Positions 1 through 64,000 of a stretch of 64,000 nt of DNA are shown one piece after another. Every line of letters begins with the position of its first letter. Within the stretch, counting starts at the first letter, position 1. Made by a program: the position numbers and the translations under genes. This DNA comes from Clostridia bacterium (GTDB lineage Bacteria; Bacillota; Clostridia; Christensenellales; UBA3700), in contig JAIDRT010000053.1 in NCBI GenBank assembly GCA_029061605.1, forward strand, positions 1 to 64,000, read 5' to 3'. Under the pieces are notes generated by a model. That model did not search any database, had not been told where the DNA came from, and saw only the letters and a list, made by a program, of their open reading frames with translations.

Positions 1-252
1 TAGTAAAATATAACTATCACTTTTATGATAAAACATAAATGATTGTAATTTATAATTTAATAAAACACATTCGTCATTTTTATCTAGATCAAAATATGGA
101 AAATAGTTTATATTCCTATATCTATCTCCACCAAAAATGTATTTACCACATTGGGGACAATCGTAAAATTGATAGTTTTCGCAAACATCAATATCATATC
201 CTATTTTACAATCATTTGACTTACATATTAAGCAATTTTGTTTATGAATCAT
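1..252 (-). CDS. Zinc-ribbon protein, 5' part only (runs off left edge)
   Basis: ATG at 252-250 (minus), open through position 1 (84 codons): MIHKQNCLICKSNDCKIGYDIDVCENYQFYDCPQCGKYIFGGDRYRNINYFPYFDLDKNDECVLLNYKLQSFMFYHKSDSYILL. Two CxxC knuckles (CLIC, CPQC). Starts 1 nt after the upstream methyltransferase stop. Confidence 0.7.
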   Translation of the reverse strand, partial: MIHKQNCLICKSNDCKIGYDIDVCENYQFYDCPQCGKYIFGGDRYRNINYFPYFDLDKNDECVLLNYKLQSFMFYHKSDSYILL

Positions 253-253
253 A

Positions 254-2239
254 TTAAAGCACCTTCCTTGTAGTATTTGGGCTATAGGTAGCAAAGATTT
301 GCTCAAAGTTTGTGCCGACAGAATCATTTGCCATACTGCTGTCACGGAATACGGCATACAGTGGTTTCATTTGAGCAATAGTCTTGACGACTTCGTCAGT
401 TATATCTTTGTCAAAGCAAGCAATCAAATCATTGCCATCGACAATAAAGACATGTTTACCTGCAATTTCTTTCTCTTCTATCTTGGCTGATAATGGCTTA
501 CCTAAATCAAGCATAACTTGGAAAAGCAAGTCAAGCGGAGTTCTATCCTCTTTGATATTATCCTCAAACATATCCAACAATGTTTGATTATAGTCCTCTG
601 GACGATAGTACACGTCTTTCATATTTGACGAATCTAACTTAAGTACACGGAAACCTGTATCTAATTTGTTCAAATTATTCTGCATTTTCAATTCATCACA
701 TAATGCAAATACTCCTTTATCTTTTATGGCATTAGTTAATCCTTCTATAGTGTTTAGCTGCTCACCATTTTTGATTTCAAGAATTTTCTTGCCTGCACGA
801 CGAATGCGCTCTTTGCCTATCTCGCAAATATTTTTATATCCGGCCTTATGTGCTTCGCTATTTTCATCACATGACTCCGGTAATTGTACCATAATAAATT
901 TACGATTTCCACCATCTTCTGCATTTAATTGTATAACGGCATGAGCAGTAGTTGCTGACCCTGAAAAAAAATCGAGAATAACCGCATCTTTATCAAATTT
1001 TGTTGTTATTGAAATAAAATATTTTAATAAAGCCACCGGCTTTGGAAAACCAAATATTTTCTTGTCAAATAATTCGTTTAGATCAGCGGTACCCACTTTT
1101 GTCATTCCTATTTCTTTTGGAAGATTTGTAGATACTGCGATATATCCAAATAACTCTCCTGCTTTTTGTTCATCGTCATCTTTAAAATATCTAAAAGCAG
1201 GTTGCGAAATCTTTAAGAAATCATAATCATCAGGAAAAACAATTTTGCCTTGCTTATAATACTCATCAAATGTATCAATTGTTACAGCCCATGTTCTATT
1301 TGGATTCGCTGGGTATTCTTTGCCCGTTTTGGGATTTATCATAGTAAAATTGCTATTGGGGCGCTCGCTAGCATTTCTTTGGGTTGTTAAATCATGTATT
1401 CTCCAAGGACGTCCTGGAAAATCATTAGTATCAAAATACTTTCTTGTTCCGCCCTCAATAGCCGCCGAGAAATCTTGTGATTTTGCATACACCAAAACCC
1501 ATTCATAATCCTGCGAAACCCCAAAAGGCACATCTGATTTAGCTGTCCTTTTTCTCCAAGGAAACATTGCTACAAAATTACTTTCACCAAAAATCTCATC
1601 ACAAGTTTTCCTTAAATTCTCAACTTCATTATCATCAATGCTAATAAATATTACCCCATCATCGCTTAACAAATCTTTTGCTAAGCGCAAACGCGGATAA
1701 ATCATATTAAGCCAATCAGTATGAAATCGACCGTTGCTTTCGGTATTTTGCACCAAACGATTACCATACTCATCATATTGTCCACTGTTATCTAAATATT
1801 CTTCACTGTCTTGTGAAAAGTCGTCATTATATACAAAATCATTGCCTGTATTATATGGTGGGTCTATGTAAATCATTTTAATTTTACCAAGATAGGTCTC
1901 TTGCAAAAGTTTTAGTACTTCAAGATTATCTCCCTCGATATAGAGATTTTGTGTATTATCAAAATCAACACTCTCTTCCTTACAAGGGCGCAACGTAGCA
2001 GATATGGGAGTATTGGCAAGAAGTATTGACTTGTTCTTATCTGGCCAAGTAAATTGATAGCGCTGTTCTTTATCATCTACCAACACGTTACTCATTTCTT
2101 GTTTGAGTATATCAAAGTCAACGGCTAGCGTTGGCTCCCCGTCTCTCAACACCTCCGTTACTGCATTAGGAAACAATGCCCTAATCTTTTGTATATTTTC
2201 TTGTACCTTGTCCATTGACTTCATTTTAAGCTTGTCCAT
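254..2239 (-). CDS. Type III-like site-specific DNA-methyltransferase (adenine-N6, Mod)
   Basis: IYIDPPYNTGNDFVYNDDF (DPPY motif IV) and VILDFFSGSATTAHAV (SAM motif I), in beta-class order, with intervening target-recognition region. Confidence 0.93.
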   Translation of the reverse strand: MDKLKMKSMDKVQENIQKIRALFPNAVTEVLRDGEPTLAVDFDILKQEMSNVLVDDKEQRYQFTWPDKNKSILLANTPISATLRPCKEESVDFDNTQNLYIEGDNLEVLKLLQETYLGKIKMIYIDPPYNTGNDFVYNDDFSQDSEEYLDNSGQYDEYGNRLVQNTESNGRFHTDWLNMIYPRLRLAKDLLSDDGVIFISIDDNEVENLRKTCDEIFGESNFVAMFPWRKRTAKSDVPFGVSQDYEWVLVYAKSQDFSAAIEGGTRKYFDTNDFPGRPWRIHDLTTQRNASERPNSNFTMINPKTGKEYPANPNRTWAVTIDTFDEYYKQGKIVFPDDYDFLKISQPAFRYFKDDDEQKAGELFGYIAVSTNLPKEIGMTKVGTADLNELFDKKIFGFPKPVALLKYFISITTKFDKDAVILDFFSGSATTAHAVIQLNAEDGGNRKFIMVQLPESCDENSEAHKAGYKNICEIGKERIRRAGKKILEIKNGEQLNTIEGLTNAIKDKGVFALCDELKMQNNLNKLDTGFRVLKLDSSNMKDVYYRPEDYNQTLLDMFEDNIKEDRTPLDLLFQVMLDLGKPLSAKIEEKEIAGKHVFIVDGNDLIACFDKDITDEVVKTIAQMKPLYAVFRDSSMANDSVGTNFEQIFATYSPNTTRKVL

Positions 2240-3218
2240 AATTTCCTCCAGATGATTTTGATGCAGTCTTTATTGCTTTCTTATTTTCTTTTGCCAACTT
2301 TTCTCCTTCAGCAACTATCCTTCTACGTTCTTCTGTAAAATTTACATTTTCATTCGTCGAAAATCTTAAACACACTGCTGTTCCATTGAAACTGGGTTTA
2401 AATAATGTTTTCTCTCCTTTTGCATTATATCTTATAGCATAATTATTACTGCAAATAGTAAAAGAACCCTTATAGGTTTTGCATAATTCCTTAAGAACAT
2501 ACAATCCATAACCACTATTACTCCATTCATTATCCCTTCCCAAATATGGATGGTTTGATTTAGCCGATATTCCTGGCGCAAGTGATAATTCCAACAATTC
2601 TATTTCTGGCAAGTCTTTTGAATACCGTCTCATCGCCTCTGCTACGCCACATCCTTCATCTAAAACTGCAATTTCCACAAGATTATGAGTTATCCATCGT
2701 TGAGCGCAAACAAATGCTTTATTACTTTGAGAATGTTCATAAACATTCCTAATGGTCTCTATAAAAGCATATTGTAAGAATTTTGCCAAATCCCGATCAA
2801 ATTGAAAAACTTGTGCCAATTTAAATGCTAATGGCTCAATCTCATCATAGAAATTTAATGAAGCAAAGTCAATTTTGTGTATAGGAATATATGTGTTACT
2901 ACCCCTTGCTTCACCCATCCGTTTTCCACTCTTAGTACTACCCATAGCATTATAAAATCCCATATGTCCCAAATAATCTTCAGTATTTGGATGCGTATAT
3001 TTAAATACTTTGTTAGGATATTTATTCCTAAACCGAAAAAGTTTTCTTGCAATTAATAACATATTAAATGGGTTTTTATCTTTCAGCCCACTTAAATCAA
3101 AAATAATTTCTGTAGCTTCAGTATGTTCATTATCTAAATCTAATAACGTTTTAAATACATCATTATTACCAGTATAAATCCCATTTTTAATAAAGTATGT
3201 ATATTGCGAATCATTCAT
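2226..3218 (-). CDS. GHKL (HATPase_c) ATP-binding protein with STAS-like N-terminal region
   Basis: ETIRNVYEHSQSNKAFVC (N-box), VLDEGCGVAEAM (G1), NSGYGLYVLKELC (G2). N-term IIFDLSGLKDKNPFNMLLIARKLFRF...LGHMGFYNAMG is STAS-like. Overlaps neighbours by 8-14 nt. Confidence 0.75.
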   Translation of the reverse strand: MNDSQYTYFIKNGIYTGNNDVFKTLLDLDNEHTEATEIIFDLSGLKDKNPFNMLLIARKLFRFRNKYPNKVFKYTHPNTEDYLGHMGFYNAMGSTKSGKRMGEARGSNTYIPIHKIDFASLNFYDEIEPLAFKLAQVFQFDRDLAKFLQYAFIETIRNVYEHSQSNKAFVCAQRWITHNLVEIAVLDEGCGVAEAMRRYSKDLPEIELLELSLAPGISAKSNHPYLGRDNEWSNSGYGLYVLKELCKTYKGSFTICSNNYAIRYNAKGEKTLFKPSFNGTAVCLRFSTNENVNFTEERRRIVAEGEKLAKENKKAIKTASKSSGGNYGQA

Positions 3219-3852
3219 ACAATATTTCTAACTCCTTTTTCAAATCCTTCAATTCCGCATTCAGTTCAAATCGTTTCTTTGATTGCTTTTCATTATCAAC
3301 TGCTCGTTGCAATTTATCAATTTCTTTTTGCAATCTTAACACTTCTCCATAGCGCAAGGCATAATCTCTTGCCGATTCTTTATCTCTCGGCTTAATAGGA
3401 ATTATCGTAGACAACACCGACCTATATATCTCGCTCATACTGACTGCCGTCAATGGCAATTGGATAGTCAAGTCGTCTAGCCATTCACTACAATAATACT
3501 TGTCAATCCTCATTCCCTTTTCGCTATACTCTTTGAATGCGCCATAAGCCATATATTGTTCTTTACAGTTTAGCACAAACAACGTTTGTACTGCAAACTT
3601 TTTATCTAATGCAGCTATAAATAGATTAGGAATTACCTTGCCGTTAAGTTCAATGACAATAACGTATATATTTTTTACTTTGTCGTCTTTTTGCGCAATA
3701 TTCATTGTGTCTTTATTGATAACGTTGGTAACAGTTACTGAAAGAACGTTACTCGCATTTTCCTTTACTTGTTTATCCGCCTTGATTTCTTTAAACAAAA
3801 AAGGAATCTTCAATACTTGACTTACTTGCGTCTTACTACTCAATCCAAACAT
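3211..3852 (-). CDS. DUF4391-like protein of a restriction-modification/helicase operon
   Basis: 213 aa: KIPFLFKEIKADKQVKENASN... and C-terminal coiled coil LQKEIDKLQRAVDNEKQSKKRFELNAELKDLKKELEILYE. Position between helicase and methyltransferase is typical of DUF4391. Confidence 0.65.
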   Translation of the reverse strand: MFGLSSKTQVSQVLKIPFLFKEIKADKQVKENASNVLSVTVTNVINKDTMNIAQKDDKVKNIYVIVIELNGKVIPNLFIAALDKKFAVQTLFVLNCKEQYMAYGAFKEYSEKGMRIDKYYCSEWLDDLTIQLPLTAVSMSEIYRSVLSTIIPIKPRDKESARDYALRYGEVLRLQKEIDKLQRAVDNEKQSKKRFELNAELKDLKKELEILYE

Positions 3853-6800
3853 TATTTTACCACCACAAACGCAATTAGTTCAAAGTCGTCAAGCCCATCA
3901 AAACTTTGTTGAAACAATACTTTGCTGTCTCCTTTAAATAGAGCTCTCATATCACTTTCTTCCTTGACTTGCAAAATACTCGCAACTGCATTGTCCAACA
4001 ATTCGCTATACTTATCCATCTTTGCGCCGTCTTTTGTCTCTTTATTAAACTTGCGACAAAGCGCAGCAATAGGCTCAGTCTTGCCCTTTGACGTAGCGCG
4101 AAGTACGTCAAGAATTGACTTGACGTCCAAATGATTATACTTGACTTCTCCGTCTTCTTTGAGATAAACAAGATAATATGGATGCAAACGATTTTGCTTG
4201 TTTATATTGACACTATTATTACGATTGCAAAGCACGAAGATTACGCCTTTCTCAATACCTTTACTTTCGTCAGCCTCAACGACTGCATGCAATCCCTTTG
4301 TGACACCCGTAGGATAGCCATTCTCCTTGCGATATGAATCCAAGTCCATAATAAAGTCATTGAGTCCCAAATCAGTGATAGATATATTGCCGTCAACGTC
4401 TTCAAGATCTTGCAATGTGCCTTCTTGCAATTTCTTAAGTTGTTCCTTGCGGTAATCCATCTCTTCGTTTTCTTCCGCAATAATATTATCGTCCGCAGTT
4501 GCGGTAGCGTTTACGATAGTCATTCTCGCAGACACTCGCTTATTAAGATTTATATATTCATCAAGTGATATATCCGGCCAAAAGTTGACTAGTTGAATTT
4601 GACTATTTTTACTGCCAATACGGTCAATACGTCCAAATCTTTGCACTATGCGAACAGGATTCCAATGTATATCATAATTAATACAAATATCGCAATCTTG
4701 CAAGTTTTGGCCTTCGGATATGCAGTCCGTACCAATAAGTATATCTATTTCTCCCTTATCAGTTCTCAACGTCAAATCTCTTTGCTTTGACAACGGCGAG
4801 AATAGCGTAAGCAATCTATCCGTATCGTTGCGTCCACCCATGTTTGATTTATTATTGTTGCCACCTGCAATCTTTGCTGTATATAAGCCATACCGCTCGT
4901 ACATATAATGAGAGAGTTCGTTATACAAATAATCAGCTGTATCCGCAAATGCAGAAAATATAAGAATCTTCTTGTTATTCTCATTGAGCGGATGAGCAAT
5001 TTTGTCATCGATAATTGACTTCAACTCGCTAAGCTTTCTATCTGCATCGGCAGTCACTCTTTGCATCTCAGCACAGATTTCTCTCAAAATACCAATATCA
5101 TTTTCAATATCTTCCTTCCACGTTACTACGTCCAAATCATTTAGGTCTATATCAATTTGTTTGCCAGATGACGTCTTTGTCAAAGTAATATCTTCTTCAT
5201 CGTCATCAAGATAGTTGCTCACATACGTATTAGTTTCGGCTTGTATTCTGGCTTTCTTATCTCCTGCAAGAAATTTGTTGATTGTATCCAAAGTCTTTTG
5301 ATTTATATCTATCAACTTGCCAAGCGAAAGCCTAAACGAAAAAACACTACTCTCCAATCGCTTTAATAGACTTATTGTCATCAACTTCTTCAAGCCTGAT
5401 TCACGATGACGTTGTCTTGACAAACCTTGACCAAAGTTGTTAGCATTTCTACTCTCACTCTTCAAATCAATCTCATACAAATTCTCATACTTTTCCAATC
5501 TGGACGGAAGCAACATTGCAAGCGGAGCGTATACGTTCATTGTCATTTCCAAAAGTTTGTTGTAAATCTCTTTATACTTCATTATTGACGGATTGTCGGT
5601 CAGTTTTGGATAATAAGACTTTGTTGGCAATCTCTTTGGGAAATTGCCAATGTCCTTTATGTCATAATATTTTTGTATATGCTTTCTACTTCTTGCAATT
5701 GTTACGCTATCCAATATAATTGAAAAATCAATGTCAAGGTTGTCCATCAAATCTTTTGCATGACGCTCGCCTATTGGTAACTTGCTCCAATCATTGAATA
5801 CCTTTTGCGCATTTCTAAAAACAGTTTGCACGTCTTTGCTCAAACCTAATGCCGCATTCATCTCGGAATAATCTCCGCAGTACGCCAATAACAATTGATT
5901 CTTCAAATCATTATAACGGTTATTTACTGGAGTCGCAGATAGCATAAGTACTTTGGTCTTGACGCCTTCTTGCATAATGCGTTTCATCAAGAAATCATAT
6001 CTAGTGTCTTTATCCTTGTTTGCCGAGTTGTTATTGCGAAAATTGTGACTCTCGTCTATTACCACCAAGTCGTAGTTGCCCCAATTTTGCGTAGCAAGAT
6101 CAATCTGACCACGCTTACCGCTTGTTCGTCCCAAGTCAGTATGGCAAAGCACGGTAAAACTAATTCTATCTTTGTAAAATATATTAGTATAACTATTATT
6201 TTGATTTTGATATTGAGTCCAGTTTTGCTCCAAACGCTTTGGACAGAGCACAAGGATGGATTTGTTACGCAAAGAATAATACTGCATGACAGCAAGCGCA
6301 GTGAACGTCTTACCTAAGCCTACACTGTCTGCCAAGATACAGCCATTGTATCTTTCAAGTTTATTGATTACACCTACTGCTCCGTCTTTTTGGAAATTGT
6401 ATAGTTTGTTCCAAATCAAACTATTCTTGAATCCCGTCGCCTCATTTGGCATGTGGTCCTCATCCAAATCACGTAGAAAGTCTTTGAAAATGTTATATAA
6501 AATTATAAAATAAATAAACTCTGGGGAATTCTCTTTGTAACAACTTGATATGTAATCTACCACTGCGTCAGTAATATCTTCCAACTCTACATCATTATTC
6601 CAAAGCCTATCAAATTCATTTATAAAATACTTGCTTTGCTCAGCATAATCACTTTTTGCAATACCCACAAGTTTGTCATTATTCTTCTCATATCCTAAAT
6701 CAGAAGTCGTAAATCCATTCAATGGCGAATAATGAATGGAACTATCGCCGTTGGTGACGTTCAACATTGTTTGAGTGTCATACGACTCTTTCAACGTCTT

Positions 6801-7154
6801 TATCTTTACTTTCTCTCTTATCCAGTCAGCGCACTCTCTAGCTATCGCACGTTGCGTCATTTGATTTTTGAGCTTAATCTCAAACTCAGTACCGCAAATA
6901 CCACTTTCAGAAAGTTTAGGTATATAAAATTCTCTCTTCTCTTTTTTGATATTATCATTTACCTTTTCGCCTATAAACGTTGGCGTAGTAAATAGAAACT
7001 TCAATTCGTCAATCTGGTCAAGTTCTTCTTTTAGAGCGTCATAAGCATAGATAGAGAAATAGCAAGCTGCGATACGCAATTTGCTACCGCTTTTGATTTC
7101 TCTTTTCAAATCATCACCCAACAATTTTGTTCTGTTGTTAATAATGTCAATCAT
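3852..7154 (-). CDS. SNF2-like/helicase-related protein with PLD-like N-terminal domain
   Basis: ILADSVGLGKTFTAL (Walker A), DLVVIDESHNFRN (DExH), VLMLSATPVNN, IGTDCISEGQNLQ and QRFGRIDRIGS. N-term PLD-like LRIAACYFSIYAYDAL...GFTTSDLGY. Start placed at 7154 (MIDIINNR) by upstream GAGGAG; the track's start is 7199. Confidence 0.85.
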   Translation of the reverse strand: MIDIINNRTKLLGDDLKREIKSGSKLRIAACYFSIYAYDALKEELDQIDELKFLFTTPTFIGEKVNDNIKKEKREFYIPKLSESGICGTEFEIKLKNQMTQRAIARECADWIREKVKIKTLKESYDTQTMLNVTNGDSSIHYSPLNGFTTSDLGYEKNNDKLVGIAKSDYAEQSKYFINEFDRLWNNDVELEDITDAVVDYISSCYKENSPEFIYFIILYNIFKDFLRDLDEDHMPNEATGFKNSLIWNKLYNFQKDGAVGVINKLERYNGCILADSVGLGKTFTALAVMQYYSLRNKSILVLCPKRLEQNWTQYQNQNNSYTNIFYKDRISFTVLCHTDLGRTSGKRGQIDLATQNWGNYDLVVIDESHNFRNNNSANKDKDTRYDFLMKRIMQEGVKTKVLMLSATPVNNRYNDLKNQLLLAYCGDYSEMNAALGLSKDVQTVFRNAQKVFNDWSKLPIGERHAKDLMDNLDIDFSIILDSVTIARSRKHIQKYYDIKDIGNFPKRLPTKSYYPKLTDNPSIMKYKEIYNKLLEMTMNVYAPLAMLLPSRLEKYENLYEIDLKSESRNANNFGQGLSRQRHRESGLKKLMTISLLKRLESSVFSFRLSLGKLIDINQKTLDTINKFLAGDKKARIQAETNTYVSNYLDDDEEDITLTKTSSGKQIDIDLNDLDVVTWKEDIENDIGILREICAEMQRVTADADRKLSELKSIIDDKIAHPLNENNKKILIFSAFADTADYLYNELSHYMYERYGLYTAKIAGGNNNKSNMGGRNDTDRLLTLFSPLSKQRDLTLRTDKGEIDILIGTDCISEGQNLQDCDICINYDIHWNPVRIVQRFGRIDRIGSKNSQIQLVNFWPDISLDEYINLNKRVSARMTIVNATATADDNIIAEENEEMDYRKEQLKKLQEGTLQDLEDVDGNISITDLGLNDFIMDLDSYRKENGYPTGVTKGLHAVVEADESKGIEKGVIFVLCNRNNSVNINKQNRLHPYYLVYLKEDGEVKYNHLDVKSILDVLRATSKGKTEPIAALCRKFNKETKDGAKMDKYSELLDNAVASILQVKEESDMRALFKGDSKVLFQQSFDGLDDFELIAFVVVK

Positions 7155-7218
7155 GCTTATATCTTCTCCTCGACACGAACTTCTACGGATATTCGACAAA
7201 ATTCATATCGTTAAGACA

Positions 7219-7227
7219 ATTATATCA
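7219..7227 (-). promoter_or_regulatory. Extended -10 promoter (TGATATAAT) for the helicase/methyltransferase operon
   Basis: Reverse complement of 7219-7227 reads TGATATAAT, upstream of the operon start. Confidence 0.5.
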
Positions 7228-7384
7228 TACTTTTTCTATATTTTATAGTATTTTATATAAAAACTTTAGGTGCCATATAATTTCCGTTCTATATTTCCAG
7301 TTTACTTTTATTCTTGTACACATTTAAAGAAAGCATCAATTGAAACATTCATTTGTCTAATCGCTATATTTTTCCGAAAGGATA

Positions 7385-7393
7385 TGGTATAAT
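7385..7393 (+). promoter_or_regulatory. Extended -10 promoter (TGGTATAAT) for the STAND ATPase gene
   Basis: TGGTATAAT at 7385-7393, ~35 nt before ATG 7429, with AAAAGG ribosome-binding sequence. Confidence 0.5.
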
Positions 7394-7428
7394 TTTAACA
7401 CAAAGCAGCATAAGAAAAGGATTATTAT

Positions 7429-10400
7429 ATGGCACATCAACCGGGTGGAGAAACTGAGAAATTAGGAAACTTTTATGAAGATAACGTATTAATACACTAT
7501 TATGGACAAATGTTAGAAGGAAAATATTTGTCAGTAATGTCTGAATCATTTGATAGTGATTTGGAAAAAGGCGGAGATATTTATCTATGCGATAATGATA
7601 ATAAAACTACTGTCATACAAGTAAAGTCTAGGCATGGAAATGATGATGTATGGGACATAAGTACTCTCATTAAAATAGGGGTTATCAAAAATGCATGCCA
7701 TCATATTTTACAAGGTAGAACATTTATATTAGCTTCCCCATTATCTTTCATGCTTTTACAAGACTTGTGTAGACATGCTATGTCCTTTGATAACTATGCG
7801 GATTTCCAAGCAGCAGTTCTAAGAAAAAATAATGCTCAAGAACTTATCAAGTTGGAAACGGAAATCAAAAAATACTTTGTTAGCGATGATATAATTAAAT
7901 TCTTTAAATCATTTTCTTTAATCCGATTTGACGACGATTTAGATAAATTTGTTAGAGATTTTAGAAATAGTATAAAGTCGATAGATGATGGACATAAGGC
8001 ATTTCAATTATTACGTCAGTACCCTATAAAACACAATAAATTATCTCAAGAAATATATGCAGATGAATTATGGCGTTTTCTATCTGATAAAGGAATAAAA
8101 AAGTATGACATTGATGAGCCAACTGCAACAAGACAAATCCACGATTTATGTAATGAATATAAAACTAATATCAATCGAAAGTTGATTAATCAAACAAACT
8201 ATAAACGTAAAGAATTTGACGAACTAATATCTAAAATAAGTAATAGAAGTATTACAATTATTCATGGTAAAGCCGGTTGCGGTAAAAGTGGAATAATAGC
8301 AAAACTATGCGAACATTTGGAAAAACAGAACGAATTATATTTACCTTTAAGCTTAGATGCTCGAATGCCTAGCGGATGTACACATGAGTTTGGGAAACAA
8401 CTAGGATTAAGTGCTTCCCCAGTATTAACGCTTTCAAAACTTGCTAATCAACGTATAGGGTATCTTATTATTGACCAAATGGATGCAATTCGTTGGAATG
8501 TAACACATTCAACATCTGCTTTTTCAGTGTGCTGCGAATTAGTCCAAGAAGCACAGTATTGTGAAAATGTAAAAATAATATTTGTTTGTAGGACAATAGA
8601 CGCAGAAAAGGTATTACAATTATTCAATGATAGCCCAACGAAACTAACTGACTGCTCTATTGTCGTAGGGCCGCTAACTGACAGTGAGGTCCAAAATATT
8701 ATTGGTGGGCAGTCATATTATGGCCTTACCCCGAACGTAAAAAAAATGCTCACTAATATTAACAACCTCAAAATGTTTATGACAATATCTAATGGTACTC
8801 ATATAGATAAATCCTCGGATATTATTCGAGAATATATAAATAAAAAGTTAGATGAGATTGCAAATGACAATGAGCACGAAATCTCCGCTCGCAAACTTCT
8901 TCAATATATAATCAATAAAATGTGTAACCTAAATACACAAGTAATTGCGCGAAATGAAATAGAAAATGAATTTGGCAACAATTTGCTGGAAAAATTTTGT
9001 TCCTGCGGAATCACTGAAGAAATTAATTCAAGCATTCGCTTTACTCATCAAAGCATATTAGATTATTACTTAGCACAAGAGTTAGAAAATGAAATAGCTA
9101 AGCGTAATAATGTAGTGAAAGTAATTAAAAAGCACAATAAGACTGCAATAATAGATTATGACATATTGAAACAATACTTTGAATTTGTCGAATTAAATAG
9201 TTCTAATTATGCCAAAGTAATGGAAAAGGTATTATTTAGTTCCAAGATATGTTCATTTATTCGCCATATTGCCCTCGAATCCTTTAGGACAACGTCTCAC
9301 GATGACGTAGAAACTATTGCCTTAGCGCTTAAAATATTAACAAGTAAAAAATATGGTAAAAAATACTTGTTATATCTAACCATTGGTAACTATGCTTTTG
9401 CGCATGGATATATTGAATCGGCAAACTTTTTAGAACTGAAAAAGTCGACAACTCCTGCAGACCAATTATCAGTTATTGATCTTTTGTTTTATGCCAACAA
9501 TCAATGCGAGCAATATCTTGCTCATATCAATGATTATATAAAAATAGTAAACTATGATACTAATGTCGTGGAGCATCTATATCATCAAATAGATGACACA
9601 ACCTCATCTGATAAGATGTTTGAATTGAAGATTGGCTTATTATCACATATCCCCAATCAAAAGCGCCATATCTACTGGGATGAAGTTTTCTCTTTGCCAC
9701 CATCTCGAGCTGGAATGTACATAAAGTATTCTCTATCGAATAATGATGACTATAACGAGCATTTTGATTGGTCTGATCATTTTGAAACATTGTTAAATAT
9801 AGTAAAACTCGAACATCAAAACTACTTATGTGCTGCAAAAGATTATTTAATTAGAACTTGTAAACGATGGGAGTTAGACGGATATGACGATTTCAAGTAT
9901 CATTTTATAAAAGCGATGGCAAAAAATTTATTGGAGGCCTCTTTCAGCTTTTCGACACCTAATGAAATACTTGATTTTCTTTATTCTCCGTACCAACTTT
10001 TTAAAAACATTGCATTGCAGTATATGACCCACTGCAATACAAATAATGCTTTATGCGTATTTGAACGATTAATAGATGATAACTATATTAGCAAGTTAGA
10101 TTTTAGAAAACATAAAGCCCAACTTGGCTCTTTACGTGATATAGTAAAAAACCATAGTTCAAACCTTAATGCAGATTATCTAAATTCTCTAATAAAACAA
10201 ATTAAATCTTATAAGTCCCCTAGCTTAATAACATTTGCTAAAGATAGATTTGAGCAACGTAAAAAGGGATTGTATTATCATTTTTTTGAAGAAGAACAAA
10301 AGATATTACTATCGTCTATTCCACATGAAAAACTCAATAATTCAACTTGCGAATATCTAAAATATTTGTTAAGAAAATTTCCTGCTGCAGAATACTATTA

Positions 10401-11898
10401 CAGTTTTTCTGATTATATGATTGGAGAATTTCGTAGTGTTGTAAGTGGGATAATAGACAAATGGCCTAAATTCAGCATTAAAACTTGGAAAAGACTCCTT
10501 ACTAATCCCAAAACAGGAAACCGTAAGTTTACTAGAGAGGAGATTAATGCAAGTGGAAATTATGTAGAATATGATAGAAGTAGTTTTGTACAAGCAATCT
10601 CTACTGCCGCAAGTATTAAGCAAACTATGTTTGCTGAAATTGCTCTTAAATCAAATAATATCCCAAGATATTTTATTAATGCTATATGCTCTGGAATAAG
10701 TGGAAACGAAAAAGATGCAAATCAGAAAAATCATACAAATGAAATTGTTGATATCTGCGATGTTAATATTCGTTTAGAAGTTTTCAAGAAATATTATGAT
10801 ATTACCAATAAAGAGTTTTTGCATTCATTGATTAAATTTATTGAGCATAATGATATATTTGATACTTGGATTGAATCTAAATTGATTGAGATTGCTCAAA
10901 ATTCCGAAAAATACGAGACAGAAATAATGAATGTGTGGCATGCCGATTGGGATGCGAATTTAGATTCGCTTACAATAAATGATTTAGAAACAGAAAAAAT
11001 TAATCGTGTACAAACTTGTGCCATCACGGTTTTAGCAAATAATCTATATGTAAAAAAATGCTTAGATAGTACAATTAAAAATATTATCGACGAGTGCTAT
11101 GAATCATCTCATCCTGTTTTATTGTTATCTGCTATTGATTTGATATGCCCTATCTGGAATTTTGATAAACAATACGCAATTGATATTTATACGAAGATTC
11201 TAAAAAAAGACATGAGAACAATCTGCGGATACAAATCGATTAATCTATTAGATCGTGCTGCAATAAAATATCCAGATAATTTTAGTAATATTCTCAGTGA
11301 GGCCATTACTACTGGTAAAAGCTATTTAAAAACAATTGGCTCAAGAATAGTTTATTATTACTGTTATTATGGTATTTATGAAAACCTAATAAAACAGATA
11401 ATTAAAACTAAACCCAAACTGATAATCTCTTGCTGTACTGACATAATTAAAAATAATAATGCTGATGAAAAAATTCAAAATAGGACGAAAAAATTATTAT
11501 TATCCATTGAGTCAAAGAGCATTCGCACATCCGATCCAAACTCTTTAAGAGATATTATACTTGATTCTGATAAAGATTCAAAATTTACAGTATCAATAAT
11601 TAAGAAAATGCTTCCTCTAGAAAAACATGAATGGTATGGCATTCTATCGGATTTAAATGATCTTGATTGTTTATCAAAACAGAATCGTATTGTATATTCA
11701 ATATGCGATAATGTAATATCACAACAAACTCTATCATTGTATGAAATTAGAAAATTAGTTGACGTCGTAGTCAAACTATATGCAGAACTATATGATAGTA
11801 ATGAAAACAGAAAGTTGAAACAATGTCTTAAAAGATTAAATAAAATATACGATACTTTTGTTATTGATACTATTCAAGTCGCAAATATAATTGGTTAG
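7429..11898 (+). CDS. STAND/NACHT-type NTPase with N-terminal PD-(D/E)XK (Cap4/DUF4297-like) nuclease domain; Avs-like candidate defence protein
   Basis: N-term GNFYEDNVLIHYY...EKGGDIYLCDNDNKTTVIQVKSRHG (E/D-QVK nuclease pattern). IIHGKAGCGKSGII (Walker A), IGYLIIDQMDAI (Walker B), KIIFVCRT (sensor), RFTHQSILDYYLAQEL (STAND/NACHT winged-helix signature). Long helical C-terminal region. Confidence 0.8.
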   Translation: MAHQPGGETEKLGNFYEDNVLIHYYGQMLEGKYLSVMSESFDSDLEKGGDIYLCDNDNKTTVIQVKSRHGNDDVWDISTLIKIGVIKNACHHILQGRTFILASPLSFMLLQDLCRHAMSFDNYADFQAAVLRKNNAQELIKLETEIKKYFVSDDIIKFFKSFSLIRFDDDLDKFVRDFRNSIKSIDDGHKAFQLLRQYPIKHNKLSQEIYADELWRFLSDKGIKKYDIDEPTATRQIHDLCNEYKTNINRKLINQTNYKRKEFDELISKISNRSITIIHGKAGCGKSGIIAKLCEHLEKQNELYLPLSLDARMPSGCTHEFGKQLGLSASPVLTLSKLANQRIGYLIIDQMDAIRWNVTHSTSAFSVCCELVQEAQYCENVKIIFVCRTIDAEKVLQLFNDSPTKLTDCSIVVGPLTDSEVQNIIGGQSYYGLTPNVKKMLTNINNLKMFMTISNGTHIDKSSDIIREYINKKLDEIANDNEHEISARKLLQYIINKMCNLNTQVIARNEIENEFGNNLLEKFCSCGITEEINSSIRFTHQSILDYYLAQELENEIAKRNNVVKVIKKHNKTAIIDYDILKQYFEFVELNSSNYAKVMEKVLFSSKICSFIRHIALESFRTTSHDDVETIALALKILTSKKYGKKYLLYLTIGNYAFAHGYIESANFLELKKSTTPADQLSVIDLLFYANNQCEQYLAHINDYIKIVNYDTNVVEHLYHQIDDTTSSDKMFELKIGLLSHIPNQKRHIYWDEVFSLPPSRAGMYIKYSLSNNDDYNEHFDWSDHFETLLNIVKLEHQNYLCAAKDYLIRTCKRWELDGYDDFKYHFIKAMAKNLLEASFSFSTPNEILDFLYSPYQLFKNIALQYMTHCNTNNALCVFERLIDDNYISKLDFRKHKAQLGSLRDIVKNHSSNLNADYLNSLIKQIKSYKSPSLITFAKDRFEQRKKGLYYHFFEEEQKILLSSIPHEKLNNSTCEYLKYLLRKFPAAEYYYSFSDYMIGEFRSVVSGIIDKWPKFSIKTWKRLLTNPKTGNRKFTREEINASGNYVEYDRSSFVQAISTAASIKQTMFAEIALKSNNIPRYFINAICSGISGNEKDANQKNHTNEIVDICDVNIRLEVFKKYYDITNKEFLHSLIKFIEHNDIFDTWIESKLIEIAQNSEKYETEIMNVWHADWDANLDSLTINDLETEKINRVQTCAITVLANNLYVKKCLDSTIKNIIDECYESSHPVLLLSAIDLICPIWNFDKQYAIDIYTKILKKDMRTICGYKSINLLDRAAIKYPDNFSNILSEAITTGKSYLKTIGSRIVYYYCYYGIYENLIKQIIKTKPKLIISCCTDIIKNNNADEKIQNRTKKLLLSIESKSIRTSDPNSLRDIILDSDKDSKFTVSIIKKMLPLEKHEWYGILSDLNDLDCLSKQNRIVYSICDNVISQQTLSLYEIRKLVDVVVKLYAELYDSNENRKLKQCLKRLNKIYDTFVIDTIQVANIIG

Positions 11899-11937
11899 AG
11901 ACTTCCTACATTAGTAACGTACGCAAATATAATAAAT

Positions 11938-11972
11938 AAAAATCGGAATAGCACTTTAATATTCCGATTTTT
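11938..11972. terminator. Bidirectional intrinsic terminator between convergent genes
   Basis: Perfect 13-bp stem AAAAATCGGAATA / TATTCCGATTTTT with A- and T-tracts in the stem, between convergent stop codons. Confidence 0.85.
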
Positions 11973-11980
11973 ATTTGTTA

Positions 11981-14674
11981 TTAATTATCTGTTTTTTTAT
12001 TAATCAAATCTGCGCTATCATTTTTATTCCGCAAATACGGAGAATTAACCGAAAATCCCGGCGGCGTCTGTTTAAATGTAATATCGTCATTTTGCAACAT
12101 TATTGATTTTTGTTGAAAGGCCCTTAATTTCTTTATATCAATCTCACCTACCAATATTGTTTTATTCAATCCGCCTTTCGTCTTTACTATATTCATCATT
12201 TCCGTTTTGGTCGGTTGCACTATTCTACTGTCACCATAATCCGATGAATTAACCTGGACGCAATAACAATGCAAATCTCTTGATAACGACTCAATAATAT
12301 TGGAATAATAATTTATATCCTTATTCCACTCTACCGCGATTAATAAATCTAGCATATTCGCAAATATGGCCCTATCTTTTATCGAAGCCAACTCATAGCA
12401 GCAATATACTGGGAAATAAACTCCTTTCCATCTATATAATTCATAGCCATTACCCGACTTATATTTTTGATTAAATCCTTCTATCAATTTAATCTCACTA
12501 GGTGCATAATGACACTTGTGATGGAACGTTATACTTGCGTAATTGTAATCTTTCCAATTATATGGAAGAATGACTCCAGTAAGATTATATACCGTCCTAT
12601 CTCTATCTCCGCCTGTATTTGTTAGATAGTATTCAATTCCAGTAATTACTGCTATTTGATTCCTTGCACAAATATTAGCTAGTAGTGGCATCATTTCAAA
12701 TGGAACATAACATTCTGGTAAAACTAGAATATCCACTTTTTCCTGAATAGCCAAATTCACTAACTGCTTAATCTCTTGATATCTCTTATTTGCAAAATGC
12801 TTCTCCCCTCGAAGCAGCCCTTCAATACGATTATAATCTATTTTCGCATTGCCTATTGCTATTTTTAATGTTTCTTTATTATCAAAGTCTTTGTCTGAAA
12901 TATCAATAAGAACATTAGTTGCATTGCCATCTATTTTGCTAGTATTAAAGAATTTCTCAAAACTTCCATCGCCACTACCAAAATTATTCATTCCCTGATA
13001 CAATTTCAAAACATATCGGCCATACTTTTGTTTACTTAATTCTTCCTTATCACTTTCTAATTCACAACACTTTAATGCAAAAGAGATTTCTTGGGGAGTA
13101 ACTGTAAATGGCAAATACTTATAATAGTTTTTGGCTTCCATTTCTTCTTCTGAAACATTAAGACACTTTAATGTTTTAACAACTTTATCAAAACTATATA
13201 AACACTTTAACTCGTTACTATCATCAACAAATTCTATAAATATAGGAAGCAAATATTTGTTAAACATCCTCGTCGTTCTATATGAACGCATTATAGGCAT
13301 ATATTCATCTTTCCTATTATAAATCTTATATATCTTTGTCATCAAATTATGAATATCCGCCTCTCCAAGCAATGCAACTGGTCGATACGCACTTATTAAC
13401 AGATACTTCTTCAAGCATTCTTTACCTTTGCTTATTATTCCTTCTTGCGCTCCACCCTTTCCACACATTTGGTTTTCTATTATTTCAAAGATATCCTTAA
13501 TTGTATCCAATAACGTATCATATTGCCCATTAACAATCAGAATTTCAAAGATCCTTTCCCACAATGAGTAATTATCAATAAAAAGCCTAGGATCAAACAT
13601 ATTCAAGATCCCTCTAATCACTTTTATCTCTTTTTTATCGCTAATTAAACTTGTAACTTTCAATAATTTGCCAAGTGCCTTTGATGCCCCATATTTATCA
13701 AATTCAAACTTTTCTATGCCTCTAAATTTATTTATGCTCTCTTTATTTATTAATTTAAAAAACTCACCATAATCATTGTCATCAACCAAGCAGTCAACTC
13801 CTGGCATAAATTTAAATCCGCTTGCATTCTTTGCAATTTGCCTCCTAAAACAATCAATCAATGCACTTGTAGCACTTTCTTTAAAATAAAAAACCTTAAC
13901 TTTGTGTCCTTGCAATGAAATGCGAGAGTTTCCAGACATTACATTCGATTCTATATAATATTGTATGTATCCTTTTTTATCGTTATCTACTTTCGTTTCG
14001 CCATGTAAAATGGCTTCATGTGGCTTACATTGACTTGTCCTATCACAACAACAGTTTATGAAGAAATAGTCCATAATTTTATCTTGATTTAAGACATCAT
14101 TCTCGGATTGAACGTATAAATCAGATATCTTCTCAACTTTATCTACCATAATTATATCATCAACGTATCTTCCGTAATACACTGGATTAATTCTCGTAAT
14201 AATTGCTTTATCAAAATCCCTTAACTTCCAGTTTGAAAGAATCATTGATGGCATAAATCCTATAGGCAACATTGTGTTTTTTCCGTCAGCAAAATCCGCA
14301 TCCCCAGATTGTCTTAAAATATCTGAATATCTCGCACAAATCCTATACACCAAATTATTAATTCTTTCTAATAATCTTTCTATACTTACTTTATCTACCC
14401 CTTCTATTGTGTCGCTCTCGTTCTTTGCATAATTCTTATATTCATCATAAATCTGCGCAAAATCTGCTTCTATCATATCTACTGAATAGAAATACCTCGT
14501 TAAATCCATTGTGATTATTATGGCGTCCTGTTTATCTTTTAGACATCTTTCGGCCTCACTCAAAGCATGCTCGCGCCAAGACTCATATTGTGTAAAATAT
14601 GGTTCAAATAATTTCGGCGAATTTTTATGCTCTAAATCTTTCAAAAGTCTATTGGCATACGCATGCTCATACAT
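11981..14674 (-). CDS. Reverse transcriptase (RT core from motif 2/3) with C-terminal nitrilase (C-N hydrolase) domain; DRT1/UG1-like, larger fragment of a split gene
   Basis: IIITMDLTRYFYSVD (RT A motif), LPIGFMPSMILSNWKLRDFD, YGRYVDDIIMVD (YVDD catalytic motif). C-term nitrilase triad: VLPECYVPF (E), FHHKCHYAPSE (K), YFPVYCCYELA (C). Confidence 0.87.
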   Translation of the reverse strand: MYEHAYANRLLKDLEHKNSPKLFEPYFTQYESWREHALSEAERCLKDKQDAIIITMDLTRYFYSVDMIEADFAQIYDEYKNYAKNESDTIEGVDKVSIERLLERINNLVYRICARYSDILRQSGDADFADGKNTMLPIGFMPSMILSNWKLRDFDKAIITRINPVYYGRYVDDIIMVDKVEKISDLYVQSENDVLNQDKIMDYFFINCCCDRTSQCKPHEAILHGETKVDNDKKGYIQYYIESNVMSGNSRISLQGHKVKVFYFKESATSALIDCFRRQIAKNASGFKFMPGVDCLVDDNDYGEFFKLINKESINKFRGIEKFEFDKYGASKALGKLLKVTSLISDKKEIKVIRGILNMFDPRLFIDNYSLWERIFEILIVNGQYDTLLDTIKDIFEIIENQMCGKGGAQEGIISKGKECLKKYLLISAYRPVALLGEADIHNLMTKIYKIYNRKDEYMPIMRSYRTTRMFNKYLLPIFIEFVDDSNELKCLYSFDKVVKTLKCLNVSEEEMEAKNYYKYLPFTVTPQEISFALKCCELESDKEELSKQKYGRYVLKLYQGMNNFGSGDGSFEKFFNTSKIDGNATNVLIDISDKDFDNKETLKIAIGNAKIDYNRIEGLLRGEKHFANKRYQEIKQLVNLAIQEKVDILVLPECYVPFEMMPLLANICARNQIAVITGIEYYLTNTGGDRDRTVYNLTGVILPYNWKDYNYASITFHHKCHYAPSEIKLIEGFNQKYKSGNGYELYRWKGVYFPVYCCYELASIKDRAIFANMLDLLIAVEWNKDINYYSNIIESLSRDLHCYCVQVNSSDYGDSRIVQPTKTEMMNIVKTKGGLNKTILVGEIDIKKLRAFQQKSIMLQNDDITFKQTPPGFSVNSPYLRNKNDSADLINKKTDN

Positions 14675-14688
14675 TGACGAACTTGAAT

Positions 14689-14711
14689 CTAATGCTTTAC
14701 TAATGCTTTAC
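14689..14711. repeat. 11-bp perfect tandem duplication (TAATGCTTTAC x2) at the RT split point
   Basis: 14690-14700 and 14701-14711 are both TAATGCTTTAC; the period-11 match extends one base to 14689. It shifts frame by 11 nt. Confidence 0.95.
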
Positions 14712-15105
14712 CAATAAACATAGTCCACACTACGCCCAAAATGTGCCCTTCTAACGGCAAATCAATAAAGTGTTGCCATTTCTCAATTTCAACTTTGTTC
14801 TTTTTAGATTTCTTATTAAATATAATGTTTTTGCTTTCCTCAACTATACTCTTAGGAAAAGAATGTATGGAAATACCTTCTAGTATCATATTGGATAGTT
14901 CATTCCACTCTTTTTCGTCTTTGTCAATTAAATCACTTATTGTCTTGGATATTCTTAAAACGTGTTTCTCTTCTTCGCCAGCAAATTCTTCATCTACCAC
15001 TATTTTATGTCTTAAAAATGCCTGCGTTTTATCAAAATTAACACTTGCCTTCAACTTTTTATATGCAATAGAAATTAATTCCATAATATCTTTATATTCA
15101 AACAT
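14689..15105 (-). CDS. N-terminal fragment of the RT-nitrilase protein, truncated by the tandem duplication
   Basis: MFEYKDIMEL...IDLPLEGHILGVVWTMFIGKALVKH*. AGGAG upstream of ATG 15105 (track start 15129). Deleting one 11-nt repeat unit gives ...MFIGKALDSSSSMYEHAYANRLLKDLEH..., in frame with the 897-aa ORF. Confidence 0.85.
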   Translation of the reverse strand: MFEYKDIMELISIAYKKLKASVNFDKTQAFLRHKIVVDEEFAGEEEKHVLRISKTISDLIDKDEKEWNELSNMILEGISIHSFPKSIVEESKNIIFNKKSKKNKVEIEKWQHFIDLPLEGHILGVVWTMFIGKALVKH

Positions 15106-15132
15106 ACATTTTCTCCTTTGCGTAACCAATAT

Positions 15133-18100
15133 TTATTTATTATCGTTTTTCATAAATTTGATATCTGGCAAAACAATTTTTGTTTCTTGATACTCTTTTC
15201 CAAGCTCATCTGTTTTCTTCCACCACACAATCATCCTAACAGTCGCAGATACTGGTGTAAATCCTTTTGCTACAAATCCGTCTATTCTAGCATTCATTGC
15301 ATCGGATAATTGCAGGACTTTGTTACCTAATGAATTGAAGCAAATATATTTCTCTACTTTACGCCCATCTGCTAATTCTACCCGTTCTTTCTTTATCGAA
15401 AGTGCATCTCCACTTTTTAATCCCTCTATATCTTTCTTTAAGAAATAGAATGACGATAGATGTACGCCTTTAAATGAGACTGGAAGTATCATTTCGCCTG
15501 ATTCCTTATACATAGTGTTGTCTACTTTTTCCACTACTCCACTAGCATTGATCATTTCAAAATAATTAGTATTGCAATGGATATAGAGATTGTTTATTGC
15601 TCTCGTCATTGCAACGTAAATAAGACGTTTTTTCTCATCTGTTGTAGGAGTTTGCTTTAAAACCAGAAAGACATTGTCAAATTCTCGACCTTTTGCCTTG
15701 TGAATGGTTGAAACAACGATTTGAGAATTTTGTGTTTTGCAAAAATCTTCCAATTTAGACTCATAAATGAATTGAAGAAAATCTGTTTTATATTTAGTTT
15801 TTTTATTAGTTGATTCAAAATCCGCAATTAGATTTTTTACATAATCATATGCGCTACTTTGCGAATACTCTTGCGCAGTCTTTCTTTTCGCTCTTTCCCA
15901 TATTTCATTATCAATAAAATAATCATCTTCCCTTAAACCTAATGAATCAACAAAATATCTCATCTCTACTAGATTATAAATATTAAATCCGTTGTTATCT
16001 TGAATTAGCCTTGCTGATACGCCGTTATTGTTTAACATTCCTGCAATTGTCGCTGCGTCATCATTCGTTTCCGTTAAAATACATACTGATCCTGATAGAT
16101 CTTTATTCATTATATCTTCAACAACAGGCTCTAATATATTAGGCGAAATATATCTCGTTATGAATACCTGTCCATTCTCTTTTCTTACCGCCTTAATTGG
16201 AGTCTCCTTTAAACGATTTGACAAAGTAGTAACAAATTTATTTGCCAACTCAACAATATTTCTTCCACTACGATAATTTTCAAGTAGTTCATACTTTGTT
16301 GCTTTATAATCAGTAATTAGTGATTTCAAATACTTGGAGTCTGACTTTCTAAATTCATAAATATTCTGATCATCGTCTCCTACCGCAATCACTCGCATGT
16401 CGTCATTAACTTCCATTAGCGCTTGCACTAATGAGAACTCCGTCTCACTCATATCTTGAGCCTCGTCTATAACCAATACGCTCTTAGTAATTTTGTTCGT
16501 CTCTATTTCTCCAGACCTTATGCCCTCAACTGCTCTTTCTATTATAGTATCCGTATCCGTCAAAGTACCTACTCGTCCAAGCAAATCAAAACAATATGAA
16601 TGGAACGTGCTTATCTGTATAAAATTTGCCGCATTACCAATCATATCAGGCGACATTAATCTCTTTTTAAACTCTGTTGCAGCTGCGCGTGAAAAGGTAA
16701 GCATCAACATTTGTTCATGCTTGATATCTTCCATCATATACAATGACGCCAATTTATGCACCAATACTTTCGTCTTACCGCTACCGGGGCCTGCGGCTAC
16801 GACTATATATTTTGAGCTTGCATCCTTAATTATACTCAACTGTTTCGAAGATAGCTCCCCAAATAACTTTTTATATTTCTTAGGTGTGATATTCTTTGAT
16901 ATCTCAGACTCTCTACCCTTGAAGTATTTACGCAGAAAACTATCATGATTTAAACTAAAATAATCCTTAACGAATAATTGCGCACCTTGCTCGTCCTGTG
17001 CCATTTTCTTTGCGTACTCGCCTACTATATGAATCTGCTGAATCTTACTCTTATAAAATTCGTCAAGCCTTTTATAATCCTCTTTAGTATACTGACGTTT
17101 CATATCTTCGATGCGTTCAATTCGCATAGCATTATATGCTACTAAAAATGCACCATCGAGTCTCAAAGCTTTTATTCTGGAGAGATAATATAGTGCATCA
17201 TCCACCTCGTCAGATGTGCAACCATTACCTAATAATGTGCCATTTGCATATTGTTCTTTTAATTCAAGACAGGAAAACTCAACACCTATCTCATCTTTTT
17301 TTACACGATTCGAACTTTCCAAACCTTTTTGGAAAAGATATTTAATTATGAAATTAGCTAATTGCAAGCGTTGCTCACTCTTTTCTATCAGATAATCCGT
17401 AGAATAATTTGATTTAACAATAATTAAATCTTTGATCTCAGTATTTGCCTTCTTAATTAAATGTTTAATCTCATAAAAATTAAGAATATCTCTAATTTTC
17501 TTTATGTTTACAGTAGGTATACTCTCTTCAAATATTTTATTTATTTCTTTTAAATTTATCCTTTTTTCTTCCTCGGAAACTACTTCAATAATTAATTTTT
17601 CAATTTTGGCATACTCTGATAAAATAGCCAAAGATGCGTTTGCCCTACCATTACTCTTGATAAGCGCTATCAAATCTTTAGCATCTGCTAATATTCTCTC
17701 TTCTCTTAGAGCATTGATTATTCTTATGATATTTTCTTTAACTATACCTAATCTATCAGAAAGATAATCAACACGAGTTTCTCCTTCGCAATTGTCAAGT
17801 GCTTCGTGCGATTTAGCAGATATCAAGCTCTTAATCAAACGTATTGCGTCTTGTTTATCTTTATCATTCGCAAATTTCTGTGATGCTATTATGCTATTGC
17901 GCGTTTCAAGCATATTATTAACCAAAAGGCTATTTGCATATATTCTCGGCATATTTTGTCCGCGTTTAATAAACCCCACTTCTTCAAGCGCAGCAATTGC
18001 AGTTCTAATGCGAGACTCCATCTCTCTCTGGTTAACAGTATCGTCCCAACCAGCAGCTCGAGCAATCTCCAATGCAGATTGCGATGTAGTATTTCTAATC

Positions 18101-19986
18101 TTCGTAAAATCCTTAATCGCTTTCCAAACTTGCTTGATCTCTTTTTGTTGCAGCTTACTTTGATTTAATAAAATAAAATGCTTGTTCAAATCTTCTTCAT
18201 CAAATAAAACAAAACACTCTGCGCTTGTTCCTTTACCTCGGCCACCCCTGCCTGATTCTTGCACGTAATCTTCCAAACTTGTGGAAATATCATAATGTAC
18301 TACTAGCCCTACATTATCCTTATCAACTCCCATACCAAAAGCCGTAGTGGCTACGATAATGCGGTTTTCACCTTTCATGAATTTGTCTTGATTATCCAAA
18401 CGCTCTTGCCTATCCATTTGCCCGTGATAATACACTGCACCACCACTAATGCCGTCTTGATTAAGTCTATCTGCTAAATTCTTAGCTCTTGCTGTTCTAG
18501 ATACGTAAACAATTGTCGGGCAATTATGAGAATCTAAAATTCTTCGCAACTCTTGATACTTTTCTTCCGCAGAACCTTGATTGTATACATAATATTTCAA
18601 GTTGGTTCTTTGTGCATTACTTCTAAACACCTCCAACTTCAATGATAACTTTGTTTCAAAATAACTAAGTATATCATCTATTACCTTTTGTTTAGCAGTT
18701 GCTGTAAAACATGAAACCGGTATATTCTCGTCAAGTTGTTTCTTCTCTTGATATTGCTTAATAAAGTCTCCAATGTACATATAATCCACACGGAAATCTT
18801 GTCCCCAAGATGAAAAACAATGCGCCTCGTCAATTACAAAACGAACTACGTTGCGTTTTAAAAGCAAACTCTCTATTGATTTTGATCGAAGACTTTCCGG
18901 AGAAATATACAGAAGCGATGCTGAGCCATCTTCAACTAAATCATACGCTTTATTGCGCTCTATTGGATCAATTGCGCCATTAATAGTTACGGCGCCAGTT
19001 ATACCCTTTTGATCAAGATTATCCACCTGGTCTTTCATTAATGATTGTAACGGAGATATAACAACAGTCAATCCTCTTACCGCTTCTCCTTGCACAAGAG
19101 CCGGCAACTGAAATGTTAATGATTTTCCTCCACCAGTCGGGAAAATTGCTAGCAATGACTTTCCATCAATTGCTGCAGAAACCGCTCTTTCTTGAAGTGG
19201 TTCTCCTTCATAACTTCTAAATTCATCATAATGAAAATATTTGTTAAGAGCCTTGAGTGGATTAATAGTATTGTTACAATAATTGCATCCCTCAATACAT
19301 CTACGATTCCTAAGGTCGTAGATTACATTCTCTACCCGTGGAAATTTCCAGGATACCCAATACGGCGTAACGAATTTGTTTTCAGTTGTATTAATTAATG
19401 CAAGTGAATATGCAAGTTCAACTGGATTGTTTGCCACGTACTTTGCAACATCTGCATTATAGCATATTCTATCCTTGAAATATTCTTTTATGAGTTCAAC
19501 ACAATTACATTCAGATGCAAAATCAACATATTTAAAGAAATCTCTGAATTCTCGTTTATCATGAAGCAAAGCATAGTAAATACTCTTGAGTCGATTATCC
19601 AATTTGTTAAAAATACTTACTTCTTCATAAAATAATTGACGTGCCAAAATCGAGTCTAAATATGGATTGTTTTGCTCATCTTCTGATATTATCTTATACT
19701 CTTTCCATATATCATGATGCGGTTTTAACGGAAATAACAAAGGAGACAAATTAAGCGTGTCAATAAACTTCCTAATAGGAGATTGCAAAATAGCATTTTT
19801 GACATATTTAAAATCATGTTCAAAAACATTGTGTCCACAAAGATACTCTGCATCTTGCAAAAACTTTGAAAAGCCAACCATATCATTTGAATGGAACTGG
19901 CCGTCTCTATAATTAGTTGCGCCCATATCTAAGACTTGCTTTCCTTGCGTGTCAGTTTCCAAATCAAAAAACACAATGCTTTTCAT
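15133..19986 (-). CDS. DEDD-type exonuclease - RecQ helicase - UvrD-like helicase fusion protein
   Basis: N-term IVFFDLETDTQGKQVLDMGA and LCGHNVFEHDFKYV (DnaQ-like). RecQ: FPTGGGKSLTFQLPAL, FVIDEAHCFSSWGQDFR, QESGRGGRGKG. UvrD: VAAGPGSGKTKVLVHKL, VLVIDEAQDMSE, VSTIHKAKGREFDNVFLV. Confidence 0.92.
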   Translation of the reverse strand: MKSIVFFDLETDTQGKQVLDMGATNYRDGQFHSNDMVGFSKFLQDAEYLCGHNVFEHDFKYVKNAILQSPIRKFIDTLNLSPLLFPLKPHHDIWKEYKIISEDEQNNPYLDSILARQLFYEEVSIFNKLDNRLKSIYYALLHDKREFRDFFKYVDFASECNCVELIKEYFKDRICYNADVAKYVANNPVELAYSLALINTTENKFVTPYWVSWKFPRVENVIYDLRNRRCIEGCNYCNNTINPLKALNKYFHYDEFRSYEGEPLQERAVSAAIDGKSLLAIFPTGGGKSLTFQLPALVQGEAVRGLTVVISPLQSLMKDQVDNLDQKGITGAVTINGAIDPIERNKAYDLVEDGSASLLYISPESLRSKSIESLLLKRNVVRFVIDEAHCFSSWGQDFRVDYMYIGDFIKQYQEKKQLDENIPVSCFTATAKQKVIDDILSYFETKLSLKLEVFRSNAQRTNLKYYVYNQGSAEEKYQELRRILDSHNCPTIVYVSRTARAKNLADRLNQDGISGGAVYYHGQMDRQERLDNQDKFMKGENRIIVATTAFGMGVDKDNVGLVVHYDISTSLEDYVQESGRGGRGKGTSAECFVLFDEEDLNKHFILLNQSKLQQKEIKQVWKAIKDFTKIRNTTSQSALEIARAAGWDDTVNQREMESRIRTAIAALEEVGFIKRGQNMPRIYANSLLVNNMLETRNSIIASQKFANDKDKQDAIRLIKSLISAKSHEALDNCEGETRVDYLSDRLGIVKENIIRIINALREERILADAKDLIALIKSNGRANASLAILSEYAKIEKLIIEVVSEEEKRINLKEINKIFEESIPTVNIKKIRDILNFYEIKHLIKKANTEIKDLIIVKSNYSTDYLIEKSEQRLQLANFIIKYLFQKGLESSNRVKKDEIGVEFSCLELKEQYANGTLLGNGCTSDEVDDALYYLSRIKALRLDGAFLVAYNAMRIERIEDMKRQYTKEDYKRLDEFYKSKIQQIHIVGEYAKKMAQDEQGAQLFVKDYFSLNHDSFLRKYFKGRESEISKNITPKKYKKLFGELSSKQLSIIKDASSKYIVVAAGPGSGKTKVLVHKLASLYMMEDIKHEQMLMLTFSRAAATEFKKRLMSPDMIGNAANFIQISTFHSYCFDLLGRVGTLTDTDTIIERAVEGIRSGEIETNKITKSVLVIDEAQDMSETEFSLVQALMEVNDDMRVIAVGDDDQNIYEFRKSDSKYLKSLITDYKATKYELLENYRSGRNIVELANKFVTTLSNRLKETPIKAVRKENGQVFITRYISPNILEPVVEDIMNKDLSGSVCILTETNDDAATIAGMLNNNGVSARLIQDNNGFNIYNLVEMRYFVDSLGLREDDYFIDNEIWERAKRKTAQEYSQSSAYDYVKNLIADFESTNKKTKYKTDFLQFIYESKLEDFCKTQNSQIVVSTIHKAKGREFDNVFLVLKQTPTTDEKKRLIYVAMTRAINNLYIHCNTNYFEMINASGVVEKVDNTMYKESGEMILPVSFKGVHLSSFYFLKKDIEGLKSGDALSIKKERVELADGRKVEKYICFNSLGNKVLQLSDAMNARIDGFVAKGFTPVSATVRMIVWWKKTDELGKEYQETKIVLPDIKFMKNDNK

Positions 19987-20038
19987 CTTGCCATCCTTGT
20001 AAAATTATTTATTAAATTCTTCGCTATTAAGTATATTT

Positions 20039-20067
20039 ATTGTATCATATATATTCAATCTTGTAAA
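20039..20067 (-). promoter_or_regulatory. Sigma-70-type promoter for the exonuclease-RecQ-UvrD / RT operon
   Basis: Minus strand TTTACA - 17 nt - TACAAT with upstream TG (TGATACAAT), ~50 nt before the start codon at 19986. Confidence 0.65.
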
Positions 20068-20097
20068 TGGGACGAAATAAAATATATCTTCTAAAAT

Positions 20098-20376
20098 CAA
20101 TTGGTTTTTACAAAAAAAATTGCGAAATATTTTGTAGAATGCCCCCAATTTTTACAATTTTACTACAAAAGAAGGTCGCGAATTTTATTTTACTCAAAAT
20201 TACTAAAAATCAATAGAAATTAGCAAGAAAAAATAGATGATCCTGAAACACAGGATTTAATGGGTTCGGTGTTGAATTCGCATTCGATTTTGTGAAAATA
20301 GATGTCAATAACGACAAATAGATATCAGTCAATGTCGGTAGGCATCAGACTGATTGAGAGACTTGAAAACCAATTG
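20098..20376. repeat. 11-bp inverted repeat pair (CAATTGGTTTT ... AAAACCAATTG)
   Basis: 20098-20108 CAATTGGTTTT is exactly complementary to 20366-20376 AAAACCAATTG, enclosing ~257 nt of noncoding sequence. Confidence 0.7.
20240..20256. other. Short hairpin ATCCTG-AAACA-CAGGAT
   Basis: 6-bp perfect stem in noncoding region. Confidence 0.5.
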
Positions 20377-20439
20377 GGCGCAAGCCCACGAAATGGGTGA
20401 ATTCTTACGTTTCCTTCATTAGTGATCTGCAAGCGCCAG

Positions 20440-20463
20440 CAAGTGCATTTTGCACTTTTTCTT
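20440..20463 (+). terminator. Plus-strand intrinsic terminator (AAGTGCA-TTT-TGCACTT-TTT) without an obvious plus-strand CDS upstream
   Basis: 7-bp stem followed by T-rich tract on plus strand only. Confidence 0.55.
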
Positions 20464-20773
20464 ATGTAGGAAAGTCTTAGATTTAAATAGCTATCAAAGA
20501 AATAATGCTTAAACAGCCTATCCAACTTTTTAGCAAACGTAACTAGTCTCACTGATTATCTAAGCCATTCACTTTTCTTATCTTGCACAATAACACAATT
20601 CTCATTTTTTACGATTATGCCACATTATTAGTCACTAAATCTTCTCTTTATTTAAACAATTATGTTTTTTATTGTTTAAAAAATATAAGGACAAAATATT
20701 AACCAAATGTAAAAATTTTGATTCACCAATAACTATAATAGCAGACAATTATTATATAGAAATATAAATATAT

Positions 20774-23700
20774 TTATCTATCGCGAATACAGTCTATAGG
20801 TTTTTTCCTTGACATCTTGTATATTGGTATCAAACTTGCTATCACTGCGATTGCTATACTGATAATTATCATTATTGCAATTTGTCTTATGCCAAAAAAC
20901 AATACGGTAAATCCCACTTGAGTCATATTCTGAATTATCACGTTCAATCCCATACAAGCAAATACTGTAACTATAATAGATAAAATTGCATTTATCATTG
21001 CAATTATTATACTTTCGTTTACAAATATTGCAAAGACGTCGCTTGCTTTTGCGCCCAACGCTCGCAATATGCCTATATCTCTCTTTTTGTTGGATATAGA
21101 AGTGCCTATATAATTGCCCATCATCATAATTGAAAACAATCCGAGTCCAAGTCCTATTATCAGTATTATTCCTCGCATATCATTCAACGGTTCTTGCACT
21201 AATTCGAGCTCAAGAGCAACGCCGTCGTGCATTCTCAATACTCTATTGCCATCCTCATAAAGTACGCTGACAAGTTTTTGTAATTGAGAGTCGTGTCTTG
21301 GCATAGGCGCAAGCAAAAAGCAAAACGGTTCAGGTTCGATGTCTTTCATACTTTCATACATCTTATTGTTGAAAACAAAAGTATCCTTATCTACATCTTC
21401 AGGAAAGTCGTCTCTTGACACGTAAATTCCCACAATGCTTGCTTTTGTATCAACTGCGGTAAAATCCGCAAAATCGTCGCTTTTGTAATACAAATAGACG
21501 TCATTTAAATTTATATCTTTCAACGTCTGCAATTTTTTGTCGATATAAATAGCTTTTGAATCTATTCTTTCAATATCTTTGCCGCATCTTCCGCCTGTAA
21601 GATTGCTGTTGTATCCGCCTTCCATTTCCCAATATATTGTATGTTCAAAATCAAAATATCCGCCAAAAGCCGACCTTAACAAAAATCCGGCGTACATCAT
21701 TCTCCAATGACACTCCTTGAGTTTGGATAAATCATACTCCTTACGGTCGTAATCTACAAGCATATATTTTTCATCTCCGATATAAGCCGCCGAATACAAT
21801 CTACCTAAAACATATTCTACTATATTGTCAGGATACATCCAACTATCCCAGTTATCACCGCTGTTTGTATTCTCTGGAAAAGCGTCTATCCTTTCTAAAA
21901 CATACTCTTTGAAAATATTTAACTTTTCTATCTCTAAATTCTCCGCTTCTTCATAGCAGGCAATATATTTTGCATAATTTTCATAACGAGAATAGATATG
22001 ATACAAACTCATTGCTTTAAAAGATATTATTCCGTCGAAATAAGTTTTATCGTGATTGACGTATGTTTCTTTTTCTACTGACATATGATCTTGCAACAAC
22101 TTTATCGCAGCATTCAAACCTATGACATATTCATTGTCATTTAAATTAGAGCGTTTCTTTCCGTCAATCCATATTATATCTTTTGTTTTATTCAAATCTT
22201 TATCAGAAACTACTCCCCAAAATGTTGTAGTATCAATATTGCTTTGGGTATCCGCAACCCCGCCCAGCGATATGCCCAACTTGCCATTTGACGGAGCGCC
22301 GAAAGCCTCCCAACTTTCAACGTCTGCGGCGTGAGAATTGACGATAGCGTCATATCTATCTTGCGATACATAACCGATTGAATGATAGCCGTACCTAAAA
22401 TATTCAATACATTCGCTTTCCAAAATCTCTTGATTAAAATCTCGCGTAGCCGTATTGGACGGCTTAAGACAATCAAACTTCCCCTCCTTGTCGGCATTGG
22501 TATCAAGTACCCCGACGATTTTCCAATATTCCTCTCCCCAAATTGTACACATAAACAGTTCTTGCTCAATCAAAGATTGCGCCGTCCTGGACGTATCCGG
22601 CAGCACTGTTGTCGAACTATAATGTTCTCCGGGTTCAGCAGACGGATAAAATAACATAGTACCAGCGAGATTAATTTGGTCAAACAAATACTTGGTGATT
22701 ACAATCTCGTTGTCTTTTTCTGGCAAATTGCCTATCAAAGTAAAGTTCATTAAGTTAAAGATGTAACTCGACGCCGGATAGTATCCGTATATATATCTAT
22801 TATAGTAGCGAGAATTATTCCTGCCAGACAAATTATCAGGGTTTAGAAAATCTATTTCAACGCCTTGTTTACGGTTGGTAAACGTAGCGCCTACGTAAGT
22901 AATTCCCGTTTTTTGCTTTAATCTATTGATATCTTCAAGCGACGCTCCGTCTGTTTCGCCCAATTTGTCGGAACCTGACAATTTGAGATTTGCCGTAAAG
23001 GCAGATGCTTCATAATTTGAATCACGATATGCTTTCAATGCCATATCTTGCGCATTAAAAGCATTGAAAGTATCTACTACGCCAAATGCAGCGAAACTAA
23101 CCATACACAATAGTATTGTAATAAATAATCTTAACGGCTTACTCCAAACTCCGCTTGCTCCCATTTTTAAAGCATAACGGTATGGCAATTTAGAGCGTTT
23201 AGTCTTTGACTTTTTGTCAACTTGATTTCTTTCAAAAGGCTTTTCCGTCAAATTTTCCGCCGTATCCGAACTGACTTTGCCGTCTTTCAATCTAATAATT
23301 CTATCGGCGTACTTCTCGGCAAACTCCCTATCGTGTGACACGATTATTACCAGTTTGTCCTTGGACAACTTCTTCAACGTCTCTAATACTTGGATACCAG
23401 TCTCTTCGTCCAACGCTCCTGTAGGCTCATCTGCCAATATTATTTGGGGATTCTTTATCAATGCTCTGGCTATGGCAACTCTTTGCCTTTGTCCGCCTGA
23501 CAACTCACTGGGCTTTCTATAATCATAATCCTCTAAATCAACTTCTTTGAGAATGCTCTCCAATCGCTCTTTGTCGGCTTTCTGATTTTGCAATTCCAAT
23601 GCAAGCATTATATTTTCGCCGACAGTAAATTCGTCAAGCAAGTTGTATTCTTGAAAAATAAAGCCTATGTATTGATTGCGATAAGCGTCATAGTCGGCTC

Positions 23701-23923
23701 TCTTAAAGTCCTCTGACGACTTGCCGTCAATAATAATCTCGCCTTCATCGGCAAAATCAAGTCCGCCTATGATATTCAATAGCGTAGACTTACCGCTCCC
23801 CGATCTGCCCAATATAAATACCAATCCACGCTCTTCAAAAGACAACGAAACCCCTTGGAGCGCCTTTATAGGCACTCCTTTTCGGGGCTTATACGTTTTT
23901 GTTAAGTTTTTTAATTCAAGCAA
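20774..23923 (-). CDS. MacB/FtsX-type ABC transporter, fused ATP-binding and permease
   Basis: ILGRSGSGKSTLLNIIGGLD, PSELSGGQRQRVAIARALIKNPQIILADEPTGALDEET; C-term FtsX-like helices with SNKKRDIGILRALGAKASDVF. Confidence 0.92.
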   Translation of the reverse strand: MLELKNLTKTYKPRKGVPIKALQGVSLSFEERGLVFILGRSGSGKSTLLNIIGGLDFADEGEIIIDGKSSEDFKRADYDAYRNQYIGFIFQEYNLLDEFTVGENIMLALELQNQKADKERLESILKEVDLEDYDYRKPSELSGGQRQRVAIARALIKNPQIILADEPTGALDEETGIQVLETLKKLSKDKLVIIVSHDREFAEKYADRIIRLKDGKVSSDTAENLTEKPFERNQVDKKSKTKRSKLPYRYALKMGASGVWSKPLRLFITILLCMVSFAAFGVVDTFNAFNAQDMALKAYRDSNYEASAFTANLKLSGSDKLGETDGASLEDINRLKQKTGITYVGATFTNRKQGVEIDFLNPDNLSGRNNSRYYNRYIYGYYPASSYIFNLMNFTLIGNLPEKDNEIVITKYLFDQINLAGTMLFYPSAEPGEHYSSTTVLPDTSRTAQSLIEQELFMCTIWGEEYWKIVGVLDTNADKEGKFDCLKPSNTATRDFNQEILESECIEYFRYGYHSIGYVSQDRYDAIVNSHAADVESWEAFGAPSNGKLGISLGGVADTQSNIDTTTFWGVVSDKDLNKTKDIIWIDGKKRSNLNDNEYVIGLNAAIKLLQDHMSVEKETYVNHDKTYFDGIISFKAMSLYHIYSRYENYAKYIACYEEAENLEIEKLNIFKEYVLERIDAFPENTNSGDNWDSWMYPDNIVEYVLGRLYSAAYIGDEKYMLVDYDRKEYDLSKLKECHWRMMYAGFLLRSAFGGYFDFEHTIYWEMEGGYNSNLTGGRCGKDIERIDSKAIYIDKKLQTLKDINLNDVYLYYKSDDFADFTAVDTKASIVGIYVSRDDFPEDVDKDTFVFNNKMYESMKDIEPEPFCFLLAPMPRHDSQLQKLVSVLYEDGNRVLRMHDGVALELELVQEPLNDMRGIILIIGLGLGLFSIMMMGNYIGTSISNKKRDIGILRALGAKASDVFAIFVNESIIIAMINAILSIIVTVFACMGLNVIIQNMTQVGFTVLFFGIRQIAIMIIISIAIAVIASLIPIYKMSRKKPIDCIRDR

Positions 23924-24025
23924 AAATCATCCTCCATTTATATAATGAATAAGTCCAATGCTTTTTGCAAGTACTCCTCTACACTAATAGTTCAGCGCCT
24001 GTACCTTTGATAAAAATCTATAAAA

Positions 24026-24346
24026 TTAAATCATATTTATATCATTGTCATCAATATGAATCTCTTCCGTATGAGAATTCTCAACTTGATTATTCTCATC
24101 TTCGTGCCCTTTAACTACCATACTTAGCGGCATACCGCAATACTTGACTTGAAATGTCTCATCATCCGTGCAAAGATAGATAATACCTTCTATCAAACCG
24201 ACAATTGCTGGAATACCTGTCCAACAGAAAAGCAAATAAACAATACCCCAACCTATTTTACCTAAATAAAACTTGTGTATTCCCAAGTCTCCAAGCAAAA
24301 TTGCAAGAATACCTGCAACATATTTATTCTTCATAATTCCCTCCAT
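24026..24346 (-). CDS. TM2 domain-containing protein
   Basis: KYVAGILAILLGDLGIHKFYLGKIGWGIVYLLFCWTGIPAIVGLIEGIIYL is the classic TM2 motif. Confidence 0.9.
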   Translation of the reverse strand: MEGIMKNKYVAGILAILLGDLGIHKFYLGKIGWGIVYLLFCWTGIPAIVGLIEGIIYLCTDDETFQVKYCGMPLSMVVKGHEDENNQVENSHTEEIHIDDNDINMI

Positions 24347-24511
24347 AATTTTGATTTGCCTAATCTTTATTACGTCACATTTAATTTTTTGCTAACGCTA
24401 TACATAAATTATTTTGGTCATTATATAAATTTTTATGCACATTTATTACTTGTATTAAAAACACGCTATTCTTTCATAAGCAAAGACAAATCAATTGTCT
24501 GAGAATATAAT

Positions 24512-25120
24512 CTAATTCTTATAATTGAGTTGTTTTAAAGTAGGCCAAGATTTATCTTTTTCGCTCATTATAATTGGAGATCCGTCTGGAAGTACGTATC
24601 CAAGCGAACTTGCAGAGCCTTTGTATTCTCCTTCAACTCCCCAATCAATTTTTATGCTTGGATCATTCCAAGCAATACCGCCCTCATCACCTGGATGATA
24701 AAAATCTGTCACCTTATAGCAAAACTCAGCAATATCTGAAAGTACCAAAAATCCGTGCGCAAATCCCTCAGAAATATAGAATTGCTTTTTGTTTTCTTCC
24801 GTAAGTTCGACGCCATACCATTTACCATAAGTCTTACTATTTTTGCGCATATCCACCGCTACGTCAAACACTCTACCTTTGATAACTCTAACAAGTTTGC
24901 CTTGAGGAAACTGTTTTTGAAAATGCAATCCTCTCAAAACACCTTTGCTACTCATAGACTGATTATCTTGCACAAAATTCATATTAAGCCCGGATTCTTC
25001 CATATCGCGCTTATTATAAGTTTCCATAAAATATCCACGATTATCAGTATGAACATTCGGCTCTATTATATATAATCCTTCTATACCGCCAACGTTTCTT
25101 TCAATTTTAATTTGTCCCAT
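24512..25120 (-). CDS. rfbC: dTDP-4-dehydrorhamnose 3,5-epimerase
   Basis: GLYIIEPNVHTDNRGYFMETYN, FVQDNQSMSSKGVLRGLHFQ, FYISEGFAHGFLVLSD. Confidence 0.95.
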   Translation of the reverse strand: MGQIKIERNVGGIEGLYIIEPNVHTDNRGYFMETYNKRDMEESGLNMNFVQDNQSMSSKGVLRGLHFQKQFPQGKLVRVIKGRVFDVAVDMRKNSKTYGKWYGVELTEENKKQFYISEGFAHGFLVLSDIAEFCYKVTDFYHPGDEGGIAWNDPSIKIDWGVEGEYKGSASSLGYVLPDGSPIIMSEKDKSWPTLKQLNYKN

Positions 25121-25973
25121 TGTTAATCTCCTTTAAATACCTAATTAATGCATCTTGCCACGTAGGTAGTAATTCAAATCCGTTTTCTACAAGTTTACTT
25201 TTATCAAGTCTGCTATTATAAGGTCTTGATGCCTTAGAAAGTCCATACTCAACAGTAGTTACAGGAACTACTTCTGTCGAATATCCCGCTTGTTTAAAAA
25301 TTTCTTTTGCAAAATCATACCAACTGATATATCCCCCCTCATTTGTTGCGTGATAGAAACCATATTTATCAGTTTCTATCATATCTACAAGCAACCTAGC
25401 CAAATCATAAGTATAAGTAGGCGTACCAATTTGGTCGTTAACAACTTTTAATACATCATACATCTGACCAATTTTTAACATAGTCTTTATAAAATTATTA
25501 CCATTCTTACCAAATACCCACGCTATTCTTACTATAAAATACTTTTCAAGATTCTTTACTACGGCAAATTCTCCTTCAAGTTTGGTCTTGCCATAAACGT
25601 TTAAAGGCTTATAATCTTTACAATCTGGTTGCCAAGGAAGTATACCTTTCCCATCAAAAACATAGTCGGTAGAGATATACATCATTTTACACCCCAACTT
25701 GCCACACTCCTTTGCAATATTTTCGGTTCCAACAGCATTGACGAGTCGTACTTTTTCCACATTTTCTTCTGCGGCGTCAACCATCGTCCACGCGGCACAA
25801 TGTATAACAGCCTCAGGTTTGACTCTTTGTAAAACAAGGCTGACTTGCTCTCTATCAGTTATGTCCATATCTTCGACATCAACACCAATGCTTTTATGTC
25901 CACGTTTTTCAAGTTCATTTACTACATCAAAACCAAGTTGTCCTCTAACTCCTGTCACTAATACTTTCATCAC
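25107..25973 (-). CDS. rfbD: dTDP-4-dehydrorhamnose reductase
   Basis: KVLVTGVRGQLGFDVVNEL, MYISTDYVFDG, NVYGKTKLEGE. Confidence 0.95.
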   Translation of the reverse strand: MMKVLVTGVRGQLGFDVVNELEKRGHKSIGVDVEDMDITDREQVSLVLQRVKPEAVIHCAAWTMVDAAEENVEKVRLVNAVGTENIAKECGKLGCKMMYISTDYVFDGKGILPWQPDCKDYKPLNVYGKTKLEGEFAVVKNLEKYFIVRIAWVFGKNGNNFIKTMLKIGQMYDVLKVVNDQIGTPTYTYDLARLLVDMIETDKYGFYHATNEGGYISWYDFAKEIFKQAGYSTEVVPVTTVEYGLSKASRPYNSRLDKSKLVENGFELLPTWQDALIRYLKEINNGTN

Positions 25974-26998
25974 TTTCTATCCCCATACATCTTTTTATAA
26001 TAGTTTTGATATTCTCCGGAAATTATTGTTTCCCACCACTCACGATTTTCAAGATACCATTTGATTGTCTTCTTGATCCCTTCCTCAAACGTTGTTTCAG
26101 GAAGCCAACCAAGTTCGTTGTATATTTTTGTAGGATCAATTGCATAACGTAAATCGTGTCCCTTTCTATCGGCAACATAAATGATTAAGTTCTCAGATTT
26201 TCCAATCTCTTTACAAATTATCTTAACGATATCAATATTTTTCATTTCGTTATGCCCGCCTACATTATATACTTCTCCAACTTTTCCTTTGTGTATAATA
26301 AGATCTATCGCCTTGCAATGATCTTCAACATACAACCAATCCCGCACATTTTCCCCCTTTCCATATACTGGTAGAGGCTTATCATTTAAAGCATTGGCTA
26401 TCATTAGCGGAATTAGCTTTTCTGGAAAATGATATGGACCGTAATTGTTGGAACAACGACTTATTGTCACAGGTAAACCATACGTTCTGTGATAAGATAG
26501 AACAAGTAAATCTGCCGACGCCTTACTTGATGAATAAGGACTGCTTGTATGAATAGGCGTTGTTTCCGTAAAAAATAAGTCAGGACGATCTAATGGCAAA
26601 TCACCATACACCTCATCAGTTGAAACTTGGTGATACCTTTGAATACCATATTTTCTGCACGCGTCCATAAGAACTGCCGTTCCTAAGATATTAGTCTGCA
26701 AAAAAATGCCTGGGTCCTCTATACTTCTATCGACGTGGCTTTCTGCCGCGAAATTGACAACTATATTGGGTTTTTCTTCTTCAAACAGTTTTTCCACTGC
26801 TTTTCTATCGCAAATATCACCTTTTACAAAACGAAAATTCGGCTTATCCAGTACACTTTTAAGCGTTGATAAATTTCCTGCATACGTAAGTTTATCCAAG
26901 CACACAATTCGATACTTTGGATATTTTGCGAGCATATGAAATACAAAATTGCTACCAATAAAACCTGCTCCGCCAGTAACTATAATCGTTTTTTCCAT
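25970..26998 (-). CDS. rfbB: dTDP-glucose 4,6-dehydratase
   Basis: IIVTGGAGFIGSNFVFHML, AAESHVDRSIEDP, YSSSKASADLLVLSYHRTYGLPVTISRCSNNYGPYHFPEKLIP. Confidence 0.97.
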   Translation of the reverse strand: MEKTIIVTGGAGFIGSNFVFHMLAKYPKYRIVCLDKLTYAGNLSTLKSVLDKPNFRFVKGDICDRKAVEKLFEEEKPNIVVNFAAESHVDRSIEDPGIFLQTNILGTAVLMDACRKYGIQRYHQVSTDEVYGDLPLDRPDLFFTETTPIHTSSPYSSSKASADLLVLSYHRTYGLPVTISRCSNNYGPYHFPEKLIPLMIANALNDKPLPVYGKGENVRDWLYVEDHCKAIDLIIHKGKVGEVYNVGGHNEMKNIDIVKIICKEIGKSENLIIYVADRKGHDLRYAIDPTKIYNELGWLPETTFEEGIKKTIKWYLENREWWETIISGEYQNYYKKMYGDRK

Positions 26999-27876
26999 TA
27001 TAACGTTCCCTCCGCTACTTTTTTTAAATGTTCACCATAAAGTGATTTACCATAAGAGTCTGCTGCTTTCAAAAGATGCTCCTTATTTATCCAACCATTA
27101 TAATATGCAACCTCCTCCGGTGCCGATATAGTAATATCTTGACGTTTACTCACCATTTGCACAAACTCAGATGCCTCCAATAAACTATCCATAGTTCCCG
27201 TATCTAACCAAGCAAAGCCACTGCCTAAAATCTCCACGTTTAGATCACCTTTTTCTAAATATAATCTATTTAAATCGGTGATTTCTAATTCCCCTCGCTT
27301 AGATGGCTTAACTGTTTTAGCAAAATCCACAACTCGATTATCATAAAAATATAAACCCGTTATACAGTAATTTGATTTAGGGCTTTTAGGTTTTTCCTCT
27401 ACGGATAGCACCTTGTGATTTCTATCAAATTCTACAATACCAAAACGCTGTGGATCATTTACGTGATAACCAAATATTGTAGCCTTTCCAATTTCGGCAT
27501 TTTTTAATGCTCGTTGAAGATATTCCTCAAACCTATTGCCGTAAAAAATATTATCGCCTAGAACCATAGCGCAAGGCTCATTACCAATAAAACTTGCTCC
27601 TATTATAAATGCTTGAGCAAGTCCATCGGGGGAAGGTTGAACTGCGTAATTTAAATTGATTCCAAACTGACTTCCATCACCCAACAATTTCTCAAAATTA
27701 GGCAAGTCCGTCGGCGTAGAAATAATTAAAATATCCTTTATATTTGCTTGCATAAGTGTAGAAAGCGGATAAAAAATCATTGGCTTGTCATAAACTGGCA
27801 ATAATTGTTTACTTGTGACTTTCGTCAAAGGATAAAGCCTAGTTCCGCTCCCTCCTGCAAGAATAATTCCTTTCAT
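26998..27876 (-). CDS. rfbA: Glucose-1-phosphate thymidylyltransferase
   Basis: [58 protein letters not shown]. Confidence 0.97.
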
Positions 27877-29303
27877 AATTTGTCACCTCTATTCCTTTTA
27901 AATATAATTTTTAAATTTGCTAATATCGACTTATAGTTTATTAAAAAATATAAACAAAGTGCGCCAAGATAAATTAAACAACCAACCCATCGACTACACA
28001 AACAAGCGCACACTATAAACACCACGGTCATCATAGATTCAACAATAAATGCCGTAATAATTTTTACTTTTATTATCTTTAATACACAAATCTCTGACAA
28101 TATTGAATTTAACATAATTACAAATACAACTCCGCCTAAAACCACATAAATATTGTCAAATACATACGCGCCTAAGACAAACGTTACTATACCTATCGCA
28201 ATCGAAATCAAATTAACAATGAGCATAGTTCTTTCTTTGCGATAAACTTTTAAATAGTTATTCGTGAGAAGGCTGACTTTTGATGTATATATTATTATTG
28301 GCAATAATATTCCCAACCAGTTTAAACTATCCTTATATTGTGGCAACCATATCTCCAAAATCTTGCAACCAATAAAATAAAATACCATTGCAAAAAACAA
28401 TAATGGAGACAAAACTCCTCTTATCTTTTTGTACATCTCTGATAATTTTTCTTGGTCAATCCTCTTCAAAGATGGAAATAATACCACGCTGATTGCCGTA
28501 ATGAACGTAAGAAATACGTTAGATGCAGAAAACGCAAAAGAAACTTGTCCAAACGTCACTTTATCCCAATGCCATTGTATAATCATCTTTGCGCTTCCTA
28601 TCATAAGCATCGCTGACCAGTTTGCCATCATCAAAATTATTCCTGATGCTACATTCGTTCCAAGTTCATTGAATGCTTCTTTTATAGGTAACGCACGTCC
28701 CAAATATAAGCCTCGATTAAAGAATAATCCAATGATTATTCCCACAATATCGCCGCAAAGATCCGCTATACAGTACCAAACAAAGTTGTCTACTTTCAAC
28801 GCTAATAGAATAATTACCACTATACCATATGTCAGTCTTTGTGCAATAACCAAAATTGCGTATTTGCTTATACGATTGGTGATTTGTAGCATATAAAGGC
28901 TATAAGTTATAATATTTTTTGTCACAACGCCTACGGCAACAAGCGCAAATATAAATTGGTTCGATCCATTCAATACGGATAGCGAAACTGCTGCCATAAT
29001 GATGGTAACGAGCGAGGTAAAAATAAGCAATATAATAAACTGCGAACGCAATCTAGCCTTATCAAGTTCTTCATAATCATACTTTGCGTAACGCAATACT
29101 ATGCCGTCTAACAACCCGAAATGTAACACCCCCACATAACTGACGTAAAGAACATAGGTCTGCCAATCGGCATAGGAAATCTTGCCTATGTATTTAGGCA
29201 CTATTAAACTCAACAAAAAACTTACAGCCATCGATATAACTTGTGTACCGAGAGAAACCATAATATTAGTTGCAAACTTTTTTGTTGTAATACGTTGCGC
29301 CAT
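27873..29303 (-). CDS. Polysaccharide flippase (Wzx/MATE-like)
   Basis: Multi-helix protein, [27 protein letters not shown]-terminus, located in polysaccharide locus. Confidence 0.85.
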
Positions 29304-29312
29304 TTTACTACC

Positions 29313-30311
29313 TTAGCCTCTCATTTGTGATTTTACACTTTCCATATACTTAATCATACGCTCAAATGCCGTTTCTAGCCCAACTTGCGCCTGCCACCCC
29401 AATGCACTGAGTTTACTGCAATCAAGATTCATCTTCAACGTAGGCGCAAAGCCAAAACGTGAAATATCGTTTTCTTCTTCTACTCTTACTTTAACTTTTC
29501 CTTGACCAAAACGATTTGCGACGATTTGTGCCATCTCATAAATACTGCAATAAGTGTCTTCATTTGCTGCATTATACGCCTCTCCCACAACACCATATAA
29601 AAGTACTGTCAATATGGCTTCTGCCGCATCTTCCGTATATAAATAATTCCTCTTTGTTTCCCCTTTTGTTTTCAGCACGATATCTTTTTGCTCCAAAACG
29701 CAACGAGCAAATTCTGCAAAAACACGTGAATCTTGATAAACTACTCCCTCTCCAAACGTTTGTGTTAGCCTAACAACTTTTGCTGGCACTCCATACTGTG
29801 CCGCATATGATGCACATAAACACTCGCTCAAACGCTTGCTTTCTGGATATCCGGACCTTGGCGTCATCGTATTCAAATTAGAAGCGTTGTTCTCCAAAAT
29901 TTTCGCATCATCTGATGGAGCACCATAAATTTCCATCGATGAGAGATAAACAAAAGATTTAACGTTATTTACACGAGCAATTTCTAGCAAATTTTTGGTC
30001 CCTATAACTGCACCCATAATAACATCTACTGGTTCTTCTACAAAAGCCTTACTTGACGTGATACTCGCTCCGTGAATAATATAATCTGCGTTGAGGTTTA
30101 TCGTTTCCGCAGTTGTCACGTCCATTACTAAATACTCAATATTACCATTGTCAATATCTGAAAAAGTTGAGTGAGCCTTTTCTTCATTTCTCACCATTGC
30201 GATTACTTTTGCACCATACTGCAAAAGTTTGCGTGTAAGTGATCTACCTATCAACCCAGTAGCTCCCGTTATTAAAACTCGTTTACCTCCAAAAATTGAA
30301 AAATCATTCAT
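29313..30311 (-). CDS. NAD-dependent epimerase/dehydratase (extended SDR)
   Basis: GKRVLITGATGLIGRSLTRKLL; SGYPESKRLSECLC (YxxxK). Start set at 30311, 4 nt after upstream stop (track start 30353). Confidence 0.88.
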   Translation of the reverse strand: MNDFSIFGGKRVLITGATGLIGRSLTRKLLQYGAKVIAMVRNEEKAHSTFSDIDNGNIEYLVMDVTTAETINLNADYIIHGASITSSKAFVEEPVDVIMGAVIGTKNLLEIARVNNVKSFVYLSSMEIYGAPSDDAKILENNASNLNTMTPRSGYPESKRLSECLCASYAAQYGVPAKVVRLTQTFGEGVVYQDSRVFAEFARCVLEQKDIVLKTKGETKRNYLYTEDAAEAILTVLLYGVVGEAYNAANEDTYCSIYEMAQIVANRFGQGKVKVRVEEENDISRFGFAPTLKMNLDCSKLSALGWQAQVGLETAFERMIKYMESVKSQMRG

Positions 30312-30315
30312 CTCG

Positions 30316-31056
30316 TTAATCCTCTTGGTCGTCATATCCGTAAATTTGTGCATTTTCTTTTGCCTGCATTATTGCGCGCATTGTATAATAATCATCAGGC
30401 GTTGTGATCTTTATATTTTCGTAAGGTCCGTCAATCATATGCAATGTGAATCCATAAGTTTTCATAAGTGTACAAGAATCAATTGAATCAAACAAACCAT
30501 TACTCAACGCTTTTTCGTGAACACCTAGAATATCTTTTAAATAAAAACTTTGCGGAGCTTTTGCGACCCTGGAGTTCTTACGTGATGGCACTTGCTCTAT
30601 ATATCCGTCATCGCTTAAAACAACGATAGTTTCTTTCACTATTCCAGCAGTAATTGCAGAGCCGTGTTCTTTTACGCTACGTATGTTATCAGATAACAGT
30701 TTTGAGTTTATTAATGGCCGAACGCCGTCGTGTATAAGCACAATCGCATTTTCATTACCAACGACATCTTTTGCGGCTTTTAGCCCTTCGTAAATTGACA
30801 ATTGCCCCGTTTCCCCGCCTTCGACGATTTTTTTGACTTTTTCAATTCTAAATTTATACACCAATTCTTTAAGGTAAGGTATCCATTCTTTTACACAAGC
30901 AATTACTACGCCGTCTATTTCGTCGTTGTTTTCAAAATGCTCCAAAGTGTGTATTATAATTGGCTTGCCATATATATCAAGAAATTGCTTGGGTTTAGTT
31001 TTACTTTTCATTCGACTTCCTACACCGCCAGCAAAAATCACCCCTATATTTTTCAT
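30316..31056 (-). CDS. IspD/TarI-family cytidylyltransferase
   Basis: IGVIFAGGVGSRMKSKTKPKQFLDIYGKPIIIHTLEHFE; LIHDGVRPLINSKLL. Confidence 0.9.
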   Translation of the reverse strand: MKNIGVIFAGGVGSRMKSKTKPKQFLDIYGKPIIIHTLEHFENNDEIDGVVIACVKEWIPYLKELVYKFRIEKVKKIVEGGETGQLSIYEGLKAAKDVVGNENAIVLIHDGVRPLINSKLLSDNIRSVKEHGSAITAGIVKETIVVLSDDGYIEQVPSRKNSRVAKAPQSFYLKDILGVHEKALSNGLFDSIDSCTLMKTYGFTLHMIDGPYENIKITTPDDYYTMRAIMQAKENAQIYGYDDQED

Positions 31057-31057
31057 T

Positions 31058-32410
31058 CTATGCCCCTCCGTTATTGGCTATTTTAGGTTGTTTAGCCATA
31101 TTCTTTTCTTCAATGCGCACGTTTATCTTACCATAAACGAAATAATAAACCAATGTTAACCAAACAACTTCGTAGATGAATCCTAAATGGAATCTTCTTA
31201 TCAACTGCTCTAATATCGGGAAAAATACTATTGGATAAATCAGCATACAGTACAAAACCCAATTATATCCATACTTACTCTTTCTCATTCTCATATAAAG
31301 TTTTTGATAAAGCATACCAATTGCAAATGGGAATAATATGACGCCAAAGAAACCAAAGTCTTCCACATAAGGTTTTAATGCAGTATAAATATTTGAACTG
31401 AATACATACCCATTTGAAGATTCAAATTCTATAAATGCATCAAATCTATCCACCTGTGCATCTGGCAAAGTTAATCCAATATGCCCAAATATAGAATTAA
31501 ACACCTTAATGAATTCAGAAAAAGTAGACTGCCCATATAAAAGCGGTTCCTCAAAATCAACTACCCATATATTGAAAACGTAAAGTCCTGACCCTCCGTA
31601 TATGCCCAGTGACTTTAAAATTCCAGAACTATATTGTTTACTTTTACCTAAAAGAAAGAAAATAATTACAAGCAACAATAAAAGCAGCGATACTTTGAAA
31701 ATAATGCTTTTGTTTATATTTTTCTTTTTAGTATTTTCTCTAAAGAAAAGTGTAAATAAACAAATAAAATAAATAGCAAATCTTAAAAATATATTTCTGT
31801 CAGAAGATATCATTACGGCAATTATAAAAATAAATATAGGAATAAATAAATTTACTATGCTGATTGCCCTACTACGAGAATAGATTTCTTGAAATAATCT
31901 ATAAGTGTTAATATATGCTATCGCAATTACCAACTCAAGACATTGGTTAAACACGAAGCCTGGAGAATACCCCCCAACAACGCTATCATAAATGTGTCTA
32001 ATTCTTTCGCTCATTGAACCGCTGCCACCAACGTCTGATAAAAGTTTAAAACAATATAATCCAGCCGCTGCCACAGAAATGATTATAAAAAACAACTCTG
32101 GATAATGCCTGCTTGGTAATTCTTTTTTCAACGACAGCCTCTGCGAAATCGTCTCAGTTACAAGTTTGTTAGATGAAAATTTCTTAATAACAAGTGCGCC
32201 TACGCCGAAAGAAACTAACGCTGTGGTAATGTAAAGTACAAAAGTACTATTGATCTTGACTTCCCAATTTTTATAATTTAAAAGAACTATGAAGTACGAT
32301 GTTAGCATAGCAAGGCACAGCAAAAACCAAGGCGAGAGCAAATCTCGCTTTCCAAAAAAATATGCTGCTGCTAAAAGCGCAAGAAATATTACCAACATCA
32401 AAACTTCCAT
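31058..32410 (-). CDS. O-antigen/polysaccharide polymerase-like membrane protein (Wzy)
   Basis: ~12 predicted hydrophobic helices, in polysaccharide cluster. Confidence 0.7.
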   Translation of the reverse strand: MEVLMLVIFLALLAAAYFFGKRDLLSPWFLLCLAMLTSYFIVLLNYKNWEVKINSTFVLYITTALVSFGVGALVIKKFSSNKLVTETISQRLSLKKELPSRHYPELFFIIISVAAAGLYCFKLLSDVGGSGSMSERIRHIYDSVVGGYSPGFVFNQCLELVIAIAYINTYRLFQEIYSRSRAISIVNLFIPIFIFIIAVMISSDRNIFLRFAIYFICLFTLFFRENTKKKNINKSIIFKVSLLLLLLVIIFFLLGKSKQYSSGILKSLGIYGGSGLYVFNIWVVDFEEPLLYGQSTFSEFIKVFNSIFGHIGLTLPDAQVDRFDAFIEFESSNGYVFSSNIYTALKPYVEDFGFFGVILFPFAIGMLYQKLYMRMRKSKYGYNWVLYCMLIYPIVFFPILEQLIRRFHLGFIYEVVWLTLVYYFVYGKINVRIEEKNMAKQPKIANNGGA

Positions 32411-32435
32411 TTATATAGAGCAATCCTCCTATTGT

Positions 32436-33359
32436 TTAAAAATATCCCAACATTACTTTTAGAAAGAAACCAAGGTAACTCTCTTTTGAATATTTGCGAA
32501 GCAATTTATTATTCTTAATCAATCTGCATTTCCCGCCAAAAGTATTTGTGTCTGCGCATACTTTAATTAATGGAAACATCTTTACTTGGTTAGGAAACTT
32601 TTCAAAAATTTCTTTTGCTAGCCAACTTCTACCGTTACGAAACTTTTTATTAAAGACTTTTTCAGACTTTTCTTTAATTTTTTTGACAATCCCTCCGTCA
32701 TTAGCCCCAACAACATTATTTTCGTGCTGACGATATTTAATGAACGACCTCTCATCGTATATTATTCCGCCATTTATAGATGCCGTCATAGCCACCCATA
32801 CGTCGTGAAGTCTATTTCTCAATAATTCCTCAGTAGGTCGACTATTTTCAACTGTAATGATTTCATATAAACCACGCTTAAAAACCATAGTGCAACCTGC
32901 CAACATATTTTTCTCTAATATTGCAATTGGCGCAAGATGAATCTCTCTATTGATATCATATCTCAAACCAAGCGAATTGCCATCCTTATCCACACACTCT
33001 TGATTGGAAGCGTACAAAACTTTGTCGCTTTGAGCAAGCATTGAAACGGCTTCAAATAATTTATTTTCTTCCCAAATATCATCTTGATCCGCAAAAGCAT
33101 AATAATCATATCCACTCCCAACAGAATATAATAAATTCATAAAACTGTTGCCAACGCCAACATTTGTCTCAAAAAACAGATGCATATTTTTGTGCGTTTC
33201 AGAATAAGATGCAAGTAATTCCAAAGTCGAATCTTTTGAGCCATCATCTCGAATAAAAAGTTCAACTGATACTCCTCTTTGATTTAGAATACTATCAAGT
33301 TGCTCTTTGAGAAATTTCTCACCATTGTACGTACTCAATAAAACCGCTACCGTATTCAT
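32436..33359 (-). CDS. Glycosyltransferase family 2
   Basis: VAVLLSTYNGEKFLKEQLDSILNQ, FIRDDGSKDST, FADQDDIWEENK. Confidence 0.93.
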   Translation of the reverse strand: MNTVAVLLSTYNGEKFLKEQLDSILNQRGVSVELFIRDDGSKDSTLELLASYSETHKNMHLFFETNVGVGNSFMNLLYSVGSGYDYYAFADQDDIWEENKLFEAVSMLAQSDKVLYASNQECVDKDGNSLGLRYDINREIHLAPIAILEKNMLAGCTMVFKRGLYEIITVENSRPTEELLRNRLHDVWVAMTASINGGIIYDERSFIKYRQHENNVVGANDGGIVKKIKEKSEKVFNKKFRNGRSWLAKEIFEKFPNQVKMFPLIKVCADTNTFGGKCRLIKNNKLLRKYSKESYLGFFLKVMLGYF

Positions 33360-34192
33360 TGATTATCCGCCTCCTTGTAATACGCCTTAAATGAATGGTG
33401 TGACACTCTCTTTTCCTCAGGCGGCAACTTCATATAATCTCCGTAAATACTCGATAGATACGCATCGTACTGAGATATTGCGTGAAATTTCTCGTTTTCA
33501 AAAGACAACTCAATCAATTCAGTAAATATACTTTTTTCAAGAATTTCCTTTTCACGATATGATCCGCCTACGGCTGCAGCAAAATCAACTTTATCAAAAT
33601 CTATCTTTTTGTATTTGTTTTGAATTTTATCAAATAGTTTTTGCTTATTTACAAAACGACTAAGTATAAACATACCAAGTCTAAAAGGCTCAAAATACCA
33701 CGCGTGAGTCTTAGATTTAAAAAATTTTTTCCACTGCGCGGCAACTAGAAGCGCCCTCTTAAACGATGTAGAATTAAACACTTTTTTTGCTTGTTTATAG
33801 GAATTTGCCAATCCATCTATTGGGAATACGTCAATAAAAACTCCTATATTATCTTCATAATCACAAGTATTTTTATCAACAAGCAATGTTTTAGTATCAT
33901 AAATCTTTGCCGATAAATCAACGTAAGATTTATCCGTCTCCCAAGATTTTATCTTAAACGGAATTTCCTTACAAGACAAACAATAAGATATAAACGTATC
34001 ATAATCGGGACGTGGCATCATAATATCTATATCGTCGTCCCACGGAATAAATCCACGGTGTCGTACTGCGCCTAACAAAGTACCGCCACCTAACGAATAG
34101 CGTAACCCTTGCTCTTCACAAATCTTATGAACCTTCAACAACAATTGTATTTCGATATCTTTAAGTTGTTGCAAACTCAATTCTTCATTCAT
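33356..34192 (-). CDS. LicD-family phosphotransferase
   Basis: YSLGGGTLLGAVRHRGFIPWDDDIDIMMPRPDYD. Confidence 0.95.
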   Translation of the reverse strand: MNEELSLQQLKDIEIQLLLKVHKICEEQGLRYSLGGGTLLGAVRHRGFIPWDDDIDIMMPRPDYDTFISYCLSCKEIPFKIKSWETDKSYVDLSAKIYDTKTLLVDKNTCDYEDNIGVFIDVFPIDGLANSYKQAKKVFNSTSFKRALLVAAQWKKFFKSKTHAWYFEPFRLGMFILSRFVNKQKLFDKIQNKYKKIDFDKVDFAAAVGGSYREKEILEKSIFTELIELSFENEKFHAISQYDAYLSSIYGDYMKLPPEEKRVSHHSFKAYYKEADNQ

Positions 34193-34302
34193 ATTCTTAT
34201 CCTCAAATTTTAAATTTATCTCGTGCCATCCCCTTCTTTTGGTAATAACACACTATGAATTGACTAACCTCTATTTTCTTTTTTCTATAATTTTATATTT
34301 TT

Positions 34303-35865
34303 CTATTTTGATCTAGCAAAAGTTTTAAAAAACCATTGCCTAATTTTATTCGTCATTAATACTTGCACTACGAAACGAACTAACTTTGCCTTTTGGTAAT
34401 CCAACAAAGATATTATTCTGTTGCGATACATAAATTTAAAGAATTTTTTTTCACTCTGGTAGTATTTAATTCCGCCTCTTCTTTTATATACTGCATCATT
34501 AATTCTAAAACAAACCAATGTTTCAGACAGATTGGCAAACATACAACCTACCAATGTCATTCTAGCCCATAAATAACTATCTTCGTTAAAATGCCAATCT
34601 TTATATCCTCCTGCCTGCTCTACTTTGCTCTTCTTAAATACAATTGTTTGCTGATTAAACGGACATCTAGAACGCTGATATTTTAATATATCAGTATGCC
34701 TTTGCTCAACAACACGCTTACCAACGATATTTGTTGTATCACCCATAAATTCTGCAATATTTCCACCAAGCACATCTATATCACGATTTTTATCTAAGAA
34801 ATTAAGTTGCTTTTCCATTCTATCCAATTTAGATACATCATCATCATCCATTCTTGCTATCAACTGATTGCGACAGTATTCCATACCAGCCCTTGCCGCA
34901 AGCCCTTGTCCCTTATTCTCTTCAAGTTCAACTATAGTAAATAAATCAGGCTTAGTTTCCCTATGGCTATACAAGTAATCTCTCACATCATTAGGCACTG
35001 GACCATCAAAAACTATTACAATTTGTTCTGGCTCTATGGTTTGATTTAGCATAGATTCCAAACTCTCTTTCAAATATTCCAAGACCGTATTCCTATAAAC
35101 AGTCATCAATACCGAATACTTTGAGTAATCTTCTACATCAACATCAATAGTTTTTTGAATTGATTGTATAATATCAACATTATATCGCTTTCTACTCATT
35201 AAAATATCTGCATAATTATGCATCTTATAATAATAAATATCTTCTATTTTTCCTGTACGCAAAAGATAATCACCAAAATCCTCCGCAGTTTCCATACCTT
35301 GCGTGTTTATATCCTTTTTCGCAAAAACCTTAAAAACAGTCATAAAAAGAATCTTCACATCCAATAAAATGCTTTGTTTTTTTAGATAGAACAGATCTAA
35401 ATTTAATTTATCTTCCCAAGTTACGTTATTACGTCCATTTACTTGTGCCCAACCTGTCAAGCCTGGGCAAATAGATTGCCTTTTTATTTGTTGTTCGTCC
35501 ATAAATACTAGATCTCTTACAAGTTGAGGCCGAGGACCTACAACACTCATTTGCCCCATAAAAATATTGAACAATTCTGGCAACTCGTCGATAGAAAGTG
35601 AACGCATTATTTTGCCAAATTTAGTCAATCTCTCATCATCAGGCAACATATTACCCTCTTTATCTTTTGCATTTGTCATAGTGCGATATTTTATCATCTT
35701 AAATATTTTACCATTTTTTCCAGGACGCTTCTGGATAAAAAACGGATTGCCTTTCATAGCCATTGCAACGATAGGCGTAAATAAAATGAAAAACGGCAAC
35801 AGCACAACTATTGCTAAAAAACTAGTTAAAATATCTAATAAGGGTTTAACAAAATGTCTGTACAT
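34303..35865 (-). CDS. Fusion of initiating sugar-phosphate transferase (Bac_transf) and GT2 glycosyltransferase
   Basis: N-term KRPGKNGKIFKMIKYRTM...LPELFNIFMGQMSVVGPRPQL...PGLTGWAQVNGRN; C-term YSVLMTVYRNTVLEYLKESLESMLNQTIEPEQIVIVFDG...NQLIARMDDDDVS. Confidence 0.93.
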   Translation of the reverse strand: MYRHFVKPLLDILTSFLAIVVLLPFFILFTPIVAMAMKGNPFFIQKRPGKNGKIFKMIKYRTMTNAKDKEGNMLPDDERLTKFGKIMRSLSIDELPELFNIFMGQMSVVGPRPQLVRDLVFMDEQQIKRQSICPGLTGWAQVNGRNNVTWEDKLNLDLFYLKKQSILLDVKILFMTVFKVFAKKDINTQGMETAEDFGDYLLRTGKIEDIYYYKMHNYADILMSRKRYNVDIIQSIQKTIDVDVEDYSKYSVLMTVYRNTVLEYLKESLESMLNQTIEPEQIVIVFDGPVPNDVRDYLYSHRETKPDLFTIVELEENKGQGLAARAGMEYCRNQLIARMDDDDVSKLDRMEKQLNFLDKNRDIDVLGGNIAEFMGDTTNIVGKRVVEQRHTDILKYQRSRCPFNQQTIVFKKSKVEQAGGYKDWHFNEDSYLWARMTLVGCMFANLSETLVCFRINDAVYKRRGGIKYYQSEKKFFKFMYRNRIISLLDYQKAKLVRFVVQVLMTNKIRQWFFKTFARSK

Positions 35866-35873
35866 ATCTCTCC

Positions 35874-36722
35874 TTATTTTTGCGAAAGTCTTGCATATTC
35901 ATCTAATCTTAATATGCAACCTAAGTTATAAAAAAAACTTTTATCTGATTTTAACAGCAATTTTTTAAATGGTCTTAGTAAAAATATTGCTATACCTGCC
36001 CACCATTTATATTTAAGTCTAATACGACAGTATGCCTTTCTAAATTCAAATGTAGAAATTAAAAAATCTTGATAATTTGTTTGGTGTCGCACATTTCTCG
36101 CACCGTCACAAATATAAACGGCTTTATCACTATCTTGATAATGACACAAGATTCCATCTACTAATCCAGCAGAAGAATTTTTTTTATAAGTTGAGGGGTC
36201 TATAGCGACAACTGACAGGTTCACAAATTCTTCCTTTTCCAAGATTATTGCATATCCAACCAAAGACGAATCCTCTTTTGAGAAAAGTCCAAACCATCTA
36301 TCACCATCTTTAACAACTTTTTTGATATGTTCATCTGCTGTTGATGCAAGTATTGGTCGATAGGATTCTGGGTAATCCGCAAATTTTTTTATATCTATAT
36401 CAAATATTTCATTTTTATATTCTAATGGAGAAATAATGCTTACTGAAAAATTTTTTCTTCCCTTATTCACCTCGTATCTAGCCTTGGCCTTAAAAGTACT
36501 AATGTCATATTTTTCATCTTTTATACAATACCACCAAGTTGTAGGTTGTGGCACATCGAATTCAGTGGTATATTGAACAAACCACGCTTTTGATTTTGAG
36601 AAGGATTTTTTGACAAATTGCTCATCTACTATTGTATGTGGAGCATTGTCAGACATCATACAATGCTGATATATTTTAAATGTTGTATTATTTTTTGTCT
36701 CTTGCTTTGGTCTAATTATCAT
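35874..36722 (-). CDS. GNAT/FemAB-like acyltransferase-type protein of polysaccharide locus
   Basis: 282 aa, SLVGYAIILEKEEFVNLSVVAIDP acyltransferase-like core; assignment tentative. Confidence 0.5.
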   Translation of the reverse strand: MIIRPKQETKNNTTFKIYQHCMMSDNAPHTIVDEQFVKKSFSKSKAWFVQYTTEFDVPQPTTWWYCIKDEKYDISTFKAKARYEVNKGRKNFSVSIISPLEYKNEIFDIDIKKFADYPESYRPILASTADEHIKKVVKDGDRWFGLFSKEDSSLVGYAIILEKEEFVNLSVVAIDPSTYKKNSSAGLVDGILCHYQDSDKAVYICDGARNVRHQTNYQDFLISTFEFRKAYCRIRLKYKWWAGIAIFLLRPFKKLLLKSDKSFFYNLGCILRLDEYARLSQK

Positions 36723-36731
36723 ATATCTTTA

Positions 36732-37868
36732 TTATTTCTGAAATTTATATATCGTATCGTTTACAACTTTTGCTACAAATAACACTTCATCGTCACTCAT
36801 CTTTGTGTCACTTGGTAAGCACATACTCCTGTTGAACAGATCTTCACAGACACTTCCTTTGTCTAATTGTGAAACAAATCCACAATCTTTAAAAATTGGT
36901 TGTGTATGCATAGGTTTCCACGCAGGACGACTCTCAATATTTTCTACTTCAAGCGCTTTTATTATATCCATAAAACTTGCCTTACAATCTTTTGTTAGGG
37001 TAATACCCGTAAGCCAATAAGAAGAGCCTGCTCCGTCAAAAGTCGGCAATGTATCTACGAACGGATTATCAGCAAAAGCATTTGCATATAAATCGTGAAT
37101 ATGCCTTTTTTGAGCCACTCTCTCATCTAAAGCACGCATCTGTCCTCTACCTATGCCTGCGCAAATATTGCTGAGTCTATAGTTATAGCCAACCTCTTCG
37201 TGTTGATACCAAGGAAATTTTTCTCTAGATTGCGTTGCCCAAAACAACACTTTATCTCTAGTCTCCTTATCATTACACATCAACATTCCGCCTCCGGAAG
37301 TTGTAATAATCTTGTTTCCGTTAAATGAAAAAATTGATATATCTCCAAAATTACCCGTCTGCCTGCCTTTATAAGTTGCGCCCAAACTTTCTGCCGAATC
37401 TTCCAATACTGGAGTATTATGTTTTTTTGCTATCGCCAAAAGTTCGTCAAACTTTGCAGGTTGTCCATAAAGATTAACAATTATTATAGCCTTTGGATTA
37501 GGATATAACTCATATGCTTTTTCCAATGCTTCTGGGCTCATATTATAACTTTCATAATCACTATCAATAAATACTGGTTCAGCGTTGAGGTAAAGTATAG
37601 AATTACAAGAACCGCTAAAAGTAAAACTTGAACAAAACACTATATCTCCTTGTTCAACTCCCAGATATTTTAAACCCAAATGTATAGCCGCACTACCGCT
37701 CGACAAAGCAACTGCATAGGGTCTGCCAATATATTCACACATTTCTTTTTCAAACATCTCAACGTTTTTTCCAAGTGGTGCAACCCAATTAGTATCAAAT
37801 GCCTCTTTTATATATTGCATTTCCTCTCCGCACATATGCGGTGAACTTAGATATATTCTCTTCTCCAC
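36732..37868 (-). CDS. DegT/DnrJ/EryC1/StrS aminotransferase
   Basis: ALSSGSAAIHLGLKYLGV, EDSAESLGATYKGRQTGNFGDISIFSFNGNKIITTSGGGML. Confidence 0.95.
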   Translation of the reverse strand: MEKRIYLSSPHMCGEEMQYIKEAFDTNWVAPLGKNVEMFEKEMCEYIGRPYAVALSSGSAAIHLGLKYLGVEQGDIVFCSSFTFSGSCNSILYLNAEPVFIDSDYESYNMSPEALEKAYELYPNPKAIIIVNLYGQPAKFDELLAIAKKHNTPVLEDSAESLGATYKGRQTGNFGDISIFSFNGNKIITTSGGGMLMCNDKETRDKVLFWATQSREKFPWYQHEEVGYNYRLSNICAGIGRGQMRALDERVAQKRHIHDLYANAFADNPFVDTLPTFDGAGSSYWLTGITLTKDCKASFMDIIKALEVENIESRPAWKPMHTQPIFKDCGFVSQLDKGSVCEDLFNRSMCLPSDTKMSDDEVLFVAKVVNDTIYKFQK

Positions 37869-38002
37869 AATAATTTCTCCTAAATTCCTATTATATTAGA
37901 ATATTATAACACAGCAACTTCCGATATTCAACTTAATATTTAATATTAATAAAATTTTTTATTAATATCTAAGTCGTTCATATAAATATTATCAGCATTC
38001 CA

Positions 38003-39586
38003 CTACTTTTTATTTTCTGCATCCTGCTTATTCTTTAGTCTATCAAGTTCATAATTAGGATTGACTCGCCACAAATTCCATTTCAAGGCATAAGTAAACG
38101 CGCGGAGCGGATAGGTCTTGCCTCTATAAATCTTAGGCGGACAAATTTTGCACCCCAACTTATCAAAGTAAGGTCGCAAATTTTCCATTCGCATCTCAAA
38201 GTCAGAATAATTGCGATCCTCTCTCTTTGTCCAGCACACTTCGCTGAAAGCGACTAAGCGGGCATAAGTGAGCATATCAAGTTTTTTCTCGTCGCGGATA
38301 TATTCTGCCCACTGAGGAATCTCCATACCCAGAATGTTGCTCTCGTCCTTTACTCCCAAAGTTTTTGCAGAAAAATTGTAAGTTTTCTTAAGCGGTCTTA
38401 CGTTGTATGGATGGTCCATATAGACGTAATTAACCATTGACAAAATACATTTACCGCCCTTTGCCATCCATTCGAACTCGTTCTTATTGCCGGCGCTGTG
38501 TTTTATCCACCACTGCGCTACGATATCGTTGTCCATAATATCTTTGGCGTCCAGCATTTCATTCCAGCCAATCATTCGTTTGCCTTTTGTACGCAGATAT
38601 TTAGCAATCTCATTGTTGAAATAACCCTGCAAGGCATTCTCATCCTTTAGCCCCAATTGCTTTATTTTTTCTTGACAGCGAGGGCATTTTTTCCAGCGCG
38701 TTTTGGGCACCTCGTCTCCGCCAATATGGAAAAATCTGCCGGTAAAGATCTCACAAAGTTCGTCTATGACGTCTTTGGCAAAGTTATACACATCGTCTTT
38801 CCCGCAACAGCAAATGTTGTCCAAAATACCCCAACGCGAACTAACTTCCACTTGTTCTTCCGTACACGACAAATTAGGATAACACGATATTGCCGCAACC
38901 ATATGACCCGGCATATCTATCTCAGGCACGACCTCAATATGTCTTTCTTTAGCGTACGCGACGACTTCTTTCATATCGTCTTGGGTATAGAATAGACCGC
39001 TACCGTATTCATTTTCGTCGTACCCCCAATCGCCCGATCCCATAAACGCTTTTGGCGAAAGAGGCGTACGTTTGCGAACAGCGCCCTTTTGCGTCAACAT
39101 CGGATATTTCTTGATCTGCGCTCTCCACCCTTGATCGTCAGTCAAATGCCAATGGAATTCATTCATCTTGAGATGCGCCATTACGTCAATGATCTGTTTG
39201 ATTTTTTCCACTCGCCAAAAATGACGAGCGCAGTCCAACGAAAAGCCCCTATATTGATAATTCGGCTTGTCTTCTATTTGCGCTCTTTGCAAACCGTCTT
39301 GCGTAAAAATCTGCTGCAACGTCATAAACGCGTAGAACGCTCCGCTCTCTGAATTTGCGCTTATAACAACCTTGTTTTGCTGACATTCTATGCTATACGC
39401 TTCTTCCTGCAACTTTTCGCCAATTGAAAATAATACGTTGCAATTTGCTCCGCCTTCTTTATCTGACAAAAACTCCTTTAAAAGCGATTTAGTCTTCTCA
39501 AATGCGCCTGTGACAGCGCTGTCTCTTCCAAGCGCTATGCAGCCTTCAATTTTCACAACTTTAGTTGGCAAAGGTATGATGTTCAT
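38003..39586 (-). CDS. GH20 beta-N-acetylhexosaminidase
   Basis: RGFSLDCARHFWRVEKIKQIID, EFHWHLTDDQGWR, FFHIGGDEVPKTRW. Confidence 0.96.
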   Translation of the reverse strand: MNIIPLPTKVVKIEGCIALGRDSAVTGAFEKTKSLLKEFLSDKEGGANCNVLFSIGEKLQEEAYSIECQQNKVVISANSESGAFYAFMTLQQIFTQDGLQRAQIEDKPNYQYRGFSLDCARHFWRVEKIKQIIDVMAHLKMNEFHWHLTDDQGWRAQIKKYPMLTQKGAVRKRTPLSPKAFMGSGDWGYDENEYGSGLFYTQDDMKEVVAYAKERHIEVVPEIDMPGHMVAAISCYPNLSCTEEQVEVSSRWGILDNICCCGKDDVYNFAKDVIDELCEIFTGRFFHIGGDEVPKTRWKKCPRCQEKIKQLGLKDENALQGYFNNEIAKYLRTKGKRMIGWNEMLDAKDIMDNDIVAQWWIKHSAGNKNEFEWMAKGGKCILSMVNYVYMDHPYNVRPLKKTYNFSAKTLGVKDESNILGMEIPQWAEYIRDEKKLDMLTYARLVAFSEVCWTKREDRNYSDFEMRMENLRPYFDKLGCKICPPKIYRGKTYPLRAFTYALKWNLWRVNPNYELDRLKNKQDAENKK

Positions 39587-39667
39587 ATGATGCTCCTCAA
39601 GTTTCCAATAATTATTTATATTTTACCACAAATAAAAAACAAATTCAAGCCCTATATTTGACATAAA

Positions 39668-39696
39668 ACAGGCGAGGTAAAAACTACCTCGCCTGT
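39668..39696 (-). terminator. Intrinsic terminator after zinc-ribbon protein gene
   Basis: ACAGGCGAGGTA/TACCTCGCCTGT 12-bp stem followed by TTTTAT on minus strand. Confidence 0.8.
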
Positions 39697-39718
39697 CCTA
39701 CGTTCAAAAAGTTAAAGT

Positions 39719-40294
39719 TTAAAAAAACCAAATAAAGATTGATATTGCGCCCAGCACAATGCCGATTATCGACAGAATTCTGCCGTTGCTTGCATTAGGC
39801 TTGCCGTCATACTCGCCGGTATTGCACAGTTCAAGCGCTTTTTTAGATTTAATAAGCCCCAAAATACCAAACACAATTCCCAAAACACCGCCTAGTATGC
39901 CAAATATCAACGCCAAAATTCCAAATGTATTAGCGTCCTTTGCTTCTTTATTGTTCAACAATGGTTTATGTTCGTGACGCACGTTGTCCGTTGAAGCAGA
40001 GCGAGTAAAGTCATCTCTTTCAACGTAAGGTCTCTCATTATGAGCATTACCAAAGCCATCACTTTTTTCAAATTCCTTTTCGACTTCTTTATCAAAGTCC
40101 GTGTTATAATCTTTGTTATTATCTTTGTCAAAATCACTCGAAAAGTCAGCGCCGGCAAACGACTCTTCCTGAAAATCTTGCTGATCAGATTGTCTCTCTT
40201 GAGGACTATCCTTCACTTTTAATTTGCTACCGCAATATCCGCAATAGACGTCTTCGTCTTCAACTTGCGAACCGCAATTACTACAGTATTTCAT
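39719..40294 (-). CDS. Zinc-ribbon plus DUF4190-like membrane protein
   Basis: MKYCSNCGSQVEDEDVYCGYCGSKL; C-term helices FGILALIFGILGGVLGIVFGILGLIKSKKALE. Confidence 0.85.
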   Translation of the reverse strand: MKYCSNCGSQVEDEDVYCGYCGSKLKVKDSPQERQSDQQDFQEESFAGADFSSDFDKDNNKDYNTDFDKEVEKEFEKSDGFGNAHNERPYVERDDFTRSASTDNVRHEHKPLLNNKEAKDANTFGILALIFGILGGVLGIVFGILGLIKSKKALELCNTGEYDGKPNASNGRILSIIGIVLGAISIFIWFF

Positions 40295-40309
40295 ACAACC
40301 TCCTTTGTC

Positions 40310-40747
40310 TTAAAAAACTATGAACATCGGCAAAATTACCCACCAAAGAACAGACACAACGACAGCAATCACTGCCAATACTATCGAGATCTTGGAGCAT
40401 ATTCTGCCCACTTTGCAAAACATTGCGCACTTCTCGTCTTTATCCTGTCCTTTTTCAACAGCCTTTTTGCCAAACACCAGACTTATGATAGCGCATATAA
40501 ACGTGCCAAACGTAACTGAAAGTATGCCCAATAAAAAGCATATAAAAGACTCAGGATTTTTGCTGACGATATCAGTGACGTTATTTATAGAATCTTCCAC
40601 GGTATTACGCTTATCTTGCTTATTATCGTCCTGTTCTACATTGGCATAGTCGCTTGTGTAAGACCTTTCGTCCACTTTTGTTCCGCAACTGCCACAATAA
40701 CTGTCAAAATCATCAAGACGACTTCCACACTTTTTGCAATATCTCAT
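40310..40747 (-). CDS. Zinc-ribbon membrane protein
   Basis: MRYCKKCGSRLDDFDSYCGSCGTKV plus two hydrophobic segments. Confidence 0.8.
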   Translation of the reverse strand: MRYCKKCGSRLDDFDSYCGSCGTKVDERSYTSDYANVEQDDNKQDKRNTVEDSINNVTDIVSKNPESFICFLLGILSVTFGTFICAIISLVFGKKAVEKGQDKDEKCAMFCKVGRICSKISIVLAVIAVVVSVLWWVILPMFIVF

Positions 40748-40866
40748 ACGTTGCTCCTTTTTTATTTCCCCACTTTCAGTATCAATTAGGGTAGTTTTAT
40801 TGTACTACATATTTATAATACTTGCAATATAAAAAATATGTAAATTTTGCAAAATAATTTTTAGAT

Positions 40867-41361
40867 TTAACTGATAAAAGCCTCAATAAGAGATATAAAG
40901 CCTAATACCACATCAAAGAACAAAGTAAAAAATATTAAACAACTAATCGTAATATACAATATTACACAGAGAATGCATAACCCCAACGAAAAGTGTGACA
41001 TAATTACTCCCGCTCTGACGTATCTTAAACTCTTACCCTCCAATAACTGCTCACGATTGACTTTTGCTTTTGCCTTCGTCCCGCACACTACTCCTATGAT
41101 ACTTGCAATAAATATAAAGATGCACATAAAAAAGAATATGGTTTCAAAATCAATTGGAACGTCAATTATTGTTAAAATACCGCAGATTAAAACGACTAGA
41201 AACGCCAAGCAACAAAGCGCGCCCATTGCTATTGATACTTTTGCCTTTCTCGTCTTTTTACTTACTATCATCAATCTTTGTTCTTCGCTCAAACAAGTTT
41301 TTGATGCGTTGACGTTTGGCATTCCATTATCGTCCAACATAAGCAATACACCTCCTTTCAC
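40867..41361 (-). CDS. DUF4190-like membrane protein
   Basis: Hydrophobic helices with KAKAKVNREQLLEGKSLRYVRAGVIMSHFSLGLCILCVIL. Confidence 0.6.
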   Translation of the reverse strand: MKGGVLLMLDDNGMPNVNASKTCLSEEQRLMIVSKKTRKAKVSIAMGALCCLAFLVVLICGILTIIDVPIDFETIFFFMCIFIFIASIIGVVCGTKAKAKVNREQLLEGKSLRYVRAGVIMSHFSLGLCILCVILYITISCLIFFTLFFDVVLGFISLIEAFIS

Positions 41362-41502
41362 AAAAACTAAAATCAGCGTTCCTCTTTATATTGATTATAA
41401 CAGATGATTTTTACTATGTCAATATTGCTTTTCCATAATATAGAAATAAAAATATTTTGAAGTTATATTGAAAAACTTATATATCAATGATATAATTTTT
41501 AT

Positions 41503-41862
41503 ATGAAACGTTTTAAGAAAAAAGCCGAGGAAAAAACAACTCAACTGCCGTCTTGGGAAGAAATCGTATCAAGGATGTACGATGAGGAACTGTATTGTCC
41601 TGAAGACTATATAATTGTCAAGGTAATTTATAGCGCAGACAAAGCGCATAGATACGTCGTTTTCAAATCGGACACTGACTACTTGACATATGTATACGAA
41701 AAATTGCAAGCGTATGACGAATATGAATTGACATATTTCCCATCTGATTTGCCGGCATACTGGTTGCCAAACGAAGACGGAGCGAGACGCATTTTCAATG
41801 ATATAGATATCTTAATGCGCGAACTGAAAGCAGAGCCGCAATACAAAACCTTCTTTGACTAA
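41503..41862 (+). CDS. Hypothetical protein (119 aa)
   Basis: Acidic ORF with good codon pattern, between opposing genes; no recognised family. Confidence 0.6.
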   Translation: MKRFKKKAEEKTTQLPSWEEIVSRMYDEELYCPEDYIIVKVIYSADKAHRYVVFKSDTDYLTYVYEKLQAYDEYELTYFPSDLPAYWLPNEDGARRIFNDIDILMRELKAEPQYKTFFD

Positions 41863-41874
41863 TAAAGCGCGTCA

Positions 41875-42315
41875 TTAAGATTTATCAATAATAAACTGTC
41901 TGTAATTGAGAGATTCAAATCCCTCTCTTCTATAAAGTCTGGTTGCGCCGTCATTAGACTCTTCGACTTCAAGCCTTATTCTTGCAAAGTCACCAAAAGC
42001 CGATTTTATATAAATCAAAAACTCCTTTCCCAGACCTTGACCTTGAAAAGACGGCAAGACAAACAACTCTTCTATCCACACAACTTTGCCGCCCGCCTCG
42101 TTGCTGTAGGTATATGCGGTCAACGCATACCCCGCGACTTGATTTTGACTTCCCAGTATAAAAATATCCATATAAGGACTGTCTGACTCCGCCTCGTCCA
42201 ACGTCCTTAAAAAATTGTCTTCGCAAATCTTATGCAACACTGCGGGAGAAGAATAAAACTCCTTCATCATCGCAAGCGTGGTTTCTCTATCTTCTTTTTT
42301 GTATTTTCTTATCAT
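41875..42315 (-). CDS. GNAT-family N-acetyltransferase
   Basis: VVWIEELFVLPSFQGQGLGKEFLIYIK; ATRLYRREGFES. Confidence 0.93.
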   Translation of the reverse strand: MIRKYKKEDRETTLAMMKEFYSSPAVLHKICEDNFLRTLDEAESDSPYMDIFILGSQNQVAGYALTAYTYSNEAGGKVVWIEELFVLPSFQGQGLGKEFLIYIKSAFGDFARIRLEVEESNDGATRLYRREGFESLNYRQFIIDKS

Positions 42316-42335
42316 AACTTTTATATTTTGAACTG

Positions 42336-44438
42336 TTATTTGAGACTTATTCTCGTCACGTTGCCAGAAAAGTCCAACGCTATTACCTCTTCGCCTACAA
42401 CTGCCAGACTGCTTAAAACTGGAGAGCCTACAAAATATTTCTTTACCAAATTTAAGTTTTTATCAAGACGGTATACGTATCCGTCAGATGCTCCAAAGAC
42501 GATGTCGTCTCCCATTGGCATAATGCTGCTTTCCACCGTAGCAATTTCTCCCGAAGTATACGGCGAGGTAAACGCCATTGCGTTGCCTACACGATACTCG
42601 CCTATCTTTTTGAAAGTAGACAGTTCATAAGCGACCACTCCGTCCTTAGCCGTACAAAAATAGCCTATTCCGTCAACGACATACGGCGCGGTTGCCGTAT
42701 CTAGATTTATTCCCACATCTGCGTATCTGACGATTTTGCCGTTTGACTTATTGAGTTCAAAGAGCCTTTCTCCTGCCGCTACGAAAATACTGTTGCCCAC
42801 CACTACCGGAGTAGTAGTGCGATAACGCAATCCCTCTTTGTCATTGGACCAAATACGTTTGCCGTTAGTCTTGTTATACGCAATAAGTTCGTCCCAATGC
42901 GAGCCGACGATAAGCATATTGCCGTCGATTACCATTCGAGTAGGAGACGAATTTGCCTTAGCGTTCTTCTTTTGCCAAATTACCTTTCCGTCAGCCAAAT
43001 CAAGACAATACGACTTCTGCGCCCCTCCGCAATATACCCTATCATTTTCCACAAGCACGTTGAGCCCGGTATTAGCGGCTGCCAACAACTCCGTCTTATA
43101 CGTCCAAATCAGACTTCCGTCATTGCTGTCTATGCAATAAACTCTGCCCTCTATATCTTGCGCCACAATCTTATCGCCAACGACTTCAAAGGAGTTGCGT
43201 ACAGAATTCTTCGTTGCGTATTTCCAAATAATATTTCCGTTCTCGGCGTCAAGCGCATATATTCCGCACTTCTTGGGATATCCGTCGTCAACGGTACCCA
43301 CGTATATGCGCCCATCTCTATAAATCGGCTGGGCAAATTCGCCGTGTCCGTCGAGTTTTTGAGTCCATTCATATCCTTGCTCCATTTCTTGAGGTTGGAA
43401 GTTGCGATATATCAGCCTGCTTTGAGCAATTGCTCCACCTTGAATTTCCACGACGCGCGTTGCCGCAGGAGTTGAGTCAATGCCTCCTCCGTCGGCTTTG
43501 CTGGTAGTAATGTTGAGTATGCCGTCTATATCGTTGAGATAACTGTAATGCCAATGCCCAAACACCCAAGCAATGAGACCTTTTTTCTTAAGATCGAGTT
43601 TATTAATGCCGTATTTTACGACAAATCCGTTTTCGTCAGGACAATAATCGTGATTGAATATTACCACCTTTTTTCCATTTTGCACATTGGCAAGATCATT
43701 TGCCAACCAACGCCAAACGTCGCTTTTGCCGTATCTTGCCGGATAATCGCCCTTTGCGATAGCCGTAACAACGTAATGTATATTGCCCACGTCAAAAGAA
43801 TAATTGACAGGACCATACGTGCTTTCAAAGAGATCTTCGCTATATTTTCCCCATTTCACGTAATCGTGATTGCCTATAATGTAGCGTATCGGAACGCCCA
43901 TATTCTCGCTGTTCATATCCTTGATATGTTGCTTAAGTCCGTCTTCATAGCAAATATCTCCGGTATGTATTATAAAAGACACTCCCTCGTCCTGAGCGCT
44001 CTCGCGTATTTCGTCAACCAATACGCCTGCTCCGTCTGCGCCTATCTCGGTATCTGTCACTTGCAAAAAACTGTGATTAGTTTCGTCAACGTTCTTTTTG
44101 TCAAGATAGAAGTCATAGCCGTCCTTTGCTTTGCCCATCTCAACATAATAATTTTCCGTCCAGTACCCACTGGGGATAGTAACCGTAATAAATCGACCTT
44201 TATACCAACCGTCAAGTGTAAACTTGCCGTCAGCGTCCGTCTTGACCACGTCTCTTCCGTTGGTCACGGCAACTCCGGCAAGAGGCGCATTGCTACCCGC
44301 CTCGTATACGTATCCGCTGAATCTATCATTGTTGACGCCAAAATATATGGCTAAGCCTATGCTGCTGCCAAACACAATTACAACAACGGCAATCAACAAA
44401 ACTATCATCGTATCTTTTTGTCTATGACCCAACTTCAC
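42336..44438 (-). CDS. Membrane-anchored metallophosphoesterase with carboxypeptidase-regulatory-like N-terminal domain and C-terminal PQQ-like beta-propeller
   Basis: SGYVYEAGSNAPLAGVAVTNGRDVVKTDADGKFTL; FIIHTGDICYEDG, YIIGNHDYVKWG, FGHWHYSY; repeated WKYATKN/WTYKTEL/WQKKNAK PQQ-type blades. Confidence 0.88.
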   Translation of the reverse strand: MKLGHRQKDTMIVLLIAVVVIVFGSSIGLAIYFGVNNDRFSGYVYEAGSNAPLAGVAVTNGRDVVKTDADGKFTLDGWYKGRFITVTIPSGYWTENYYVEMGKAKDGYDFYLDKKNVDETNHSFLQVTDTEIGADGAGVLVDEIRESAQDEGVSFIIHTGDICYEDGLKQHIKDMNSENMGVPIRYIIGNHDYVKWGKYSEDLFESTYGPVNYSFDVGNIHYVVTAIAKGDYPARYGKSDVWRWLANDLANVQNGKKVVIFNHDYCPDENGFVVKYGINKLDLKKKGLIAWVFGHWHYSYLNDIDGILNITTSKADGGGIDSTPAATRVVEIQGGAIAQSRLIYRNFQPQEMEQGYEWTQKLDGHGEFAQPIYRDGRIYVGTVDDGYPKKCGIYALDAENGNIIWKYATKNSVRNSFEVVGDKIVAQDIEGRVYCIDSNDGSLIWTYKTELLAAANTGLNVLVENDRVYCGGAQKSYCLDLADGKVIWQKKNAKANSSPTRMVIDGNMLIVGSHWDELIAYNKTNGKRIWSNDKEGLRYRTTTPVVVGNSIFVAAGERLFELNKSNGKIVRYADVGINLDTATAPYVVDGIGYFCTAKDGVVAYELSTFKKIGEYRVGNAMAFTSPYTSGEIATVESSIMPMGDDIVFGASDGYVYRLDKNLNLVKKYFVGSPVLSSLAVVGEEVIALDFSGNVTRISLK

Positions 44439-44634
44439 AACTTTACCTCTTTATCTTAAATAGAATTAAAATATTTACGTGTATTATTATAACAAATAAT
44501 TTATATGCTGTCAATATACTCTATTTTTTCAAAACGCCTAATGAGAATTATATATTTACGTCAATTGCGTGTACTTATTGATAAATTATGGTATAATATA
44601 TACGATTTAATATCTTAAAATAAAGGAGTTAAAA

Positions 44635-44943
44635 ATGAAAGTAATAGAATTGACAAAAGACAACTTTGACACAGAAGTCGTGAATAGCGACAAAACCGTG
44701 CTTATTGACTTTTGGGCAAGTTGGTGTATGCCCTGCAAAATGCTCTCGCCTACAGTCGACGAAGTTGCGCAAGAAAATCCACAAATAAAAGTCTGCAAGG
44801 TCAACGTAGACAAAGAAGGCGAACTTGCGGCGGCTTTTCAAGTATCAAGCATTCCTATGCTTGTGGTAATCAAAGACAAAAAAGTCGTCCAAACCAGCGT
44901 GGGCGTGGTATCTAAAGAAAAAATCCTGCAAATACTCGGCTAA
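44635..44943 (+). CDS. trxA: Thioredoxin
   Basis: VLIDFWASWCMPCKMLSPTVDEVA (variant active site CMPC); VSSIPMLVVIKDKK. Confidence 0.95.
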   Translation: MKVIELTKDNFDTEVVNSDKTVLIDFWASWCMPCKMLSPTVDEVAQENPQIKVCKVNVDKEGELAAAFQVSSIPMLVVIKDKKVVQTSVGVVSKEKILQILG

Positions 44944-45033
44944 TAAAATTTTTTTGATATTCTCTAAAAGGTATTGACAATAAATATTTATCGTATTACA
45001 ATAAATATAATAACTTTTGGAGAATATCACTTT

Positions 45034-45549
45034 ATGACCAAAAATAAAAAGATTGTAATAGCAACTGTATCTGCAATAGTAGCGCCGATAGTCATACTCT
45101 TAATTGTATTATCAGGTTTTATCATAGCATTTGAAATTGATATCTTGCAGAATAAAATCAAGCATAAAGGTTGGAACGAAATCGATTATTGCAACGAATG
45201 TTGGGAGATGCAAATACCCAACGCAACAATTGAATATAATTTTTCCAATTGCGGCGGCTTTCTAGGTGACGGCACGGAATATACTGTTTGCAGATATTCT
45301 ACTCGTCCTGATGAATTTCTTAAAGATTTTGAGCCTGATTGCAACGACGAATACATTACGATTTATAATCGCATATTGCCGTTAATGCAATATCGCAACT
45401 CCCAAGGCGTTTTTATTGATAACGAAAAACTCTTTACTCCTGACAACAACTTTATTTGGCAGAGCAAAATAAAGAATGGCAACTGTACCCTTTTGCTAGC
45501 CTATAATGAACAAAATAATACGCTATACATAATCGAAAACTTTATGTGA
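45034..45549 (+). CDS. Hypothetical membrane-anchored protein
   Basis: MTKNKKIVIATVSAIVAPIVILLIVLSGFIIAF N-terminal helix. Start moved from track 44974 based on GGAG upstream. Confidence 0.6.
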   Translation: MTKNKKIVIATVSAIVAPIVILLIVLSGFIIAFEIDILQNKIKHKGWNEIDYCNECWEMQIPNATIEYNFSNCGGFLGDGTEYTVCRYSTRPDEFLKDFEPDCNDEYITIYNRILPLMQYRNSQGVFIDNEKLFTPDNNFIWQSKIKNGNCTLLLAYNEQNNTLYIIENFM

Positions 45550-45652
45550 TTTACTTTATTGAAAGTAAAATTATTGATTTAAAAAACGTACCTTTTTTAA
45601 ATTTGTATAACTTGCATTTTGTTGGCAATACTTCTCTTCGGAGGTATTAACA

Positions 45653-46237
45653 ATGAAATTAAAAGACAGTCAAACTTACAAAAACCTAGCGAGAGCATTT
45701 GCCGGCGAATGTCAGGCAAGAACGAGATACGAATTTATTGAATACGGCGCAAGAGAGCAAGGATATAAGGCGCTTGCTGATATCATCGACAAGATCGCAT
45801 TCCAAGAATTCACTCACTCAAGAATGATCTACAGTTTTATTCAATCCGCAGATGATGGCACGATTGACAACATTGAGATTTGCACAGGCTATCCATTCAG
45901 ACAAAAGTGGGATCTTATGGAAAACTTGAGACTTGCAGCCGAAGACGAAGGCGTTGAGGCAGACAAACTCTATCCAGAATTTGCCAAGACGGCAAAGGAA
46001 GAGGGCTTTACTGATATAGCCAATCTCTTTAACAATCTTATCAAAATCGAAGAGACGCACAAAAAAGAATTTATGAGACTCCACAAGATGTTCAAAGACG
46101 GAAAACTCTATAAGAGCGACACGGCAGTTGTTTGGAAATGCCCTGAGTGCGGATTTGAAGCCACCTCAAAGCAAGCCTTTGACACCTGCCCAGTGTGCCA
46201 GGCTAAGCAAGGCGTCGTCAATATCAAAGAGGCGTAA
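45653..46237 (+). CDS. Rubrerythrin
   Basis: FAGECQARTRYEFIEYGAREQG; C-term rubredoxin-like WKCPECGFEATSKQAFDTCPVCQAKQ. Confidence 0.95.
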   Translation: MKLKDSQTYKNLARAFAGECQARTRYEFIEYGAREQGYKALADIIDKIAFQEFTHSRMIYSFIQSADDGTIDNIEICTGYPFRQKWDLMENLRLAAEDEGVEADKLYPEFAKTAKEEGFTDIANLFNNLIKIEETHKKEFMRLHKMFKDGKLYKSDTAVVWKCPECGFEATSKQAFDTCPVCQAKQGVVNIKEA

Positions 46238-46281
46238 AAGCCGTATTATATCTATCAAATATAATCTTTTATTCAAACAAA

Positions 46282-46318
46282 TAGCCCGCTATCTTCACAA
46301 CGGAAGTATAGCGGGCTA
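46282..46318. terminator. Hairpin/terminator between convergent genes
   Basis: TAGCCCGCTAT ... ATAGCGGGCTA stem between convergent rubrerythrin and YdeI-like genes. Confidence 0.55.
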
Positions 46319-46336
46319 CGCTGTCATTAAACGCGA

Positions 46337-46897
46337 TTACATAGGTCTTAGATTTTTATTTAATCTATCCACAATCCACGCAATTCGTCTTTCTCGTCCT
46401 GCGTCAGTCTTTGCGTCTAAGTATGCCCTTGTATAGGTTTTCTTTACAGATAAAGGCATTGCTTTAAAATTCGTATAGGCAGGCTCATACTCTTCCAGCA
46501 AAGCCGACAAACCAGATATTTGCTCCTCTGTAATTGCCATAGGATCTGGCGCATTCCACTGTCCGTTCTTTTTCGCTTGCTCTATTTTCTCTCTACCGTG
46601 ATCAGTCATAAGCCCTCTTTCCTCAAGGCTTTTGACCAAAGTCTTATTTTTCTCTGACCACTTGCTATTTTCTCTGCGCATAGAAAAGTACTTCTTGTAA
46701 TACTTATCGTCAATGCTTTGCATCAATCCGTCTATCCAGCCGAAACAAAGAGCCTCTTCAAGAGCCTCGTCCGCCTTAATAGTCTTTCGTCCGCCTGCTT
46801 TTCCAAACAAAAGCCAAACGCCACCGCTCAACGTGCAGTTCTCACAAAGCCAATTTCTAAATTCTTCTCTACTCGCAAATTCTAATATTTCGCTCAT
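46337..46897 (-). CDS. YdeI/OmpD-associated (bacteriocin-protection) family protein
   Basis: FGKAGGRKTIKADEALEEALCFGWIDGLMQSIDDKYYKKYFSMRRENSKWSEKN. Confidence 0.85.
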   Translation of the reverse strand: MSEILEFASREEFRNWLCENCTLSGGVWLLFGKAGGRKTIKADEALEEALCFGWIDGLMQSIDDKYYKKYFSMRRENSKWSEKNKTLVKSLEERGLMTDHGREKIEQAKKNGQWNAPDPMAITEEQISGLSALLEEYEPAYTNFKAMPLSVKKTYTRAYLDAKTDAGRERRIAWIVDRLNKNLRPM

Positions 46898-46917
46898 AAT
46901 TCTTTCCTGTCAATTGA

Positions 46918-49335
46918 TTATGCTATCTTGACAAGATTCTTATTTGCTAAATCTACGCTGTAAAGATGCGAGTCTCCCAAATAATTGTAATAATTGATAA
47001 AATACAATTTACCTTTAAGCAAAGTCAACTCGCTTGCATAGTAAGTAGACGACCTAGCAAGAATCAGATTCGGCGTTTGGTCTTCTCTTGCATTTATGCT
47101 TATTGAATATATTCCGCTTGAATCATTAGAAGTCACGTCATTATAATAATATATTGTATCTCCATCTACAACGATTTCTAATGGATCCGTTGCCTTAGAC
47201 ACAATCACTGCATATCCAGTGCCGTCGACATTGATCCTTGACAGTCTTTTGTTAAGATATCCTACTCCGTATTGTTCTCTAAAATATACGACTCCGTTTG
47301 AGATTACAAACGTATCTACATTGCCTTTCTTGACAGTAATAGGAGCATTTACCGTATAATCGTCAATAGGCATTTTTAACAAATCTCTTCCGTCTACAAA
47401 ATAAATATACCCTTGATAATAAGTTAGGAATTGAGCGCCTTTATCATATACCAAAGTATCGTTGCCTTGAGCGTCTATCTCGTGAATTGCGGTGCGAACG
47501 TTGGCAGTATTCTTTTCCACGTAAAAGATCTTATTGCCGTCGCTGACTATATCTACGCAATCGTTTTCGGATACTAATTCAGGAATCCCTCCTCTCATAT
47601 CAAGTTTATACAAATAGTTTTTCATTAATTTACTTTCCGTATTAAAATACAAAGTGTTGCCAATTATTGAAAAATCTATTACCTTCCCTGATGTAATTCT
47701 TGAGAATACTCCATTAACTGAATTATATGAATAAAGCGATTTGCCGTTGTAAATATCCATAAAATAGATATAGTTGCCATACGTTGCAATTTTACTGCCT
47801 GTAGTTACAGGAGTGCTCTCAGGCGCAGTAAATCCCTCAAGAATTTCTTCAGACTGTTCTCTAATCAAATCATATAAACAAAGCATTTGCGTGCTCACTT
47901 TATAATACGCAATAGTGTTATCATTTATCTTTGTCAATGAAGTATAATTTTCTCCATCGGCAGCAATGACCTTAGTGCCGCTTAGATTTTTGTCAGAAGT
48001 AGGGTACGCGTTGACCTTATAAATTCCCTTTCCTCTTATAAGCGAAGTAAGTTTGTCTACGTTGAGGTAATATAATTCGTTATTTATTATTGTAAGATTA
48101 CTACCTGAATCTATAGTCAACTTGCGCATTGTAGAGGTTGAAATATTGTAATTGGCAATATAATCTCCGAGCAGATTGTCAACTGTAAAGAACAAATATC
48201 CGTTTTCAGCGGTCAGCGTAGAAATTTTTTCATCAATAATCAAAGTTCGTTCCCCGCCGTTCGTACTTATTCTTGAAAGTTTATATCCGTTATTACCGTC
48301 AGCAAAATAAATAGAATTATTCAAAACCTGCAAATATTTTGCCTTACCTTGTGAGAGCAATACAGGATCTGATTCTGTCTGAGTTGAATTATTGATTGCT
48401 ATTTTATATATTCCGCTAGAATTAGCAGTCAGGCCATTGACAGCAAAATATAGATTTACTCCGTCTGTACAAAGATATTCACCATTTTTAAACTCCACGA
48501 TTTGGCTATCGCCGTCTACGATTTTCTTTATACTTGATGCAAACATCGTATAACTTCTATAATAGATATTTCCATTATTAGTTATAGCAAAATCATACGG
48601 CACGTCAGAACTAATTTTTTGCACTCCGTCCTGCGACGTGTAGTAATAAAGTTTATCACTGTCTAATGCGTTAGCAAAATACAATTTTCCTCCTGCGTAC
48701 GCGATATGCCTTTCTTTTTCCGATGCAGTAATCTCCAACGTTGTCTCCAATACTAAATTATTGTAATTGCTATTCGTTAACTTTGCTACTACTGTGTATT
48801 TACCTGTCTCTACCGCGCTGTTTTTTAAACTGGAATCCTCCTTGCAAGAATACGTGACTGTAGTATTTTCAGGCAATTGTCCTACAATCTCAACGCAATG
48901 TTGCAAACCGTCATACTCTTCTTTAACACTTGGAAAAGTAATTCCTTGAAAATCTGCTTTATTTATGATAAGTTTAGCGCGCAATACAAGCGTCTTATAT
49001 CCTTCGCCTGATAAAGTTGCTATGGCTTCATACTCTCCAGCATTAGTTTGTTGAGCGCTTTGATACTGCACCTTTACTCCCTGAGGCACGTCACCATTGA
49101 CTGCAATAACGTGCGCAGTTCCATCGTATGTTACTGTCAAATCGTTAAACGTCACTCCTGTAATATCTTTTAAAACAGTCTCTCCGCTTGAACTGACATC
49201 TCCGCTCGGAGTTATTTCTCCGCTTGATTGATTGTCGTTGTCATTGTCATTACCGCCTGGATTTACGCAAGCGCAAAATATGCTTACGCTAAGCAAAATG
49301 ACCAACAGTACAATAAGTATTTTGAAATTCTTCAT
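46918..49335 (-). CDS. Lipoprotein with two MBG-like domains and DUF5050-like beta-propeller
   Basis: Lipobox region ILLSVSIFCACVNPGG; VTYDGTAHVIAVNGDVPQGVKVQY...NAGEY repeats; repeated GKLYFANALDSDKLYYY-type blades. Start 49335 by AAGGAG (track start 49383). Confidence 0.8.
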   Translation of the reverse strand: MKNFKILIVLLVILLSVSIFCACVNPGGNDNDNDNQSSGEITPSGDVSSSGETVLKDITGVTFNDLTVTYDGTAHVIAVNGDVPQGVKVQYQSAQQTNAGEYEAIATLSGEGYKTLVLRAKLIINKADFQGITFPSVKEEYDGLQHCVEIVGQLPENTTVTYSCKEDSSLKNSAVETGKYTVVAKLTNSNYNNLVLETTLEITASEKERHIAYAGGKLYFANALDSDKLYYYTSQDGVQKISSDVPYDFAITNNGNIYYRSYTMFASSIKKIVDGDSQIVEFKNGEYLCTDGVNLYFAVNGLTANSSGIYKIAINNSTQTESDPVLLSQGKAKYLQVLNNSIYFADGNNGYKLSRISTNGGERTLIIDEKISTLTAENGYLFFTVDNLLGDYIANYNISTSTMRKLTIDSGSNLTIINNELYYLNVDKLTSLIRGKGIYKVNAYPTSDKNLSGTKVIAADGENYTSLTKINDNTIAYYKVSTQMLCLYDLIREQSEEILEGFTAPESTPVTTGSKIATYGNYIYFMDIYNGKSLYSYNSVNGVFSRITSGKVIDFSIIGNTLYFNTESKLMKNYLYKLDMRGGIPELVSENDCVDIVSDGNKIFYVEKNTANVRTAIHEIDAQGNDTLVYDKGAQFLTYYQGYIYFVDGRDLLKMPIDDYTVNAPITVKKGNVDTFVISNGVVYFREQYGVGYLNKRLSRINVDGTGYAVIVSKATDPLEIVVDGDTIYYYNDVTSNDSSGIYSISINAREDQTPNLILARSSTYYASELTLLKGKLYFINYYNYLGDSHLYSVDLANKNLVKIA

Positions 49336-49647
49336 CCTTTTTCTCCTTATAATTTCCAAGAAAGTTCTTTTACTTGCCCACAATATTTAAATTACAAAAG
49401 TGTGCATCTTACTGAGTGATAGATACATTATAAATAAAGATAATGTTATTGTCAATGATTATAGTCAATTTAATTTTAACTTGAGTTATTTATCAAAATG
49501 CGCATTTATATAAAATTTCTTCAATTAATAAAATCGTCTATAGCGCAAAATTTTGTTGAAAATTTGCTTCAAATCACTTTACAACTTTAGCGAGATAAAG
49601 TATAATGACTTCACTACCCTAAAGTAGGGACAAAAGGAGACATAAAA

Positions 49648-50490
49648 ATGAAAAAGAAAATTATCGTTGCGCTGTTGCTCTGTTTGATAACATTGACAAG
49701 CGTATTTGCATTCGCAGGTTGTGAGAAATATCTCAACAACGAAACGCTTAAAGGCTATGACGTAGACCTTGCGAAAGCTGTAGCGCAGGAACTTGGAGTG
49801 GAAATTAAGTTTTTGGAAATCAACTGGAATAAAAAAATTATTGAATTGAATTCTGGAAACATTGACTTGATATGGAATGGTATGACGATCCTTGACAGCT
49901 TAAAAACCGAAATGGAAATTTCCAATCCATATATGAGTAATAAACAAGTATGCGTAGTTAAAAAAGAAAACGCAAGCAAATACAACTCTCTTGACGCAAT
50001 GAAGGGTGCTAATTTTACTTATGAATTAGGTAGCTCTGCTGAAACTTGGGCAATAAATAACGGATTTGCAGGCGAATTTTCTGGAAAAGATACTCAAATG
50101 ATGGCAATGACGGACGTATTGTCTGGAAGTAGTGATGTCGCTGTCGTAGACCTTCTTCTTGCCAATTTCTACACTACGTCTAATTCTTCTTTTGCAAATT
50201 TGACTCCAACAATTACTCTTACAGAAGAAAGCTATGGAATAGGAGCAAAAAAAGGTAACGTTGCTTTAATGGATAAAATTTGCACAGCTATTATGAAATT
50301 GCAAGAAAATGGTACTGTAAACGAAATTGCTAAAAAGTACGGTCTTGAAGAAAGAGTTATAGACTTAAACTATACGTCTAAATGGGACAGTTTGACAGAC
50401 GAGGATAAAGCAAACTGGAACAAAATCCAAGAAAAGGGATACTTTGTCGTAGGTTGTACGATTTATGCGCCAATGACATATACAGATTGA
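49648..50490 (+). CDS. Polar amino-acid ABC transporter substrate-binding lipoprotein, apparently circularly permuted
   Basis: Lipobox AFAGC; LKGYDVDLAKAVAQELGVEIKFLEINWNKKIIELNSGNIDLIWNGMTI; C-terminal WNKIQEKGYFVVGCTIYAPMTYTD resembles the usual N-terminal first strand of this family. Confidence 0.85.
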   Translation: MKKKIIVALLLCLITLTSVFAFAGCEKYLNNETLKGYDVDLAKAVAQELGVEIKFLEINWNKKIIELNSGNIDLIWNGMTILDSLKTEMEISNPYMSNKQVCVVKKENASKYNSLDAMKGANFTYELGSSAETWAINNGFAGEFSGKDTQMMAMTDVLSGSSDVAVVDLLLANFYTTSNSSFANLTPTITLTEESYGIGAKKGNVALMDKICTAIMKLQENGTVNEIAKKYGLEERVIDLNYTSKWDSLTDEDKANWNKIQEKGYFVVGCTIYAPMTYTD

Positions 50491-50491
50491 T

Positions 50492-51142
50492 ATGAACGAA
50501 TTTCTGCAAGTAACTAAAACACTTTTAGAGGCAAGCAAATACACCTTTGGGCTGTTTTTTGCAACACTGATAATTGCCATACCTTTGGGTATGGTAATTT
50601 GTGCCTTTGCAATGAGCAAATTCAAGCCTTTGAAATACGTAACAAACGTCTTTATTTGGGTAATCAGGGGCACTCCGCTTATGTTGCAAATCATTGTCGT
50701 GATGTATGCTCCAGGGTTGCTCTTTAATATGCCCGTACACGAGAGATTTTTGGCGGCTCTTATCGCATTTGTAATAAACTACGCCGTGTATTTTGCTGAG
50801 ATATACAGAGGCGGAATTATTTCAATGCCAATAGGTCAATACGAAGCTTGCAAGGTGCTAGGTATGAGCAAAGCGCAGACCAATAGACTTATCATTTTGC
50901 CACAGGTAGCAAAGAAGATAACCCCTGCGATGAGCAACGAGGTCATAACTCTTGTCAAAGACACTTCCCTTGCGCGCGTCATAGGGATTGCGGAAATAAT
51001 TATGGAATCGGAAAAAATCGTCGCAACAAAAGGCATATTGTGGCCGCTATTCTACACCGGCGTATTCTATCTTGCAATGATAGGCGTATTGACACTATTC
51101 TTCAAGTGGCTTGAAAAGAAAATGAATTATTACAGGGCGTGA
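50492..51142 (+). CDS. Amino-acid ABC transporter permease (HisM-like)
   Basis: FIWVIRGTPLMLQIIVVMY; EIYRGGIISMPIGQYEACKVLGMSKAQTNRLIILPQ. Confidence 0.95.
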   Translation: MNEFLQVTKTLLEASKYTFGLFFATLIIAIPLGMVICAFAMSKFKPLKYVTNVFIWVIRGTPLMLQIIVVMYAPGLLFNMPVHERFLAALIAFVINYAVYFAEIYRGGIISMPIGQYEACKVLGMSKAQTNRLIILPQVAKKITPAMSNEVITLVKDTSLARVIGIAEIIMESEKIVATKGILWPLFYTGVFYLAMIGVLTLFFKWLEKKMNYYRA

Positions 51143-51150
51143 GGTGAAGT

Positions 51151-52152
51151 ATGGCATTTTTTGAAGTAAAAGACGTATACAAAAACTTTGGCGCCAACAG
51201 AGTGCTAAAAGGTATTGATTTGCAACTCGACGAAGGTCAGGTGCTTGCCATAATAGGCTCGTCGGGCAGCGGCAAGACTACTCTGCTCCGCTGTATCAAC
51301 TTTTTGGAAATTCCTGACAAGGCAGATATCTACCTCAGTGGAGAAAATATCTTTTCGGTAGACAATCTTGACAAAATAAACGAGACTTTGCAAAACGCAG
51401 ACGAAAGTCAAACGCAAATCTCCACTGCCGACATTGCAAAAGAAGACAGCGGCGCCCAACTGACAAATTCAAAAGAAAGCGGCGTAGACATAATAGACAC
51501 AACTGAAAAAAAACTGCAGAAACAAAAGTCTAAGCCAGTCAAGATAAGCAAAGAGAAGAAAAAACAGATTGCCGAGCAAAGGCTAAAATTCGGAATGGTC
51601 TTTCAATCTTTCAACCTATTCCCGCATTACAGCGTACAAAAAAACCTCACTTTGGCGGCAAGGCTCAAATATGACAAGGCGCTCAAACCTCTTGACAAGT
51701 ATTTCTCCAAGTCTGTGAGAATTGCAAGAAAAAAGGCGTTCAAGGAAATTGACGAAAGGGCTGTAGCGTTGCTCCAAAGAGTGGGACTAGGCGAAAAACT
51801 CAAAGCCTACCCTTGCGAACTCTCCGGCGGTCAGCAACAGCGCGTAGCCATTGCGAGAGCGTTGATTTTACAACCCGAAATACTCTGTTTTGACGAGCCT
51901 ACGAGCGCGCTTGATCCCGAACTGACGAGAGAGGTGCTCAAAGTAATCAAGGATCTCAAAAACGACGGACACACTATGATAGTCGTCACTCACGAAATGG
52001 AATTTGCAAGAAAAGTCGCAGACAAAGTCATATTTATGGCAGACGGCGTGATCGAAGAGCAAAGCTCTCCCGAAGAAGTATTTGGCAATCCGCAAAGTCC
52101 TAAGACTAAAGCATTCTTGCAAGAGAGCGAAAAAAGCATAGACGAGGATTAA
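51151..52152 (+). CDS. Amino-acid ABC transporter ATP-binding protein with large insertion
   Basis: IIGSSGSGKTTLLRCINFLE, MVFQSFNLFPHYSV, CELSGGQQQRVAIARALILQPEILCFDEPTSALDPE. Confidence 0.95.
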   Translation: MAFFEVKDVYKNFGANRVLKGIDLQLDEGQVLAIIGSSGSGKTTLLRCINFLEIPDKADIYLSGENIFSVDNLDKINETLQNADESQTQISTADIAKEDSGAQLTNSKESGVDIIDTTEKKLQKQKSKPVKISKEKKKQIAEQRLKFGMVFQSFNLFPHYSVQKNLTLAARLKYDKALKPLDKYFSKSVRIARKKAFKEIDERAVALLQRVGLGEKLKAYPCELSGGQQQRVAIARALILQPEILCFDEPTSALDPELTREVLKVIKDLKNDGHTMIVVTHEMEFARKVADKVIFMADGVIEEQSSPEEVFGNPQSPKTKAFLQESEKSIDED

Positions 52153-52153
52153 T

Positions 52154-52423
52154 ATGAACGCAGACCATATGAACGAAATGATACAAAAACTATATTTAGT
52201 AATCTCCAAACTCTCCACTCCCAACGAGTGCAAGATGTTTTTTCAAGACCTTTGCACCAACAAGGAAATCGAGCAGATGGCGCAGCGTATCGAGTCTGCA
52301 CTGCTGTTAAAGCAAGGTTTGACTTACACTCAGGTCATTGAGCAGACCAACATCTCTTCGGCAACTCTGTCAAGAGTATCTAGAGCGTTGCAATACGGAG
52401 AGGGATACAAGAAATTTATTTGA
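52154..52423 (+). CDS. YerC/YecD family TrpR-related protein
   Basis: FFQDLCTNKEIEQMAQRIESALLLKQGLTYTQVIEQTNISSATLSRVSRALQYGEGYK. Confidence 0.92.
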   Translation: MNADHMNEMIQKLYLVISKLSTPNECKMFFQDLCTNKEIEQMAQRIESALLLKQGLTYTQVIEQTNISSATLSRVSRALQYGEGYKKFI

Positions 52424-52598
52424 ATTGATATACGCGAACGTAATCAATCGCAAAATCGTAATTTTTGCTCTTATCGTTTTTGGAATGATAGGAGCATATT
52501 CTTTTCAAAATTGCTTATTGACTTGTCACAAAGCGTTATGCTATCATTATTTATAGTAGAATTAGAAAGCAAATAACCCCAACTACGGAGAAAAATTT

Positions 52599-55118
52599 AT
52601 GGAAATTTCACTTAACGGACAATGGTCGTTGAAAATGGTCGGCAACGACAGAATCTATAAAGCAAACGTACCCGGCGACGTCTTTACTGACTTGCAGGCA
52701 AACGACGTAATCCACCACCCTCTCATAGGTCTCAACGAAGAACTCGTTCAGTGGGTAGGACGCGCAGATTGGGAATATTCAAGAACATTTCAAGTAGACA
52801 AACAAGCGCTTGAATACCAATACGTCGAACTCAATTGCCTTATGCTCGACACGTTGGCAGAAGTCTACGTCAACGGCAAACTCGTTGCAAACGTCAAGAA
52901 TATCAACAGACGATACGCTTGGAATATAAAAGAATTGATAAGCGAAGGGGAAAACTCCATAAAAATTATATTCCGCTCTCCCCTTTTGTATATTGCCAAC
53001 AAGCACAAAAAACACCGTCTGCCCAACAGTACGCTGGGAGAAGCCGGCTCTTGCCATATCCGCAAAAGTCCCTATCATTTTGGCTGGGATTGGGGTCCGC
53101 ACTTGCTTACCTGCGGCATATCGGGAGACTGCTTTGTCAATTGCTACAACGTGTGCAAAATTACCCGCTTGGATATAAAGCAGACGCACTCGGACAATTG
53201 CGTAGATATAGATCTGAAGACTTATTTGTCAAACCAAGTAGACGGATTAAAAGTAGAATATTCACTGTCGTTTGACGGACAGGAAGTATGCTCTGCGATT
53301 GGCGAAACTGCAACGCTCAAAGTGCAAAATCCGCGCATCTGGTGGTGCAACAATATGGGCGAGCAACCGCTATACGACCTTGACGTCAAGGTATATAAAG
53401 ACAATGAAATAGTTGCGCAAAAGTCGCAAAAGATAGGTTTGCGTACAATAACTCTTGACAAAGAACTCGACGATATAGGTCGCAACTTTTGTTTTTACGT
53501 CAACAGCAAAAAAATCTTTGCAAGAGGCGCCAATTGGATACCCGCAGACAGTTTTATCAACAACGTAAGCGACGAAAAACTCTACGATCTGCTCTATAAG
53601 GCAAAATCGTGCAATATGAATATGATAAGAGTCTGGGGCGGCGGATATTATGAAAGCGACAGATTCTATGATATGTGCGACAAACTTGGTCTGCTTGTGT
53701 GGCAGGATTTTAACTTCGCCTGCTCACCATATCCCTTTGACGACAAGGAGTTTTTGGACGAGGTACTAGCCGAAGTCGAAGACAACGTCCTTAGGCTCAA
53801 AAACCACGCTTGCCTGTGTCTTTGGGCGGGCAACAACGAGATAGAATCAATGTCTATGGCTTGGCTCAACAGAAGACAGGTAATAAAAGATTGCGGCGAA
53901 TTTTTCTACAAGACTTTGCCTGAATACCTTGCTCCCCTTGACGAAAACACTCCGTATTGGGCGTGCACTCCTTCAAGCGGAGAATATATGAAAAACATCA
54001 ACACCCCAGACAAAGGCGACACGCATCTGTGGCACGTATGGCACGGCTTGAGAAAACTTGAATACTATAAAGATATGCCCACTAGATTTTGTAGCGAATT
54101 TGGCATAGAATCTCTGCCCTCGCTCAACGCTATTGAGGAATTTTCTGACGGTCACGAATACACGAGCGTGCATTGCGCGCTTGCCAAAGCGCACCAAAAA
54201 TGTATAGGCGGCAACGGCAAAATCAAGTATTATATGCTCTCCAAATTCTGGACGCCCAAACGCTTTGAAGACACGGTATATCTATCCCAACTTACGCAAG
54301 CGCTTTGCATAAAAAACGCAACCGAAGGCTGGCGAATAAATCCCCGCTGTCACGGCGCACTGTACTGGCAGTATAACGACTGCTGGGGCGTAAATTCTTG
54401 GTCGGGTATGGACTATTACGGCAATATGAAAGCCTTGCAATATTGCGCAAGAAGATTCAATCAAAATACGCTGCTTGTATTCCAAAGACAGGATACGCTG
54501 ATGAACGTCTTGTTCGTCAACGACTGCAATACCCGCATTAAGACAAAAATCAAATGCGGAGTTATGACCTATGACGGCGAAATTTTAAGCGGTCTTGTCA
54601 ACACTGCTGAATTGGAAGAAAGTTCGGTAGGACAGGTGGCAAAACTCGACTTGCCGTCTATACTCAAAAAACGTAAAGAAAAGACCTGCTACGTATACGC
54701 AGTCGCTTACGACGAAGACGGCAATATAATGTGTCAAGAGACTCTGCCTCTTACCAACGAAAACAAAGTCAAACTCCCCAAAACTCAACTGACTTACCAA
54801 CTCTCCATATCTGACAACACCGTCAAAATGGATATAAAGTCTACGGATTACGCAAGGTTTGTGGAGATAAGGCTCAAGGGATATGCCACTATGCTCTCTG
54901 ACAATTATTTTGATATGTTGCCAAAACAAACCAAGAGCGTGACCTTTGAGTTGCCAAAGGGCGAAAATTTGGAGAGCATCAAAGAAAAGTTATCCATCCG
55001 CTCGCTTTGCGACATTGAGAGAAAGCACTCTGCTCTGCGCGATAAGATGGACAAGGGCGCAATCTTCTGGAATCCAATAAACCTTGCAAATTATATTGCA
55101 AGAACATTTGATAAGTAG
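52599..55118 (+). CDS. GH2 beta-mannosidase
   Basis: NGQWSLKMVGNDRIYKANVPGDVFTDL; RVWGGGYYESDRFYDMCDKLGLLVWQDFNFAC; LWAGNNEIES; RFCSEFGIESLPS. Confidence 0.94.
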   Translation: MEISLNGQWSLKMVGNDRIYKANVPGDVFTDLQANDVIHHPLIGLNEELVQWVGRADWEYSRTFQVDKQALEYQYVELNCLMLDTLAEVYVNGKLVANVKNINRRYAWNIKELISEGENSIKIIFRSPLLYIANKHKKHRLPNSTLGEAGSCHIRKSPYHFGWDWGPHLLTCGISGDCFVNCYNVCKITRLDIKQTHSDNCVDIDLKTYLSNQVDGLKVEYSLSFDGQEVCSAIGETATLKVQNPRIWWCNNMGEQPLYDLDVKVYKDNEIVAQKSQKIGLRTITLDKELDDIGRNFCFYVNSKKIFARGANWIPADSFINNVSDEKLYDLLYKAKSCNMNMIRVWGGGYYESDRFYDMCDKLGLLVWQDFNFACSPYPFDDKEFLDEVLAEVEDNVLRLKNHACLCLWAGNNEIESMSMAWLNRRQVIKDCGEFFYKTLPEYLAPLDENTPYWACTPSSGEYMKNINTPDKGDTHLWHVWHGLRKLEYYKDMPTRFCSEFGIESLPSLNAIEEFSDGHEYTSVHCALAKAHQKCIGGNGKIKYYMLSKFWTPKRFEDTVYLSQLTQALCIKNATEGWRINPRCHGALYWQYNDCWGVNSWSGMDYYGNMKALQYCARRFNQNTLLVFQRQDTLMNVLFVNDCNTRIKTKIKCGVMTYDGEILSGLVNTAELEESSVGQVAKLDLPSILKKRKEKTCYVYAVAYDEDGNIMCQETLPLTNENKVKLPKTQLTYQLSISDNTVKMDIKSTDYARFVEIRLKGYATMLSDNYFDMLPKQTKSVTFELPKGENLESIKEKLSIRSLCDIERKHSALRDKMDKGAIFWNPINLANYIARTFDK

Positions 55119-55162
55119 TTTAATTATCGTCATTGACGCTCACACGATACGCTTTATATTTT

Positions 55163-55190
55163 TGTCACCTCGAGCATAGTCGAGATGACA
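55163..55190. repeat. REP-like palindrome (TGTCACCTCGAGCATAGTCGAGATGACA)
   Basis: Near-perfect inverted repeat in intergenic region. Confidence 0.55.
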
Positions 55191-55290
55191 TTTAAAAAGT
55201 TATTGCGTAATTACAGGTTATGACGCACGCCCTCAAAGGATATCTATACTCTATATGTATAAATTTTGAAAATTTAGCAATAACCTAAAT

Positions 55291-56763
55291 ATGCTAAACT
55301 ACCAAGACGAATACAACAAAATAACTACAGAGTTCGGCGGAACGTGCGACTTGCGCAAAATCGAGTTGACGATTTGCGGAAAAAACGCCTGTTTCTTTTA
55401 TATTGACGGATATATAGATACTCTTCTCTTTGAGGACAATATTCTATCCCCTCTCAAAGACCTACAGGGCGATATGCAAGTCAACATAGATCTGCTCAAT
55501 CAGAACACGCAGATGACTACGCCGATTGAGGAATTGACAGACACAGCCAAAGCCATTGAAGACATTTCTGCCGGCGAAATAGTTTTACTAGCAGACGGCG
55601 CGCAAAACTTCTTTAAGTACAGCGAAAAGAAATATCAGTTGAGAGCCGTTGCAGAACCGCCTGTATCTACTGTGCTCAGAGGACCGCGAGAAGGCTTTAT
55701 AGAAGATCTCAAAACCAATATGTTTTTGATACGGCGCCGCCTTGCCACACCCAAGTTGACTTTTGAGATGCTCAGCGTGGGCAAGTATACGCAGACCAAA
55801 GTGGCGATAGGCTTTATTGACGGCGTAGCCGACCCTCAAATCGTCAACAGAATCAAAACGCAGATTGAGGGAATCAATATTGACGGCATAATCGAATCGT
55901 CATATATCGCAAGATATCTTGAAGAAAACAAGTTTTCGCTGTTTTCACACGTAGGCTCAAGCGAAAAGCCTGATACCGTGACGGCGAAAATGCTTGAAGG
56001 AAGAGTCGCCATATTGGTAGACGGCTCGCCTGCCGTCCTCACTCTTCCCTTCCTGATGTACGAAAACTTCCAAATGAGCGAAGACTATTATATCAAGAGT
56101 TATCGCGCTTCTTCCGTGCGTATAATCAGACTTTTTGCAGTGATTTTTTCTATTCTTATGCCAGGAATTTACGTGGCTCTGCAAGAACACCAATACCAAC
56201 TATTCCCTATCAAATATCTTGTGTCCGTATTAGGACAGATATCCAATATTCCGCTGTCTCCGACATTGGAAATGATTCTCGTGCTGGTGATATTTGAGAT
56301 ACTCAACGAGACGTCTATCCGTATGCCTAGATACGTCAGTATGGCTCTGTCTGTAGTGGGCGCAATCATTCTTGGAGAGGCGGCGGTGACAGCAGGACTA
56401 TTCTCCATCTCTTCAGTTATTATTGTTGCAATATCCACTGTCGGCGTATATTGCGTACCCGACGAAATCAACTCGTCAAGCATATTGAGATTTGCCTTTG
56501 TCGCCATAGGCGGCGTGCTGGGACTGGCAGGCATATTGCTTGGCGTGGCTGGGCTGTTGGCATACCTGTGTTCTATCAACAGTTATGGCGTGTCGTATAT
56601 GTCGCCGTTTGCTCCGTCGCTTATGCACGATTGGCAAGACGGACCTATCAAAGCCCAATTGCAGGAATTTGGCGAACGCCCATACTCCATTCCTACCAAC
56701 AACCGCACCCGCCAACGTACGCAAATAGCAGAAAACGAAGTAAACAACGACGCGAATCAATAG
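55291..56763 (+). CDS. Spore germination protein GerA family (A subunit)
   Basis: VLRGPREGFIEDLKTNMFLIRRRLATPKL; GRVAILVDGSPAVLTLPFLMYENFQMSEDYY. Confidence 0.95.
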   Translation: MLNYQDEYNKITTEFGGTCDLRKIELTICGKNACFFYIDGYIDTLLFEDNILSPLKDLQGDMQVNIDLLNQNTQMTTPIEELTDTAKAIEDISAGEIVLLADGAQNFFKYSEKKYQLRAVAEPPVSTVLRGPREGFIEDLKTNMFLIRRRLATPKLTFEMLSVGKYTQTKVAIGFIDGVADPQIVNRIKTQIEGINIDGIIESSYIARYLEENKFSLFSHVGSSEKPDTVTAKMLEGRVAILVDGSPAVLTLPFLMYENFQMSEDYYIKSYRASSVRIIRLFAVIFSILMPGIYVALQEHQYQLFPIKYLVSVLGQISNIPLSPTLEMILVLVIFEILNETSIRMPRYVSMALSVVGAIILGEAAVTAGLFSISSVIIVAISTVGVYCVPDEINSSSILRFAFVAIGGVLGLAGILLGVAGLLAYLCSINSYGVSYMSPFAPSLMHDWQDGPIKAQLQEFGERPYSIPTNNRTRQRTQIAENEVNNDANQ

Positions 56764-56770
56764 GTGATCT

Positions 56771-57919
56771 ATGGAAACTATTCAAAAAAACAAAATTTAC
56801 GAAGAGCAATTTTTACTGTTGGCATTTATATCCATAGTCACTTTTAAGATAGTTATGTTGCCGCAGTATCTCGTCTCAACAGCGTCAAACAACAGTTATA
56901 TGGTGATGTTTTTTATGGTAGCGATAGAAGTAATGATGCTTACCGTCGTATACGGCATTGCCAAAAACGGCTCTATTCTTGAGCAAGACATACCCAAATG
57001 GCTCAAGGGTGCGCTGGCAATATTGGTATTCGTATCGTCTATCATAAAATGTACGGTGCGCGGGAGCGAAGGTATTGCGTATATATCCACTTCGCTTTAC
57101 GCCAACGTCAGTTGGGCATTTATCACGCTTGCCTTGGTGATGGCTTGTATCTATATCGCCCAAAAAGGCGGAAAGGTTTTGGCAAGATCTGCGCAGATAT
57201 TCTTTTGGATAATCGCATTTGCAGTTGCGTTCTTTATGATATTTTCCCAAATAAATCTTGATCCGCTCAACCTTAAGCCTTTCAAAATTTCAGGCGACTT
57301 GGCTATTGCCGGCGATAAATATTTGATGTGGTTTGGCGACTTTACTCCACTGCTGTTCGTCACAGTCGTGCCGTCAAAAAACCACGGCAAAAAACGCCTT
57401 GCAATATGGACTGCGCTGGCAGTCTTGTGCGTCTTCCTATTTACCGTAGGACTGCTGCTCATATTCATCTGCACTTTTGGTAACGCAGGCGAATTGATGG
57501 GCAACGCCTTTCTCAACGTTTCCTCTCTCAATAAGATATTCTTTATGATAGGCTCTGCCGACTTGCCTACTGTGTTGAGTTGGCTCGTGATGTATATCGT
57601 CAAGTTTTCGCTTCTGCTCTATGCAATGACGAGTTGCGCCAAATTCTTCTTTGGAGACAAAGTCATAGTCTCGCTGATTTGCGGAGCAATCGTCTACTGC
57701 ATAATATGCTTTGGCATAGGCAATCTAAACACCAACTATACTCTCGCCACAAGTTGGCTGAGATACCTTATGGTTTCCATTGAATTTGCAGTGGTAGTAG
57801 CGGCGTATATCGCAATGCGCGTAAGCCAAAGTAAAAAACAAAAACAACAAAATACTCAGTCGGAAAACTTGGCTCAGCCAAGCGCAACTCAAGCCGATAA
57901 AGCGCAAGGAGAGATATGA
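56771..57919 (+). CDS. GerAB/ArcD-like spore germination permease (B subunit)
   Basis: ~10 hydrophobic helices; between GerA and GerC homologues. Confidence 0.88.
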   Translation: METIQKNKIYEEQFLLLAFISIVTFKIVMLPQYLVSTASNNSYMVMFFMVAIEVMMLTVVYGIAKNGSILEQDIPKWLKGALAILVFVSSIIKCTVRGSEGIAYISTSLYANVSWAFITLALVMACIYIAQKGGKVLARSAQIFFWIIAFAVAFFMIFSQINLDPLNLKPFKISGDLAIAGDKYLMWFGDFTPLLFVTVVPSKNHGKKRLAIWTALAVLCVFLFTVGLLLIFICTFGNAGELMGNAFLNVSSLNKIFFMIGSADLPTVLSWLVMYIVKFSLLLYAMTSCAKFFFGDKVIVSLICGAIVYCIICFGIGNLNTNYTLATSWLRYLMVSIEFAVVVAAYIAMRVSQSKKQKQQNTQSENLAQPSATQADKAQGEI

Positions 57920-58971
57920 AAAAACCTAAGATTGTCAATAAAAAATGGCTGGTAATAGTTATCATAATAGTATTTCTCGTGGTCTTCTCTCTCTTGGAAG
58001 AACAAAAGAACGTAAGCGCAAGATCTATAGTGCTTGCTATGTCGATAGACCTAATAGACGACGAATACGAAGTGGGTATTCAATTGCTGAGAACAGACCT
58101 AAAGGACAAGCAAGAATTTATCACTTACTCAACCACTGGGGCGCACTTGACGGAAATATTGGAAAAACTCTCTCACGATTCGGGAGGCTCCGTATCTCTT
58201 TGTCACACTATGGTGCTTATCCTTGGTCAAGACTTGTTGACAAAAGATCAGGACAGAGCAATGAGATTCTTTATCGAGAACGAAGAGTTGTGCAACAATA
58301 CTATGATCGTGGCAAGCAAAGATTCCCCAATGGAAGCGCTCTCCGTAAAACTCTCCAACGGACAGGGCGGCGGCTATTATCTTGGCGGAATGTTGCGTAA
58401 TATAGTGACTGATCTTGGCGTAATACCCATTACCATAAAAGACTATATCAAGAATAGATACCGCATAGGAAATTGCGTATATCTCCCCTGCGTTAGCGTA
58501 GAAAAAACCGGCGAAACGACTTTTCTAAGTGTGAAAGAAAGTTTTATTACAGACGGATACAACTACTCCATACTTTCAGAAAGCGCAACTAAGGGATTGA
58601 GCCTAACCCTCAACAAACTCAAAAGCGGCGAATTGTCATACAACCTCGACAACAAAATGGGGCAAGTAGATATAGTCAAGTCAAGCGCTGACATAAAGGT
58701 CGAAAAAGACACGGCAAATATCAAAATCAAAGCCAAACTCAACGACAGAGCATACGTGCCTGAAAATATCGACGAAGAAAGAAGCGTGGAAGAATTGCAA
58801 AAAAACATCAAGGCTTATGTTGAAGAATGTTTTACCGCCTGCCAAGAAAAAGGACTTGATATATTCTATCTTGGACAACACGCATACGCGCAAGGCAAAG
58901 ACTTCTATCAACAAAATGACTTCCTTGAGAATATGAAATTGAAAATCGAGGTAAACATCACTATGAAATAG
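57916..58971 (+). CDS. Ger(x)C family spore germination protein (C subunit)
   Basis: VLAMSIDLIDDEYEVGIQLL; Ger(x)C C-terminal domain; overlaps GerB stop. No lipobox cysteine. Confidence 0.87.
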   Translation: MKKPKIVNKKWLVIVIIIVFLVVFSLLEEQKNVSARSIVLAMSIDLIDDEYEVGIQLLRTDLKDKQEFITYSTTGAHLTEILEKLSHDSGGSVSLCHTMVLILGQDLLTKDQDRAMRFFIENEELCNNTMIVASKDSPMEALSVKLSNGQGGGYYLGGMLRNIVTDLGVIPITIKDYIKNRYRIGNCVYLPCVSVEKTGETTFLSVKESFITDGYNYSILSESATKGLSLTLNKLKSGELSYNLDNKMGQVDIVKSSADIKVEKDTANIKIKAKLNDRAYVPENIDEERSVEELQKNIKAYVEECFTACQEKGLDIFYLGQHAYAQGKDFYQQNDFLENMKLKIEVNITMK

Positions 58972-59096
58972 TGGTTCGGCTCAAAGAGAGGCTAGGTAAA
59001 TCTAAAATGCATCTTTTCTGCCCATCTCTCTTTTCTCCGAACTAAAGCAAAACGCTAAAAAAATACGCACTTTAAATTTTGATAATATCCTTAACT

Positions 59097-59129
59097 AAAA
59101 TAAGTGGACACTTAGGTCCGCTTATTTTA
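59097..59129. terminator. Intrinsic terminator
   Basis: AAAATAAGTGGAC / GTCCGCTTATTTT stem with T-rich arm between convergent genes. Confidence 0.7.
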
Positions 59130-59196
59130 ATGCCTCTGATTATACTGCAAGCAATATAACTTTACTGCAGGCAAAACATAACTTCAATAATTAGTG

Positions 59197-60201
59197 CTAA
59201 ACTATTGACCCGTCCTCTTCCCCTCTGACCATCTGCATAAGGTATTTTTTTGCCTCTACGTACATACCTTGCGACTCGGCGGATTTATAAAACAGATGAA
59301 AACAGTGCAATCCTGGAAAAGAGCCGCAATAAGTGACGTAGGCTTTGCCAAGTTCGTCAAGTTTTTTTATCAACGCCAAGTGATGTTTGCCAACGAATAT
59401 ATCATTCTTTCCGTATGAAATAAAAACTTTTTTGGGAAAATCTCCATCAATCCAAGGTATCGTATAGAGCATATCTTTATATTCATACTCGTCTATAAGT
59501 TCCAATTCCTTGCCGGTCATATCTTGGATAATATCAACAGCCATAGGATTTTTATAAAAGTCGTCAAAATCAAATGCACCGCAGTTGAGAATCGCGCCTT
59601 TGATTTTAAATCCGATAGGCTCAACTCCTAATCTTGCAAGAAATTCTTTGTTGTGAAGTACTGCGCTCACTTGACAGGCGATCTGTCCGCCCGCAGAATC
59701 CCCCATAATGAACACGTTGTCAAGATCAAGTTTGTACTCTTGAGCGTTGTTTTCAAGCCAGCGAAGAGCCAAAAATATATGTCTGAGCGACTGATGAAAT
59801 CTATACTTTGGACTCAATCCGTAATTGAGATTTATCACACAAGTCCCCATATCGGCAAATATCCTGCCTTGAGCAACTCTCCACCTCTTGTCCCCTGTGA
59901 CCCAACCGCCGCCGTGCACGTTGACGATAACAGGCAATTTGACGTCGGCTACCAATTCTGGCATAAATAAATCTAAATTGCATATATCTGCCTCGGCAGG
60001 ACAGTATACAACGTCTGTGATCTCGTGGATCTTATTACTGCTCTTATAGTTGTTTGTAATAAAACTTTTGACGTTGTCGTCAATGTCAAAAACGAGTTTG
60101 GCAAGTTTGGACGTGCTTATCTTTATCTTCTTTTGCTTTTGCTTCGCCTGCCTATGCTCTTTGCGTTCTTCTTTGTGTTGTTCTCTCTCTTCTTTTGACA
60201 T
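59197..60201 (-). CDS. Alpha/beta hydrolase (esterase/lipase, HSL-like)
   Basis: VIVNVHGGGWVTGDKRW; VFIMGDSAGGQIACQVSA. Confidence 0.9.
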   Translation of the reverse strand: MSKEEREQHKEERKEHRQAKQKQKKIKISTSKLAKLVFDIDDNVKSFITNNYKSSNKIHEITDVVYCPAEADICNLDLFMPELVADVKLPVIVNVHGGGWVTGDKRWRVAQGRIFADMGTCVINLNYGLSPKYRFHQSLRHIFLALRWLENNAQEYKLDLDNVFIMGDSAGGQIACQVSAVLHNKEFLARLGVEPIGFKIKGAILNCGAFDFDDFYKNPMAVDIIQDMTGKELELIDEYEYKDMLYTIPWIDGDFPKKVFISYGKNDIFVGKHHLALIKKLDELGKAYVTYCGSFPGLHCFHLFYKSAESQGMYVEAKKYLMQMVRGEEDGSIV

Positions 60202-60220
60202 TTTCTACCTCAAATACCTA

Positions 60221-61387
60221 CTAAATATTGTCTTTTAGCGACTGTCTGTCTACCAAAACTCCGCCAAGCAAAGTCGCGGATATAGATAGATCGTCGTTGA
60301 GTATATTGACATCGCCAAGTTTCCCGACCGCTATATCTCCTAGATCGTCTCTCTTCAGCAATCTGGCAGGAGTCTTCGTGCACATATCTATACAGTCTTC
60401 AAGCGGTATTCCTATTCCATACAGATTAGCAACCATTTTTCCCACAGGCGTGACGGATCCGGCGTATGTGTTGAGATCAGGCAATATAGCCACGCCGTCG
60501 TCTATTCTTATTTTCTGCGCGCTCTGTCCGCTGCCAAGATAATAATCCCCCTTTGGCATACCCGATACGCTCAACGAGTCGGATACTAGGCAAATGCCCT
60601 CTGCGCCTTTGAGTTTGTAGATCATTTTGAAAAGCGTATTTGGTACGTGCCTGTCGTCTGCAATAACTTCAGCGACAATTCTGTCGTCAATGAGCCCTAC
60701 TTCCGTCAGTCCAAGATGCTTTTTGGGAGTAATTCGCCTTGACGGACGCGACGTGCAATTATACATATGTGTTACGCTATTGGCTCCTCTATCGGCGCAC
60801 GCGTAAATCTCGTCGTCAATACTGTCATCGTGTCCCATAGATACCTGAATACCTCTTTTGGTCGCCTCAGCGCAAAATTCCTGAGCGCCGTCTAGATTGG
60901 GCGCCAACGTAACTCTTTTGACCATATCAATATTCTTCCAAACAAACGAACCGTCTTTGCTTGGCGGTATGAGCAATTGCGGCGGATGCGCGCCCGCGCT
61001 CTTTTGCGCAAGATAAGGCCCCTCAAGATGTACTCCCAATATTCTCGAATACTTATTGTCATACTTTCTGATATTGTCGACGGCTTTGTCTATATCTTCT
61101 GGCGAAGCAGTCATAGTCGTAGGCACAAAGGACGTAGATCCTGTATAAAGATGGTATCGGCAAATCATATCTATAGCCTCTTTGCTGGCGTCCATACAAT
61201 CCTTACCCCAGCCGCCGTGCGTATGAATATCTATATAACCCGCAACGCATCTCTTTCCCTTGGCGTCTATCACTTCGCCTTTTATTTCATCTCCTATGGA
61301 GACTATGACGCCGTCTTCTATCACGACATTGGCATCTATAAATTTGCCTTGACTATACACATTTGCATTCTTTACGGTAACAGTCAT
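60221..61387 (-). CDS. nagA: N-acetylglucosamine-6-phosphate deacetylase
   Basis: CVAGYIDIHTHGGWGKDCMDA; HLEGPYLAQKSAGAHPP; VTHMYNCTSRPSRR. Confidence 0.95.
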   Translation of the reverse strand: MTVTVKNANVYSQGKFIDANVVIEDGVIVSIGDEIKGEVIDAKGKRCVAGYIDIHTHGGWGKDCMDASKEAIDMICRYHLYTGSTSFVPTTMTASPEDIDKAVDNIRKYDNKYSRILGVHLEGPYLAQKSAGAHPPQLLIPPSKDGSFVWKNIDMVKRVTLAPNLDGAQEFCAEATKRGIQVSMGHDDSIDDEIYACADRGANSVTHMYNCTSRPSRRITPKKHLGLTEVGLIDDRIVAEVIADDRHVPNTLFKMIYKLKGAEGICLVSDSLSVSGMPKGDYYLGSGQSAQKIRIDDGVAILPDLNTYAGSVTPVGKMVANLYGIGIPLEDCIDMCTKTPARLLKRDDLGDIAVGKLGDVNILNDDLSISATLLGGVLVDRQSLKDNI

Positions 61388-61715
61388 TTTTTGTCATCTC
61401 CTACAAAATCTTAACCAAGCGTAATTTTATCAAGCCGTTTAGCGTAGGCTGAAATATCGCCAAGTCGCTTTTCGCTGATATTTTAATTATATTGCTTTTA
61501 AATATTTATGTCAATATTTTGGCAAATTATTAGTTTTGAAGAATATTTTGCCGTCAGCACGGCAAGAGAATTTAAGAAATCTAAAATTATTAACCAAGTG
61601 AAATAATAATATCCCCAAATTGACGAGAATATTTAAATAAAAATGAAAATCCCTCTTTACAAAACGAAAATAATATAATATAATAAAAAAGTACAAAAAA
61701 ATAAAGAGGTGAATT

Positions 61716-63197
61716 ATGAAATCTTTCAAATCAAAAAAGTCCAAAGCGCTTTTGACTTGCTTGGCAGTAATTCTTATTGTCAGCATTCTTTGCGTAACTT
61801 TGGCAGGCTGTAAAAAACCTCTGGCAGGCGAAACTCCTCTTGGCGTTTACTTTGTAGGCGACTTCCAAAAGGACGTGACTCCAGAGAAACTTGCAGAGAT
61901 CACAAAATCTGGCGAAGAAATAGTCAGCATTGAAAAGGCTTTGGAAGCGGCTGAAATTAATTACAATAGCGACCCCGCTGCCGCTGCTGCTGCTATCTAT
62001 GCCGTTGCAGTCACCAACTACAATAACGTGACGCAAACCGGTTATTACGTTCTTACTGACGCTTTGGTAAACGCAAGAGAGACAAACGTCGGATCTGCAG
62101 AAGTAGGCATAAGAAGTACTTATTCTTCTTTTACTGGTAAAAACGGCAGTTTCTCTCAAACAGTTTCAGGCGTAACTAAACTTGAAGGTCTTGGTTCTTT
62201 TGTTGAGAGCCTCAGATCAAACTTTGGTTACAATATCCAAAGTTTTAACAACTCTACGTTTGCCGCAAACAGACGCGGATCTAACGGCGGCGCTCAATTC
62301 CCTTCTGAATCCGACGACGCAAACGTATACAAGTATATTCTTGGAGCATACAACGATGATTTGTCAAGCACCAATAAAGGCAAAAGCGTAAGTATCGTTG
62401 CTGCAAACAAAGCATCAGACGAAAAGCCTATGCCAGAGTATGAACAGGCTGAAGGAGCAAAATATCCTGATAATTCCACCCTTGCAGGAAAGAATCTTCC
62501 TGAATTCAATAAGAACAGAAAGGCTTGGGAGCCTCTCAATAGAATCCCAACTAGAATCTGGGACGGTGATAATATCGTAGAAAATCACGCTGTCGTAGAA
62601 GGCACGAGATACAGTTACGGAACTTACGGCGCAGGCTTTGCGGTATATGATTTTAGCAGACCTGAATACCTTTCCAATGACACAAAAGTAACGTATAATG
62701 CAGAACTTGATTTGTGGACGGTTGAAGTTGCTGTTAAGTCGGATTTCGTACAGCAGGCTTGTGAATTTGCAGCAGGCGATCTAGTAAAAGACACCAAAGA
62801 TTACATAGGTCTTAAAAATGCCGCTTATACCGAGATCTCTTGTAGATTTGAAGTTTACGGTGACGGACTTATCAAATCAATGCAAAAAAGAGACGTATTG
62901 AACTCTAATGAAAAGTGTCCTTTGACTGTTGCCGGAGGTATACTTGGAGACTGTAAAGGCGGCGGAACTTCTTCCAATACCGCTACAATGGCATTCAGTT
63001 ATTCCGACAGTGATACTGATGCAAATAGATTGGCTGCGCTTTATTGGCCAGAACTTGGAGCAGAAAAAATATTCAAGGACGCTAAGGCAGATACCAACTT
63101 CAAACTTGACTTGTCAAGTTACGATAACTTCAGCGACTATAAACCTGTCGTAAACGATTTATTGCAATCTTTCAAAAACTTGTTTGAGAAAAAATAA
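61716..63197 (+). CDS. Lipoprotein of unknown function (493 aa)
   Basis: Signal peptide with lipobox TLAGCKKP; RBS AGAGGTG upstream; no recognised domain. Confidence 0.8.
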   Translation: MKSFKSKKSKALLTCLAVILIVSILCVTLAGCKKPLAGETPLGVYFVGDFQKDVTPEKLAEITKSGEEIVSIEKALEAAEINYNSDPAAAAAAIYAVAVTNYNNVTQTGYYVLTDALVNARETNVGSAEVGIRSTYSSFTGKNGSFSQTVSGVTKLEGLGSFVESLRSNFGYNIQSFNNSTFAANRRGSNGGAQFPSESDDANVYKYILGAYNDDLSSTNKGKSVSIVAANKASDEKPMPEYEQAEGAKYPDNSTLAGKNLPEFNKNRKAWEPLNRIPTRIWDGDNIVENHAVVEGTRYSYGTYGAGFAVYDFSRPEYLSNDTKVTYNAELDLWTVEVAVKSDFVQQACEFAAGDLVKDTKDYIGLKNAAYTEISCRFEVYGDGLIKSMQKRDVLNSNEKCPLTVAGGILGDCKGGGTSSNTATMAFSYSDSDTDANRLAALYWPELGAEKIFKDAKADTNFKLDLSSYDNFSDYKPVVNDLLQSFKNLFEKK

Positions 63198-63211
63198 TCG
63201 AACTGCAACTA

Positions 63212-63237
63212 AGTACACACGGGCAACCGTGTGTACT
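63212..63237. other. Hairpin AGTACACACGG-GCAA-CCGTGTGTACT
   Basis: 11-bp perfect stem with GCAA tetraloop, ~15 nt after a stop codon. Confidence 0.75.
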
Positions 63238-63252
63238 CATTGCAAAGAAAAT

Positions 63253-63301
63253 AAAGATTTTTACGCGGCAACTTCCCCAACCTTGCTCCGTAAAAATCTT
63301 T
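63253..63301. terminator. Second hairpin AAAGATTTTTACG...CGTAAAAATCTTT, probable terminator/attenuator
   Basis: 13-bp perfect complementary arms, 35 nt before the next start codon. Confidence 0.65.
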
Positions 63302-63335
63302 ATTTAAATAACAATATAAAAATATAAAGGTAAGT

Positions 63336-64000
63336 ATGGTAAAATACGACATAGCAAAAAAATTTAACCTTTCTGGCGAAATTGATAGCATTACGCCGTA
63401 TGGAGAAGGACATATCAACGATACTTTTCTTGTCACAATCAAGAACTCTTCCGCGCAATACATATTGCAAAGACTTAATACGAAGATTTTTTCAAACTAC
63501 CGCGGTTTGATGGACAACATTCAAAAAGTAACGTCAGTATTGTACAACATAGTGCAATCGCAAGGCGGAGACGTTGACAGAGAATGTATGAGACTTATTC
63601 CCACTCTAGATGGAAAGTCATATTATACAAGCGGCAGTGACTGCTGGAGAGTGTATCTATTTGTCAAAGATACGGTAGTGTATCAAGTAATTGACTCCCC
63701 TGACGTATTTGAAAATACTGGCGAAGCATTTGGAAAATTCATCGCAAGGCTTGACGGATTTGATGCCAACACGCTTTGCGAAGTCATACCAAACTTCCAT
63801 AATACTGTTGATAGATACAACAAATTCTTGACGGCAATAGAACAAAATAAAAGCAACAGAGCGCAGTTTGTTAAAGAAGAAATTGATTTTGTCAAGAAGA
63901 GAGCCGACAAACTTTCTGTGATAGTAGACGCTCTCAACAGCAAGCAAATTCCATTGCGCGTAACTCACAATGACACCAAGATAAACAACGTGCTTATTGA
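63336..64000 (+). CDS. Phosphotransferase (APH/NahK-like, N-acetylhexosamine 1-kinase type), 3' end off window
   Basis: ATG 63336 with AAAGG RBS; YGEGHINDTFLVTI, YILQRLNTKIF, PLRVTHNDTKINNVLI (catalytic HND..N). Not in the ORF track because it runs off the right edge. Confidence 0.88.
   Translation, partial: MVKYDIAKKFNLSGEIDSITPYGEGHINDTFLVTIKNSSAQYILQRLNTKIFSNYRGLMDNIQKVTSVLYNIVQSQGGDVDRECMRLIPTLDGKSYYTSGSDCWRVYLFVKDTVVYQVIDSPDVFENTGEAFGKFIARLDGFDANTLCEVIPNFHNTVDRYNKFLTAIEQNKSNRAQFVKEEIDFVKKRADKLSVIVDALNSKQIPLRVTHNDTKINNVLI

What the first reader, a model, noticed from the sequence alone, without database searches (positions are those of the whole stretch)
7429..11898. Avs-like STAND ATPase with N-terminal nuclease and a ~900-aa sensor region without recognised family
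The N-terminus has a Cap4/DUF4297-like nuclease pattern (GNFYEDxV ... GGDIYL ... VIQVKSR), followed by a STAND core ending in RFTHQSILDYYLAQEL. This is the architecture of antiviral STANDs that recognise conserved phage proteins. The long C-terminal region did not look like any repeat family I could name, so the trigger may be new.
Basis: partly seen in the sequence, partly recalled or inferred. Interest (0 to 1): 0.72.

Follow-up and report, generated by a model that had tools for sequence, protein, structure and literature searches.

The report
Nuclease-armed bacterial immune receptor, HEAT-like sensor
This gene encodes a large single-protein alarm, probably against bacterial viruses, made of a DNA-cutting front end, an ATP-driven switch and a long coil-shaped sensor; it belongs to a widespread, unnamed relative of the known Avs immune receptors, and in nature the same switch-plus-sensor body is found fused to several different 'weapons'.

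Summary
The 1,489-aa ORF at 7429-11898 is real and has the architecture claimed: PD-(D/E)XK nuclease (E17, D50, Q64-x-K66), STAND ATPase (Walker A 280-288, Walker B 345-356, HQSxLDY 540-546) and a ~930-aa C-terminal region. That region is not featureless: it is colinear and conserved in a family of full-length homologues from about ten phyla, and AlphaFold2/Foldseek reads it as a HEAT-like alpha-solenoid. The N-terminal 640 aa have Avs3 and Avs4 as top structural matches, yet no PADLOC or NCBIfam Avs model reaches E 1 on the window protein, and the family profile does not detect a genuine Clostridium Avs4. The strongest evidence is effector exchange: in three Clostridium members a body 42-53% identical to nuclease-type members carries an Avs4 effector (46% identical to true Avs4); more distant bodies carry caspase or SEFIR/TIR domains. 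The sensor diverges faster than the switch in 11 of 11 disjoint close pairs. Best explanation: a single-gene, Avs-like abortive-infection nuclease receptor sensing an unknown phage ligand. Phage defence, ligand and DNA cleavage are untested here. A distant homologue is already in the PDB (9n00), so this is a new member of a known kind.

The parts
7429..11898 (+). whole gene: single-protein nuclease-STAND-solenoid receptor, 1489 aa
   Evidence: ORF; full-length family alignment A2, 55 sequences
7429..7878 (+). N-terminal PD-(D/E)XK nuclease domain, remotely Cap4/DUF4297-like (residues 1-150)
   Evidence: conserved E17, E39, D50, Q64-x-K66; helix-strand-strand-strand order in AF2 model; hhalign to Cap4_nuclease proteins P 1.6e-5
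7477..7479 (+). catalytic-type residue E17
   Evidence: invariant in the 62 members carrying this N-terminus
7576..7578 (+). catalytic-type residue D50
   Evidence: D in 54, E in 8 of 62 members
7618..7626 (+). catalytic-type motif Q64-V-K66
   Evidence: Q and K invariant in the N-terminal alignment
8194..9108 (+). STAND NTPase core with winged-helix end (residues 256-560)
   Evidence: weak Pfam NPHP3_N/nSTAND/NACHT hits; Foldseek of residues 1-640 to Avs3/Avs4, NLRP3, NLRC4
8266..8292 (+). Walker A GKAGCGKSG (280-288)
   Evidence: G283, G285, K286 invariant in 67 aligned members
8461..8496 (+). Walker B YLIIDQMDAIRW (345-356)
   Evidence: D349, Q350, D352, R355, W356 invariant
9046..9066 (+). 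HQSILDY motif closing the STAND module (540-546)
   Evidence: H540, Q541, D545 invariant
9109..11895 (+). C-terminal HEAT-like alpha-solenoid, putative sensor (residues 561-1489)
   Evidence: AF2 model pLDDT 81, almost all helix; Foldseek to importin-beta, CAND1, condensin HEAT subunits; colinear family conservation; faster divergence than the STAND core
10285..10488 (+). block of the solenoid with three invariant residues (953-1020; Q957, R982, W1020)
   Evidence: role unknown, possibly contact with the ATPase or a conserved ligand site (inference)

Best explanation
A single-gene, Avs-like (bacterial NLR-related) abortive-infection receptor. Inferred cycle: the HEAT-like solenoid (561-1489) keeps the protein inactive and recognises a phage-encoded protein; binding lets the STAND ATPase (256-560) exchange nucleotide and oligomerise; this brings the N-terminal PD-(D/E)XK nucleases (1-150) together so that they cut phage and host DNA and stop the infection. 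Shown here by computation: the three-module architecture, conserved catalytic and ATPase residues, deep full-length family, solenoid fold (model), effector swapping in relatives, defence-island location. Inferred from Avs1-5: phage ligand, oligomerisation, DNA cleavage, cell death.
For: Architecture and invariant residues. Foldseek of residues 1-640: Avs3 E 4e-13, Avs4 E 2e-12, then NLRP3/NLRC4. Effector exchange: Clostridium L057 residues 6-251 are 46% identical to a true Avs4 (E 9e-58), while its residues 174-1457 are 51% identical to the nuclease-type member L035; the swap is nested inside the nuclease-type clade (SH-aLRT 99). Homologous bodies carry a caspase domain in L117 and SEFIR/TIR in L118. 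The solenoid diverges faster than the STAND core in 11 of 11 disjoint close pairs (identities; one-sided sign test about 0.0005). Neighbours are defence genes: DRT, RecQ/UvrD helicase, PLD-SNF2 helicase and type III methyltransferase here; SIR2-HerA and type I R-M at the closest relative. No conserved partner gene. Sporadic: 1 of 149 nearest genomes (its own), 6 of 391 in the class.
Against: No direct evidence of phage defence for this family. The Cap4/DUF4297 link is remote. The HEAT assignment rests on a model with pTM 0.58 and low TM-scores against long superhelical proteins. The window protein sits on a long branch (1.74 changes per site) with one close relative, so its ligand may differ from the rest. 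Faster sensor divergence also fits relaxed constraint. DNA rather than RNA as substrate is assumed.
Confidence: 0.8

Rival explanations
1. It senses an infection-induced host change (DNA damage, chaperone titration, nucleotide pool) rather than binding a phage protein directly; the solenoid binds a host factor.
For: A bacterial NACHT protein, bNACHT25, senses phage through the host chaperone DnaJ (title and abstract of PMC12169576). HEAT solenoids bind many kinds of ligand (one search lists several). The family is spread over about ten phyla with one colinear sensor, which a conserved host target would also explain.
Against: Avs1-4 recognise phage proteins and Avs5 senses a phage protein (PMC12931631); the sensor diverges faster than the switch, more natural for a changing viral ligand.
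Confidence: 0.2
2. It is a degenerate copy or a distant variant of one of Avs1-5 that the models miss.
For: Foldseek top matches are Avs3 and Avs4; NCBIfam Avs4 matches a swapped member over residues 10-458.
Against: No Avs model in PADLOC or NCBIfam reaches E 1 on the window protein; the family profile does not detect a true Avs4 even at E 10; motifs are intact and the frame is open.
Confidence: 0.07
3. A STAND regulator without an immune role (for example a MalT-like transcription regulator) whose N-terminal domain binds but does not cut nucleic acid.
For: Some STAND proteins are transcription regulators (MalT, PMC10427625).
Against: Conserved PD-(D/E)XK residues; effectors exchanged for Avs4 nuclease, caspase and SEFIR/TIR domains; sporadic presence in defence islands.
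Confidence: 0.04

Closest known systems
Avs4 (AVAST type 4; NCBIfam NF041815; PDB 8dgf)
   Same: N-terminal nuclease, STAND ATPase, long C-terminus; structural match of residues 1-640; family members in Clostridium carry an Avs4 effector
   Different: Window protein has a Cap4-like, not Avs4-type, nuclease; STAND and sensor are not detectably homologous to Avs4 by sequence
Avs3 (PDB 8dgc)
   Same: Best Foldseek match of residues 1-640, E 4e-13; nuclease-STAND order
   Different: 2028-aa chain; no Avs model match by sequence; sensor not shown to correspond
PDB 9n00 / 9n01 / 9yix, 'AAA family ATPase', 1523 aa
   Same: Only solved structure with clear sequence homology: E 7e-34 to the family profile, nuclease and STAND plus a weaker stretch over the C-terminal half (E 2e-4)
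   Different: Distant and outside the family core; no paper found, so its function is unknown to me
Avs5 (SIR2-STAND, senses JADA; PMC12931631)
   Same: STAND with helical-repeat sensor; a weaker Foldseek match
   Different: SIR2 NADase effector; TPR/Sel1/PPR-type repeats, not HEAT-like
Cap4 / DUF4297 nucleases (Pfam PF14130)
   Same: Shared helix and D...QxK motif, hhalign P 1.6e-5
   Different: Below Pfam detection; no SAVED sensor here
PADLOC candidate PDC-M54A
   Same: Partial match mainly in and around the STAND core (E 1e-7 for the window, up to 3e-19 for relatives)
   Different: Covers only a fraction; no PADLOC model covers the family

Membership tests
Avs / AVAST (types 1-5) | N-terminal effector with intact catalytic residues | tested here: met
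   E17, D50, Q64-x-K66
Avs / AVAST (types 1-5) | STAND ATPase core with Walker A and B | tested here: met
Avs / AVAST (types 1-5) | long helical C-terminal sensor | tested here: met
   AF2 model, nearly all helix
Avs / AVAST (types 1-5) | sequence match to a curated Avs1-5 model | tested here: not met
   none at E 1 in PADLOC or NCBIfam; true Avs4 not detected by the family profile at E 10
Avs / AVAST (types 1-5) | activation by a specific phage protein, oligomerisation, abortive nuclease activity | not testable with these tools
   needs experiments
Cap4 / DUF4297 nuclease | PD-(D/E)XK active site with QxK | tested here: met
Cap4 / DUF4297 nuclease | match to Pfam PF14130 | tested here: not met
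   no PF14130 match at E 1 in the protein or at E 0.001 in the genome
Cap4 / DUF4297 nuclease | profile-profile homology | tested here: inconclusive
   P 1.6e-5, probability 79%, 73 columns
HEAT-repeat solenoids | alpha-solenoid of antiparallel helix pairs | tested here: met
   Foldseek to importin-beta E 6e-7 and many HEAT proteins, with low TM-scores
HEAT-repeat solenoids | match to Pfam HEAT families | tested here: inconclusive
   not in the window protein; weak, below cut-off, in relatives
The unnamed full-length family defined here | colinear nuclease + STAND + solenoid of about 1490-1590 aa | tested here: met
   window and L015 form their own deep branch

The most novel reading that the evidence does not exclude
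The STAND plus HEAT-like solenoid is a new, widespread bacterial sensor class beside Avs1-5 that recognises a conserved phage structure other than terminase, portal, Ksap1 or JADA, and it is a portable receptor body that evolution fuses to nucleases, caspases or SEFIR/TIR effectors.
Probability: 0.3. Interest if true: 0.68.

Novelty: new member of a known kind. Interest (0 to 1): 0.47.

Why it matters
It defines a large receptor family in Bacillota, Pseudomonadota, Planctomycetota and other phyla that no PADLOC or NCBIfam model covers. The Clostridium chimeras with an Avs4 effector are natural domain-swap experiments: they say that effector and receptor are separable modules, and they offer related pairs (L035 versus L057, about half identical in the body, different weapons) for testing whether the ligand is read by the body alone.

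Tried and rejected
Close relatives by single-protein scan of viral contigs and of phage records: none. Conserved partner gene: none; about 120 nearest flanking genes share no common family. E. coli genomes: no DNA match for the Providencia member. Paper searches for 9n00 and for 'Avs6-8' found nothing relevant. Foldseek of the solenoid against viral models: only generic solenoid matches. Promoter scan not above chance. Rejected: pseudogene (open frame, all motifs intact) and chance ORF.

Full report
OBSERVATION. The ORF at 7429-11898 (+) encodes 1489 aa, with an AAAAGG-like ribosome site just before the ATG. Its large neighbours on both sides lie on the - strand, and its G+C (0.28-0.32) is lower than most of the window. 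Walker A (GKAGCGKSG, 280-288) and Walker B (YLIIDQMDAIRW, 345-356) complete the STAND core.

FAMILY. A search of 149 near genomes found only the gene itself; 391 genomes of the class gave five further genomes at about 25% identity, two of them matched over essentially the whole length. A profile-guided scan of genome contigs found 185 relatives, of which the best 80 were kept. Most intact members are 1490-1590 aa and match the profile from first to last residue. Nineteen columns are invariant in a 55-sequence alignment, including four in the C-terminal region (Q957, R982, W1020, L1467). The closest relative, L015 from a Clostridiales MAG, is 62% identical over the whole length; all others are about 20%. 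In the tree the two form a separate branch of length 1.74, and the family spans Bacillota, Pseudomonadota, Thermodesulfobacteriota, Planctomycetota, Myxococcota, Lentisphaerota, Bdellovibrionota, Nitrospirota and others.

NUCLEASE. E17, E39, Q64 and K66 are invariant, and D50 is D or E, among members with this N-terminus. The model shows the helix-strand-strand-strand order of PD-(D/E)XK enzymes. Relationship to Cap4/DUF4297 is remote: no Pfam hit, hhalign P 1.6e-5 and 79% probability.

STRUCTURE. AlphaFold2 with 52 sequences modelled residues 1-640 at pLDDT 86; Foldseek ranks Avs3 (4e-13) and Avs4 (2e-12) first, then NLRP3 and NLRC4. Residues 548-1489 were modelled with 56 sequences at pLDDT 81, pTM 0.58, nearly all helix; Foldseek returns importin-beta, karyopherins, CAND1 and condensin HEAT subunits from 6e-7. 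TM-scores are low, as is common for long flexible solenoids, so 'HEAT-like' is a fold class, not a homology claim. By sequence, only one solved protein is a clear homologue: 9n00/9n01/9yix, 'AAA family ATPase', E 7e-34, with a separate weaker match in the C-terminal half. I found no paper on it.

EFFECTOR EXCHANGE. Three Clostridium members (L057, L060, L094) share 42-53% identity with nuclease-type members in STAND and solenoid, but their N-terminus is unrelated to this nuclease. PADLOC and NCBIfam name the L057 N-terminus Avs4. Against a true Clostridium Avs4 (L111, over the curated cut-off), L057 is 46% identical over residues 6-251 and no further, whereas residues 174-1457 are 51% identical to L035. 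The chimeras nest beside L035 (SH-aLRT 99). More distant plasmid homologues carry a caspase (L117) or a SEFIR/TIR domain (L118) on a homologous body; the solenoid profile matches L118 at 3e-27 along almost its length and L117 at 1e-16 in pieces. Since the same profile finds only 9n00 below E 0.05 among all PDB sequences, which include many HEAT proteins, these are not generic repeat matches.

EVOLUTION OF THE SENSOR. Among eleven disjoint pairs of close relatives read, the solenoid is less conserved than the STAND core in all eleven (one-sided sign test about 0.0005), and than the nuclease in ten. By 50-residue bins, relative divergence is 0.44-0.95 over 251-550 and about 1.0-1.55 beyond 600. 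This fits a sensor under changing selection, but also weaker constraint.

CONTEXT. In the window the gene stands between a PLD-SNF2 helicase / DUF4391 / GHKL-type ATPase / type III methyltransferase group and a UG5-nitrilase reverse transcriptase with a RecQ-UvrD helicase. Its closest relative stands between SIR2-HerA and a type I restriction system. The G182 homologue has a gene next to it that I read as SIR2-like and, on the other side, a PLD-helicase pair (by eye). Flanking genes across the family include restriction-modification proteins, defence candidates, recombinases and transposases, with no constant partner. So it is most likely a single-gene system.

KNOWN SYSTEMS. Avs1-4 degrade phage and host DNA after recognising terminase, portal or Ksap1; Avs5 senses JADA (PMC12931631). 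The window protein has their architecture but fails the sequence test for each type, so I file it as an Avs-like receptor of a separate, unnamed family, not as Avs1-5. Ligand, oligomerisation, cleavage and protection are inferred.

VERDICT. A real and well-supported Avs-like receptor. The kind is known; the family is unmodelled in the libraries searched; the effector swaps are the most informative new point.

Noticed in passing
window 11981-15129 (-): The UG5-nitrilase defence reverse transcriptase is split in two ORFs: 14689-15129 matches positions 23-132 and 11981-14674 positions 137-895 of one PADLOC model. A perfect 11-bp tandem duplication lies at the junction, 14690-14711: inactivation, switchable slippage or assembly error.
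   Followed up: partly
window 254-7199 (-): Four-gene group: type III methyltransferase, GHKL-type ATPase, DUF4391 protein, PLD/HKD-SNF2 helicase (PADLOC C3a139). Looks like a restriction-like defence operon with an unusual GHKL ATPase.
   Followed up: no
window 15133-19986 (-): 1617-aa RecQ-UvrD double helicase, with what I read as an exonuclease-like N-terminus, next to the reverse transcriptase; a relative occurs in the Clostridium locus L034.
   Followed up: no
L057 7461-11831, L060, L094: Clostridium receptors with an Avs4 effector on this family's STAND-solenoid body.
   Followed up: yes
L117 1-9275: Conjugative Tolypothrix plasmid with a run of trypsin-like peptidase, caspase-STAND-solenoid and a further caspase gene.
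   Followed up: partly
L103 1-4566: C-terminal fragment of a family member beside a transposase (ISL3-like by eye): a copy probably broken by insertion.
   Followed up: partly
L009 / L059 and relatives L046, L050, L081, L086: Subclade in which the nuclease GVD motif reads (S/G/A)VE (D50 to E); active or altered nuclease unknown.
   Followed up: no
PDB 9n00, 9n01, 9yix: Solved 1523-aa 'AAA family ATPase' homologous to the family, with no paper found in the library.
   Followed up: partly
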